Source of the DNA: a virus
DNA length: 38,335 bases
Virus record (IMG/VR): IMGVR_UViG_3300042553_000291
Span: 1 to 38,335 of that record
Strand: one strand, 5' to 3'
Shown: positions 1-38,335 of the stretch, one piece after another
How positions within the stretch are numbered: position 1 is the first letter of the stretch
How the letters are laid out: the number at the start of each line of letters is the position of its first letter
Made by a program: the position numbers and the translations under genes
The notes under the pieces: model-generated
What the model saw: the letters and a program-made list of their open reading frames with translations, nothing else
Databases searched by the model: none
What the model was told of the DNA's origin: nothing

Positions 1-904
1 GCCAGTACCAGCCAATCGGCTGGAGGCGCATGAGAAGGTCGGTCACGTTGCCGCGAACGATCTTCGGCATGGAGCCGTTGCCATCGGTGATGCTGTGTGC
101 CTTGGCGAGAGCCTGACGGCCCATGATGTGGGTGCAGTACACGTCCACCGTCGCGCTGGAACCGGTCGAAGAACCCGAGCCGTCCGAGGCGTTCGTGAAC
201 ACCTTGGCGCGGGGGGTTTCGATGAAGCGGACCGACTCGAACGTGCCGATCTCGCCCTGGTAGAAGGGCATCGCGTTGGTGTACTGGACCGAGCTACGGA
301 AGCCAGCCGCATCGGTTGCCGAACGGAAGTCGAACGACACGTCAGGGTGGATGTAGCCGATGTACGCACCGTTGAAGGTTGCGACGTTGGCTGCACGGAG
401 CTGGGCCACGACCTTGCGAACGTCGTTCGCGGTGATCGTGTCGTCGCTGCCGACCGTTGCGCGGCTCGTCGGGTCGCTTGCGCCACCCGTTGCGTACACG
501 ACGTTCTGGCCGCCGGCGAGAACTTCACGGACAACCTGGTCGATTGAGTCGCCAGCGTTGTAACCGATGATGTTCGCAGCAGCAGCGTCAACGTCGAGGA
601 ACGACGTGCCACGGAGCTTGGCCGTGGTGACGACAGCGTTGCCGTATTCGGCGAGGGTGACGGTGACCTGCGAGTCGCTCAGAGCGGTCGGGGTAACGTC
701 GGTGACCTCGTTGAGGGTGCTGGTGGCAGCCGCGATGTCCGCGAAAATCGTGAACGTGACGGCAGAACCAGGCATGGACTGCTGGGTCGGCTGCACATCG
801 GCAGCCTGGTCGAACAGAAGTTCCGAACGCAGAGCGAAGTACGCAAGGCGATCAAATGCTGTCTGGTCAACCGAAAGTGAGGAGGTGGTTGTTTCTCCGG
901 CCAC
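1..904 (-). CDS. Major capsid protein, N4-gp56 family (N-terminal 301 residues; continues at 38171-38335)
   Basis: Builds the icosahedral head shell. The reading frame opens with GTG at 904, preceded by a GAAAGGAA ribosome site, and runs off the window start; across the circular junction it continues to a stop at 38171, giving 325 residues in all. The N-terminal part contains the family signature seen in N4-gp56 capsid proteins: a QSMPGSAVTF stretch, then DVTPTALSDSQVTVTLAEYG, then an AKLRGTSFLDVDA segment and IIGYNAGDSID. It follows the scaffold gene by about 40 bases, the usual order. No frameshift is seen. Family assignment rests on recognised motifs and is strong. Confidence 0.93.
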   Translation of the reverse strand, partial: MAGETTTSSLSVDQTAFDRLAYFALRSELLFDQAADVQPTQQSMPGSAVTFTIFADIAAATSTLNEVTDVTPTALSDSQVTVTLAEYGNAVVTTAKLRGTSFLDVDAAAANIIGYNAGDSIDQVVREVLAGGQNVVYATGGASDPTSRATVGSDDTITANDVRKVVAQLRAANVATFNGAYIGYIHPDVSFDFRSATDAAGFRSSVQYTNAMPFYQGEIGTFESVRFIETPRAKVFTNASDGSGSSTGSSATVDVYCTHIMGRQALAKAHSITDGNGSMPKIVRGNVTDLLMRLQPIGWYW

Positions 905-945
905 TTGGGTTTCCTTTCAGGGTTGAAGTGATTTGGGGGTATTCG

Positions 946-1392
946 CTACCCGAGGGCAGCTCGTGCCTCTGCCATGATCGCTTCGACCTCTGCGGGGGAT
1001 TCGGCGGCATTGATTCGCGCTGCCCAATCGACTGGTGCTTGTGCTGCGTTGGCTCCCGCAGCCACCTTGGCGGTGCGGTTCCACGCAGCCTGCTCGTCCG
1101 CACTTGCGGACACCGGCGACGGTGGGGCGATCAACTGCGCCTCAATCCCTGCTTCTCGGATGGCATCTGGAGTCAGATCACCGTCGTAGCCTTTGACGAA
1201 ATACTTGAACTTCGCATCATTCGGGTCGATGCCCGCTTTGATGAAAGCGTTCTCTCGTTTGGCTGCGAGTAGTTCCTCACGCTCTTTTCTCAGAGCAGCG
1301 AGTTCCTTCTCCAGTTTCTTGTTCACATTCCGCAAAGGGTTGCGGTCTGCAAAGTCGTCATCCTCGTAGTCGAAATCTTCGATCTGGGACAT
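946..1392 (-). CDS. Capsid scaffolding protein
   Basis: 148 residues, starting at ATG 1392 behind an AAGGAG site with good spacing. The N-terminus is very acidic (EDFDYEDDDF), followed by a charged heptad-rich coiled coil at about residues 24-50 (KKLEKELAALRKEREELLAA) and an Ala-rich C-terminal helix ending AEARAALG. This acidic-head, coiled-coil layout, immediately upstream of the major capsid gene, is typical of phage scaffolding proteins that template procapsid assembly and then leave. There is no enzymatic motif. The call rests on position plus coiled coil rather than sequence identity. Confidence 0.8.
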   Translation of the reverse strand: MSQIEDFDYEDDDFADRNPLRNVNKKLEKELAALRKEREELLAAKRENAFIKAGIDPNDAKFKYFVKGYDGDLTPDAIREAGIEAQLIAPPSPVSASADEQAAWNRTAKVAAGANAAQAPVDWAARINAAESPAEVEAIMAEARAALG

Positions 1393-1459
1393 ATGGCACT
1401 CTCCTTTTTGCCCTCACCACGGCGGAGGACCGTGATGGCTGCATAGTTGTTGGTCGCCC

Positions 1460-1465
1460 CTTATA
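1460..1465 (-). promoter_or_regulatory. Candidate extended -10 upstream of the scaffold-capsid pair
   Basis: The 136-base gap between the zinc-ribbon gene and the scaffold gene contains TGTGTATAAG on the minus strand, an extended -10-like element (TGN-TATAAG) about 70 bases before the scaffold start. Just downstream, around 1418-1440, is an 8-bp hairpin (CATCACGG with CCGTGGTG) that lacks a T run and so is not a terminator. A dedicated late promoter for the two most abundant head proteins would make sense, but no good -35 is visible. Confidence 0.3.
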
Positions 1466-1528
1466 CACAACCAGCTAGGGGGATTACTGGTCGGTTCCTC
1501 CACTCGGGATCGTGGAGAACTTTACACA

Positions 1529-1657
1529 TCAATCGTTGTGTGTGCAACTATCTTGTGCTTCACCCTCGCAGCACGACGACTTGAGTCCGCACTTGGGGCA
1601 ACGCCAACGACAACCGACGGGGTCGTACTCGACTCCGCAGCCGTCGCATTCGATCAT
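1529..1657 (-). CDS. Zinc-ribbon mini-protein, 42 residues
   Basis: A short gene whose ATG (1657) overlaps the TGA of the preceding structural gene as ATGA, indicating translational coupling. The protein begins MIECDGCGVEYDP and carries CxxC at residues 4-7 and CPKC at residues 20-23, then CC at 29-30 and a last Cys near the C-terminus: a one-knuckle zinc ribbon and little else. Its place between internal virion proteins and scaffold suggests a role in head assembly or a minor virion component, but no function is known to me. Confidence 0.75.
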   Translation of the reverse strand: MIECDGCGVEYDPVGCRWRCPKCGLKSSCCEGEAQDSCTHND

Positions 1658-2850
1658 TCGCCAACCGTCCGCAGACCGATGACACCCTGAGCGGTTTCGG
1701 CAAAGCCACCACCCTGAGCAAACTCTGCCTGCCGGCGACGGCGACGTGTCTCGATCCGCTGACGTGCAGCAGCGTCAAGACCGAACGTGGCACCGATCTG
1801 CTCTTCTTCGCTGATCGCCTGCTCGCCCTGCATGAGTGGCTGGAACAGGCCACGCTGCTGGGCAATCGTTGCAAAGCCTTCCCTTGCGCCAGCAGCGGTG
1901 ACACCCTCGGCAGCCAGACGCTCGGCCATCGTGGCACCCAACTGGATCCCACCAGCCTGCTTAGCCGCAGCCGACACCTGGACAGCCTCAGCCTGACGCT
2001 TGAGAATGTTTGCACCTCGCGTCGGATCCAAGAAGTACGCAGCCAACTGGGCCTCGTTGACCCCATAGAGGGTTTCCATCTGCTTGATGACCTCGGGGCT
2101 GGATTGGCGGACAGCCGTGTAACCATTCGCCACGCGGTCGCGCAACTCGACGGTATCCACGTTGCCTTCGATCAACTTCTGGAAATCCGATGTCTCGTCG
2201 TAGAACTCGGTCGGAATGCTGTACGCCTGAAATACGTTTCTGTAATTGTTTTCCAATCCGACGTATTCAGATGGGGTTAGTTCGGGCAAGCCTTTGGCGA
2301 CTCGAGCCGCGTTGCCGGCAAAACGGGTCTTGTACAGATCCGTGCCACGCAGGGAACGAAGAAACTCGTCTTGCGTCCCGCCAGGGTTGTTGACAAGAAA
2401 CTTGTACGCATCATCGGCAAGACCCTCCAGCCCGTAATCTTTTAGAGCGTCACGCAAAAGTTGCACAGCGTCATCGGACGGTGCAGCGGGGGCTGGGGTC
2501 GCAATCGGCGCAGGAGTCGGTACGGGCGGCGGTTCCGCAATCGGTACTTCCGCCGTCGGTTCCGTCGGCGTGGGTGTGGCTTGGTCTGGCAACTCGACAT
2601 TAACTGGGAGAGTGTCCTCAGGGGGGACAGCGGCCTCAACAGGAGCAGTCGCTTCAACAGCGGGACGACCCAACGGGATTCCACCACCAGCCAAAGCCGC
2701 CGCCGCCTCAGCCTCGGCTGCGGTCATCGTTGCCGTAGCAGGTGCTGGTTGCGTAACTGCTACTTGATTAAAAGCGGCCAATGCGTCGGCTGGCAAGGCA
2801 GACCAATCAATATTACTGAACGTGTAATCGGTTCTGTCAATATTCGACAT
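1654..2850 (-). CDS. Probable internal virion protein (398 residues)
   Basis: Starts ATG 2850 directly after the stop of the preceding gene. Residues about 30-125 are a low-complexity Pro/Ala/Thr linker (PTPTEPTAEVPIAEPPPVPT); residues 126-230 form a helical domain with NNPGGTQDEFLRSLRGTDLY, a pattern seen in short-tailed-phage internal proteins; the rest is helical and Gln/Ala rich with an RRRRR cluster near residue 370. There is no signal peptide or membrane span. Sitting in a run of four overlapping large genes between portal and scaffold, it is best read as a virion or ejection protein. Exact function unknown. Confidence 0.65.
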   Translation of the reverse strand: MSNIDRTDYTFSNIDWSALPADALAAFNQVAVTQPAPATATMTAAEAEAAAALAGGGIPLGRPAVEATAPVEAAVPPEDTLPVNVELPDQATPTPTEPTAEVPIAEPPPVPTPAPIATPAPAAPSDDAVQLLRDALKDYGLEGLADDAYKFLVNNPGGTQDEFLRSLRGTDLYKTRFAGNAARVAKGLPELTPSEYVGLENNYRNVFQAYSIPTEFYDETSDFQKLIEGNVDTVELRDRVANGYTAVRQSSPEVIKQMETLYGVNEAQLAAYFLDPTRGANILKRQAEAVQVSAAAKQAGGIQLGATMAERLAAEGVTAAGAREGFATIAQQRGLFQPLMQGEQAISEEEQIGATFGLDAAARQRIETRRRRRQAEFAQGGGFAETAQGVIGLRTVGE

Positions 2851-4461
2851 TTACTGCACCTTCCCGAAAGCGCGAAGAATCGTGGATGCGGCGTTTCGGG
2901 CCAAATCCTTGGCCTGCTCGGTCTTACTCCAACCGTACTGAGTATCGGTGCGGAGTTTGCGTTCCCATTCGCCAAGCGTCATGCGGCGGCGGTTGCCTTT
3001 TTCGTCCGTAAAATCTAGCGCAGCACGGTACTTGGGATCCGTCATGTCAACCATGTCCAACTCAAGGGTACGGGCTGCGACCTGATTGTAGGGCTGTGCA
3101 ATGTCCGCAACCGAGTAGCCCTGATCAAGCAGTTCACCAACGTCCGCTCCGTAAAGAGACTTGACCTGCTTAAGAACTTGGTCACGGTATGAACCAGTCG
3201 TCATCTGACCGGTGGCAACACCAGCGATTGACTTGTTCAAGAAATCCGTCGAAGCGTCATAAGCGTAATCAGAATTGATCCTGCGAAGAGTCTGACCGAT
3301 AGCACCGGACCGCAACTGATCAACCGCACCGACCGTGTCACCTTTGACGATGATCGAACCGACACCGTTCTGCCAAGTTTTATCCTGCATCCCTTGGCGC
3401 AGCGATTCACGGGCAAATGCCCTTAGCGAATCTGGCGGCAACGCGACACCAAATTGGCCGAGGGCAAAATCCTGCATGGCTTGCAGGCGGTCACCAATTT
3501 CTTTTTGTGCGGTGGAGCCAGGTGTGCGTTCCTTCAATTCCCATTCACGAATAAAATTGTTGGTGTCTTTCCACCATTGACTCGAACGGATTTTGGCATC
3601 AAAACGGGTGCCGTCAATTTCGCCACGGGCCAACTGACCCAAAGCCTCATCGACCGTCGGGTCAATGCCGATGTACGCCGCGTATCCCCCAAACTCCTGC
3701 TGGATGATCTGTTGCCAAGGACGCTTGTCTTTTTTGACCTTATTGCCTTCGTCCTGAAGCGACGGCGGAATCACGCCAGTCGTATCAACTCCAGCAGTCG
3801 CGCCAGCACCGCGTCGATCTTTACGAATCTTGGCGACCCGCTGATTCACATCTGCCATCGTTGCGGCACTCGGCTGACCAGCTGCTTGTTCCGCGATGCG
3901 GAATTGCGCTGCTGAAGTAGGAGCAGAAGGAGGTTTCGCAGCGGTTTGCCCGACCGCACCTTGTGCTGGTCGCGTGACGGGCTGACCAGCCGGTACAGGT
4001 TTCGGCTCGGTACTAGCCAAGGCAATCGCCGCAGTAGTCGAGTCGGACTGGCGATACTGCTGGGCATCGGCAGGTTGAGAATCAATCTCAGTTTTCAACT
4101 GTGTGGCGATGCTTAGGTAATCGGTCGCGTCACCCTTATATTGCTTCTGAAGATCCAATTCTTTCTGTGCCAGTTTGCCCCTCGGGCCTTTTCCAGTATC
4201 CGAATAACGATTGGCGATAACGGTGCGAAACGCTTTCGCCCGTAGCAACTGCACCAACGCCAACTCGCGGCGGCGCAAAGCGGGACCAATGTTTGGGCTG
4301 CCGAAAGGGATTTTGTCAACCGCCACTTGGGCTTTGTCAAACATTTTCTGCGCGGCTTTGACTGCGTCCTCGGCCTGCGTGGGGTACGCACCAAAATCCT
4401 GCTGGGCAAAGAAATCAATGATCTCTTGCTCTTCGGGAGTCAGTTCACCTACGAGTGCCAT
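2851..4461 (-). CDS. Probable internal virion protein (536 residues)
   Basis: Starts ATG 4461, sharing one base with the preceding stop (TGATG). The N-terminal 115 residues are helical and charged, then a Pro/Ala/Gln-rich linker (about 140-200) leads to a large helical C-terminal domain that contains IRSSQWWKDTN, similar in style to the repeated segments of the neighbouring 398-residue protein, and ends in a DARTLELDMVDMTD-like helical stretch. No catalytic motif is visible. By position, length and composition it is probably packaged inside the head or forms part of the ejection apparatus. This is inference from context. Confidence 0.62.
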   Translation of the reverse strand: MALVGELTPEEQEIIDFFAQQDFGAYPTQAEDAVKAAQKMFDKAQVAVDKIPFGSPNIGPALRRRELALVQLLRAKAFRTVIANRYSDTGKGPRGKLAQKELDLQKQYKGDATDYLSIATQLKTEIDSQPADAQQYRQSDSTTAAIALASTEPKPVPAGQPVTRPAQGAVGQTAAKPPSAPTSAAQFRIAEQAAGQPSAATMADVNQRVAKIRKDRRGAGATAGVDTTGVIPPSLQDEGNKVKKDKRPWQQIIQQEFGGYAAYIGIDPTVDEALGQLARGEIDGTRFDAKIRSSQWWKDTNNFIREWELKERTPGSTAQKEIGDRLQAMQDFALGQFGVALPPDSLRAFARESLRQGMQDKTWQNGVGSIIVKGDTVGAVDQLRSGAIGQTLRRINSDYAYDASTDFLNKSIAGVATGQMTTGSYRDQVLKQVKSLYGADVGELLDQGYSVADIAQPYNQVAARTLELDMVDMTDPKYRAALDFTDEKGNRRRMTLGEWERKLRTDTQYGWSKTEQAKDLARNAASTILRAFGKVQ

Positions 4462-5264
4462 CAGTATGCCCCCACCAATTTTGCGAGTCGATCAACGGCC
4501 TGGATATATCCGTATGCCTCGGTTTCGCCTGCGTACTTTTCTTTCAACTGGTTCATCACCATCGTCTGCGGATCAGCAGGCTCAACCGTTACGCCACCCA
4601 TTGCCGATTGTGCCTGCTGCTGGTACTTCAGTTGCTTGCGCTGGTACAACTTGGCAAACGCTTCAGCATCTGAATCGTCCAGCCGGCGACCAAGCGTCTC
4701 GATGGCGACACGGTTGGCAATGACTTTCAGATCCTCGGCGGATGACAGCGTGTAACGCTTGACCGCTCCACCAGTCGGCTGCTCGTCGGGGCGGCCCTTG
4801 ATCTGGCTCAACAGATCGTTGTAGTCGGTCTGCGTCCAGTTTGCCTCAAGTAGCAACTTGCTGACCGCAGCCTCGTCGTCCTTCGTAATTCGGTTCGGCG
4901 ACGGCTTATCTTTCGTATCGTAGTAACCCTTGGCGAACAACGTGTCACGCAGATCGTTCCGCAAAACGTCGTTCATGCGGTTGTACAAAATGTCGTACGG
5001 ATCGTTGTTTAGGTCGTAGTAGCCCTCACGGGACAATGTGCCATCAAGCTTAAAAATACCAGCCTTCACTTTGTCCTTGCGTTTGTACCCAACCGGAACA
5101 CCGTAGTAAGACGACTGGTAACCCGTCGAGGACTGGCCTTGCGGGGAGGCGGCAGCAGCCGCAATCGCCTCAAGAATGGCAGCAAGATCGTCGTCGGGTG
5201 TTTGCCCCATCGGGGTGGCATCGGTTGTCTGTGCTTTTTTACTCGCCACTTGGATCCGTGTCAC
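4461..5264 (-). CDS. Structural-module protein of unknown function (267 residues)
   Basis: Begins with GTG at 5264, overlapping the end of the giant virion gene by 26 bases; a second in-frame GTG at 5249 would cut the overlap and cannot be excluded because neither has a strong ribosome site. The protein contains GYYDLNNDPYDILYN and a helical segment with a QRKQLKYQQQAQ stretch. No enzymatic signature is seen. It lies between two large virion genes and is translationally coupled to both, so a virion role is likely. Confidence 0.6.
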   Translation of the reverse strand: MTRIQVASKKAQTTDATPMGQTPDDDLAAILEAIAAAAASPQGQSSTGYQSSYYGVPVGYKRKDKVKAGIFKLDGTLSREGYYDLNNDPYDILYNRMNDVLRNDLRDTLFAKGYYDTKDKPSPNRITKDDEAAVSKLLLEANWTQTDYNDLLSQIKGRPDEQPTGGAVKRYTLSSAEDLKVIANRVAIETLGRRLDDSDAEAFAKLYQRKQLKYQQQAQSAMGGVTVEPADPQTMVMNQLKEKYAGETEAYGYIQAVDRLAKLVGAY

Positions 5265-8200
5265 TTTCTACTTCACGCGCCAGCACCCGATCATACAACC
5301 TGACGAAATCAGGGTATTTCTTCACTAGGGCAATTCCGTACTGCCGAAGCAGGTCGCGCAGGTCGCCGTCCTTGATTGAAGTCAGGCTGTTGCGACCCCG
5401 AGACTCCGCGATATCCAGAACCTGGCTGCGAACCGACAGGTAGTTGGCGACAGCATCGCGTACGGGGTTACCCTCAAGATCCTTGTCTTGGACAGCCTGC
5501 TCAAGCTGGCTGATCTGCCGGTTGAACTTCTGCGTGTCAAAAGACTGCAACGCCGCAAAACCTGGGTACTTCTTGCCAAGGGTTGTACGCAAAGCCTTCA
5601 ACAATGCCCGCTGCTCGTCGGTACGGTTGCCTGGGAACTTGTCGGCTGCCTGCTTGTACACCGCATTCGCCGCATTGAACTCGGCCTGATCAATGACCTC
5701 TCGACCCGTCTGTCGTTTGCGCTTGCCCTGCGACAACTGACGCGAAAACACAGCCATGTCCACCGTATTGTCATACGGCCCGAAGAGTCCGCCGACATCG
5801 CGGTAACGCTTGATCACGCCACCATTTTCGGCTTCCCATTTGCCGTACGCCTCGGTGATGTCCAGCCCACCGTATTGGGACTTGGTCTTTGCGCCGAGGT
5901 AAGCGACAGCGTCGGGGTAGAGCGACAGGAAGTTTGACACCGCCGTGTCATAGTCACCACCCTGCTCGGGATCCTGCAACTTACGAAGCTCAGAAGCGTA
6001 GAACGCGACCGGCAAATCGCCCTGCTCAAACTCAACCGCTGGCCGCGTCGGACCCATGAACTGCCCAAACGAACGCAGGACGGTCAGGGTTCGGGCGAGG
6101 CCGATGGCATCCTCAAACATACGCTCACGGTCGTTGATGTCGGAGGTGTTGTAGTCACCGCTTGAGTAGAGGTGCTGGACTACTTCGACGTAGGTCTGAC
6201 CCATGACACGACTGGTGTCGGGGCTGTCCCACACGCCCGAAACAAACTTCTGCAACCATGACGGGACAAACGCAGAACCACGAAGATCCGGTGTTCCGTA
6301 CGGCATCAGGAACTTCTGCACCTCGTCCGTCTTGGGGACGTTACGCAGGATGACCGACGCGGGGATCTGGGCTACGGGACCAAGACCAGGCGACAGCGAA
6401 AAACCCATGCTGAGGGTTTGGATCGGGGCGGTCAAAGTGGCATTGACTGCGCCAGCGTCCGAACCAAAACGGTTGAGAACCGGCACTTTGTTGAGAGCCT
6501 GCGAGACGGGGCCAGTCAACAAACCGATGAACTTGTCGGATAGCGGGTAGTTGAAAACGTACTGGCCAGTAACGGGATCCTTGTAGAAAAAGCCACGACC
6601 GTCGCCGTCAGGGTCGGCACCCTTGGCACCTTCGACCATGACGTTGGCGCGGCGAAGGATGCGTGGGTCGCTGACAACGAGTTTCGTCCACGTCTTGAGG
6701 ATTTCTCCCCATGCCTGACCGAACGGTGCGATGACGCGGGCAACGTCCGTCAGGTTGTTGCGGTCGGTTGCGTTGTACAACTCGCGCTTGACAGCATCCA
6801 AAGCGTGGCCCTTGGCAAACTCGTCCAACTGCTCAATGTTGAGGCGGCCAGCGCGGGTTTCATCAACAGCCTCAAGTTTCTTCCACAACGCCTTGGATCC
6901 GACGTATTGCTCCGGCTTGATGCCGAGCCGATCAGCCGTTTGTGCCACGCGGGTGCGGAGGGTTGCGATGGTTTCACCAGAAGCCACAGGCAGGATCGTC
7001 TCAACCTGCTCCCAGTAACGCTGACGGAACAACGGCGAACGGTCAAGATACGCAGTCGTGCGGCCAAACAACTGGCCGAAAAACTTGTCAACTGCGCCAT
7101 CCATACCCTGCAACGTGCGGCGGGCTGACTCGCTCTGAGAACCACGGGTCAAACGGCCAGCCGAAACACGCACCTCGTACTTGATCTTGCTGGGCAGAAG
7201 CGGAGCAGTAGCCTGATCATCGAGCAGACCGTTCATCGCCCGCTTGAACGCAGCCGTCGGGTTGCGGTTCTCATCCCACGCATTATTCAACAGCACCATG
7301 CGGCGGTTGCCCATATCATCAACCGAAGCGACACGACCGTAAGTGACCTCTTCGACGCGGCGGCCACGAACACGCTTGGCTTCACGCTTGACGACGTACA
7401 CCGTGCCGACATCACCCTTGCCAGGGCTGGTGAAAAACTTGCGAAGGTCAGATGTTTCCTTTGCCGTCAGCACCAACTCGTCACCGTTGCGGACCAAACC
7501 GAACGCGGCAACGTCACGCAGAATGTTGTCCGGCAGCGAGCCAACCTCGCCAGCCTTCAGGTTGAGGCGACCAGCAACGTAACGGTTGACGTAGTTACGA
7601 AGATTCCGCTCGTCAAGCATTGAGGCTTGAACGGTCTTGACTGCACCCGTCTCATCTACAAAACGGACACCAGCCTCAAACATTTCGTTAATTTCGTTCC
7701 AATGGGTGCGACCCTCTTGGGTTTCCCTAAACCAACGCATGACGGCTTCTTCATCCGCACCACGGGCAAGCATCCGCCCGACCGGATCATCATGCAACTG
7801 GCGCAACTCGTCGGCGTACCCCGCAATGTATTCAGTACGATTCGTCTTGGCTGCGGAACGGAAATCGCCCGAACGGATAGCCCGCATCTGGGCAGCAACT
7901 GGGTCACCGCCGTAACGGTGGTAGGAGTTACCGATGGCAGCGATGTATTCCTCATGGCTTGCCCGCATGAACTCATCAAGACTGGCAACCTCTTCAGCCT
8001 GCTGGCCACGAACCAAGAACCTGTTCGGTGCGTCCAACTGGTATGCCTTACCGAGAACGTCACCAGCTCCCTTCCAACCCGATGCCCACATGATGTGCTG
8101 AAGTGGGTGCTTAAAAATCGACGTGCGGGACAGCAACGTCATTCGGGCTTGGGCCTCTGCGATGTTACGAAGGACGTAACCACCAGTCATCAGGGTCAGC

Positions 8201-10965
8201 GGTCGCCACACGTCTTGCTGGATGAACTCGAGCATCGCCGCTGGCAGGCGCAACTGACCAGCCATCTCGGGGTTGGACTTACGGACACCCGTCACCCATC
8301 CGAGGCGTGACTGCAAACGACGCACTTGGCGTGGATCAGGCAGGTAAAGGTGGCGCGACAGCATTTCGGAACGCAAACCAGGCGAAGCCAACACACCGCC
8401 AGTCGGCACCAATTCGCCACCCTCATTGGGCAGCAAAGCCTTACCGAAACCGAAATCGGTAACATTCCCAGCCTCGTCAATCGCGTAGAGCGACTGTTCA
8501 GAGATGTTGCTGTAGTAAGAGTTGAGCAGTTCGTCAGCCAGATCGCCATCAATGCCAGAACGCACCAGTCCTTCGCGGACCATGCCACGGAACTTCTCGG
8601 CAACCTGATACAAATCGGCTCGGGCCGTGCCACGCGGCGGCAAGCCGATGGACTTGAACCGCTGCTCGACCCCATCAAGACGGGTCTGCGCCTCTTCAAG
8701 TTGTTTCGCTAAAGCACGGGCTGCTTTCAACGACTCGCCTTCCGTGCCGGACAACGCCAGACCGACCATCGCGGTGATCTCATCCTCATTAAATCCAGCC
8801 AATTCATCAACACGACCATTAAGCGCATCTTGAATAAACTCGGAAATGTTGTTGTCCAGACGACGTGCATTGAGTTGCGCTAATACTTCTGGGTCGCGGG
8901 TGGCATCAATGATTTCGTCAAATCTCAAACCCTCAAACTCACGCCCAAACAAAAATACTGGGTCGAGCCAATCACCCGCACTTCCGAACACTTTCAGACC
9001 AGCAAGACGAGTCCCTTTTGCCTGCGTTCCCCCCTTAAGAAACAATGGTCGCAAGGTGTCAATAATGTCCGCGTTACGGATGAACTCTTCAGCAAATTGA
9101 GCTGTGTTCATCGCAGCACCAACATCGCCCATATTGGACATTGCTTCATCGACTGCCACCAGTCGCCGCTTCGTACCACCCCTGTATGTGCCACCACCAA
9201 CATCGGAGCGGGATTCACCAAACTTCACCCAGCCACGCTTGCTGTATTCCCGAGGATCTATCAGTCGTGCAATGTCATCGGCCTCGCCTCCGAGGCGATT
9301 ACCGAACCGGTCATACCCACCTCGAGCATTACGAACGCCAACCTTGAGTGCTGATACTTGCGGTCGCAAAGTCTGGGGGTCAATTCCAATACCTGCCGAC
9401 CGCATCCATTCGACCGCAGTCTCAAACGTGTTCCGCAGTTGACCCAACTGATTCGGCTGACGCAACCACTCACGCAACGATGCACGGGTAAAGTTCTGGT
9501 TTGTTGCGCTTGGACCGAAAAAAGTCGCAACAAAACCTTCGGCAACAGCCTTCTGGGAAACAGCGGTTGACTGATCCTGAAGCGCAATCAGATCTTGGAA
9601 CGCAGTACGATGCTCGTCATCCAACGCGGATTCAGCAGCAGACTGCAATTTAGCGATCCGCTCCGACTTGACCTGCGGATCCATCACACCCGTGAATGCT
9701 CGGGCAAACTCTTCAATCACCGGCGCAGTCTCAGCCTCTGTGTACCCAGTCGCCCGCAACCAGCGATCCACGTTCTCGACGGCCTCGTCAATGCCGCGAT
9801 CCGATGCCCGCAGCGAAATGGCACGGGATGGCATCTTGTCAAACAACTTCGTGATTCGTGAACGCTCCGAAACTGACGGCTGTCCGCTGAAGATTGACTT
9901 GTACTTGATGTCATCAGTCTTGATAAGACCCGACTCAAGTCCGAGACGCGGAGCCAACACCGCCCGCACGTCCTCAACCGTCTTGGCATCGGTCAACGCC
10001 AACTGGGTACGGGTGGAAACATTCGGCAAAATCTTGCGCGTATCAGCAAGTGTCGCAGTCTCTGCCAATTTCTCGGTGACGCGGCGACCCGCACCAGAGT
10101 CAAGCCAGTTACGAGCCTTTGCGGGATCAATATTTCGTGCCGTGGCATACACACCACCAGCAGCAGTCAACGCATCTTCGGTTTTTGCAGCACCCGTAAT
10201 TCCCTCAATGACATCGTCGGCAAGCGGCAGGATCTTGCCGCGTGGCCCCCAGCTCGTAAGACCCCTTTTTGTCGCCCCAACCGCGCTAGCCCCTGGGACA
10301 ATGTAGTTGATCGGGTCGCCAGCAATAACAGCAGCAGCGTCAACCAAACCAGACAAAATGTTGTACGCCTCTGACCCAGGTTCGGCAACAAGCGCAGCAG
10401 CACCACGACCAGGAGTCCAAGCCTGCCCACCAACCGTTCCACGGTAACGCCTCGCACGATCAGCCTGATTCTTCTGCGCTTCGCCACCGATGAAATAACC
10501 CGAGCCAGACTTTTCGCCATCCTTGATCAACGATCCGAGTGATGTCGAGATAAAGAAACCGTTTGCAACGCCAGGGTCACCGCCCGCAAATACCTGACTA
10601 GCGACATTGACGACACTCTCATATGGCAAAGCCAAACCCGCAGCCGCATATTTGACACCAGTACGAAACGCTCCACCGATACCTTTCGGCTTGTCGGCTG
10701 CCGCGATACGGGCCTGACGTTCCGCAGACCCATTCACCAGACGCTGCGCCTCTGCTTTGGCCACAGTCTCAATCGTCTGCTCCGACGCATTTGACTTGGC
10801 AAGCGACAAAGCGACACCAGGCGTGATGTGCGGATACAAACGGTGGATCGCACCGGCACGATTCGCAGTCTCAAGCGTGTTGCGCTGTTGCGCTAACTTC
10901 TTCTGTCGCTCTTCTTCGTATTTGAGAGCCGCTTCTTCGTCACGAAAATCCGCAGCAAACGGCAT
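5239..10965 (-). CDS. Giant internal virion / ejection protein (1908 residues)
   Basis: The largest gene, about 15 percent of the genome. ATG 10965 shares one base with the preceding stop (TGATG). The protein is mostly helical, with hydrophobic stretches near residue 110 (AAAGLALPYESVVNVASQVF) and residue 215 (AAVIAGDPINYIVPGASA), a segment with RSPLFRQRYWEQV, then NATDRNNLTDVARVIAPFGQ and a C-terminal helical region. These resemble large structural proteins of actinophages that lack a tape measure. I see no polymerase, lysozyme or protease motif. It probably forms an internal core or the trans-envelope conduit used in genome ejection, as gp14-gp16 do in T7; that role is inferred. Confidence 0.72.
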   Translation of the reverse strand: MPFAADFRDEEAALKYEEERQKKLAQQRNTLETANRAGAIHRLYPHITPGVALSLAKSNASEQTIETVAKAEAQRLVNGSAERQARIAAADKPKGIGGAFRTGVKYAAAGLALPYESVVNVASQVFAGGDPGVANGFFISTSLGSLIKDGEKSGSGYFIGGEAQKNQADRARRYRGTVGGQAWTPGRGAAALVAEPGSEAYNILSGLVDAAAVIAGDPINYIVPGASAVGATKRGLTSWGPRGKILPLADDVIEGITGAAKTEDALTAAGGVYATARNIDPAKARNWLDSGAGRRVTEKLAETATLADTRKILPNVSTRTQLALTDAKTVEDVRAVLAPRLGLESGLIKTDDIKYKSIFSGQPSVSERSRITKLFDKMPSRAISLRASDRGIDEAVENVDRWLRATGYTEAETAPVIEEFARAFTGVMDPQVKSERIAKLQSAAESALDDEHRTAFQDLIALQDQSTAVSQKAVAEGFVATFFGPSATNQNFTRASLREWLRQPNQLGQLRNTFETAVEWMRSAGIGIDPQTLRPQVSALKVGVRNARGGYDRFGNRLGGEADDIARLIDPREYSKRGWVKFGESRSDVGGGTYRGGTKRRLVAVDEAMSNMGDVGAAMNTAQFAEEFIRNADIIDTLRPLFLKGGTQAKGTRLAGLKVFGSAGDWLDPVFLFGREFEGLRFDEIIDATRDPEVLAQLNARRLDNNISEFIQDALNGRVDELAGFNEDEITAMVGLALSGTEGESLKAARALAKQLEEAQTRLDGVEQRFKSIGLPPRGTARADLYQVAEKFRGMVREGLVRSGIDGDLADELLNSYYSNISEQSLYAIDEAGNVTDFGFGKALLPNEGGELVPTGGVLASPGLRSEMLSRHLYLPDPRQVRRLQSRLGWVTGVRKSNPEMAGQLRLPAAMLEFIQQDVWRPLTLMTGGYVLRNIAEAQARMTLLSRTSIFKHPLQHIMWASGWKGAGDVLGKAYQLDAPNRFLVRGQQAEEVASLDEFMRASHEEYIAAIGNSYHRYGGDPVAAQMRAIRSGDFRSAAKTNRTEYIAGYADELRQLHDDPVGRMLARGADEEAVMRWFRETQEGRTHWNEINEMFEAGVRFVDETGAVKTVQASMLDERNLRNYVNRYVAGRLNLKAGEVGSLPDNILRDVAAFGLVRNGDELVLTAKETSDLRKFFTSPGKGDVGTVYVVKREAKRVRGRRVEEVTYGRVASVDDMGNRRMVLLNNAWDENRNPTAAFKRAMNGLLDDQATAPLLPSKIKYEVRVSAGRLTRGSQSESARRTLQGMDGAVDKFFGQLFGRTTAYLDRSPLFRQRYWEQVETILPVASGETIATLRTRVAQTADRLGIKPEQYVGSKALWKKLEAVDETRAGRLNIEQLDEFAKGHALDAVKRELYNATDRNNLTDVARVIAPFGQAWGEILKTWTKLVVSDPRILRRANVMVEGAKGADPDGDGRGFFYKDPVTGQYVFNYPLSDKFIGLLTGPVSQALNKVPVLNRFGSDAGAVNATLTAPIQTLSMGFSLSPGLGPVAQIPASVILRNVPKTDEVQKFLMPYGTPDLRGSAFVPSWLQKFVSGVWDSPDTSRVMGQTYVEVVQHLYSSGDYNTSDINDRERMFEDAIGLARTLTVLRSFGQFMGPTRPAVEFEQGDLPVAFYASELRKLQDPEQGGDYDTAVSNFLSLYPDAVAYLGAKTKSQYGGLDITEAYGKWEAENGGVIKRYRDVGGLFGPYDNTVDMAVFSRQLSQGKRKRQTGREVIDQAEFNAANAVYKQAADKFPGNRTDEQRALLKALRTTLGKKYPGFAALQSFDTQKFNRQISQLEQAVQDKDLEGNPVRDAVANYLSVRSQVLDIAESRGRNSLTSIKDGDLRDLLRQYGIALVKKYPDFVRLYDRVLAREVESDTDPSGE

Positions 10966-11381
10966 CAGATACCGCCGTCACGGAACGCGCTGATCAGATC
11001 CGCAAGGTCATCATTCGGGTACATCGAGTAGATCATCTGCAACTCATCCATAACGGGGTTCTGTGGCGCAATGTATTTCGGAATACCAGCCTGCATCGCG
11101 TTACGACCAGGTCCAAAGTCAACACCATCGGTGATCGGACGATTGTTCTCACTCGCACGGAACAAATCACCCGCTTCACCAGGCACGGGACGTGGCCTTG
11201 CCCGCTCCGCGATCTGCTGGGCCTGCACCTGAGCCGGCGCGGCACCCATCGGAACCGCACGTTGCGCTTCCATCTGGCGTGTCCCCTCACCGTAGGTCTG
11301 CCCAGGCACAACCTGACGTGCGATCTTCGCGGCAGGATTACGCAGATCCGAACGATTCGGATACGACTCGACGTTCGACAT
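10965..11381 (-). CDS. Small Pro/Arg-rich structural-module protein (138 residues)
   Basis: ATG 11381 follows the portal stop directly. The N-terminal half is disordered-looking and rich in Pro, Arg and Gln (ERARPRPVPGE); the C-terminal half contains ITDGVDFGPGRNAM and a short helix with YSMYPNDDLADLISAF. Comparable small proteins lie next to the portal in other actinophages, but no function is established to my knowledge. It is coupled to the giant virion gene by a TGATG overlap. Confidence 0.6.
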   Translation of the reverse strand: MSNVESYPNRSDLRNPAAKIARQVVPGQTYGEGTRQMEAQRAVPMGAAPAQVQAQQIAERARPRPVPGEAGDLFRASENNRPITDGVDFGPGRNAMQAGIPKYIAPQNPVMDELQMIYSMYPNDDLADLISAFRDGGI

Positions 11382-13160
11382 TTAGGCAGCACCCCCAAGT
11401 TGAGCCAACAATGCTTCGATCCCCTGCGGTGCAGCAGCAGCGGCGGCCTCTTCGGGCGGCACGGCAGCCTGCATTTCCGCACCCATACCAGGCATCGCCA
11501 AACCAGGCATCGTCTCAGGCGAACCCTGCGGAGCCTGCTGCGCTTGACGTTCCTGCGCGCGTTCGTTCGTTTTACGCACAGCCTCATACAAGCTGACGTT
11601 CTGCTCGACAACCAACTGCGTCAAGTACGCAAGATCGTCCGGCTGATACGGCCCCTGCGGGTTGGCGGCTTGCTGTTGGATGCTTGCCAGCAACGCAGCC
11701 TCGATACCTTCCGCCGTGATGCGATCCGCCTCAAGTTCGGGGTCTGCGATCAGCGGATCTGCTTCACGCGCCGACTCTTTTGACATGAGTCCAGTACCCA
11801 GACGCTGACCGAGGCCGATAACCAAACTGTTGACATCGGTTCCCGACGCGGGGTAGGTGACGTAGTGGAAGTCGGACTCCCACAGTTTGTCTGCCGTGTA
11901 GTCAGTCTTGCCTGCGTTCTTGTGACCGGCAATAAAGAACGACTTCGGTTGGCTGCCCCAGTACGCTTTTTCGATAGCGATAGCGATGCGATCCTCTTCA
12001 AGCATCGATGACTCAAACGTCGCTTGTGCTTCTTGCACACGGAAGTCCACCGTTGCTGACAACACAGACTCGCCGCGACGACCGGTACGAATGTTCGTAC
12101 CTGATTCGCCGCCAAACTCAGCAGGGATCGCACCCTCAAGACGTTCCTGACGTTCGATACGGTCAAGAGCAACGTCGGTTTTGTAACCAGGGTTGGTCTG
12201 CAACTGCTGAATGTCGCCACCCTTGACGATACCGAGCTGACCGATCTTGCCGTCAGCGACCTGAATGATCTCAGGGTTCTCAGCAGGACGCGCAACAAGG
12301 TACTCGTCGGGGAAAATGCCACGTTCGATAGCGATTTCGGTAAGTGCCTGCAACCTCGCACGGGTGTAGTACATACCCAACACACCGTCGAACTGGCCGC
12401 GTGGACGATCAAGGGTGATGCGCTGCGGCACAACCGCCAACGGCATACCCGTGCGGTTGATCACACGCTCAAGTTCCATCACCTCGAGAACGCCCGTGAT
12501 GTTTATTCCGAAACTCTTTTCCTCACCCAAGACGCAAAGAACGATCTCGTCGTAGGAGACGTACTCAAGGAGGACAAACTTGGTGTCAGGGCGGACTTTA
12601 CCCATCCGCAGTTTGCCGGCCACGATTCCGCCGTAATTGTCAAACAACCATTTGGCTGTTTTGGTGTAAGTGAAAATGCAGTCATAGGGAACGGGGTTGT
12701 CTGGATCCTCATCGGGGCAGGGGAAGGTATCCAGCGGGTTGCGGACGTGCCACGTCGGCACCAACCGCTTGAAATCAGGCTTGATCACAACAGGAGCAGA
12801 AGAGTATGCAAGCAGGTGCCTCGCACGACGCTTCATCTTCATCTTCATCCGGTTCTGATCCCAGATCGACAGCATCGCCTTCTTGCGTGTACGCGCCATC
12901 TCTTTCGCCCGCTCGGATCCTTCACGCAACGGCGGGAAATACGGCGACGGCATAGTCGAAGAAACACGCATCGACATCTGGTCAAGACCAGTCACCAAAA
13001 GGTTTGCGACCGATGCCTTCGCGTTGCGATCCAACTCATTCAACGGTATGACAACATCGCCGTTTGCCAACTCACGCACATCACGCATCTGTTGAAGCAC
13101 CGGCCCTTGGGCCTCAAGACGCTCCCTGTACAGCGCGACAATCTCTTCTGCTGTGATCAT
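11382..13160 (-). CDS. Portal protein
   Basis: 592 residues, ATG 13160. This is the dodecameric ring at the packaging vertex. The N-terminal helical part (TAEEIVALYRERLE) is followed by a basic segment with KMKMKRRARHLL, a PTWHVRNPLDTFPCPDEDP segment, and a central region with MYYTRARLQALTEIAIERG, then a long helical C-terminus ending in an Ala/Gln-rich tail. Length and order (terminase, portal, internal proteins, scaffold, capsid) fit. It lies 38 bases after the terminase stop. Sequence similarity to other portals is at the level of pattern, so the call leans partly on position. Confidence 0.85.
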   Translation of the reverse strand: MITAEEIVALYRERLEAQGPVLQQMRDVRELANGDVVIPLNELDRNAKASVANLLVTGLDQMSMRVSSTMPSPYFPPLREGSERAKEMARTRKKAMLSIWDQNRMKMKMKRRARHLLAYSSAPVVIKPDFKRLVPTWHVRNPLDTFPCPDEDPDNPVPYDCIFTYTKTAKWLFDNYGGIVAGKLRMGKVRPDTKFVLLEYVSYDEIVLCVLGEEKSFGINITGVLEVMELERVINRTGMPLAVVPQRITLDRPRGQFDGVLGMYYTRARLQALTEIAIERGIFPDEYLVARPAENPEIIQVADGKIGQLGIVKGGDIQQLQTNPGYKTDVALDRIERQERLEGAIPAEFGGESGTNIRTGRRGESVLSATVDFRVQEAQATFESSMLEEDRIAIAIEKAYWGSQPKSFFIAGHKNAGKTDYTADKLWESDFHYVTYPASGTDVNSLVIGLGQRLGTGLMSKESAREADPLIADPELEADRITAEGIEAALLASIQQQAANPQGPYQPDDLAYLTQLVVEQNVSLYEAVRKTNERAQERQAQQAPQGSPETMPGLAMPGMGAEMQAAVPPEEAAAAAAPQGIEALLAQLGGAA

Positions 13161-13198
13161 TTACCGACGCTTTCAGACATGGCCGAAAAAATCATACA

Positions 13199-15172
13199 CT
13201 AGACAGCCAGCCACGTCGGTCGCCATTGACGCGGCGGTGCTTTCAGCGGACGCAACTGCGGCAGGTGCAACTCGGCAAACCAATGCGCCATGACAAGGTC
13301 AGTACCCCGCTTCTTGTCGCGGGTCCAAGTACACATCTCGTCCACAAGAGCCATCGTTTTCCAGTTCTCCACCATCGTCGGCAGCCGGATCGACCCCGAA
13401 CGCCACAGCGGAGGCAACAAAGCCTCGACACCGAGCGATTCGTCCAGCTTGTTCCGCGATGTGGTATGCGGAACCACGTTCACTTGATGCAAAGCCTGCC
13501 AACGACGCACAAAATCGTGGGCCAATAGATACCGCTGGGCCGCGTTGATCTCGATAATCCAATGGGTGATCGGGTAGCCCAAATCAACAGACCGGTTCTG
13601 CCACTCTTCCATGATCCCCGAATACTTCCCCGAAGCCACGTCGTAACCCAACAGTTCTTCGGCGGTCATCTTCGGACGCTCAAGGTCAATCAGATACCGC
13701 AGGTTCGTCTCGGGCTGGAACAGCCACCACTCCACACCCCAAAAGTTCTGTGCGGACGGGTCAACCGAAGCCACGGAAATGATCGGCGGGTGCAGATACT
13801 GGGGGATGTGACCAGGTCGGCGGCCACGGTCAATGCAGCCTGGGTACTCGACACCGTCCTTGCCGACCCCACCCACCGCATGGACACGGTCGATCAAGGC
13901 TTCTTCGATGTCGATGTCCTCTTGCTGGTACACCACCCGAAACTTGTTCGGATTCGAGTGCCGAATGTATGACAGATCCTTCCACGACAAACGGAACGGA
14001 TCCAACAACGGACCCTCAGGCCACGCCAGTGCGTCCTTACGCCGCGACTCAGGCCCAGTATCCAGTTCCTCGTAATACGCTTTGTAGACGATGTGGTGAT
14101 ACTTCTGATGCTTCGTCGGTTCCCGCTCCGCCCGCTTCGACACATCCGTAACATCCGAACCGTCATACCCGTCCTCGTCTAGATCGTCGTAGGTGTACTT
14201 CGCCAAACAATGCGCGTACAGGTCATTGCTCGAAAGACGCTGACCGATCACCACCAACAGTCCACCTGGATCGACGCGGGCCTCCGCCATCGAATCCCAC
14301 CGCTCGATCAGCTTGTCACGGGACGCAGAATCTTTCGCGTTCTCTGTCGTCGCAACGTCATCATACAGACACAAGTCGGCGCGGTGACCAATGAACTCCG
14401 AATCGATACCGTACGCGGCAACAGTCGGTTCCTTGTTGTCCAACCCGCCAATGTCCAACTGCTCGACAATGAACTCTTCGGCTCGCCACATGGAGCCGGC
14501 AGCGGCAGGCTTGAACCGCCCATAATCCGTAGCCAAACACCCCTCGGCATTCAGAGCCATGCCCTTCTTCACCAACTCAGGGTCAGGCTTCAGAGGGTAC
14601 GACCGCTCGAGAGTTTCACGGATACGCCGCGAATACTGCTTCGCCAGTTTTTCTGTGTTCGACCCGATCAGCACACGGATCCCACGGTTGCGGACAATCG
14701 CCCACACAGCCACATCATGGAACAACGTGGACTTGCCAGCACCAGGCGGACAATTCAGAACAAGATGTTCCTTCTCCTGAGACTCCAAATACTGAACAAT
14801 CTTGTATGCGGCCTCAACCTGCCACGGGGAGGGGACGCGACCGAGGTACACCCGTCGGAAATAATCAAAATCCTCCAACCCCTTCTTCGCCCTCGCAGAC
14901 AACCGAGAAGCCGGAATAACGGGTGGCAGACCATCCTCCACCTCCTGCACGATCTTCAGCGCAGTACGGTTGTAGTCCTTCGCCTTCGCCTGCACCTCAT
15001 CAAACTCAGCGATCTTCGCCTCAGCAACAGCTTTCCTCTTCTGGGCATCCCAACGCTGACCCGTGTTGTAGTTGATCCCCGCAACCTTCGAGGACTCCTT
15101 GATCGTCAGACCCGAAGCGCGGGCCTGCCAAAACCTTGCAACATCCTCAACCGGAACAGTACGTTTGCCCAT
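13199..15172 (-). CDS. terL: Terminase large subunit with N-terminal helix-turn-helix
   Basis: 657 residues; the DNA-packaging motor ATPase and headful nuclease. Walker A is CPPGAGKST at residues 141-149, Walker B is LCLYDD at 267-272. The nuclease domain shows an Asp in SVDPSA (about 471), a Glu in IIEINAAQR (541) and an Asp in GTDLVMAHWF (about 624). Residues 1-55 form an extra domain with GLTIKESSKVAGINYNTGQR, a helix-turn-helix like that of small terminases. ATG 15172 overlaps the methyltransferase stop (TAATG). No separate small terminase gene is visible, so this fused domain may supply DNA recognition. Confidence 0.93.
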   Translation of the reverse strand: MGKRTVPVEDVARFWQARASGLTIKESSKVAGINYNTGQRWDAQKRKAVAEAKIAEFDEVQAKAKDYNRTALKIVQEVEDGLPPVIPASRLSARAKKGLEDFDYFRRVYLGRVPSPWQVEAAYKIVQYLESQEKEHLVLNCPPGAGKSTLFHDVAVWAIVRNRGIRVLIGSNTEKLAKQYSRRIRETLERSYPLKPDPELVKKGMALNAEGCLATDYGRFKPAAAGSMWRAEEFIVEQLDIGGLDNKEPTVAAYGIDSEFIGHRADLCLYDDVATTENAKDSASRDKLIERWDSMAEARVDPGGLLVVIGQRLSSNDLYAHCLAKYTYDDLDEDGYDGSDVTDVSKRAEREPTKHQKYHHIVYKAYYEELDTGPESRRKDALAWPEGPLLDPFRLSWKDLSYIRHSNPNKFRVVYQQEDIDIEEALIDRVHAVGGVGKDGVEYPGCIDRGRRPGHIPQYLHPPIISVASVDPSAQNFWGVEWWLFQPETNLRYLIDLERPKMTAEELLGYDVASGKYSGIMEEWQNRSVDLGYPITHWIIEINAAQRYLLAHDFVRRWQALHQVNVVPHTTSRNKLDESLGVEALLPPLWRSGSIRLPTMVENWKTMALVDEMCTWTRDKKRGTDLVMAHWFAELHLPQLRPLKAPPRQWRPTWLAV

Positions 15173-15639
15173 TACCGCCCGAACCGTACTACGGCAGATG
15201 GGAACGGTGCCGCATTCGGGCCATCATTGAACCGCAACCTGCCCCGAAGAAATGTCACGCTTGCACCACCATCAATAACGAAATCATGCCACCAACCAGT
15301 ATCGGTCCGCGCAGGAACAACACACACAACAACACAACCAGCCCGTGAACTAAACAACGCTTTCTCCATCCATCTACCAATCCCCCGACCATACGGAGGA
15401 TTCAAGAACACCGGCTCGCCCCCAGCATCCGCACACCAATCCCGCAGAAAAGCATCACGCCGCGACACGTCAGGATGATCGGGGCCATACCAGTTACCTG
15501 GCACAAGAGTCGAACATTGAAGCGCAGCAGCGTCCAACTTAAATTGGTACTCCCCATTCAACTGCTCAAACAAAAAACGCGGGGTACGCCACGTTTCATC
15601 AGCCGAACTGAACGCTTGCGGAGAAGAAAAAAAGCCCAT
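15172..15639 (-). CDS. Phage DNA N-6-adenine methyltransferase (Dam-type)
   Basis: 155 residues. I take ATG 15639, seven bases after a GAAGGGA site; a TTG one codon upstream is possible. It shows the short phage Dam layout: SADETWRTPRFLFEQLN near the N-terminus, KLDAAA, then the catalytic FLNPPYG (D/NPPY) motif at about residues 78-84, and VVPARTDTGWW. It transfers a methyl group from S-adenosylmethionine to adenine. No partner restriction enzyme is present, so it is an orphan enzyme, likely protecting phage DNA or marking it for packaging or transcription. Its coupling to terL is by TAATG. Confidence 0.88.
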   Translation of the reverse strand: MGFFSSPQAFSSADETWRTPRFLFEQLNGEYQFKLDAAALQCSTLVPGNWYGPDHPDVSRRDAFLRDWCADAGGEPVFLNPPYGRGIGRWMEKALFSSRAGCVVVCVVPARTDTGWWHDFVIDGGASVTFLRGRLRFNDGPNAAPFPSAVVRFGR

Positions 15640-15664
15640 CAAAAAATCCCTTCAAGATGGTGGA

Positions 15665-15670
15665 ATCATA
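15665..15670 (-). promoter_or_regulatory. Candidate -10 for the methyltransferase-terminase operon
   Basis: On the minus strand TATGAT (5 of 6 to TATAAT) lies 25 bases before the methyltransferase ATG. A start site about 7 bases downstream would give a roughly 18-base leader that just contains the GAAGGGA ribosome site. It sits at the end of an 870-base non-coding stretch, where a promoter for the structural genes is expected. No convincing -35 is seen, which is common in actinobacterial promoters. Confidence 0.42.
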
Positions 15671-15763
15671 CAATACGACTCTGGTATCTTGCCGACGCAA
15701 CTCACCAAGTCCTCACCGCTGGGAAGCAGGCGAGGCAAGCACGACCCTCACCCCACTCACAAA

Positions 15764-15818
15764 GCATGGGAAGTGGGATGGGTACAAGTGGCCGGTAACG
15801 GGGACCGCCCTCCCATGC
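15764..15818. repeat. Inverted repeat able to form a long hairpin
   Basis: GCATGGGA at 15764-15771 is matched perfectly by TCCCATGC at 15811-15818, with further pairing possible inside (GGG with CCC and GGT with ACC across a small bulge). No T run follows on either strand, so it is not a simple terminator. It could be a structured RNA, a protein-binding site, or part of a packaging or origin site. Confidence 0.4.
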
Positions 15819-15918
15819 ACAAACGCCTGCAAGCGAACCTAGTACCGAGACAAAGAACGGAAACTTGCAGATACGTCGAGGGGGATAAGAAACAAAACGG
15901 TGTCGGCTAAAACTCTTG

Positions 15919-15946
15919 GTCACGGCCACCGGTCACTAACTGTGAC
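15919..15946. promoter_or_regulatory. Cluster of GTCAC half-sites
   Basis: Two direct GTCAC copies (15919-15923 and 15932-15936) are followed by GTGAC (15942-15946); the last pair forms a 5-5-5 palindrome around TAACT. Spacing of 13 bases between the direct copies, plus the palindrome, suggests an operator for a dimeric regulator. No regulator can be assigned. Confidence 0.3.
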
Positions 15947-16114
15947 GAAGCGTGGGGGGGACTAAACAGCCGTGCCTGCAACCGGCCTGGTGGCTCCCGC
16001 GCTTCGCTTGGGCTGACGCGCCGCTGACGCGGCTTGTCGGCACAGAAGGAAGGTTGGATCGACCGACAGGCCAGACGCTGCGAGTGCCAGATTGTTGCAC
16101 GGTCGAATTGCAAA

Positions 16115-16129
16115 TGAGAACCATTCTCA
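16115..16129. promoter_or_regulatory. Fur/Zur-box-like palindrome
   Basis: TGAGAACCATTCTCA, flanked by CAAA on the left, has near-perfect 7-1-7 symmetry and matches much of the classic Fur-family operator (TGATAATNATTATCA). AACCATTC is also directly repeated across its right half. It lies in non-coding DNA about 475 bases before the methyltransferase gene. A host metal-responsive regulator could bind it; this is inference from the motif only. Confidence 0.35.
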
Positions 16130-16455
16130 ACCATTCCACGATGCGGAATAGCAACACATATCGGGAAGAGGTAATACCCCCTACCCGCCCGCGCGTGGCT
16201 CGGCAGACCCCCAGTCGATGGGGTGCCGGCTCGCTCGATTCTGCCCGCCCATAACAGCTCTTATGTAAAATGGCAGCCGATCGGACAAAACATCGCCCGA
16301 AATACCCTCCTCCCGCACCCGATACGGCGCGACAGACCCCCCCCGCCGGCGGCAATCGACCCGCCCGCGCATGATTCCCGCCTACGTTCCGTGCCACGTT
16401 CTGGCCGTTCACGTTGCCCACGTTCTCACCCGCATTGCCGCCCCCCATGCAGCAC

Positions 16456-16486
16456 AAAGGCCGCCCCACCCGAAAGCGAGACGGCC
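16456..16486 (-). terminator. Intrinsic terminator at the end of the GC-rich operon
   Basis: On the minus strand GGCCGTC (16486-16480) pairs with GGCGGCC (16465-16459), seven pairs with one G-T, followed by TTT. It begins 26 bases after the last gene of the Cys-rich operon, exactly where a terminator is expected. The short T run makes it moderate. Confidence 0.45.
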
Positions 16487-16511
16487 CCTATGCCGCTAGT
16501 GGTATGACGTT

Positions 16512-16853
16512 TCAGTTAGGCGGCAAATCTTCGCCGCATTCACGACACTCAACCCCGCACGAACAATCACGCGCGAAATCACCACACGACCGACACCGGC
16601 CCGCCGACGTGATGCCGACATACTCAACCGCCGCCCCACACGCCGCACACACCTGCACCACGTCGAGCCGCACCCGATCAGACGACACCCACGCCCGACC
16701 CCGACCCGCGACAGGCTCGACCAGGTAGTCACGCCGCCCGAACACTTGCCGCACGTCGTGAACGGTAACCCGAACCGAAATAGGAACCCGATCCGATGTC
16801 AGATCGAGCGACCCAACCCGCCCCAACAGCTCGACAACCTCCGCCGCCGTCAC
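16512..16853 (-). CDS. Cys-rich protein with eight-cysteine C-terminus (113 residues)
   Basis: Last gene of the six-gene operon. GTG 16853 overlaps the preceding stop as GTGA. Residues 1-68 are Val/Arg rich with a VPISVRVTVHDVRQVFGRR stretch that could be a small beta domain. Residues 69-106 carry eight cysteines in the order CAAC, CRSC, CSC, CREC, enough for two zinc knuckles or one metal cluster. Codon use is very GC-rich like its operon neighbours and unlike the structural genes. I do not recognise a family beyond zinc-ribbon-like. A nucleic-acid or protein-binding role is possible. Confidence 0.7.
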   Translation of the reverse strand: MTAAEVVELLGRVGSLDLTSDRVPISVRVTVHDVRQVFGRRDYLVEPVAGRGRAWVSSDRVRLDVVQVCAACGAAVEYVGITSAGRCRSCGDFARDCSCGVECRECGEDLPPN

Positions 16854-17017
16854 CCGTTACCCCTAACAATCACATCGGCCAACGCCGCAAGCGTCACCGC
16901 GTCAGGGTCTACCCGATACCCTTCGCGCGGTTCCCGCGAGACGTGAGACACCGACACCCCGACGCACGCCGCGCCAGGTTCAGCCCCACAACGCGGGCAA
17001 CGATACCCCAACCACAT
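16850..17017 (-). CDS. Zinc-binding mini-protein (55 residues)
   Basis: Starts ATG 17017, nine bases after the preceding stop, and ends in a GTGA overlap with the next gene. The protein opens MWLGYRCPRCGAEPGAAC, with cysteines at residues 7, 10 and 18: the CPxCGAxPGxxC pattern is a recurrent zinc-binding motif in actinobacterial and actinophage proteins, usually completed by a His downstream (HVSRE here, about residue 25). The rest is a short helix (DAVTLAALADVIV). Function unknown. Confidence 0.68.
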   Translation of the reverse strand: MWLGYRCPRCGAEPGAACVGVSVSHVSREPREGYRVDPDAVTLAALADVIVRGNG

Positions 17018-17025
17018 CGGACGAT

Positions 17026-17499
17026 TCACGCCGTCACCGTCCCCGCGTCGAAACTAACCACCGTCGCCGGCTGACCTTGTGCAGCATCGAAGAACCCCGA
17101 AAACGTGACCGAATACTTGCCGACCACTTGAGGCACCGCCGTTTTCAACCGACCGCCCCAGGTATGCCAGTCTGCCAACGCGAGCCGCACAACGTCGCCC
17201 GCCGTCTCAATCTTCACGGCCTTTATCGTCTCCCGTGCTTTGCCGTCGATCGTGACAAACACAAGCGGAGCAGCCCCGTGCCACTCATACGCCACCAACG
17301 ACCCCGCCGGCGAAACCGTGACAGTCAACCCCGCCGAAACGATGTCCGCCGCCGTGATCGCGTCGAGCTTGTCAGCCCCGCCGAGATCGTAGGCCGCCGT
17401 TCCGCCCGTATTCGGAGCGTGAAACGCGAAAGACCCACAAAGTGGGCAAGTACCGACACCGTCGGCCACCTTCCCACATCTAAAACACTCTGCCAACAT
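17026..17499 (-). CDS. Zinc-ribbon protein with C-terminal beta-rich domain (157 residues)
   Basis: I choose ATG 17499 because AGAAGGGA lies upstream at good spacing and the zinc ribbon begins at once; longer in-frame starts run into the neighbour. CxxC at residues 5-8 and CPLC at 18-21 form a rubredoxin-type ribbon. The remaining 130 residues look beta-rich (TVTVSPAGSLVAYEW, KYSVTFSGFFDAAQG). No enzymatic motif is recognised. It follows the membrane protein gene by two bases and is clearly co-translated with the operon. Its ribbon head resembles those of its neighbours, suggesting a shared binding mode. Confidence 0.7.
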   Translation of the reverse strand: MLAECFRCGKVADGVGTCPLCGSFAFHAPNTGGTAAYDLGGADKLDAITAADIVSAGLTVTVSPAGSLVAYEWHGAAPLVFVTIDGKARETIKAVKIETAGDVVRLALADWHTWGGRLKTAVPQVVGKYSVTFSGFFDAAQGQPATVVSFDAGTVTA

Positions 17500-17501
17500 G
17501 A

Positions 17502-17816
17502 CTATTTCCCTTCTACTTGTGACGACGACGGCCAGACGACCGCCGCGAACGTGAACCCAAGCCCGACGAACACGCCGAACCAACTACCCGCACCCTCATT
17601 AGCCGCATCGAATGCACGACCCGCGCCGTACACCCCGACCAACCCAACGACCCAACGAAACCCGACGACAACCGCCGCCGGCAACCGTCGAGCCGCCCGC
17701 CGTGGCGGATTCTTCCACCCATTAGCCACCGCAAAACACGACGGGCAGACCCGTTCCGCCATCAGATAGCACCAGTCATGCGAATGACACCGACCCCCGC
17801 ACCTTTCGCACCTCAT
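17502..17816 (-). CDS. Zinc-ribbon membrane protein (104 residues)
   Basis: ATG 17816 overlaps the gp88-like stop as ATGA. Residues 1-27 hold six cysteines and two histidines (MRCERCGGRCHSHDWC, then CPSC), a compact metal-binding head. After a basic stretch (PPRRAARR) come two hydrophobic segments, about residues 46-62 (LPAAVVVGFRWVVGLVGVYG) and 77-96 (SWFGVFVGLGFTFAAVVW), consistent with two membrane spans. A cytosolic metal-binding head on a membrane hairpin is an uncommon layout for so small a phage protein. Function unknown; membrane targeting of the operon's activity is an inference. Confidence 0.7.
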   Translation of the reverse strand: MRCERCGGRCHSHDWCYLMAERVCPSCFAVANGWKNPPRRAARRLPAAVVVGFRWVVGLVGVYGAGRAFDAANEGAGSWFGVFVGLGFTFAAVVWPSSSQVEGK

Positions 17817-18796
17817 GCGGACACCCCCCGACGCACTTGGAGCCGTTGCCACGTTGCCGCAGCACCCGCCCCGCCATGCCGTAGAAAGGCAATGTCCCGC
17901 ACCCGCGAGCCAGGGAGACACGCCGCACACGACGCACACGCCCCCACGGTAGGCCCATGATCGAGCGAGGCCCGCCGACCGTCCGCCCCGACGACGTACG
18001 CCGGCCCGAGATCATCTTCAGCCCATACACCCGACGCGGGACAGATCAGACCCACGGCCTTTTCACCCCGCACCGAATCAACCACGGCCCGAAGCAAAGC
18101 AAGCTCGGCGCGATCCTTCGCAAGGTATGCCACCGGCAAGCCGTAACGCGCCGCCGCTACAGAATGCGTCCCGACGTTGTCAGCGTCTACCGACACAAAC
18201 CACCGCGCATTAGCGGGCAACGATGACCGCCCGAAAAGGTTAGTGAGATACCTAACCGACCGCGTATAGCCCCAAAACGAAACCGACGGCCTCGCCCGCT
18301 GAACATCACGCACCGCCGACGCGAACCACGGCGCGAAAAGATCACCCGACGACAACCACCGAAACGACGGGGACGCGACACCCGCCGCCACTTGCAGCGC
18401 GTAAGAACGATCTACCAACGCCGTCAGCGCGTCCACGACGGCCCCTTGTCCGTATTCCTTCAGCCGTTCGAGCGTTGCCAGGTTGCGCGAAACCATCTCC
18501 GAAAATGCCGCGAACGGCCCGCCTTCCATGCGTGCCGCGTAGCACGACTGGCAAGCGTTCACCGAGTATTGCGGACAAGTTCCGCCAATCTCAAGCGGCC
18601 CCGAAGGTAACCCGAAGGCGTTAGGAATGATCGAGACAGGCCGCCGACCTTCCGCCCAATAACCCGCCGGCCCCGTCTTGGAATCCGCGTGAAGCTGAAG
18701 CGGCCCCGCCGGAGTTTCGACCCGCACCCTAATTGGCCGATCCGATAGCGCGACCGTGGCAACGTGTGCCGACCTTTTGAGTGTCGCCGTAGTCAT
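17813..18796 (-). CDS. gp88-like phage protein with two cysteine clusters (327 residues)
   Basis: ATG 18796 overlaps the preceding stop as ATGA. It matches the pattern of the gp88 family known from mycobacteriophages: an early DSKTGPAGYW stretch, a first cluster C74-C82-C85 (CPQYSVNACQSCYAARM), a central RWLSSGDLF and FWGYTRS, and a second cluster C252 with C287-C290-C293 (CASCAACLPG) then an IAFLRHGG end. Seven or more conserved cysteines suggest a metal or iron-sulfur cluster. The biochemical role of the family is not known to me. It is the largest protein of the GC-rich operon and probably its core. Confidence 0.75.
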   Translation of the reverse strand: MTTATLKRSAHVATVALSDRPIRVRVETPAGPLQLHADSKTGPAGYWAEGRRPVSIIPNAFGLPSGPLEIGGTCPQYSVNACQSCYAARMEGGPFAAFSEMVSRNLATLERLKEYGQGAVVDALTALVDRSYALQVAAGVASPSFRWLSSGDLFAPWFASAVRDVQRARPSVSFWGYTRSVRYLTNLFGRSSLPANARWFVSVDADNVGTHSVAAARYGLPVAYLAKDRAELALLRAVVDSVRGEKAVGLICPASGVWAEDDLGPAYVVGADGRRASLDHGPTVGACASCAACLPGSRVRDIAFLRHGGAGAAATWQRLQVRRGVSA

Positions 18797-19164
18797 GCCG
18801 CACCGCCAACCACGTCACCAACAACGCGACCCGAGGCCCGCACAATGTAGGCGATGATCTCGCAAGTATCCGGCCCCCATTCTTTCCCGTTCAATACTTC
18901 CGCTATCTGATCGAGCCAACCGAAACCCGCCGACCACAACCCCGCGACGATCTCGGGAACCTGGCCCGCAATCGTTGCCGCCGTGATCGAGTGAACCGCG
19001 CCGCACGTTTCCCGATACTGCAAAACTTCGAGACAATCCCCGCACAACACGCCGAAACACTCAACCGAAGGCGTATCCGCCCACAATCCCGCCCCCGTCA
19101 TGTCCTGCCAGGTGGCAACCTTCAGCGCAAAAGCTTCAGCCCCGCACCCTGTACAAATGGCCAT
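18793..19164 (-). CDS. Cys-rich protein opening the gp88-like operon (123 residues)
   Basis: ATG 19164 is chosen because GGAAGGGGG lies just upstream and the CxxC motif follows at residues 4-7 (MAICTGCGAE); a longer frame to 19236 would swallow the promoter. A second group, CFGVLCGDC (about residues 36-44), and two later cysteines complete a possible zinc site. The C-terminal half is a hydrophobic/helical region (VHSITAATIAGQVPEIVAG). It overlaps the gp88-like gene by ATGA. Not recognised beyond a zinc-ribbon-like head. Confidence 0.68.
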   Translation of the reverse strand: MAICTGCGAEAFALKVATWQDMTGAGLWADTPSVECFGVLCGDCLEVLQYRETCGAVHSITAATIAGQVPEIVAGLWSAGFGWLDQIAEVLNGKEWGPDTCEIIAYIVRASGRVVGDVVGGAA

Positions 19165-19203
19165 GTTCGGCCCCCTTCCTGGCCGACCCAATGCCGGCCA
19201 CAC

Positions 19204-19250
19204 GTCATTATGACATGAGCGTATGACGCTTAGCAAGTAATGACGCTAAG
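19204..19250. promoter_or_regulatory. Operator-like repeats over the operon promoter
   Basis: GTCAT-T-ATGAC (19204-19214) is a perfect palindrome covering the -10. ATGACGCTTAG (19223-19233) and ATGACGCTAAG (19240-19250) are direct repeats 17 bases apart that cover and flank the -35, and their CTTAG/CTAAG ends also pair as an inverted repeat. This density of symmetry over one promoter strongly suggests a repressor or activator site. Confidence 0.5.
19207..19236 (-). promoter_or_regulatory. Candidate promoter of the gp88-like operon
   Basis: On the minus strand TTGCTA (19236-19231) is followed after 18 bases by CATAAT (19212-19207), a good -35/-10 pair; the start site would give a leader of about 36 bases before the ATG at 19164 with its GGAAGGGGG site. 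It is the best promoter I can find in the window and lies at the head of a self-contained operon. Confidence 0.6.
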
Positions 19251-19323
19251 AACATAACTACCCCCGCCGCGTAAGTGTGCTGCCACCGTCGCCGGCGCGC
19301 CGATCATGCCCCACAATGCCCGC

Positions 19324-19542
19324 ATGACCGCGCCGAAGATCGAGCCGCCCCGCGCCAAGCTCGCCGCCGATCACCTTGCCGACCGTCTCGCCGTGATCGT
19401 CGGCGGCCCGATGACACCCCCGCGCCATGCCATAACTACCCCGCTAATTAGTTGCGCGACACAAACAACCCAGACCACCACCCTCGGACGGGCGGCCACC
19501 GATCCGGCCACCCTCGAGCCGGCGGGGGACTTTCACCACTAA
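19324..19542 (+). CDS. Doubtful plus-strand small gene (72 residues)
   Basis: A frame starting ATG 19324 (MTAPKIEPPRAKLAADHLAD) whose first 30 codons nearly all end in G or C, and which is followed on the same strand by a terminator at 19623-19678. Against it: no ribosome site, no recognised family, and the C-terminal half is Thr-rich and unconvincing. The local DNA is GC-rich in any case. Kept only because the terminator orientation calls for some plus-strand transcript. Confidence 0.18.
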   Translation: MTAPKIEPPRAKLAADHLADRLAVIVGGPMTPPRHAITTPLISCATQTTQTTTLGRAATDPATLEPAGDFHH

Positions 19543-19579
19543 GGGCGAGCTGCCCGAATGCGTTCACCACTAAGGGCGA
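19532..19579. repeat. Two 17-base direct repeats, 31 bases apart
   Basis: TTCACCACTAAGGGCGA occurs at 19532-19548 and again, identical, at 19563-19579. The 31-base period is close to three helical turns, placing both copies on the same DNA face. They lie in non-coding DNA and could be paired operators or a minimal iteron set. Confidence 0.6.
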
Positions 19580-19622
19580 CTCATCAAACTGAGACACACA
19601 AAGTCTGATAGTCTCACGCTCC

Positions 19623-19678
19623 GAAACCCCGCGCCGACAGGTATCCCCTTCCCTGCTCAGGCTGCGGGGTTTCTTTTT
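19623..19678 (+). terminator. Plus-strand intrinsic terminator candidate
   Basis: GAAACCCCGC (19623-19632) pairs perfectly with GCGGGGTTTC (19664-19673), ten pairs, and is followed on the plus strand by TTTTT (19674-19678). On the minus strand no T run follows. The 31-base loop is long for a terminator but contains a small self-complementary CCTGCTCAGG. Its right arm overlaps the last codons of the HNH gene. Confidence 0.45.
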
Positions 19679-20175
19679 CTCCTGAGAAACTGCACCAGCA
19701 GGACATCACGCTTGGAGAAATTGCAGGATCGGCAGCAAGCCTCGAGGTTCCCGACCGAATGCCGACCACCCTTGGCTATCGGGACACGGTGATCGATGGT
19801 GTCGGCAGGCAGACCACAGATGTAGCAGGGCCGCCGGCGCAGCCTGCGAATGTCAGCCTCGGTGACCAGGAAGATCCCGTTTTCTTTCAGCCTTCGGTCG
19901 CGGCGCATACGCCCAGCATGAACACGATCATGGTGCCGCTTGCGGTACGCGGCCATGTCGGCACGGATCTTGTCCCGATTCTCGGCTCTATACAAACGCT
20001 TGTATTCCTGACGCTGCTCGCGGTGCGTCTCGGCGTAGCGTCTAGCAGCTTCCCTCGAACGCTCCAAGTTCTGGGTCCGGTAAAGCCTCAAGTAGTGACG
20101 ATTGCAGAGTCCCTTGCCCTTGGCGGGCAGGTTGCACTCTGATTCGCTGCAATTCCCTCGCCGCTTGCGCGTCAC
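19657..20175 (-). CDS. HNH endonuclease
   Basis: 172 residues from GTG 20175. The N-terminal zinc motif CSESECNLPAKGKGLCNRHY is the usual head of phage HNH enzymes of this type; a long Arg-rich helix follows (residues 35-105). The HNH core lies at about residues 118-160: CYIC, then TIDHRVPIAKGG, then a final CCRSCN with the Asn and zinc-binding cysteines, all intact. It cuts DNA and may be a homing enzyme or take part in packaging, but it is far from the terminase here. The 5' 134 bases overlap the end of the WhiB gene in another frame. Confidence 0.88.
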   Translation of the reverse strand: MTRKRRGNCSESECNLPAKGKGLCNRHYLRLYRTQNLERSREAARRYAETHREQRQEYKRLYRAENRDKIRADMAAYRKRHHDRVHAGRMRRDRRLKENGIFLVTEADIRRLRRRPCYICGLPADTIDHRVPIAKGGRHSVGNLEACCRSCNFSKRDVLLVQFLRRKRNPAA

Positions 20176-20422
20176 GTTCAGATTGTAGACCGCGCCGTTC
20201 CTTCGGTGTCAGGCCACCCCACATCCCGAACCTGCGCGGCTGCTCGAGTTCGTTCCGCATCGCCTGCTCAAGGCATTCCTTCTGCACTTCGCACGTTTCG
20301 CACAAGGCTCGGGCCTCCCGAAACGCCACCTTGTCGCTGATCCCCACCAGGTCTGGGAAGAACACGGTGCCGGCAACCCCGACACAGTTCCCCCGACGCA
20401 TCCATCTAGGTCTTTCGATCAT
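20042..20422 (-). CDS. WhiB-family iron-sulfur transcription regulator
   Basis: 126 residues, ATG 20422. The four cluster cysteines are present as C13, C41-ETC-C44 and C50 (CETCEVQKEC), followed by the family turn GMWGG at 66-70 and TPKERR. WhiB proteins bind a 4Fe-4S cluster and the main sigma factor and are confined to Actinobacteria and their phages, which fixes the host phylum. The 45 residues after the core are Gln/Arg rich and encoded by DNA that also encodes the HNH N-terminus. Phage WhiB proteins can reprogram host transcription or block host septation and superinfection. Confidence 0.9.
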   Translation of the reverse strand: MIERPRWMRRGNCVGVAGTVFFPDLVGISDKVAFREARALCETCEVQKECLEQAMRNELEQPRRFGMWGGLTPKERRGLQSERDAQAARELQRIRVQPARQGQGTLQSSLLEALPDPELGAFEGSC

Positions 20423-20564
20423 CTTTTCCCCTTGCTTTCTTCCGTTGTTTCGTGTTCATCTGGTCATAACGCCGCGCGTTATGGCAGTCGCAGGCGCAGA
20501 ACGCCGTGTCCTCAACAGACCAGATGGTCAATGCCCGAGTGACGGTGCCACAATGCTCACACAC
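20406..20564 (-). CDS. Zinc-binding mini-protein (52 residues)
   Basis: A short gene starting GTG 20564, two bases after the methyltransferase stop, and overlapping the WhiB start by 17 bases. It opens with CEHCGTVTRALTIW and continues FCACDCHNARRYDQM: CxxC plus CxCxCH, a complete zinc-ribbon set, followed by a Lys/Arg tail (KQRKKARGKDDRK). The frame is open further upstream inside the methyltransferase gene but has no start codon there. Function unknown. Confidence 0.6.
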   Translation of the reverse strand: MCEHCGTVTRALTIWSVEDTAFCACDCHNARRYDQMNTKQRKKARGKDDRKT

Positions 20565-20566
20565 GA

Positions 20567-21523
20567 CTATGACATATCTGGAAGGCTTGGCATCACAGAA
20601 TCTAAACGCCGTTGCGCTATGGCAACATAATCGTCGTTCAATTCACAACCAATGTAATTCCGCCCGTGTTTCAGCGCGACAACGCCGACCGTTCCAGAAC
20701 CACTAAACGGATCCAAAATCGTGTCATCAATTCTGCTCGTTGCCAAAACACAAGGTTCCACCAATGCTTCGGGCATTACAGCAAAATGCGCTTCCCGAAA
20801 TGGCTTAGTCGTGATCGTCCACACAGACCTTTTATTTCTGGTGCCTTTGTCTGTGTATGTGTTCCCGGACTTTGTCGCGTGTTTCGGGTCGTTCGAGTCA
20901 CCGTATTTTGAGCCGCCGAACCGGATGTTGGTTTGTCCTAGTTGTGCTGATGGCTCCGCGATTGCTTCATTGTTGAAGTAATATCGTGCGGATTTTGTCA
21001 GCATGAATAGGTATTCGTGAGATTTGGTGCAGCGGTCGCGGACGCTTTCTGGCATCGGATTTGGTTTGTGCCAAATGATGTCTTGCCGCAAGTACCACCC
21101 ATCTGCTTGCAGAGCAAACGCTACGCGCCACGGAATGCCCACAAGATCCTTGTGTTTTATGTCCGTGCCGACAAACGATGAAGACATCCGGTTTGCTGCG
21201 CTGCCTTTCGGAACCAAGGTTCCCGTGTTAGATCCACGAACCGTGTCTGGAATTGCTTTTCCGTCGCGGAAACTCGCGTAACTATCGCCCAAATTGAGCC
21301 ATAGCACACCATCGTCAGATAAAACCCGATGTACTTCGCGGAACACAGATACCAGTTCAGCGATGTAATCGTTGGGATTCTGCTCTAGCCCAATTTGCCC
21401 ATCATGGCCGTAATCCCGCAACCCCCAGTAGGGAGGTGACGTTACGCAGCATTGAATTGACCGGTCAGCAATTTGTGCCAGCGTTTGGCGAACGTCCCCT
21501 ATGAGTATTTTGTACTCGTTCAT
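20567..21523 (-). CDS. Site-specific DNA methyltransferase (amino-methylating, beta-type order)
   Basis: 318 residues from ATG 21523 (a TTG three codons earlier is possible). Catalytic motif IV TSPPYWGL lies at about residues 30-37, before the AdoMet-binding motif I DPFSGSGTVG near residue 285; this order is that of beta-type N4-cytosine or N6-adenine enzymes. A middle region with KHKDLVGIPWRVAFALQ and the long variable segment are typical of solitary phage enzymes. No cognate nuclease is present. Probably protects phage DNA from host restriction. The specificity cannot be read from sequence. Confidence 0.9.
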   Translation of the reverse strand: MNEYKILIGDVRQTLAQIADRSIQCCVTSPPYWGLRDYGHDGQIGLEQNPNDYIAELVSVFREVHRVLSDDGVLWLNLGDSYASFRDGKAIPDTVRGSNTGTLVPKGSAANRMSSSFVGTDIKHKDLVGIPWRVAFALQADGWYLRQDIIWHKPNPMPESVRDRCTKSHEYLFMLTKSARYYFNNEAIAEPSAQLGQTNIRFGGSKYGDSNDPKHATKSGNTYTDKGTRNKRSVWTITTKPFREAHFAVMPEALVEPCVLATSRIDDTILDPFSGSGTVGVVALKHGRNYIGCELNDDYVAIAQRRLDSVMPSLPDMS

Positions 21524-21535
21524 TTGGCCCAACGA

Positions 21536-21934
21536 TCAGAACGGATCTTCGTCGAGCAGTTGCGCGTCAGGGAACTGCTGTTTCACCTGCTTCATCGTGT
21601 TCTCGGTCTGGTCTGCGTACGCGGGGCGGAACCGCACGTCGAGGGCAACCGACTCGGCAACGATGTCAACCGACATACCCTTGCCGCCGTCCTTGCGTTC
21701 GTACGTTGACTTCTCGAGACGACCGTGGACTGTGACACGCACACCCTTGGTGATCGACGCTGCGACGTTCTCGGCCATGTCACCGAAAACCTTCACGTCG
21801 TGGAACGTGGTCTGCTTCTTGTCGTCCTTGCCGTATGACGTGGCAACAGAAAACACGCAGATTGCGGTCCGGTTGTTGGTGTAGCGGATCTCGGGATCCT
21901 TCGTCACGTTTCCCGTGATGATGATGGTATTCAT
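21536..21934 (-). CDS. ssb: Single-stranded DNA-binding protein
   Basis: 132 residues from ATG 21934, which has AAAGGGGAG immediately upstream and overlaps the preceding gene by ATGA. The OB-fold pattern is clear: MNTIIITGNVTKDPEIRY, then FHDVKVFGDMAENVA and VTVHGRLEKSTYE. The C-terminus ends LLDEDPF, the acidic tip through which SSB proteins recruit replication and repair partners. It would coat single strands during replication and work with the exonuclease and annealing protein encoded upstream. Confidence 0.94.
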   Translation of the reverse strand: MNTIIITGNVTKDPEIRYTNNRTAICVFSVATSYGKDDKKQTTFHDVKVFGDMAENVAASITKGVRVTVHGRLEKSTYERKDGGKGMSVDIVAESVALDVRFRPAYADQTENTMKQVKQQFPDAQLLDEDPF

Positions 21935-22083
21935 TGCTCCCCTTTCAAGGTGAGGTTGATCTGCTGCCACCGTTTCTTGCGGCAGCTATGTGTTGGTGGT
22001 ACTGACAGTCGAACGAAAACTTTCACGGAGACACCGCAGAACCGGCAGACCCATTCGGACTGCTTGTTCGCCATTGATGCCAC
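21931..22083 (-). CDS. Zinc-finger mini-protein upstream of ssb (50 residues)
   Basis: Ends in an ATGA overlap with ssb. I choose GTG 22083 because GAGAGGGGA lies eight bases upstream; ATG 22074 is the alternative. The protein contains WVCRFCGVSV and later THSCRKKRW, that is CxxC plus HxC, a small treble-clef or ribbon, with a basic Trp-containing C-terminal helix. Its first 61 bases overlap the tail of the transglycosylase gene in another frame. Function unknown; a nucleic-acid-binding accessory to SSB is conceivable. Confidence 0.6.
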   Translation of the reverse strand: MASMANKQSEWVCRFCGVSVKVFVRLSVPPTHSCRKKRWQQINLTLKGEQ

Positions 22084-22490
22084 GGTGATAGTCCCCTCTC
22101 GACGCTGTAGGTTCTCAACGCTAGTGCCGCGGTGAGATTGATTCGTGGATTCAGAAGATCCTCACGATCTTTGATGATGCCCAGGTCACGAAGATACCGA
22201 ACCCATGACACATCATTGATCTGAAGTAATCCCCAGTCTTGGGAAGTTACCTCGCCCTTCGTATTACGGTTCCTCCCGATGCTTGTTGGCTGACACCGGC
22301 TTTCGCGGTGAAGCACCAGCCTGAGCATCCATCGGTCGGATTTCGGCCAACCCACCTTCCTGGCAAGGTTGACGTACTTGGTGCAGATATCGCTGTTGCG
22401 GCCCTCAGCGGGGCTTCCAGCGGCCTCTGCGGGGCTTGTGGCTAGTAGGGACAGGGACAGGATTACTGGGGTCAGGATGCGTTTCCGCAT
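22023..22490 (-). CDS. Secreted lysozyme-like lytic transglycosylase
   Basis: 155 residues from ATG 22490 with AAAGGAG upstream. Residues 1-24 are a clear signal peptide (MRKRILTPVILSLSLLATSP, AEAA cleavage region). The SLT/lysozyme-like domain follows: MLRLVLHRESRCQPT with the catalytic Glu, DWGLLQINDVSW, and a closing ALALRTYSVERGLSPWHQW. Two cysteines (DIC and ESRC) could form a disulfide outside the cell. It cleaves peptidoglycan glycan strands. Its place among early genes, far from the endolysin, and its own export signal are odd; it may serve envelope remodelling, superinfection control or lysis. Confidence 0.82.
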   Translation of the reverse strand: MRKRILTPVILSLSLLATSPAEAAGSPAEGRNSDICTKYVNLARKVGWPKSDRWMLRLVLHRESRCQPTSIGRNRNTKGEVTSQDWGLLQINDVSWVRYLRDLGIIKDREDLLNPRINLTAALALRTYSVERGLSPWHQWRTSSPNGSAGSAVSP

Positions 22491-22560
22491 GATGGCTCCT
22501 TTCGACAACGGACAAGGTCAGTTAGTTCCCATAAACCTCCGATCTGTATGACACAAAGAA

Positions 22561-23058
22561 CTACCCTAGCAGGAAGGGCAGCATTGCCATCGGCTCGAGA
22601 TCCGCTTGCGGAACCCAATACGTCTGACGCTCACGATGGTACTCGGGTTGCTTGGCATCGACACCAAACTTGAATCCGCGCAGATCCACCGACGATTCGT
22701 GGACGATAGCCAGAATGTACGGCGACTTGTCTTTGTCAGCTTCACGCACCAGCAGATGGGCATCGGGCCACGTCGATGACCGAACCTCGTACCGACCCAC
22801 GTCACCAGGCAACTCGGACAGACGCTTGTTCGTCGCCGGCTGCCAATGAATATTCAGGTACTTCGACACCGCGTACTCGCCCATCATCCCAATGATGTCA
22901 ATCTCCCAATAGTTCCGACGCTCGTCGGCACCGTACAACTGGGGACGGTTCTTCTTCATGCTCGAGATACGACGCTGCACACCAGCCGTGGCTGCGTGAA
23001 ACAGTTCGTATTCGTCAAGCTCTACGATGTTGCGAGAGTTCGATGACTTCTGCTCCAT
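22561..23058 (-). CDS. Possible PD-(D/E)XK-like protein (165 residues)
   Basis: ATG 23058 is chosen for its AAGGAGGG site. The layout is a helix with GMMGEYAVSKYLN, then LPGDVGRYEVRSS, then LLVREADKDKSPYILAIV and a hydrophobic strand VDLRGFKFG. Glu, Asp and ExR at these places fit a restriction-endonuclease-like fold in which Arg replaces the usual Lys, as seen in several uncharacterised phage proteins. Catalysis is uncertain. It lies at the downstream end of a run of tiny early genes. The fold call is an inference from motif spacing. Confidence 0.6.
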   Translation of the reverse strand: MEQKSSNSRNIVELDEYELFHAATAGVQRRISSMKKNRPQLYGADERRNYWEIDIIGMMGEYAVSKYLNIHWQPATNKRLSELPGDVGRYEVRSSTWPDAHLLVREADKDKSPYILAIVHESSVDLRGFKFGVDAKQPEYHRERQTYWVPQADLEPMAMLPFLLG

Positions 23059-23215
23059 GATCCCTCCTTGCATAGTGCAGGGTCGCATACCCCTTCAGTA
23101 GGTCGGCACCGAACCGGTCACGGAACGTGGCACACCAATGATCCTTCTCGGCTTCGGTCATGTCACCCCACCTGCCGAACACGATGCCGATCTCGGCTCC
23201 GCTCCCGATGGCCAT
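23015..23215 (-). CDS. Small early protein (66 residues)
   Basis: ATG 23215 shares its A with the preceding stop (TAATG), and the 3' end overlaps the next gene by 44 bases in another frame. It contains IGIVFGRWGDMTEAEKDHWC and a short helical part with DRFGADLLKGYATLHYARRD. No family is recognised. Confidence 0.6.
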   Translation of the reverse strand: MAIGSGAEIGIVFGRWGDMTEAEKDHWCATFRDRFGADLLKGYATLHYARRDHGAEVIELSQHRRA

Positions 23216-23391
23216 TACTGCACCTCGTAGATTTCGTCGCCGTTCTGCATGAACTTGATGATCATCTCGAGGTCGCTGACCCGACGACGTGCGGCATCCC
23301 GCTCGGCGCGGGCTTTCCAAATGTCATCGAGCATCTCCATCGAGTTCTCCCAGATGATGCGGTCGCCGGCATGATTCAGTTTGTCAACCAT
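23215..23391 (-). CDS. Small coiled-coil early protein (58 residues)
   Basis: ATG 23391 overlaps the preceding gene by eight bases. Almost the whole protein is a charged helix (MLDDIWKARAERDAARRR, then VSDLEMIIKFM). Likely a dimerising coiled coil. Coupled to the next gene by TAATG. Function unknown. Confidence 0.6.
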   Translation of the reverse strand: MVDKLNHAGDRIIWENSMEMLDDIWKARAERDAARRRVSDLEMIIKFMQNGDEIYEVQ

Positions 23392-23590
23392 TACGCACCG
23401 CCTTAAGTTCCGCCCGCAAACGATCAACTTCTTGATTCGCCGTAAAGTTTTTGTCCGCAATAATTGAACACATCTCCTCGTAATAGGTGCGTTCTTTCCG
23501 TAGGCGTTCATTCTCCGCCTGCAACTCCGCATACGCCGGACAGTCCTTACAGGTATACGGCGTACCCGAGTTGAACGGTTTCCATTTCAT
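23384..23590 (-). CDS. CxxC plus coiled-coil protein (68 residues)
   Basis: ATG 23590 overlaps the preceding stop as ATGA and has GGGAGGA upstream. The N-terminus has one CKDC pair (TPYTCKDCPAY); a charged coiled coil follows (LQAENERLRKERTYYEEM, later VDRLRAELKAV). It resembles the next gene in being coiled coil, so the two could pair. Function unknown. Confidence 0.62.
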   Translation of the reverse strand: MKWKPFNSGTPYTCKDCPAYAELQAENERLRKERTYYEEMCSIIADKNFTANQEVDRLRAELKAVRNG

Positions 23591-23739
23591 GACGGATATT
23601 CCTCCCACGACCACTCCGTAATCTTGTGCAACGGATTAGTGCAACCATCGTGCCAGACTGCCGAATACTCGTCGCAAGCATCGCATTGCCACAACTCATA
23701 CAACGTCTGCATGAGACGCTTAGCCTGCAGGTCGTTCAT
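23587..23739 (-). CDS. Zinc-binding mini-protein (50 residues)
   Basis: ATG 23739 shares a base with the preceding stop (TGATG). It contains CDACDEYSAVWHDGCTNPLH: two cysteines, then His, Cys and His suitable for one zinc ion, in an otherwise Trp-rich acidic protein. Function unknown; coupled by ATGA to the next gene. Confidence 0.6.
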   Translation of the reverse strand: MNDLQAKRLMQTLYELWQCDACDEYSAVWHDGCTNPLHKITEWSWEEYPS

Positions 23740-24074
23740 CAGTAACCAGCCTCCTTCAGCAGATCGACCCACCACGACACCGGCATCACGGCGTACCAGT
23801 CACCCACTTGCAGAGTACCCCTGCGCTTGATGACAGCCACACCAGTCTCAGCATTGGCATTGTTCACTTCCTCCTTCAACTCCGAGATGAACTCGGCCAA
23901 CGTGATCTTCGCGTGATCCTTCACCTCGATGACCACGCCAGGTATCCCCGTAATGTCACCCTTGTCCAATGCCCCGTGCAACGCCCGACGCTCGGCATAC
24001 GGGAATCCGTTCTGGCGCAGGAACTCCACGACACCAGACTCGGCCCGCGTCCCCTTAGCCCTCTGCTTGCTCAC
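23739..24074 (-). CDS. Holliday-junction-resolvase-like PD-(D/E)XK nuclease
   Basis: 111 residues from ATG 24074. The N-terminus KQRAKGTRAESGVVEFLRQN resembles archaeal Hjc-type resolvases (basic stretch, then a Glu-bearing helix). The active-site pattern is GDITGIPGVVIEVKDH: Asp, then ExK, near residues 39-53. A later KRRGTLQVGDWYAV strand fits the fold. It would cut branched DNA made by recombination-dependent replication, in keeping with the exonuclease and annealing genes nearby. Confidence 0.75.
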   Translation of the reverse strand: MSKQRAKGTRAESGVVEFLRQNGFPYAERRALHGALDKGDITGIPGVVIEVKDHAKITLAEFISELKEEVNNANAETGVAVIKRRGTLQVGDWYAVMPVSWWVDLLKEAGY

Positions 24075-24225
24075 CCATTTCCTCCTTCCTCATGGCGAGA
24101 TACTCGCAACCGTTGAAATGTCCAGTCATGGACGACAGCACCAGCACACCGCAGGCACAGAGGGTAATCGGGATCGGACCTTTGTCGGTCGTCAACCGAA
24201 ACGAAACGACCTGATCAATCTGCAT
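24055..24225 (-). CDS. Small Cys-containing early protein (56 residues)
   Basis: ATG 24225 follows a GGAGAAG site. It has a beta-like N-terminus (QIDQVVSFRLTTDKGPIPI), then CACG and a later HFNGC, which may bind zinc, and an acidic tail (RKEEMGEQAEG). It overlaps both neighbours by 11 and 20 bases. No family recognised. Confidence 0.58.
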   Translation of the reverse strand: MQIDQVVSFRLTTDKGPIPITLCACGVLVLSSMTGHFNGCEYLAMRKEEMGEQAEG

Positions 24226-24424
24226 CACGTTTCTTCTCCGCATCCTCGTACGCAACGATGGCGTACTGCCAACCAGGAATGTCCGCAGGGTGCAGGTTGT
24301 AGAACCTTTCGGCCACAGCCTGCCAACGCTTCCGCTCGGCAGTCTCTTCACGCAACTGTTCGGTCAGCGATTCGATAGCCCGCTGCGCATCCCGTGCGTA
24401 ATACTCCCAAATCTCGTCAGCCAT
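24215..24424 (-). CDS. Small helical early protein (69 residues)
   Basis: ATG 24424 shares its A with the preceding stop (TAATG). Residues 5-45 are a long charged helix (DAQRAIESLTEQLREETAER). The C-terminal part contains PADIPGWQYAIVAYEDA. No known family; probably a coiled coil. Confidence 0.58.
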   Translation of the reverse strand: MADEIWEYYARDAQRAIESLTEQLREETAERKRWQAVAERFYNLHPADIPGWQYAIVAYEDAEKKRDAD

Positions 24425-24534
24425 TACTTCCCCCTCTTGTTGTTGTACTTGTGGATCCACCACCCGACGATCAACACACCAGCTGTCACGATGTAGCCGG
24501 TCATCATCCAGCCCATCGCCTCCTCAAGAGTCAT
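24424..24534 (-). CDS. Tiny single-span membrane protein (36 residues)
   Basis: ATG 24534 shares a base with the preceding stop (TGATG), and the gene ends in TAATG. After a short acidic start the residues MMTGYIVTAGVLIVGWWI form one membrane span with a basic C-terminal tail (HKYNNKRGK), so the tail should face the cytoplasm. Function unknown. Confidence 0.6.
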   Translation of the reverse strand: MTLEEAMGWMMTGYIVTAGVLIVGWWIHKYNNKRGK

Positions 24535-24722
24535 CAGACCGTACCCTCCTGCACCTGCTGCACCGCCTGCTTCAACAGCCGACGGAACAGCGACGACCGC
24601 GAACAATCGTAGGCTTTGCAGAGAAGATCCATCTCGACCTCTTGGCTGGGATCGATGCGGAATGACACCATCTTGGACGACGGCTGCTGACCAGTCGGGT
24701 CAACCGTTCTGCGATTCGGCAT
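24534..24722 (-). CDS. Ribbon-helix-helix DNA-binding protein
   Basis: 62 residues, ATG 24722. VSFRIDPSQEVEMDLLCKAY followed by CSRSSLFRRLLKQAVQ is the strand-helix-helix pattern of CopG/Arc-type dimeric regulators, the strand VSFRI contacting the DNA major groove. It lies directly downstream of the annealing protein gene. It may bind one of the operator-like repeats in the non-coding regions, though that link is only a suggestion. Confidence 0.7.
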   Translation of the reverse strand: MPNRRTVDPTGQQPSSKMVSFRIDPSQEVEMDLLCKAYDCSRSSLFRRLLKQAVQQVQEGTV

Positions 24723-24724
24723 GA

Positions 24725-25405
24725 CTAACCCCGCTGTGCTTTGAGAGTCTTGAACGCTTCACGCAGAGCCGCGAGGTCGGACTCAAAGATGTCCTCTTCC
24801 CAGGTGATGCCGGCAACCGAAGCCATCTGACGCGGGTCGATACCCGACTTGGCGCAGGCCGCCTGCAACTGCTGACGCTGTGAGTCGGTGATCACCTTGC
24901 TCGGATCGCTCGGGGATTCCCCGGCAGGCGGTGGCGTGGTCGGGTTCTTGACAGCCGTGCCAACCTTCTTCTGCACAGGGGCAGCAGGCTTTGGGGCTGC
25001 CGGTGCGTGATCGACATCGTCCCATTCCTGCTTCGTCCACAGCGCGAGGCAGATACCGAAACGCATGGCCGCGTTACGAATGAAATCGCTGACCAGTTCT
25101 TTCAGTAGGTCGCCCTTGTTGTGCTGCACCGAGCCGATGCCGAGACGACGAACACCGTGGATCGTCATCCAGCCAGCCATGTGAGCCATGCCATTCTCGA
25201 CGCGGTACGCGGGCAGACCTTGGTCATCGAACGCGACCGGCTCCCACGTCCAGTTATCATCGATCTCGATGAGCATCTTCGTTACGTCGGCGTGGCCAAC
25301 AAAGTCGAGGGTCGTTCCACCCTTGGGCAGCTTGCCGACAATCTTCGGATCCGGCACACCGTACTTCGCCAGGACATCGCCCAGCCCAACCTTCTTCTCA
25401 CTCAT
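24725..25405 (-). CDS. Rad52/Sak-like single-strand annealing protein
   Basis: 226 residues, ATG 25405, overlapping the exonuclease stop as ATGA. The N-terminal 135 residues show the annealing-protein pattern: LIEIDDNWTWEPVAFDDQG, GWMTIHGVRRLGIG, and KELVSDFIRNAAMRFGI. A Pro/Ala linker (about 138-175) leads to a small C-terminal helical domain with DSQRQQLQAACAKSGID, resembling an SSB- or DNA-binding tail. Working with the exonuclease next door it would anneal resected strands, a red-like recombination pair. Confidence 0.82.
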   Translation of the reverse strand: MSEKKVGLGDVLAKYGVPDPKIVGKLPKGGTTLDFVGHADVTKMLIEIDDNWTWEPVAFDDQGLPAYRVENGMAHMAGWMTIHGVRRLGIGSVQHNKGDLLKELVSDFIRNAAMRFGICLALWTKQEWDDVDHAPAAPKPAAPVQKKVGTAVKNPTTPPPAGESPSDPSKVITDSQRQQLQAACAKSGIDPRQMASVAGITWEEDIFESDLAALREAFKTLKAQRG

Positions 25406-26364
25406 GCCTTGTCCCCTTTCAGGATCAATGTTCTGCTGATGGATTCCTTCGTGTATTGCGCGGCAACGTCTGGGTTCTCGTCAACGAAACGCTTCTGATC
25501 GAACCGCTTGGTTGTCTTACCCTTCCACGTTGCGACCGTCACCCCGTTGAGGGTGGCGACTTCAGCGGTGCCGATCAACTCGCACAGCTCCGCTTTCAAC
25601 TTGTCCTCAAGTTCGCCGTACGACTTGAGTTCGCTCTTGACGTGCTTCAACTGAGCGAGCAGTTCTGCTGCCTCGGTCGGCAGTTCTCGAGTCTCGGAGG
25701 GTTCAGGCTCGGCAAACCGCTGTGTGACCGTCTCGTACGTCCACTTCACACCAGTAGGGGTCATGCCCAACTCAATGCTGTTCAGCCACGACTCGCAGGC
25801 CGCGATGTGTTCAGCCTTCTCGGCCTCGGTCACTTCCTGCTTGTGCAGAAACAACTGCATCGAAGAATCGAACACGGCCCACAGGATCTCGTCCACGTCG
25901 GCGCAGATCGCCTGGTGGATACCCTGAAACTTCCAGTAGTCGGGCAGTTCGCCTTCCCACGGCTTGTTGCGTGACTTGATCTCAACCACCTTGCGGATGT
26001 CGCCGTCCTCGTAGAACAAGTCAAGCGTGGCGATGAGCCTCGCACCGTTGTCGGTGTCGTAGCAGAACATCTCTTTCGGCTCGGCGTAATCAACACCGGT
26101 GCGTTCAATTACCCAGCCTCCAATAACCGGCTCGAGATCGGTGCCGCGCTGCATGGCCCACGTTGCCTTTTGTGGCTGCGGTGGTACACCCGCGAGCATC
26201 TCAGCTGCGTAGGCATCCTTCGGCACGAACGGGTGCTTGTCGTAGATCGCTGCACACGGCGATGCGCTGATACGCAGGTTGTGTTCTGCGTCCCAGTAAC
26301 GATCCTCGAGCCACCCCTGCGAGCCGTGTGGCTGCTTGGCGATGCGGTATCTCTTGCTTCCCAT
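25402..26364 (-). CDS. YqaJ-type viral recombination exonuclease
   Basis: 320 residues, ATG 26364 with AGAAGGGGAA upstream. The lambda-exonuclease-like core has SASPCAAIYDKHPF, then MQRGTDLEPVIGGW, then the metal site ATLDLFYEDGDIRKVVEIKS with Asp and ExK, and YWKFQGIHQAICAD with the conserved Gln. A C-terminal helical extension (residues 225-290) ends with a basic KTTKRFDQKRF. It resects double-stranded DNA for the annealing protein. It starts the early operon after a 57-base gap. Confidence 0.9.
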   Translation of the reverse strand: MGSKRYRIAKQPHGSQGWLEDRYWDAEHNLRISASPCAAIYDKHPFVPKDAYAAEMLAGVPPQPQKATWAMQRGTDLEPVIGGWVIERTGVDYAEPKEMFCYDTDNGARLIATLDLFYEDGDIRKVVEIKSRNKPWEGELPDYWKFQGIHQAICADVDEILWAVFDSSMQLFLHKQEVTEAEKAEHIAACESWLNSIELGMTPTGVKWTYETVTQRFAEPEPSETRELPTEAAELLAQLKHVKSELKSYGELEDKLKAELCELIGTAEVATLNGVTVATWKGKTTKRFDQKRFVDENPDVAAQYTKESISRTLILKGDKA

Positions 26365-26421
26365 TTCCCCTTCTCTCTTGTTAGGTGTATGACGTTATGC
26401 GGTCAACATACACGATGGGTG

Positions 26422-26703
26422 TCAGACAGACAACCTCTTCGTGAATGCCTCCATGAATTGGATGTGCCTCACCATCCCTTTCGGAATGTGCAAGACGTGA
26501 TCAAAATCTAGGTCGGGGGTGTAACTCTGAGCGAGCGTGATGTGTTCAGGCTTGCCACCGCGTTCCGTTTCGATGATGAAACCGCACGACTGAACCAGGT
26601 ATTCGGACTTGTCGTCCGTGTCCAGTTCAGCCCAATGCTCTGCGCCGGAATGGGCATCAGCCCACACCACCACGACCGTCGGATACCCCTCTGACTCTGT
26701 CAT
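26422..26703 (-). CDS. Conserved-looking phage protein of unknown function (93 residues)
   Basis: ATG 26703 with a GGTGGCGG site. It contains VVVVWADAHSGAEHWAELD, a common start in small phage proteins, then YLVQSCGFIIETERGGK and HIPKGMVRHIQFM. Probably a small beta-rich fold. The pattern recurs in many phages as a hypothetical protein, but no activity is known to me. Confidence 0.65.
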   Translation of the reverse strand: MTESEGYPTVVVVWADAHSGAEHWAELDTDDKSEYLVQSCGFIIETERGGKPEHITLAQSYTPDLDFDHVLHIPKGMVRHIQFMEAFTKRLSV

Positions 26704-26726
26704 ACCGCCACCCTAACAGGCGGGTG

Positions 26727-26870
26727 TCACGCGATCTGTTTATGGCGGATCTGGGCCAAAAGTTCCTTCTCGACCGCCTCAACTGCCTTGATCAGTTCGT
26801 CCTGCTCGGGGCCATGTGCCACAACGCGAGACAGGTATTTGTGTATTACAGAAAGTGTTTGTGCCGTCAT
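26727..26870 (-). CDS. Small helical protein (47 residues)
   Basis: Starts ATG 26870 in the 198-base space between two other genes. The peptide TLSVIHKYLSRVVAHGPEQD is followed by a helix ELIKAVEAVEKELLAQIRHK. No strong ribosome site is visible. Composition and lack of any competing frame support it. Function unknown. Confidence 0.5.
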   Translation of the reverse strand: MTAQTLSVIHKYLSRVVAHGPEQDELIKAVEAVEKELLAQIRHKQIA

Positions 26871-26901
26871 AGGGATCGGCAACCTAGCACCCCGAAACGT
26901 A

Positions 26902-27078
26902 CTAAATCTCGCCCTTCAGATGGTCGTCAATATGGTTGTCCAGCTTGGTTTCGATCCGGTTCAGAGAGTCCGCAACGACGTTGTGATCGTTCTTATTTTC
27001 TTTCCGCATGACTTGCACAAGGGCCGCTAAGACCGTGCCGACAGCCGCTATCGCTGCGACGATTATCCCCTCGCTCAT
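26902..27078 (-). CDS. Membrane protein with coiled-coil tail, holin or accessory candidate (58 residues)
   Basis: I choose ATG 27078, which overlaps the preceding stop as ATGA; ATG 27084 is also possible. One membrane span (IIVAAIAAVGTVLAALVQVM) precedes a charged helix with ADSLNRIETKLDNHIDDHL. This span-plus-coil layout is common in actinophage lysis cassettes next to endolysins. Holin or holin-partner is the likely role, by position. Confidence 0.62.
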   Translation of the reverse strand: MSEGIIVAAIAAVGTVLAALVQVMRKENKNDHNVVADSLNRIETKLDNHIDDHLKGEI

Positions 27079-27191
27079 TCCCATCGAATCCCAGATCCGT
27101 AGCGTTCCCGAGCGTCACGAACAAGAAATGTAAAAGCAGCAACAGTACCGAGCAGCAGACCGCCAGCAACAAGAACAAGACGACGGCCCAT
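27075..27191 (-). CDS. Tiny single-span membrane protein in the lysis cassette (38 residues)
   Basis: Starts ATG 27191, one base after the endolysin stop. A basic start (MGRR) leads into a span LVLVAGGLLLGTVAAFTFLV and a charged end (RDARERYGSGIRWE). It could be a holin, antiholin or accessory. The DNA is also open in a second frame, but this one keeps ATG, spacing and the downstream ATGA overlap. Confidence 0.55.
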   Translation of the reverse strand: MGRRLVLVAGGLLLGTVAAFTFLVRDARERYGSGIRWE

Positions 27192-27192
27192 T

Positions 27193-27813
27193 TCAAGCCT
27201 TGCGTCCCTTCTTCTCTTTGCGGGTCGGCTTGGCGATCTTCGTCGCCTGAGACACCGAACGCGAAAGTATCTCAGCCGGCAGGTTGTCACAGTCGTAGCA
27301 GATCAGGTGCCAAATCTCAAAGTTCGGGTTGGACGTATCTTCCACTTCCCACGACCAGCCAAAACGGTCAGCGTTGGCGACCAGCCAATCGACGTGTTTC
27401 TGCGAGGATCCGAGGCTGACCAGTTTCTTGTTGACAATCGCCGCAAAGTCCTGGGCCGTCCCCCACCCATGCTTACTCGTACCAGGTGTCCCCGCCGGTG
27501 CCATGCCTTCCTTGAGAAAAAAAACTTTCCCCTTGTAGGTGCGGGTAACTTGCGGGATCCGCTTCGTAGCCTTCTTGGAGTACCGCGAATCGAACAGCGC
27601 GATCTGTTCCTTCAGCGAGCGGAACGCCCCGACGTGGCTGAACTCGAGGCCGTCAGCCTTGGCTGCCTCGCACAGAGCCTCCCACGCCGCCGCAGCCTTC
27701 CAGTAAAGCTGCCCGTAGGGCTTGATGTTCGACAGCAGGTGCGGGGGAATGTCGCCGTTGGGACACTTCTCCAGTTCTGACGGCACCACAAACTTGCGGA
27801 CAGGGTACTTCAC
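27193..27813 (-). CDS. Endolysin, M15-family (VanY/DacB-like) peptidase
   Basis: 206 residues from GTG 27813, overlapping the holin candidate as GTGA. Zinc ligands are clear: H115 and D122 in GTSKHGWGTAQDF and H169 in EIWHL with E166 as the likely catalytic base. The N-terminal region LSHVGAFRSLKEQIALF-like segment gives the usual GxFRS motif. A basic C-terminal tail (KPTRKEKKGRK) replaces a typical cell-wall-binding domain. It cuts peptidoglycan stem peptides or cross-links at lysis. Confidence 0.88.
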   Translation of the reverse strand: MKYPVRKFVVPSELEKCPNGDIPPHLLSNIKPYGQLYWKAAAAWEALCEAAKADGLEFSHVGAFRSLKEQIALFDSRYSKKATKRIPQVTRTYKGKVFFLKEGMAPAGTPGTSKHGWGTAQDFAAIVNKKLVSLGSSQKHVDWLVANADRFGWSWEVEDTSNPNFEIWHLICYDCDNLPAEILSRSVSQATKIAKPTRKEKKGRKA

Positions 27814-27980
27814 TCGTCATCCTTTATCTCGTAGTACGCGGTGACCACCATCGCCAGAAGCAGAACCCCCGTGATCCACAGGGCTTGGCGACGGGTGGCC
27901 CCCGAAAGAGTAATGATGACGTAGGACGACCCACACATGGCCGCAATGATCGCCGCAGTCTGGGTCAGGTACTTACGCAT
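27810..27980 (-). CDS. Two-span membrane protein, holin candidate (56 residues)
   Basis: Starts ATG 27980 and ends in a GTGA overlap with the endolysin. Two membrane spans are seen: TAAIIAAMCGSSYVIITL and ALWITGVLLLAMVVTAYY, joined by a short basic loop (GATRRQ). Size, topology and coupling to the endolysin are those of a holin. No strong ribosome site precedes it. Confidence 0.62.
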   Translation of the reverse strand: MRKYLTQTAAIIAAMCGSSYVIITLSGATRRQALWITGVLLLAMVVTAYYEIKDDE

Positions 27981-27993
27981 CGGATCGAATCTA

Positions 27994-29304
27994 TCATTTG
28001 CGCCTACCCACCACCGCTGGGGCAGCCACCATCACAGCCCCGACCGCCACCAAAACCCGCCGTTCGGCCACCGTGATCTTGGAATCCGCCGGCACATAGT
28101 TGTCCAAGCCAGCCGAGAAGATGTTGACCTCGTTCTCAAACTCCCGTTTGACTTCGGTCGGGGCTACCGAAATCACTTCAACGATGGCATCCAACTGGGA
28201 TTCGGTCAGGGTGTCTAGGTTCTCGGCAATCACGTCAATGGCGGCAGCCACCTGCTCGGGGGTTGCGTCAACCGACAGTACCTCTACCGCCTCAAGCGGC
28301 GATTGGGGGATCGTCTGGATCGTCGTCGTCGTCGGGGTCGGTATGACCGTAACAGCCGTCAAGCCGGTGTTTGGTGGGACTGTGGCCACATTCGCAATCA
28401 AAGATGACGGAGAGGTCAACGTCGTTGGAGGTGAGGTCGTAGTCGTCGGGGATGGCCTTGAAGGAGCCGAACTGCTCGATGGCCTCGGCAACAGAGATGA
28501 TGTAGTTGTTGATGTGGAGGATGATTCCGATGCAGGGAACGTCGTCTCCGTAGAGGTCGTAGTCAGCTCCGTCGAGGTGGTCAAGGCTGGCAGGCTCGTA
28601 GTCGATGTCGTCGTGGTTGGGTCGGGCTGTGTCGTCGTAGTGCTGGACGATGTCGGCAAAACGGTGGTAGTCGATGGCTCGCTCGTAAGCGGCTCGCTGC
28701 TCGTCGTCGTCTGCCATGTCGCCAGCGTACTACTCGGCTCCGGCTCGGTGGTCGTAGTCGTTGACGTGGTAGTCGTTGTGGACTCTTCGGTCGTCGTTGT
28801 GGCCACCTCGGTTGTCGTTGTAGAGATTTCCGTAGTAGTCGTCGTCGCTTCGACAGTCGTCGTGGTTTGCGATGTGGTCGGCACCACAGCCTCCACGTTC
28901 GTCTCTAGGTCGTACTGCACCCCAGACCACCATGCGTCAGGGTTGCCGCAGCAGACCCCCGCTCGAAGGCGATACCAGCCAGGTTCGACCTGCACCTCAA
29001 GCCGAGACTGCAACCCGTACCAGTCATCATTTTGGGCAAGAAGTTGACCATCCCCGTTGTACAGCCACAGCATCGGATCCGACCCATAGCCAGCAACGGC
29101 ATACGTCCGCACCGAAAAAGTTGAGGTGGTATCAAACTGATACCAGTAGTCGGTTGCTTGGGTGACGCGGACGTTCTCCGCGCTGGCCGTCGTTGCGACG
29201 AGAAGAAGAAGTAGACCAGCTGCCGCCGAGACGGCTTTACTCAGCCGACGGAACTTCAGGCTTCTTCCCGAAGGCGATGGCAACTTCTTCCTTCGACAGG
29301 ACAC
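27994..29304 (-). CDS. Secreted, membrane-anchored mucin-like Thr-rich protein (436 residues)
   Basis: A signal peptide ends near residue 42 (AAAGLLLLLVATTASA). Residues 50-135 form a beta-sandwich with DYWYQFDTTSTFSVR and DDWYGLQSRLEVQVEPGWYR, resembling bacterial PPC-type domains. Residues 138-330 (28315-28893) are a Thr/Ser/Pro-rich stalk. Residues 340-405 are helical (ATPEQVAAAIDVIAENLDTL), and a C-terminal span VLVAVGAVMVAAPAVV plus RRK anchors it. The start is uncertain: GTG 29304 overlaps the upstream gene by 68 bases; a TTG at 29283 is an alternative. It is probably displayed on the infected cell rather than on the virion. Function unknown; superinfection exclusion or adhesion is conceivable. 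Confidence 0.78.
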   Translation of the reverse strand: MSCRRKKLPSPSGRSLKFRRLSKAVSAAAGLLLLLVATTASAENVRVTQATDYWYQFDTTSTFSVRTYAVAGYGSDPMLWLYNGDGQLLAQNDDWYGLQSRLEVQVEPGWYRLRAGVCCGNPDAWWSGVQYDLETNVEAVVPTTSQTTTTVEATTTTTEISTTTTEVATTTTEESTTTTTSTTTTTEPEPSSTLATWQTTTSSEPLTSEPSTTTVLPTSSSTTTTQPDPTTTTSTTSLPALTTSTELTTTSTETTFPASESSSTSTTTSSLLPRPSSSSAPSRPSPTTTTSPPTTLTSPSSLIANVATVPPNTGLTAVTVIPTPTTTTIQTIPQSPLEAVEVLSVDATPEQVAAAIDVIAENLDTLTESQLDAIVEVISVAPTEVKREFENEVNIFSAGLDNYVPADSKITVAERRVLVAVGAVMVAAPAVVGRRK

Positions 29305-29479
29305 CGTCCTCAGCCCAGAACTTCAAGAGTTGCTCGGTCACCTTGGCGGCGGCCATGAAGCCTGCAAGACACGCGGCCTTCCACAACTCGACATTGATGA
29401 TCGCGCCACCGGCAAGGGCGGCAAGAGCCGACGAGCCGAACACGGCAAACACGCGACCGATGACGGATTGGATCTTCAT
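29237..29479 (-). CDS. Holin-like membrane protein (80 residues)
   Basis: ATG 29479 with AGGAGAAG upstream. Hydrophobic segments FAVFGSSALAALAGGAII and AACLAGFMAAAKVTEQLL are followed by an acidic amphipathic tail (EDGVLSKEEVAIAFGKK). Similar small proteins lie next to endolysins in actinophages and are called holins. It directly follows the tail-fibre gene set and overlaps the mucin-like gene. Confidence 0.65.
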   Translation of the reverse strand: MKIQSVIGRVFAVFGSSALAALAGGAIINVELWKAACLAGFMAAAKVTEQLLKFWAEDGVLSKEEVAIAFGKKPEVPSAE

Positions 29480-29628
29480 GAAAGTGCTTCTCCTGTAATC
29501 GGGTCAATAAGGCCGTTTCCTGTTGCAGACCAACCAGCGTTTTCTAATTCAGCACGTTCTTCTTCTGTCATTTCACGCTCGGTAATTTGTCCCGTAACGC
29601 AATCAAAAGATTGAATTTTTGGCTTCAC
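29476..29628 (-). CDS. Small acidic protein after the tail fibre (50 residues)
   Basis: Starts GTG 29628 right after the tail-fibre stop and ends in an ATGA overlap with the holin-like gene. It contains FDCVTGQITEREMTEEERAE, a motif common in tiny phage proteins encoded just after tail fibres, and GNGLIDPITGEALS. It may be a fibre-assembly helper or a fibre tip peptide; unproven. Confidence 0.62.
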   Translation of the reverse strand: MKPKIQSFDCVTGQITEREMTEEERAELENAGWSATGNGLIDPITGEALS

Positions 29629-30720
29629 TTAAACCTGCCTATATCCGTAACACCGAAATGTGCCTTGCGTTATGTTGCCTATGCTGTTGTAGAACCGCAT
29701 GGTCGTGTACTGGGTATTCGTGTTGTTGCCACCTGCGGCCCATCCAGCGTAACTAACACGACCCATATAGTTGCCCATAAAACCAGTCCGTGTCGCTCGT
29801 TGCGGATCGATAACGTCAAATGTATATGACGAAATGGAACCTGCCGCGTTATCAGACAGTCCGATATACCACGCTCCGACATCATTGCCACGAACCGTTC
29901 CAGTCAGGCCACCATCTGCGCGATCGTAATATGCGCTTGAAAAATAACCCGTAGCGCCAAGTGTGGTTCCCATGTAACCATACAAAACGCCTTGCGTGTC
30001 GCACAACAGATCGCTAATAACAAACCGATAGTTTGCGTATTCGGAACTAAAAATGTTGGAAAACTCAACAGTTGCGGTCGAACCTGTGACGGTTTGGACT
30101 CCTAAGTAAACCAATCCACCCGCCTCGGCCCATTTCACGCCATTTGTCGCGCCAGAATCAACAACTAACGCCTGACCATTCGTTCCACCGACGGCAAGAC
30201 GAGCAACCGTGTCAGCCGCAGAACCAACGAGCAGATCGCCCTTAGCATCAATGACCGTGTTCTGCGTATCGGCAACCCACTTGAGGCCAGTCGTCTCGCC
30301 CGACGCGGCGACAAGCCTGTGGTTGTTCGTGCCAACACCAAGACGCGCCGGATCGGATCCGTCGTTGGAAACCAAGTCACCCTTGGTTGTCATCGTGGAT
30401 GCAAGTTTGTTCGCCTGGTCAGCGTCAATCGAGGTGAAAACGGGGTAGCAGGTAGCACCAGAATCGTGGCTGGCGGCCAACGTGCCGTCCACACCACGGG
30501 TCACCGACGACAGCGAACCGCTTGACCGTGACCCAACAAACACTTTCTCTTCGGTGGACAGACCTGGATCAATGACCATGTAGAAGCCACCGCCAGCGGT
30601 AGCAGGCCAGCCGGTCGTCGTGCCGCTGATCGAAAAAGACGTGGCAGAGCTATTGATCGTGGACGACAAGGTGCAAGCTGCTGCACCTCCCGCATACGAA
30701 CGTCGTGTAGGTAGTGGCAT
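29629..30720 (-). CDS. Tail fibre / receptor-binding protein (363 residues)
   Basis: ATG 30720. The N-terminal part has GWPATAGGGFYMVIDPGLS and VTRGVDGTLAASH, a fibre-base pattern, then repeated elements of the form KGDLLVGSAADTVARLAVG, and a C-terminal beta-rich domain (YLGVQTVTGSTATVEFSNI, then YGYRQV end). Such modular fibres bind cell-surface receptors. Coming directly after the beta-propeller-like tail protein and before lysis genes, the placement is typical. Confidence 0.8.
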   Translation of the reverse strand: MPLPTRRSYAGGAAACTLSSTINSSATSFSISGTTTGWPATAGGGFYMVIDPGLSTEEKVFVGSRSSGSLSSVTRGVDGTLAASHDSGATCYPVFTSIDADQANKLASTMTTKGDLVSNDGSDPARLGVGTNNHRLVAASGETTGLKWVADTQNTVIDAKGDLLVGSAADTVARLAVGGTNGQALVVDSGATNGVKWAEAGGLVYLGVQTVTGSTATVEFSNIFSSEYANYRFVISDLLCDTQGVLYGYMGTTLGATGYFSSAYYDRADGGLTGTVRGNDVGAWYIGLSDNAAGSISSYTFDVIDPQRATRTGFMGNYMGRVSYAGWAAGGNNTNTQYTTMRFYNSIGNITQGTFRCYGYRQV

Positions 30721-30730
30721 TTCTCTCCAG

Positions 30731-32608
30731 TTAGACCGATCTCATGGTAACAATAGCAGTACCCTCAAACACGTTGCGCCGCTCCACCACGTCGTACTGC
30801 TGGAAATCGACCTCTTCCACGATTACGGAATACTGGTCGGTTCCCTCTTGGTAGTTGACAACGCGGGGGTCGGAGATCAGGCCACGCAGTTCGGACAGTT
30901 CCTCTTCCACGTCAAAGTAGTAGTCCGTCCCCCAACGGTTGATGACGCTGTGGACCATCACCGGCACACGGAACACCTCCGAGCGGGCTGGGGCTGCGTA
31001 GGCTCGAGCCATCCAGCGGGTCATTGTCGGGCCGACGGCACCCGAGTCGCGGTTCAGGGTGAACTTGAGGCGGGCCTCAATGAACTTGGTCTGGGGCGGG
31101 TTGCTGGTCGATTCGTAACTGAGCGGGACGGTCTGCCCCGAAAGCACGGTGTATGCCCCGCCGTCAAACGAGATTGACGGGATGATCGTGCCGTAAAGTT
31201 GGCGGGAACGGGTGTCAATTTTGGCAATGAACTTACGGTCTGGGATGCCCCATTGGTAAGTGCCAGTCGTCAAGACACCCGACGACACCAAGTTGGCCGA
31301 GTCCTCGGCAATGACCCCGACACCCGAAACGCTGAACACGGCCTTGTCATTGAAGATCACGACAGACAATACGGTCGCCGTAATTGGGACCGCGCTGGTG
31401 CCATACATCAGATCAGTCGCGTATGCCGGCGTGTTGGCACCCGTGAAGTTGGCGAGATCCAGCCGACCCAAACCACCAGAATACCCGTCGTAGTTGGTCA
31501 GGGTGTACCACACGAACCGGTCGTCGGCAGCGATGTCGTAGACGGGGTAACTCGTCGGGATCAAAGCACCCGCGACCAGGTTGGCATTGGAGTCAGTCGA
31601 GCAATAGCGAATGCCCTTGTTGGTGCCAAGCAGGATGTAGCCCAGATACCCGAGGATGCTGGTCGGGTATTCACCAGTTGGTAGTTCCAGCGCAACAATC
31701 GGATTCTCGAGGGTTGTGCCGTCGCTCTTCAAGGACAGACGGTAGACCACGCCACGGTCGGTGTTACGACCCGCAACGTAGACCGCGTTCTGGCCACCCG
31801 TGATGCCAGCGCAAACAAAAGCCTGGTTGGCGAACTCTGCCACCGGAGTGCCGTGCGATGTTGCAGTGGCGTACGGGACGATGTGGATATGACTGTCCGA
31901 CGTATCGTTGTGGAAGCCGAGAACGAAACCTTTCCCGAAACCGAGCTTAGTGTAGTTCGTGTTGCTAGTAGTGGCGTAGTGGGCTGCCACCGATGCGCCA
32001 CCAACCGCACCCATGTAGATGCCAGAACTTGCGTACGCAACATAAATCTGCGAACCGTCAGTCGTGATGTCGTTGATCGCAGCAGCCGGCCCACCAGTCA
32101 CCGTCGTCCACGATGGAGTGGCAGCGTACGGATTCTGCGTGTACTTGAGGGTCTGGTTGTCCCCGACATACAGATAGCCGTTGACCTCGATCATCGGCAG
32201 GTTGGTGGCAGCAGAGGTCAGCGCAGACTTGGTCGCATTCAACAGCGAAAGCTGACCCTTCGTCCAGACATTGATGCCCTTGGATTCCTCAAAACGGTAC
32301 GCAACCGAGTCGGCCACATCCGCACGACCCTGCCCCGCACCCAAATGCCACGAAGCCTCGCCACGCCGCCACAAACCACCCGTCGAAATAGACGATTCGC
32401 CAGGGGCAGTCGAGATGTCTTGTGAGTCACGGACACGCTGCTCAAAGCCACGCGCATACTGGCCCGACTTGACATCAACCATGTACGCACGACCATTGAT
32501 CGCCACAGGAAAAACGTCAGGGACAAGGGTCGCTGAAGGCTTGCCCGTAAAGAACGCCTCAGCAGGCGAGAACCTGACCGTGAGGTGATTCGTGAACGGC
32601 GTAGCCAC
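30731..32608 (-). CDS. Beta-propeller-like tail (nozzle or hub) protein (625 residues)
   Basis: A GTG-or-ATG start at 32608 (MATPFTNHLTVRFSP). The chain has many short beta repeats of the form NGYLYVGDNQ, GSQIYVAYASSGIY, QNAVYVAGRNTDRG and LGYILLGTNKGIRY, consistent with a propeller, then a C-terminal domain with VNYQEGTDQYSVIVEEVDFQ. Proteins like this form the tail nozzle or hub in short-tailed phages. It follows the adaptor gene by one base. Exact role by position. Confidence 0.72.
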   Translation of the reverse strand: MATPFTNHLTVRFSPAEAFFTGKPSATLVPDVFPVAINGRAYMVDVKSGQYARGFEQRVRDSQDISTAPGESSISTGGLWRRGEASWHLGAGQGRADVADSVAYRFEESKGINVWTKGQLSLLNATKSALTSAATNLPMIEVNGYLYVGDNQTLKYTQNPYAATPSWTTVTGGPAAAINDITTDGSQIYVAYASSGIYMGAVGGASVAAHYATTSNTNYTKLGFGKGFVLGFHNDTSDSHIHIVPYATATSHGTPVAEFANQAFVCAGITGGQNAVYVAGRNTDRGVVYRLSLKSDGTTLENPIVALELPTGEYPTSILGYLGYILLGTNKGIRYCSTDSNANLVAGALIPTSYPVYDIAADDRFVWYTLTNYDGYSGGLGRLDLANFTGANTPAYATDLMYGTSAVPITATVLSVVIFNDKAVFSVSGVGVIAEDSANLVSSGVLTTGTYQWGIPDRKFIAKIDTRSRQLYGTIIPSISFDGGAYTVLSGQTVPLSYESTSNPPQTKFIEARLKFTLNRDSGAVGPTMTRWMARAYAAPARSEVFRVPVMVHSVINRWGTDYYFDVEEELSELRGLISDPRVVNYQEGTDQYSVIVEEVDFQQYDVVERRNVFEGTAIVTMRSV

Positions 32609-32609
32609 G

Positions 32610-33497
32610 TTACGCCTTTGTCATCAGCGTCGGGTATTGACGCGCCAACCTCATCGCTTCAGCGGTGATGCGGTCACGACGCAACCGCAACAGAGCCTGC
32701 ATCGAATTACCCACCGCCCCCTGCGGAACCTCGTCCGCTCGGCGGGTATCCCCCTGAGACTCGGTAAAATTACGCTTGATCTCTCGAGGCGACATGAGGC
32801 GGATCTGCACACCCAACGCCAGAATGTCATCGCATGATGCTGGCACACCGCTCACCGTGGTCACGTCCTGCGATTCGGCAGTCAGCGCGGTGAACGGCGA
32901 CTTGTAGACGATACGCAGACGGCCAGCCAAAACAGCCTGATCCATGCGGAGAGCGACACCAGTCGGAAAATCGTCGGTCGGAACGTCACGCATGAGACGA
33001 AACTTCCGCACCGGAATGTAGTCATCGGTCAGATACCGCACCGATACCGACAAAATGTCCTGAATGTTTGACGTACCAGTCAGGTCGATCATCGTGTCCG
33101 AGCCGTTGTAGTCAAGGTTCAGCGACGTAACCTTGAACAGCCCGTTCGTCGGGGACGACAAATCGGCCAGTTCGTCGTTGAGTGCTTCAAGCATTTGGTT
33201 GCGTGGGAAACGCGGGTTGACCGTCACCAAAGCGTTCGCGTCGTGGGCAGCAGCAGTCGTGCCGTTGAACCCACGCTCAACAGTTGCGGACTTGGCACCA
33301 ACCGAAACCGCCCAAACGTAGAACAGTTCCGAGTCAATCTCAAAAACCTGACCCTGTCGGATTCCCTCGAGGTCGTACGAGAACGTGACCGTGTCCGTGG
33401 ATGCGTTGATAGAAGCCGCAAGCTTGTTGCGCTGTTCAACCGTCCCCGACAGGAGTTGCCTGTTGGCGCGGGTAATGATCGTGCTGGCTGTGGTCAC
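32610..33497 (-). CDS. Head-tail adaptor-like protein (295 residues)
   Basis: GTG 33497 overlaps the preceding stop as GTGA. Helices RANRQLLSGTVEQRNKLAA and RFPRNQMLEALNDELADLS flank a small beta domain (EIDSELFYVWAVSVGAKSA), a pattern used by podoviral adaptor/gatekeeper proteins and connectors; the C-terminus is a basic helix (LLRLRRDRITAEAMRLARQ). It is the first large gene before the propeller-like protein. The adaptor role is plausible but not certain. Confidence 0.6.
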   Translation of the reverse strand: MTTASTIITRANRQLLSGTVEQRNKLAASINASTDTVTFSYDLEGIRQGQVFEIDSELFYVWAVSVGAKSATVERGFNGTTAAAHDANALVTVNPRFPRNQMLEALNDELADLSSPTNGLFKVTSLNLDYNGSDTMIDLTGTSNIQDILSVSVRYLTDDYIPVRKFRLMRDVPTDDFPTGVALRMDQAVLAGRLRIVYKSPFTALTAESQDVTTVSGVPASCDDILALGVQIRLMSPREIKRNFTESQGDTRRADEVPQGAVGNSMQALLRLRRDRITAEAMRLARQYPTLMTKA

Positions 33498-33652
33498 TTC
33501 TTCTTCTTGCGAGCCTGCGTCAAGGCAATGGCAACAGCCTGCTTCTTGGACGTGACAACAGGTCCACCCTTACCAGAATGCAGGGTGCCACGCTTGTACT
33601 CGCCCATGACCTTCTGGATCTTGGCTTTCTTGCCACGCATCGACTTAGCCAT
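33494..33652 (-). CDS. Lys-rich mini-protein, DUF6496-like (52 residues)
   Basis: ATG 33652 shares its A with the preceding stop (TAATG). It contains KVMGEYKRGTLHSGKGGP and KKQAVAIALTQARKKKK, the pattern of the small DUF6496-type proteins found in phages and bacteria: a conserved KRGxLHSG and AIAIAL helix. Very basic, so nucleic-acid binding is likely. Coupled to the adaptor gene by GTGA. Confidence 0.75.
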   Translation of the reverse strand: MAKSMRGKKAKIQKVMGEYKRGTLHSGKGGPVVTSKKQAVAIALTQARKKKK

Positions 33653-33780
33653 TACTTCTTCTTGCTGCCCATTTTCTTGGCGGCCTTCTTCATCGGCTTG
33701 CCAGTCTTGGCTGCTTCCTTGGCTGCGGCCATCTTGCCGGCCTTCGTGTACGCAAACTTCTTCTTACCGACCATCGGCAT
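33652..33780 (-). CDS. Lys/Ala-rich mini-protein (42 residues)
   Basis: ATG 33780 is fixed by AGGAGGTG seven bases upstream, one of the best ribosome sites here. The protein is histone-tail-like: VGKKKFAYTKAGKMAAAKEA then KPMKKAAKKMGSKKK. It probably binds DNA or acidic proteins inside the head or tail. Strong translation suggests high copy number. Confidence 0.68.
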   Translation of the reverse strand: MPMVGKKKFAYTKAGKMAAAKEAAKTGKPMKKAAKKMGSKKK

Positions 33781-33826
33781 CGGCACACCTCCTGTTGACG
33801 GGACCGACGACGATATTACCGTATGT

Positions 33827-34084
33827 CTACCAAGCTTTGCAGGACCAGTAGCGAGCCTTGGTCTTGGGGCCAGGATCTGCACAGTTGTGCCTCGCACGGA
33901 AATTGGACCGGCGACCAGGCTGGTTCTTCTTGATCGTCATGTTCGGATCCCCGAAAGTGACCCGCTTGACCTTGCCACCGTCCGAGACGTAGACCACGGA
34001 TTTCTTGCGTCCGTAACTCGGCTCGCCCTTGCGGATCGGGCGTGGCTTGTTCAGGCTGACTTTCTTGCCCTTGTACTCAGCCAT
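33827..34084 (-). CDS. Basic structural-module protein with conserved RARHNC/YWSC end (85 residues)
   Basis: ATG 34084 shares a base with the preceding stop (TGATG); a GTG one codon earlier is possible. The C-terminal half FGDPNMTIKKNQPGRRSNF then RARHNCADPGPKTKARYWSC is a pattern I recognise from proteins of diverse marine and algal viruses and phages; Cys and His may bind zinc. Function not established. Confidence 0.7.
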   Translation of the reverse strand: MAEYKGKKVSLNKPRPIRKGEPSYGRKKSVVYVSDGGKVKRVTFGDPNMTIKKNQPGRRSNFRARHNCADPGPKTKARYWSCKAW

Positions 34085-34245
34085 CACTTACCCATCCGTC
34101 GAGCGGCAGCATTGTCCACAAGGTTCGGGTATGGCCGCCCAGCCTTCTTCGCCCGAGACTTGGCAAACGCCTTCTGCTTCGGGGTCAACGGAGTCGATTT
34201 CTTGTTCGGATTCTTGGTTTCCCAAAAGTCTTTTTTCTGTTTCAC
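34084..34245 (-). CDS. Basic mini-protein (53 residues)
   Basis: GTG 34245 overlaps the glycosyltransferase stop as GTGA. It contains FWETKNPNKKSTPLTPKQKA and a conserved-looking AGRPYPNLVDNAAARRMGK, a motif seen in small actinophage structural-module proteins. Highly basic. Function unknown. Confidence 0.66.
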   Translation of the reverse strand: MKQKKDFWETKNPNKKSTPLTPKQKAFAKSRAKKAGRPYPNLVDNAAARRMGK

Positions 34246-35339
34246 GCCATCACCACCTTGCCAGCATCGTACAACACTTGGTATTGGCCGTCGGTGATCG
34301 TCGCCGTTTCGCCCTTACGCAGCCGGACTTTGTTCTTGCCGATGTCCGCATCGACGTTGTCCAGCACCTTGACTTGTATCCACGAAACGGATTCCACCCA
34401 CTCGTTTGTGGATAACAGCGTCCCTTCGGGCAGGGTTGTCAACATCTTCTGCACAGCGTTATCCCACGAAAACTCGTCCACCTTGGGGGCATTGGCCCAT
34501 GCTTGAGTCTTGTATTTGCTGAAGTTTTCGTAGTGATCCTTCATCAACTCGCAGAGTTCGTCCAGATCAGGTTCGTCCCACATACCGCCGATCACCGCCG
34601 GCGACTTGCCGCACTTGACCCGACCCGTCGCCAAATGCGAAAACTGGATCTGGCCAGTCGTGAGGCTGACAATCGTCGGGACACCCATCGCAATGGTCTG
34701 CAACGGCATCAGCCCGAAACCCTCACCTCGAGACGCGGCGATGAAGCAGTCTGATTCGGCAAACCAACGGCACTTGTCGTCGTGGCTCATCCACTTCCGA
34801 TCCAGATACACGTTCGGGCCGAGGTCAGTCTTGGGGACATCCGAGGCGTGGGGTGCAGCCTTGATCCGCAAATCGGCATCGGGCAGACCCAGCTTGTGGA
34901 ATGCCTTTACCACGATGTCCAGACCCTTGCGCCACCACAGACTGCCACCGGCACGAAACTGAAAACGATCCAGACGTGGCACCTCAATCGCAGGGTATTC
35001 CTTGCGGTCTACGCCCAACGGCACAACCTTGACAATCGGGTGATGCTCCGCGAACCGTTCTTGGTCAATCTCGTTCGGGACGACGATCATGTCGTACAGC
35101 GGCAGGTAGCGAAGAAAACTCGACGGGATCTTGTCGCTTTCCCACATGGTATTCAGGACGCGGTATTGGCCAGCCCACCAGCCGTGGCATGACTGGGGGA
35201 TTCCCATGTGAACGCTTACCGATGCTTTATCATGCAACACAACACCCGCCGGCAAATGCGACGTGAAACCACGCCAATGTTCGCCGTAACCAAACCGTGC
35301 GTCCGAAAACCCGCCCCAATGCTGATAGTTGGTAGCCAT
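34242..35339 (-). CDS. Glycosyltransferase, GT-B fold (GT4-like)
   Basis: 365 residues, ATG 35339. Donor-site signatures are GGSLWWRKGLDIVVKAFHKL near residue 132 and SRGEGFGLMPLQTIAMGVPT near residue 205, the typical EGFGL...E pattern of family 4 retaining enzymes. An added C-terminal beta domain (VRLRKGETATITDGQYQVL, about 325-365) is unusual and may tether it to a substrate. It lies among tail genes, so virion or fibre glycosylation is possible; modifying host wall sugars is an alternative. Its start codon overlaps that of the divergent glycosyltransferase by two bases. Confidence 0.85.
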   Translation of the reverse strand: MATNYQHWGGFSDARFGYGEHWRGFTSHLPAGVVLHDKASVSVHMGIPQSCHGWWAGQYRVLNTMWESDKIPSSFLRYLPLYDMIVVPNEIDQERFAEHHPIVKVVPLGVDRKEYPAIEVPRLDRFQFRAGGSLWWRKGLDIVVKAFHKLGLPDADLRIKAAPHASDVPKTDLGPNVYLDRKWMSHDDKCRWFAESDCFIAASRGEGFGLMPLQTIAMGVPTIVSLTTGQIQFSHLATGRVKCGKSPAVIGGMWDEPDLDELCELMKDHYENFSKYKTQAWANAPKVDEFSWDNAVQKMLTTLPEGTLLSTNEWVESVSWIQVKVLDNVDADIGKNKVRLRKGETATITDGQYQVLYDAGKVVMA

Positions 35340-36096
35340 GACTGACCCGCAGAAAACCCTTTCGATTTACATCCCCACATGGGAACGCCAAGAATTGCTG
35401 AACAATCTACTTGCCAGCATTGAACCACAGATGACTGACGAAGTTGAAGTGTTCGTATCGGTCAACAAATCGTCACAACCGTATGTTCTGCCTGACTGGG
35501 TGAAATACCGCGAAAACCTCTACAACGTCGGTGGGGACGCGAACATCGCCATGTGCCAAGTCTCAACAACCGGAGATTATTTGTGGGTCATTGGCGACGA
35601 CGAGGTTCTTACCGAGGACGCGATCTCCACAACGCTGGCCGCGATACGCACAGAACCTGGGCTGATCTTCCAAGTACCCAAATCCGATAATTGGCGGATA
35701 CCGATGGGCGTGACCTACCCGAACTACAAAGCCTTTTGCGAACACCTACTGGCAACAAAAAAAGGCTGGATCATCCCTGCCCACAGTCTGATCTCAACAA
35801 ACACGTTTCCCCGAGACGCTTGGTCTGCCGATTCCTGCCTCGCCCATTTTGATACTCATTACGGATTTCACTACGCAATGCTGGAAAACCTTTTCAACAA
35901 ACCAGTTCATGTTGTCGCCAAACCGACCGTCATTGTCGGCAAACACCCATCAATATTTCTACATGACCAAGCTGTAGTTGGTGATTTCATGAGTATGTAC
36001 CCACGCATCGTGTACGACTTTCTTGACTTCATTACCGAACACACGGGTGTGCAGATCCCGCGAGCCGTGTTCAGGGGCGGATTCCCCGAAGCCTAA
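35338..36096 (+). CDS. Glycosyltransferase, GT-A fold (family 2-like), the only confident plus-strand gene
   Basis: 252 residues from ATG 35338. The fold begins at once (LSIYIPTWERQELLNNLLAS), with VEVFVSVNKSS and GDYLWVIGDDEVL, where GDDE provides the metal-binding DxD-like site. It transfers sugars from nucleotide-sugar donors. It is inverted relative to everything else: its ATG interlocks with the ATG of the minus-strand glycosyltransferase (CATG) and its TAA interlocks with the stop of the minus-strand gene to its right (CTAA). No room exists for a separate promoter between the divergent genes, and no strong ribosome site is visible. Confidence 0.85.
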   Translation: MTDPQKTLSIYIPTWERQELLNNLLASIEPQMTDEVEVFVSVNKSSQPYVLPDWVKYRENLYNVGGDANIAMCQVSTTGDYLWVIGDDEVLTEDAISTTLAAIRTEPGLIFQVPKSDNWRIPMGVTYPNYKAFCEHLLATKKGWIIPAHSLISTNTFPRDAWSADSCLAHFDTHYGFHYAMLENLFNKPVHVVAKPTVIVGKHPSIFLHDQAVVGDFMSMYPRIVYDFLDFITEHTGVQIPRAVFRGGFPEA

Positions 36097-36368
36097 CGAT
36101 TCGGCAGAATGCCAGTTTCTACCTGCCACGCCTCTTTCGCGCGGCGTTCCACTTCGGCGGCTCCGTCGATTTTTTTCGGCTGCAACCCGTTCTGCCGTAG
36201 TCTCTTGTAGGCCGGCATATCTTGCTGCCAGCCACGCTCACGCTTGTTGATCTCATCGACCACCGCGCCTCGACTTGTCGTCGTATTCGTACCCATGCGG
36301 ATGCCAGCAACCTTGCAACCAAAACAGCCCTCCATGTCTAGGTTGGGATGCACTTCTTGATGCTTCAC
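36093..36368 (-). CDS. Structural-region protein with CFGCK motif (91 residues)
   Basis: GTG 36368 overlaps the preceding stop as GTGA. The sequence has DMEGCFGCKVAGIRMG, TTTSRGAVVDEINKRERGWQ and MPAYKRLRQNGLQPKKIDGA, a recurring small protein of actinophage structural regions. CxxC and its strong conservation suggest a specific structural or assembly role, not known to me. Its stop overlaps that of the convergent glycosyltransferase. Confidence 0.72.
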   Translation of the reverse strand: MKHQEVHPNLDMEGCFGCKVAGIRMGTNTTTSRGAVVDEINKRERGWQQDMPAYKRLRQNGLQPKKIDGAAEVERRAKEAWQVETGILPNR

Positions 36369-36661
36369 GTTATGTATGCCCCGTATCCAGCAGCAGTCAG
36401 GTCAGCGACCTCCTGCTCGTCCACTTCGATGTCGTGGCCCCCATAATAGACCTTGACGATCAGGTCATAGTCGGACGGTTGTCCGTCGGTGTAGGTGCCG
36501 TCAACAAGTTTGTAGATGTTGCGACCGCGTGACGCATTGCGGATGTGGTAACCAAGTTGGTTGGCGAAGCGTTCGTCAATGGAAAGTGGGAATGCCCCAC
36601 TCGGATCTTCTGGCAGTACGAATGCCACAAAGTTGTCGGTTGGTGGTCTGAATGTAGCCAT
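36365..36661 (-). CDS. Small fibre-associated protein sharing the C-terminal domain of its neighbour (98 residues)
   Basis: ATG 36661 shares its A with the preceding stop (TAATG). Its last 50 residues (NIYKLVDGTYTDG, then VKVYYGGHDI, EV, LTAAGYGAYIT) match the C-terminus of the 353-residue repeat protein encoded just upstream. The N-terminal half (VLPEDPSGAFPLSIDERFAN) differs but aligns loosely with the region before the shared domain. A tail-tip or fibre role is likely by association. Confidence 0.68.
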   Translation of the reverse strand: MATFRPPTDNFVAFVLPEDPSGAFPLSIDERFANQLGYHIRNASRGRNIYKLVDGTYTDGQPSDYDLIVKVYYGGHDIEVDEQEVADLTAAGYGAYIT

Positions 36662-37722
36662 TAGGTGATGTACGCTCCGTAACCCGCTGCGGTCAATTCT
36701 CCCACTTCGGTGTCATCCAAGAAAATGTCGTGACCACCGTAGTAGACCTTGACGACAAGTTCAGGGCGACGGGGATCCGTGGTTGTGTACGTCCCGTTGG
36801 TCAGCTTGTACAAATTGTCAGCCCGCAGACCTTTCGGCGTGAACGAGAACAGCCGGTCCGCGTCGGTTTCCCCGAGCCTCTGGGCGTAGCCCACCTTCTG
36901 TTTGGCGGGGACGCGGAAGATCCGAGACTTGACCCACACCGCCGTGCCAGACCCGTTGCCCGTGTTCGTCCCCGACACCCGAACGACCCTCGCCCCTACA
37001 ACGACCTGTGTGCCTGCCCCAGATCCCGTGGCGGTTCTTGGCGCAATATGTAGCCCAGACGCAGCAGACGAGCCTACAGAGGCGTTAAAAGCCGTTCTGG
37101 GGGCAATGTGCAGCCCGTCAGCAGCCGATGTCCCAGCCCCAGATCCTGTGGCCATCCTGGCTCGAGTCGAGGAACCATCCGCCGTTGCCGACCCAGTCCC
37201 AGAACCCGTCGCCGTACGAATGACAACGATGACTTCGACCGACGACGACGTGCCAGCCCCCGAGCCGGTAGCGGTACGGGCGTAGACGATAGCCCCAACA
37301 GCTGCGCCTGCACCCGTACCTGACCCCGTTGCCGTGCGGACACGAATGTAATCCCCATCAGCCGACTGCGTACCCTGCCCAGATCCTGTTGCCGTACGCG
37401 GCGCAATGTGAACACCTGTTACTGAAGCCGATCCCGTGCCGGATCCTGTGGCCGTCCTCGGTGCGATGTGTAGACCTGCAACGGTTGCAGATCCCGTACC
37501 CGACCCCGTCGCAGTACGCGGAGCGATATGCACCCCAGTAGCAGACTGCGTCCCTGCACCAGAACCCGTCGCGGTGCGGAACTTGATGACAACATTGACC
37601 GTCGTCGCGGTACCAGTACCAGACCCTGTGGCCGTACGATCCTTGATCGGGCCAAGGTAAAACTGCCCACCATTGACAAACCCGAAGGTGAAGTCTGTGA
37701 GCCTGTCAAGCGGCGAAGCCAC
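36661..37722 (-). CDS. Repeat-rich fibre-like protein (353 residues, about eleven 20-residue repeats)
   Basis: GTG 37722 with GGGGTAGGCG upstream. After a 28-residue start (FTFGFVNGGQFYLGPIKD), residues 29-248 consist of about eleven copies of a 20-residue unit RTATGSGxGxxxxxGxHIAP, then VSGTNTGNGSGTAVWVKSRI, and a 50-residue C-terminal domain ending LTAAGYGAYIT that is repeated in the next gene. The regular Gly/Ser/Thr units suggest a beta-solenoid or extended fibre shaft. It is a structural, probably adsorption-related protein. Confidence 0.75.
   Translation of the reverse strand: MASPLDRLTDFTFGFVNGGQFYLGPIKDRTATGSGTGTATTVNVVIKFRTATGSGAGTQSATGVHIAPRTATGSGTGSATVAGLHIAPRTATGSGTGSASVTGVHIAPRTATGSGQGTQSADGDYIRVRTATGSGTGAGAAVGAIVYARTATGSGAGTSSSVEVIVVIRTATGSGTGSATADGSSTRARMATGSGAGTSAADGLHIAPRTAFNASVGSSAASGLHIAPRTATGSGAGTQVVVGARVVRVSGTNTGNGSGTAVWVKSRIFRVPAKQKVGYAQRLGETDADRLFSFTPKGLRADNLYKLTNGTYTTTDPRRPELVVKVYYGGHDIFLDDTEVGELTAAGYGAYIT
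36979..37638. repeat. Tandem 60-base coding repeats
   Basis: About eleven 60-base units, each encoding a 20-residue RTATGSG unit, with the repeat core better conserved than the ends. The units are in frame, so loss or gain of one keeps the protein readable. At least three units retain GLHIAP or GVHIAP exactly. Confidence 0.85.
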
Positions 37723-37733
37723 CGCCTACCCCG

Positions 37734-38096
37734 CTAGTCCAGCGACAGCGTCAGCGATGTGATCTGAAAAGTGTCGCCCGCCGTAACAGCAGCCGAAGAT
37801 GACAACGCACCCGACCACAAGCAGTTGCCAGCAGAAGCGTTGTCCCACAACGACCAATGGCTGTACGTCTCGGTTGCGGCGACGTTCGTCCATTCCAGCG
37901 TTGCCGACGAAGCCAACGATCCGCTCGATGCAGCAGACCACGACACCGACTTGCGGGTCGTCTCCGTCGCAGCGTTCGACGTGCCAGCCTCACCAGGGTC
38001 ACCGGTGTGCAACTTGACGTAGGTTGTGGTGACCGCAAACGACTGGTTGCGAAGCGTGTCAAGCAGAGCGTTCTCGGCGTAGTTGGAAATCGACAT
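37734..38096 (-). CDS. Tail-fibre-like structural protein (120 residues)
   Basis: ATG 38096 with GAGGTAAC upstream. YVKLHTGDPGEAGTSNAATE is a pattern seen in many actinophage fibre- or capsid-decoration-type proteins; the rest is beta-rich (TETYSHWSLWDNASAGNCLW, then TFQITSLTLSLD). It is the first gene after the capsid terminator. Tail fibre or head decoration are both possible. Confidence 0.68.
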   Translation of the reverse strand: MSISNYAENALLDTLRNQSFAVTTTYVKLHTGDPGEAGTSNAATETTRKSVSWSAASSGSLASSATLEWTNVAATETYSHWSLWDNASAGNCLWSGALSSSAAVTAGDTFQITSLTLSLD

Positions 38097-38121
38097 GGGT
38101 TACCTCGTTCGTGATAATAGC

Positions 38122-38147
38122 AAAAGCCCCCCGCTTGCGCAGGGGGC
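38122..38147 (-). terminator. Intrinsic terminator after the major capsid gene
   Basis: On the minus strand a nine-pair stem (GCCCCCTGC with GCGGGGGGC, one T-G) closes a GCAA tetraloop, a stable GNRA-type loop, and is followed by TTTT. It lies 24 bases after the capsid stop, separating very high capsid expression from the fibre genes. Confidence 0.85.
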
Positions 38148-38170
38148 CGATGCTACACGGGTTGGTCGTG

Positions 38171-38335
38171 TCAGTTGGAGCCGATGCTCGAGGCCGACTC
38201 GATGCGGCGGAGGCTTGCCTCACGGAAGCGTCCGTAGCCACCGAGCCAGTACCAGCCAATCGGCTGGAGGCGCATGAGAAGGTCGGTCACGTTGCCGCGA
38301 ACGATCTTCGGCATGGAGCCGTTGCCATCGGTGAT
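38171..38335 (-). CDS. Major capsid protein, C-terminal part (continues from 1-904)
   Basis: The last 54 residues of the capsid protein, ending RIESASSIGSN at a TGA at 38171. The part from 38245 to 38335 is the same DNA as 1-91, so only 38171-38244 is new. It contains LMRLQPIGWYWLGGYGRFRE, the usual C-terminal end of the N4-gp56 family. Reading through the circular junction keeps the frame, which supports the closure. Confidence 0.92.
   Translation of the reverse strand: MTDGNGSMPKIVRGNVTDLLMRLQPIGWYWLGGYGRFREASLRRIESASSIGSN
38245..38335. repeat. 91-base terminal direct repeat (same as 1-91)
   Basis: Bases 38245-38335 are identical to 1-91. The repeat falls inside the capsid gene and restores its frame, so it is an overlap from assembling a circular or circularly permuted molecule rather than a biological terminal repeat. 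Confidence 0.95.

What the first reader, a model, noticed from the sequence alone, without database searches (positions are those of the whole stretch)
16456..19250. Self-contained operon of six Cys-rich proteins around a gp88-like protein
Seen: six genes (123, 327, 104, 157, 55 and 113 residues) read left on the minus strand. Most are joined by ATGA or GTGA overlaps and the rest lie 2-9 bases apart. Five of the six begin with, or end in, CxxC metal-binding motifs, and the sixth is gp88-like with two cysteine clusters. They have their own promoter with operator-like repeats and their own terminator, and sit in DNA visibly richer in GC than the neighbouring modules, between two long non-coding stretches. 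One member has two membrane spans. Inference: this is a horizontally acquired functional module, possibly a metal or iron-sulfur dependent complex brought to the membrane, perhaps for host takeover or anti-defence. I know of no description of this set.
Basis: partly seen in the sequence, partly recalled or inferred. Interest (0 to 1): 0.82.

Follow-up and report, generated by a model that had tools for sequence, protein, structure and literature searches.

The report
Swappable phage cassette around GP88 enzyme
An uncultured actinobacterial phage carries an exchangeable gene cassette whose one stable member, GP88, looks like an iron-sulfur (radical-SAM-like) enzyme, and distant chromosomal relatives of GP88 lie among bacterial anti-phage defence genes, which suggests a role in virus-host or virus-virus conflict.

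Summary
The six genes are real and tightly packed (four 4-base overlaps, one 2-base gap). They are richer in G+C and cysteine than the rest of the genome, have a promoter-like site over direct repeats, and end in a conserved hairpin. They are a cassette, not a fixed six-part complex. Close IMG/VR relatives keep GP88-C-D and a short F at the same place. Gene A is optional, slot E holds unrelated Cys-rich genes, and F's zinc-like tail is an insertion seen only here. Six relatives with the same flanks at 55-67% terminase identity lack GP88. GP88 is a known Pfam family (PF17338) of unknown function. Its predicted fold is a six-strand (beta-alpha) barrel with an invariant three-Cys loop. The best structural neighbours are radical SAM enzymes (Z up to 7, suggestive only), and a profile match ties it to the Gp37/Gp68 family (DUF5131). 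In six Geodermatophilaceae chromosomes GP88 lies beside restriction, DISARM-, Hma-, Pbe- or RT-type defence genes; random regions of the same contigs do not show this. Those copies are one clade, distant from the window's. I conclude: an acquired accessory cassette built on a radical-SAM-like enzyme, probably early-expressed and used in phage-host or phage-phage conflict; mechanism unproven.

The parts
19207..19236 (-). sigma-70-like promoter, -35 TTGCTA, 18-nt spacer, extended -10 CATAAT
   Evidence: consensus scan; -10 box and AGCGTCATTACTTG conserved in 5 relatives
19223..19256 (.). two 17-nt direct repeats overlapping the promoter (operator-like)
   Evidence: two-copy pattern occurs once in the window, 0 in 100 shuffles
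19237..19656 (.). non-coding leader, 80-98% identical in relatives, with two 31-nt tandem repeats at 19515-19576
18793..19164 (-). gene A, 123 aa, N-terminal CxxC...CxxC, C-terminal D-T-x-x-I-A-x-I-V-R-A-S-G-R module; optional, absent in L007, without its Zn part in L005
17813..18796 (-). gene B, GP88 family (PF17338), predicted radical-SAM-like (beta-alpha)6 protein; Cys 74/82/85 and 252/287/290/293
17502..17816 (-). gene C, 104 aa, N-terminal CxxC and two hydrophobic spans
17026..17499 (-). gene D, 157 aa, N-terminal zinc ribbon with C5, C8, C18, C21 invariant in 8 sequences
16850..17029 (-). gene E, 59 aa, Phage_zn_bind_8-like (PF24623); slot holds unrelated Cys-rich ORFs in L007, L008 and L013, nothing in L005 and L006
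16512..16853 (-). gene F, 113 aa; first 64 aa conserved and Cys-free in relatives
16515..16661 (-). 49-codon in-frame Cys-rich tail of F, absent from all relatives compared
16443..16502 (-). long UUCG-capped hairpin after F, terminator-like, conserved with compensatory changes
19657..20175 (-). upstream flank: HNH endonuclease gene (then WhiB 20042-20422)
15172..15642 (-). downstream flank: Dam-like methyltransferase, replaced by another ORF in some relatives; then terminase 13199-15172

Best explanation
This is an accessory cassette, acquired as a block into a variable locus between WhiB/HNH and the terminase genes. It has its own predicted promoter and terminator. Its stable core is GP88, predicted to be a radical-SAM-like enzyme: a three-Cys loop after the first barrel strand would hold a [4Fe-4S] cluster and cleave S-adenosylmethionine, and a C-terminal Cys-x..-C-x2-C-x2-C group would hold a second metal site. 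Small zinc-ribbon proteins come and go around it as cargo or adaptors. The likely role is early in infection, in conflict: excluding rival phages or blunting host defence by modifying a nucleic acid, nucleotide or protein. Shown: gene structure, conserved linkage in the clade, swapping of small genes, absence from more distant relatives, the Cys pattern, defence-island position of one chromosomal GP88 clade. Inferred: Fe-S cluster, SAM chemistry, early expression in this phage, role in conflict.
For: Linkage and swapping; absence in six relatives with the same flanks. Composition. Purifying selection on GP88 (72 synonymous vs 14 nonsynonymous codon changes against L002; 96 vs 26 against L005). 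Seven Cys invariant in 49 relatives; a diverged GP88 in Mycobacterium phage Kampy keeps only the N-terminal triad. AF2 model pLDDT 87: 9 of the 12 best VIA rows are radical SAM enzymes (lipoyl synthase Z 7.0, PFL activase 6.8, viperin-like 6.7). BFVD hit to a Gp37/Gp68-like protein, E 6e-6. Profile match to DUF5131-type proteins: probability 82%, score 44.8, against at most 26.0 in 40 block-shuffles and 15 reversed, with Cys, GDLF, YTR/TKR and SVD/GVS motifs in register. Early expression of the family: Kampy genes 82-88, which include its GP88 gene 87, dominate at 5 min (PMC4626039). Defence islands: all six Geodermatophilaceae GP88 loci lie beside RT_III-A plus McrBC, McrBC, HEC-05/GmrSD plus a C5 methylase, PbeA, DrmD or HmaA; 79 proteins from 12 regions of the same contigs gave four hits, none of them an effector or helicase of these systems.
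Against: VIA Z below 8 may be only a common barrel, and other TIM barrels score 5-6.9. Foldseek against PDB gave no significant hit. Cys spacing (Cx6-7Cx2-3C) is not the canonical CxxxCxxC, and Pfam Radical_SAM is not matched. The six defence-island GP88 copies form one clade about 30% identical to the window's protein, so the link to this phage is by family only; phage-derived genes also gather in such islands. In mycobacterial and Streptomyces phages GP88 has no Cys-rich neighbours. The DUF5131 profile was built from proteins found by a Cys-motif pattern, not by the curated model. Promoter and terminator are sequence predictions.
Confidence: 0.5

Rival explanations
1. GP88 belongs to a nucleic-acid modification or anti-restriction set: with the methyltransferases around it, it modifies phage DNA or RNA to escape host restriction.
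For: N6/N4 and Dam methyltransferases flank the locus. C5 methylases lie near GP88 in L021, L025, L127 and L119. Chromosomal GP88 sits beside modification-dependent restriction genes such as McrBC and GmrSD.
Against: Methyltransferases are common in phages; Dam is replaced by another ORF in close relatives that keep GP88; no GP88-methylase operon was seen.
Confidence: 0.2
2. The cassette is a generic collection of small early accessory genes. GP88 has a housekeeping-like role (for example RNA or protein modification for takeover) and the Zn-ribbon genes are unrelated transcription-modulating cargo.
For: Small genes are swapped freely; relatives without GP88 also carry small CxxC genes in this interval, including an E-like protein in L293; GP88 has no Cys-rich neighbours in other phages.
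Against: Does not explain the defence-island clade, nor why GP88 stays 89-96% identical while its neighbours change.
Confidence: 0.25
3. GP88 and the five small proteins form one fixed metal-dependent membrane complex.
For: Overlapping genes; one member with two hydrophobic spans; CxxC in all.
Against: A and E are dispensable or replaced and F lacks its Cys tail in relatives.
Confidence: 0.05

Closest known systems
GP88 family, Pfam PF17338 (PHROG 1392), phage gene product 88
   Same: Over the curated cut-off; same Cys triad and GDxF, YTR, SVD motifs; 363 phage records and at least 550 IMG/VR stretches encode relatives
   Different: Only 25-33% identical to Streptomyces and Mycobacterium phage members; longer; sits in a Cys-rich overlapping operon not seen around GP88 elsewhere
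Gp37/Gp68 (DUF5131, PF07505) three-Cys-motif phage proteins
   Same: Profile alignment over 133 columns with Cys loop, DLF, TKR and GVSxEN motifs in register
   Different: No match to the PF07505 model itself; different C-terminus (Cys group in GP88)
Radical SAM enzymes (lipoyl synthase, PFL activase, viperin-like)
   Same: Predicted six-unit barrel, three-Cys loop after strand 1
   Different: Non-canonical Cys spacing, middling Z, no sequence match, chemistry untested
Mycobacteriophage/Gordonia phage-encoded defence genes (for example Sbash, CarolAnn, Butters)
   Same: Accessory early or lysogenic genes of actinophages acting in phage conflict (PMC6426596, PMC6426606, PMC7542560; titles and abstracts read only)
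   Different: No sequence comparison was made; lysogeny of this phage is unknown; no activity known

Membership tests
GP88 (PF17338) | score over Pfam gathering cut-off | tested here: met
   85.9 bits against 24.4
Radical SAM superfamily | match to a Radical_SAM Pfam model | tested here: not met
   only GP88 matched at E up to 1
Radical SAM superfamily | canonical CxxxCxxC | tested here: not met
   Cx6-7Cx2-3C; non-canonical spacings exist in the superfamily (own knowledge)
Radical SAM superfamily | (beta-alpha)6 partial barrel with Cys loop after strand 1 | tested here: inconclusive
   AF2 model has this order; best VIA rows are radical SAM but Z at most 7.0
Radical SAM superfamily | [4Fe-4S] cluster and SAM cleavage | not testable with these tools
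   needs protein
DUF5131 / Gp37-Gp68 (PF07505) | match to PF07505 model | tested here: not met
   no match at E up to 10 in the window
DUF5131 / Gp37-Gp68 (PF07505) | shared ancestry by profile comparison | tested here: inconclusive
   82% probability, well above controls; comparison set selected by Cys motif
Moron-type accessory cassette | extra genes absent between the same flanks in relatives | tested here: met
   six relatives with the WhiB-TerL interval lack GP88
Moron-type accessory cassette | own promoter and terminator | tested here: inconclusive
   conserved sequence signals; no expression data for this phage
Moron-type accessory cassette | expression from a prophage | not testable with these tools
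   lysogeny unknown
Anti-phage defence gene | defence-island location | tested here: inconclusive
   met for one chromosomal GP88 clade in six genomes; not applicable to the phage copy
Anti-phage defence gene | protects cells from phage | not testable with these tools
   needs experiment
Phage_zn_bind_8 (PF24623), gene E | score over cut-off | tested here: met
   27.5 against 24 bits

The most novel reading that the evidence does not exclude
GP88 is a widespread, undescribed radical-SAM-type family used as a weapon in phage conflict: carried by bacterial defence islands and, as an early cassette with exchangeable zinc-ribbon partners, by phages themselves.
Probability: 0.3. Interest if true: 0.8.

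Novelty: new variant of a known kind. Interest (0 to 1): 0.55.

Why it matters
GP88 is present in hundreds of actinophages, including mycobacteriophages where a member lies in the first-transcribed genes, yet has no known function. A radical-SAM-like prediction and a defence-island association would make its role directly testable. Prokaryotic viperins are known antiviral radical SAM enzymes, so a second such family would be notable.

Tried and rejected
DNA-level search for the block in 50,697 phage records: no match. tblastn of A, C, D, E and F in the same collection: none. NCBIfam and PADLOC on the six proteins: nothing useful. PDB sequence search with GP88 and its profile: nothing. Foldseek of the GP88 model against PDB: no significant hit. 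AF2 of D: pLDDT 67, no usable match. Rfam: nothing. First scan of genome contigs: none; the second gave 13 loci. Literature: no paper found on PF17338 or DUF5131 in the held library, and a structural annotation of mycobacteriophages does not mention radical SAM. L5 itself was not in the collection. General link between GP88 and Cys-rich neighbours: rejected after looking at five annotated phages. DUF932 lies near GP88 in 15 of 33 loci but adds no clear mechanism.
Full report
What is there. The window is an IMG/VR virus record of 38,335 bases. A WhiB gene is next door, which points to an actinobacterial host. Six minus-strand ORFs fill 16512-19164, joined by four 4-base overlaps and one 2-base gap. 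Gene B matches Pfam GP88 (E 4.7e-24) and gene E matches Phage_zn_bind_8 (E 2.6e-6); A, C, D and F match no family over its cut-off. GC is 0.63 against 0.57 for the other genes, and codon use lies outside every one of 1000 random gene sets from the same genome. A promoter-like site with an extended -10 overlaps two direct repeats, and a very stable hairpin follows F.

The set is not fixed. Close relatives (TerL about 98% identical or more where present) carry the block in the same place, between HNH/WhiB and the terminase. Against the window, GP88 is 89-96% identical at protein level and under purifying selection. C is 66-71% in tblastn, D is 67-83%. A is present in L002 and L003, altered in L005 and L006, and missing in L007, where GP88 follows the leader directly. 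E's slot holds unrelated Cys-rich ORFs in L007, L008 and L013 and is empty in L005 and L006. F is 64 residues and free of Cys in relatives; the window has 49 extra codons, rich in CxxC, inserted just before the stop. At DNA level the cassette genes are 72-93% identical to the window's over the same contigs in which WhiB, TerL and portal are 93-99% (A and short segments aside), so the block is exchanged or evolves faster. The 440-base leader is 80-98% identical although non-coding, and the hairpin stem in L008 differs in sequence but still pairs.

It was acquired, or is lost often. Six relatives at 55-67% TerL identity that cover the WhiB-TerL interval (L283, L293, L294, L297, L303, and L304, whose WhiB-like ORF was recognised by eye) have no GP88 there. 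Several carry other small genes on the opposite strand, some of them CxxC-rich, and L293 has an E-like protein (35%). The interval is therefore a variable accessory locus, and small zinc-ribbon genes are part of its general cargo. No match to A, C, D, E or F was found in 50,697 phage records.

What GP88 is. The family occurs in 363 phage records and at least 550 IMG/VR stretches. Across 49 relatives, seven Cys are invariant: 74, 82, 85 and 252, 287, 290, 293. Kampy gp87, also GP88 by Pfam (E 1.4e-35), keeps only the first triad, so the triad is the family core. The AlphaFold model (pLDDT 87) shows six strand-helix units with the triad in the loop after the first strand. VIA-align ranks radical SAM enzymes in 9 of its first 12 rows, but with Z at most 7.0, which alone is not proof. 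Foldseek found nothing significant in PDB, but among viral models found GP88 members and a Gp37/Gp68-like protein. I collected 111 phage proteins with the Gp37/Gp68-type Cys motif and compared profiles: 82% probability, score 44.8, against at most 26 for 40 shuffled and 15 for reversed controls, with four motifs in register. I therefore call it radical-SAM-like and do not file it as a radical SAM family member, because the canonical spacing and the Pfam model are not met.

What it may do. Kampy RNA-seq shows genes 82-88 dominating at 5 minutes (PMC4626039), and its gene 87 is the GP88 gene, so at least one member is immediate-early. In bacteria GP88 is rare: 6 of 115 Geodermatophilaceae genomes and 2 of 396 sampled Actinomycetota. 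In all six Geodermatophilaceae the gene lies within about 6 kb of known defence genes: RT_III-A and McrBC (L116), McrBC (L118), HEC-05/GmrSD and a C5 methylase (L119), PbeA- and UvrD-type helicases (L120), DrmD (L121), HmaA (L122). Twelve other regions of the same contigs, 79 proteins, gave four hits at the same threshold: a TAP-like protein, a dGTPase, a WYL regulator and mad3. The tree puts the six in one clade, far from the window's protein, so this is family-level evidence and may reflect one entry into such islands. Nearer relatives of the window's GP88 lie close to tyrosine-recombinase-like genes, another usual place for accessory cargo.

Conclusion. The idea of a six-part complex is not supported. 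The best reading is an accessory cassette with a conserved radical-SAM-like enzyme and interchangeable zinc-ribbon proteins, probably used in phage conflict. The chemistry and the target are unknown.

Noticed in passing
window 19165-19656: Non-coding leader 80-98% conserved across relatives, with two 31-nt tandem repeats (19515-19576) and two exact CATAACTACCCC copies; may hold a regulatory RNA or replication/regulatory element.
   Followed up: partly
window 15172-15642 and 20567-21532: Dam-like and N6/N4 methyltransferase genes lie on either side of the cassette; in some close relatives the Dam position is taken by a different ORF of about 245 aa.
   Followed up: partly
L283, L297, L304, L298 upstream of TerL: In relatives the WhiB-TerL interval carries opposite-strand accessory genes, including ORFs that look like a sliding clamp (DnaN-like, by eye only).
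   Followed up: no
L068:6178-7197 and 14 other loci: A DUF932 gene lies within about 2.5 kb of GP88 in 15 of 33 representative loci.
   Followed up: partly
L119:4124-5611 and L121:4126-5613: A shared 495-aa protein (weak PDC-M09B match) precedes GP88 in two Geodermatophilus genomes whose downstream defence genes differ (HEC-05 against DrmD), as in a defence hotspot.
   Followed up: partly
window 5239-10965: Single 1908-aa ORF after the portal gene with no Cys; only about 30-55% identical in many relatives that keep TerL at 60-99%.
   Followed up: no
window 36661-37722: ORF with many repeats of an RTATGSGTG-like unit.
   Followed up: no

Follow-up and report, generated by a model that had tools for sequence, protein, structure and literature searches.

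Bacterial bidirectional promoters built on a symmetric -10 element most commonly separate their divergent start sites by 18 bp, because at this distance the -7T and the -11A coincide on both strands (PMC10268837, PMC12825309). In mycobacteria the -10 element takes the form TANNNT, and a quarter of the genes are leaderless (PMC3898074). Glycosyltransferases of actinobacteriophages have in turn been linked to glycosylated virions, as discussed in PMC13313380 and PMC11256854. The locus described here centres on GT2, a family-2 glycosyltransferase gene, and its divergent neighbour GT4, a GT4-type glycosyltransferase gene. We consider it probable that GT2 is an accessory gene of the moron type, inserted antisense in an operon of virion genes with its orientation fixed, and that the spacer separating it from GT4 in related lineages serves as a bidirectional leaderless promoter. 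Among the papers searched on phage morons and on phage bidirectional leaderless promoters, no close parallel was found.

The stretch of DNA analysed (the window) corresponds to a 38335-base virus record, the two ends of which (positions 1 and 38335) are adjacent in contigs L001, L002 and L003, with an overlap of approximately 91 bases; this suggests that the genome is complete and was opened at a terminal repeat. Codon-usage scoring placed the convincing genes of the window on the minus strand only, GT2 excepted (35338-36096, plus strand, 252 aa), and found no other convincing plus-strand gene, in agreement with the first-pass annotation of this DNA, which had regarded GT2 as the sole confident gene of that strand. 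The same annotation had described start and stop codons interlocking with both neighbours, and the coordinates bear this out. The plus-strand ATG of GT2 (35338-35340) and the minus-strand ATG (35339-35337) of GT4 (34242-35339, minus strand, 365 aa) lie in a common CATG at 35337-35340, while the GT2 TAA (36094-36096) and the TAG (36095-36093) of the convergent minus-strand gene P3 (36093-36368, 91 aa, phrog_24600), the conserved anchor of the site, lie in a common CTAA at 36093-36096. As CATG is palindromic, two ATG codons can interlock there without cost. Mis-assigned starts, which would remove the interlock, were looked for and ruled out: no other ATG, GTG or TTG start is present near the conserved N-terminus of GT4, and the only alternative for GT2, a TTG at 35329, would deepen the overlap, so that the start interlock does not depend on a doubtful start. 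Three independent contigs (L001, L002 and L003) have exactly the same interlock. Its stop component recurs in related GT2-carrying lineages as a GT2/P3 overlap of 4 to 7 nt, with the same 4 nt in most, and its start component is restricted to the window's clade, the GT2 and GT4 starts being 16-19 nt apart elsewhere. The interlock is real, and it is accounted for by the insertion of one cargo gene together with tight packing, with no switch. In the region around CATG (35293-35513) the window shows almost no differences from L002, including none over approximately the first 180 nt of GT2, and both flanks have diverged; either constraint or a tract of recombination could account for this similarity, which was given no weight as evidence.

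That GT2 is a spurious open reading frame was ruled out by its match to a protein family and by its pattern of substitution. It scores 29.3 bits against Pfam PF00535, above the curated cut-off of 23.3 for this family, and its GDD motif is conserved in eight of eight members. The score of GT2 in the codon-usage scan is low, the scan having been trained on minus-strand genes. Comparison with two relatives gave 10/13/36 and 13/14/44 substitutions at the first, second and third codon positions, respectively, the third position dominating in both, and a dN/dS of approximately 0.2. Part of the amino acid change stems from a divergent patch at 35934-35993, which differs at 26 of its 60 bases from L001 and L002, themselves identical there; this patch looks like a recombined segment.

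Relatives were collected by matches to P3, GT4 and GT2, and the interval between P3 and GT4 was compared. P3 runs directly into GT4 in 105 of 122 distinct junctions, the codons of the two genes often overlapping, as in L015 (...GACAAATGAACTATCAA...), with P3 ending and GT4 starting in a common ATGA; the window junction, read in the direction of P3, is ...GAATCGTTAGGC...GTCAGTCATGGCTACCAACTATCAG. A GT2 belonging to one clade with that of the window is present in ten of the 122 junctions, and is never co-directional. Two other co-directional genes, encoding a protein of the GT2 family and another of 304 aa, are found in three junctions (L006-L008 type), and the last four have P5 as the next gene recognised. 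In close pairs (L251/L091, and the window compared with L007 and L015) the borders of the cassette fall at the end of P3 and the start of GT4. The cleanest pair consists of L251, which is insert-free, and L091, which carries the insert, with P3 93% and GT4 92% alike. Homology between the window and L007, which has the two other genes at this site, breaks off at 36100 and is regained at 35330, which puts the swapped segment at 35331-36099, almost exactly the interval delimited in the first-pass annotation. Insertion of exactly one gene, one of several origins proposed there, is thereby upheld, as a clean cassette is present in some relatives and absent from others, with the same neighbours in both cases.

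GT2 would thus be cargo that was inserted antisense at the P3-GT4 junction and has retained a fixed orientation. It resembles phage morons in being a single additional gene of a virion-gene region that some close relatives have and others lack, and in its clean borders. It differs from morons, which often have their own promoter, in that it is antisense and overlaps codons of both neighbours, that no terminator of its own is apparent, and that the candidate promoter of the relatives would also serve the neighbouring gene. As the GT2 stop overlaps that of P3, a terminator cannot fit between the two genes, and terminator-like sites in the GT2 region are no commoner than in shuffled sequences. 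Further upstream on the minus strand, a gp80-like gene is preceded at 38096-38148 by a strong terminator-like hairpin, a TATTAT and a GAGGT ribosome site, in that order, making this region a candidate start of the operon that contains P3 and GT4. An endonuclease VII-like gene (PF02945) lies antisense between P4 and P3 in one relative (L008:3456-3947, minus strand), representing a second antisense insertion one gene away from the P3-GT4 site.

A single gene that runs opposite to all others, with borders at the gene ends, is also what might be expected of a phase-variable invertible segment switching itself or its neighbour on or off, and an invertible segment had been among the first proposals. 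However, the antisense GT2 genes group in a single clade (support 100/97), each of the 12 contigs containing one shows it in the same orientation even though the encoded proteins have diverged deeply (48-93% identity), a search for inverted repeats flanking the GT2 borders found none, and no invertase was detected among the window proteins scanned. For want of inverted repeats and of any opposite orientation among the 12 contigs, phase variation was rejected as unsupported, and we regard it as scarcely credible, although a rare inverted form may exist. An ancestral co-directional GT2 could alternatively have turned once in place and then become fixed. In a more distant group (L108-L115) a co-directional GT2 lies exactly between P3 and GT4, flanked by the same two neighbours as the antisense gene, and in L076 a co-directional GT2 is located upstream of P3. 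Yet the co-directional and antisense genes are on different branches of the family, at approximately 30% identity, which makes separate acquisitions likelier than inversion, and two cellular sequences group with the antisense clade (92/86), albeit on long branches whose order is uncertain. Inversion in place is consequently not favoured, and appears improbable to us.

While insertion explains the interlock, the relatives are of greater interest: their GT2/GT4 junction resembles a bidirectional promoter of very small size. In five related lineages (L089, L090, L091, L093 and L095) the GT2 and GT4 starts face away from each other across a spacer of 16-19 nt, and each of these spacers contains one TANNNT directed toward GT2 and another directed toward GT4, positioned 6-7 nt before the respective start codon. 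The core reads TAGAATA in L090 and L093, TAGACTA in L091 and L095, and TAAAGTGTA in L089. L093 and L095 each use GTG for one gene of the pair. The ten starts of these lineages have weak Shine-Dalgarno energies (0 to -4.0), as compared to -5 to -12 for most genes of the window, although several window genes are weak too. Both motifs occur in 0.3% of random 17-mers drawn from these contigs; the TANNNT motif was noticed by inspection in five related spacers, and such figures serve as a guide and not as a formal test. Provided that transcription begins at the start codons, all five lineages possess a symmetric -10 with starts approximately 18 bp apart, and their spacer fits a bidirectional leaderless promoter. 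The relatives resemble the bacterial symmetric -10 promoters (PMC10268837, PMC12825309) in the distance between their divergent starts, the A residues of the two start codons being 17-20 bp apart in the five lineages and 18 bp apart in L090 and L093. They differ in that the start sites are here equated with the start codons, from sequence alone, and in that the window's own clade is without the symmetric -10. The likeness to mycobacterial leaderless genes (PMC3898074) consists of a TANNNT 6-7 nt before an ATG or GTG with no clear Shine-Dalgarno sequence; the present case differs in that it concerns a phage, for which an actinobacterial host is at most plausible, and in that two genes share one element.

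In these five lineages the cassette would carry its own start of expression, with the TANNNT motifs of the spacer acting as a -10 in each direction, and would give rise to a leaderless mRNA for GT2 on one strand and for GT4 on the other. GT4, which the insert cuts off from P3, would then be transcribed from the spacer of the cassette. We tentatively put forward a minimal antisense cassette with a symmetric promoter of 16-19 bp, in which starts of transcription coincide with start codons and leaderless mRNAs supply both the cargo and the cut-off gene, and whose promoter may have been replaced in the window's clade by start codons that moved in. It is also conceivable, though in our judgement rather unlikely, that the antisense cargo is fixed but that the TANNNT symmetry is a matter of inherited chance, expression being achieved by readthrough or from a promoter elsewhere. 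Such a reading would suit the window's clade, which manages without the motif, and the small number of related spacers, inspected after the fact. Against chance, the core is identical and the flanks have diverged in both close pairs (L090/L093 and L091/L095), and the motif is found at that distance upstream of none of the 105 insert-free GT4 starts.

The window's clade represents the exception to the symmetric arrangement. When the NYQ residues of GT4 and the LSIY residues of GT2 are aligned, the start positions used elsewhere map to 35331-35333 (GT4) and 35350-35352 (GT2) of the window, and the 16 bases between them (35334-35349), the former spacer, now read AGCCATGACTGACCCG and are devoid of TANNNT. 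GT4 of the window is extended by two codons at its start and GT2 by four, so that both begin at CATG inside the former spacer. The methionine before NYQ is the GT4 start in insert-free relatives such as L015 and in four of the five lineages, with a GTG there in L095, and since the L015-type relatives and the five lineages all start before NYQ, the GT4 start of the window is probably derived. No TANNNT was found at leaderless distance from the GT2 or GT4 start of the window on either strand, and sigma-70 promoter and terminator scans yielded nothing clearly beyond chance. In the window's clade both genes would start inside the former spacer, with the motif gone and the two starts meeting at CATG, and GT2 of the window would have to use a promoter inside GT4. 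The earlier statement that every promoter for GT2 must lie within the opposing gene is therefore valid for the window, but not for the relatives, where a spacer of 16-19 nt separates the two starts. The suggestion of a separate promoter for GT2 finds indirect support in the candidate of the five related lineages, and no motif to support it in the window's clade. If the proposed cassette is correct, it would show how a phage accepts cargo in the 'wrong' direction within a tightly overlapping operon with downstream expression kept, and the natural variants (insert-free, symmetric-promoter and promoter-lost) allow a direct test of the bidirectional leaderless promoter model.

With respect to function, family membership and the invariant GDD motif indicate that GT2 is a nucleotide-sugar-dependent transferase. 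The structure model of GT2 has a mean pLDDT of only 61, and the best PDB matches of this weak model are transferases of the GT-A type (TM approximately 0.4-0.5), including wall teichoic acid and polysaccharide glycosyltransferases. On the basis of its family and position, GT2 probably acts jointly with GT4 to glycosylate a virion protein or a polymer of the host surface; virion decoration is our preferred guess, with modification of the host surface as the alternative. The neighbours of GT2 and GT4 are virion genes, and the presence of glycosyltransferase genes in such a region is shared with the actinobacteriophage enzymes implicated in virion glycosylation, from which GT2 differs in having no match among deposited phages and in that its acceptor is putative. 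Cellular matches to GT2 are at most approximately 34% identical and name no donor, and distant relatives of GT4 are found in Streptomyces phages. The terminase and minor tail protein of the window are likewise closest to Streptomyces phages, at 24-28% identity, and these distant matches suggest that an actinobacterial host is plausible. Beside the glycosyltransferase genes, a minus-strand gene at 36661-37722 (phrog_23524) encodes a Thr/Ser/Gly-rich protein with repeated RTATGSGTG units, the C-terminal part of which resembles P4. Elsewhere on the minus strand, two DNA methyltransferase-like genes (15172-15642 and 20567-21532) are present in this one small phage genome.
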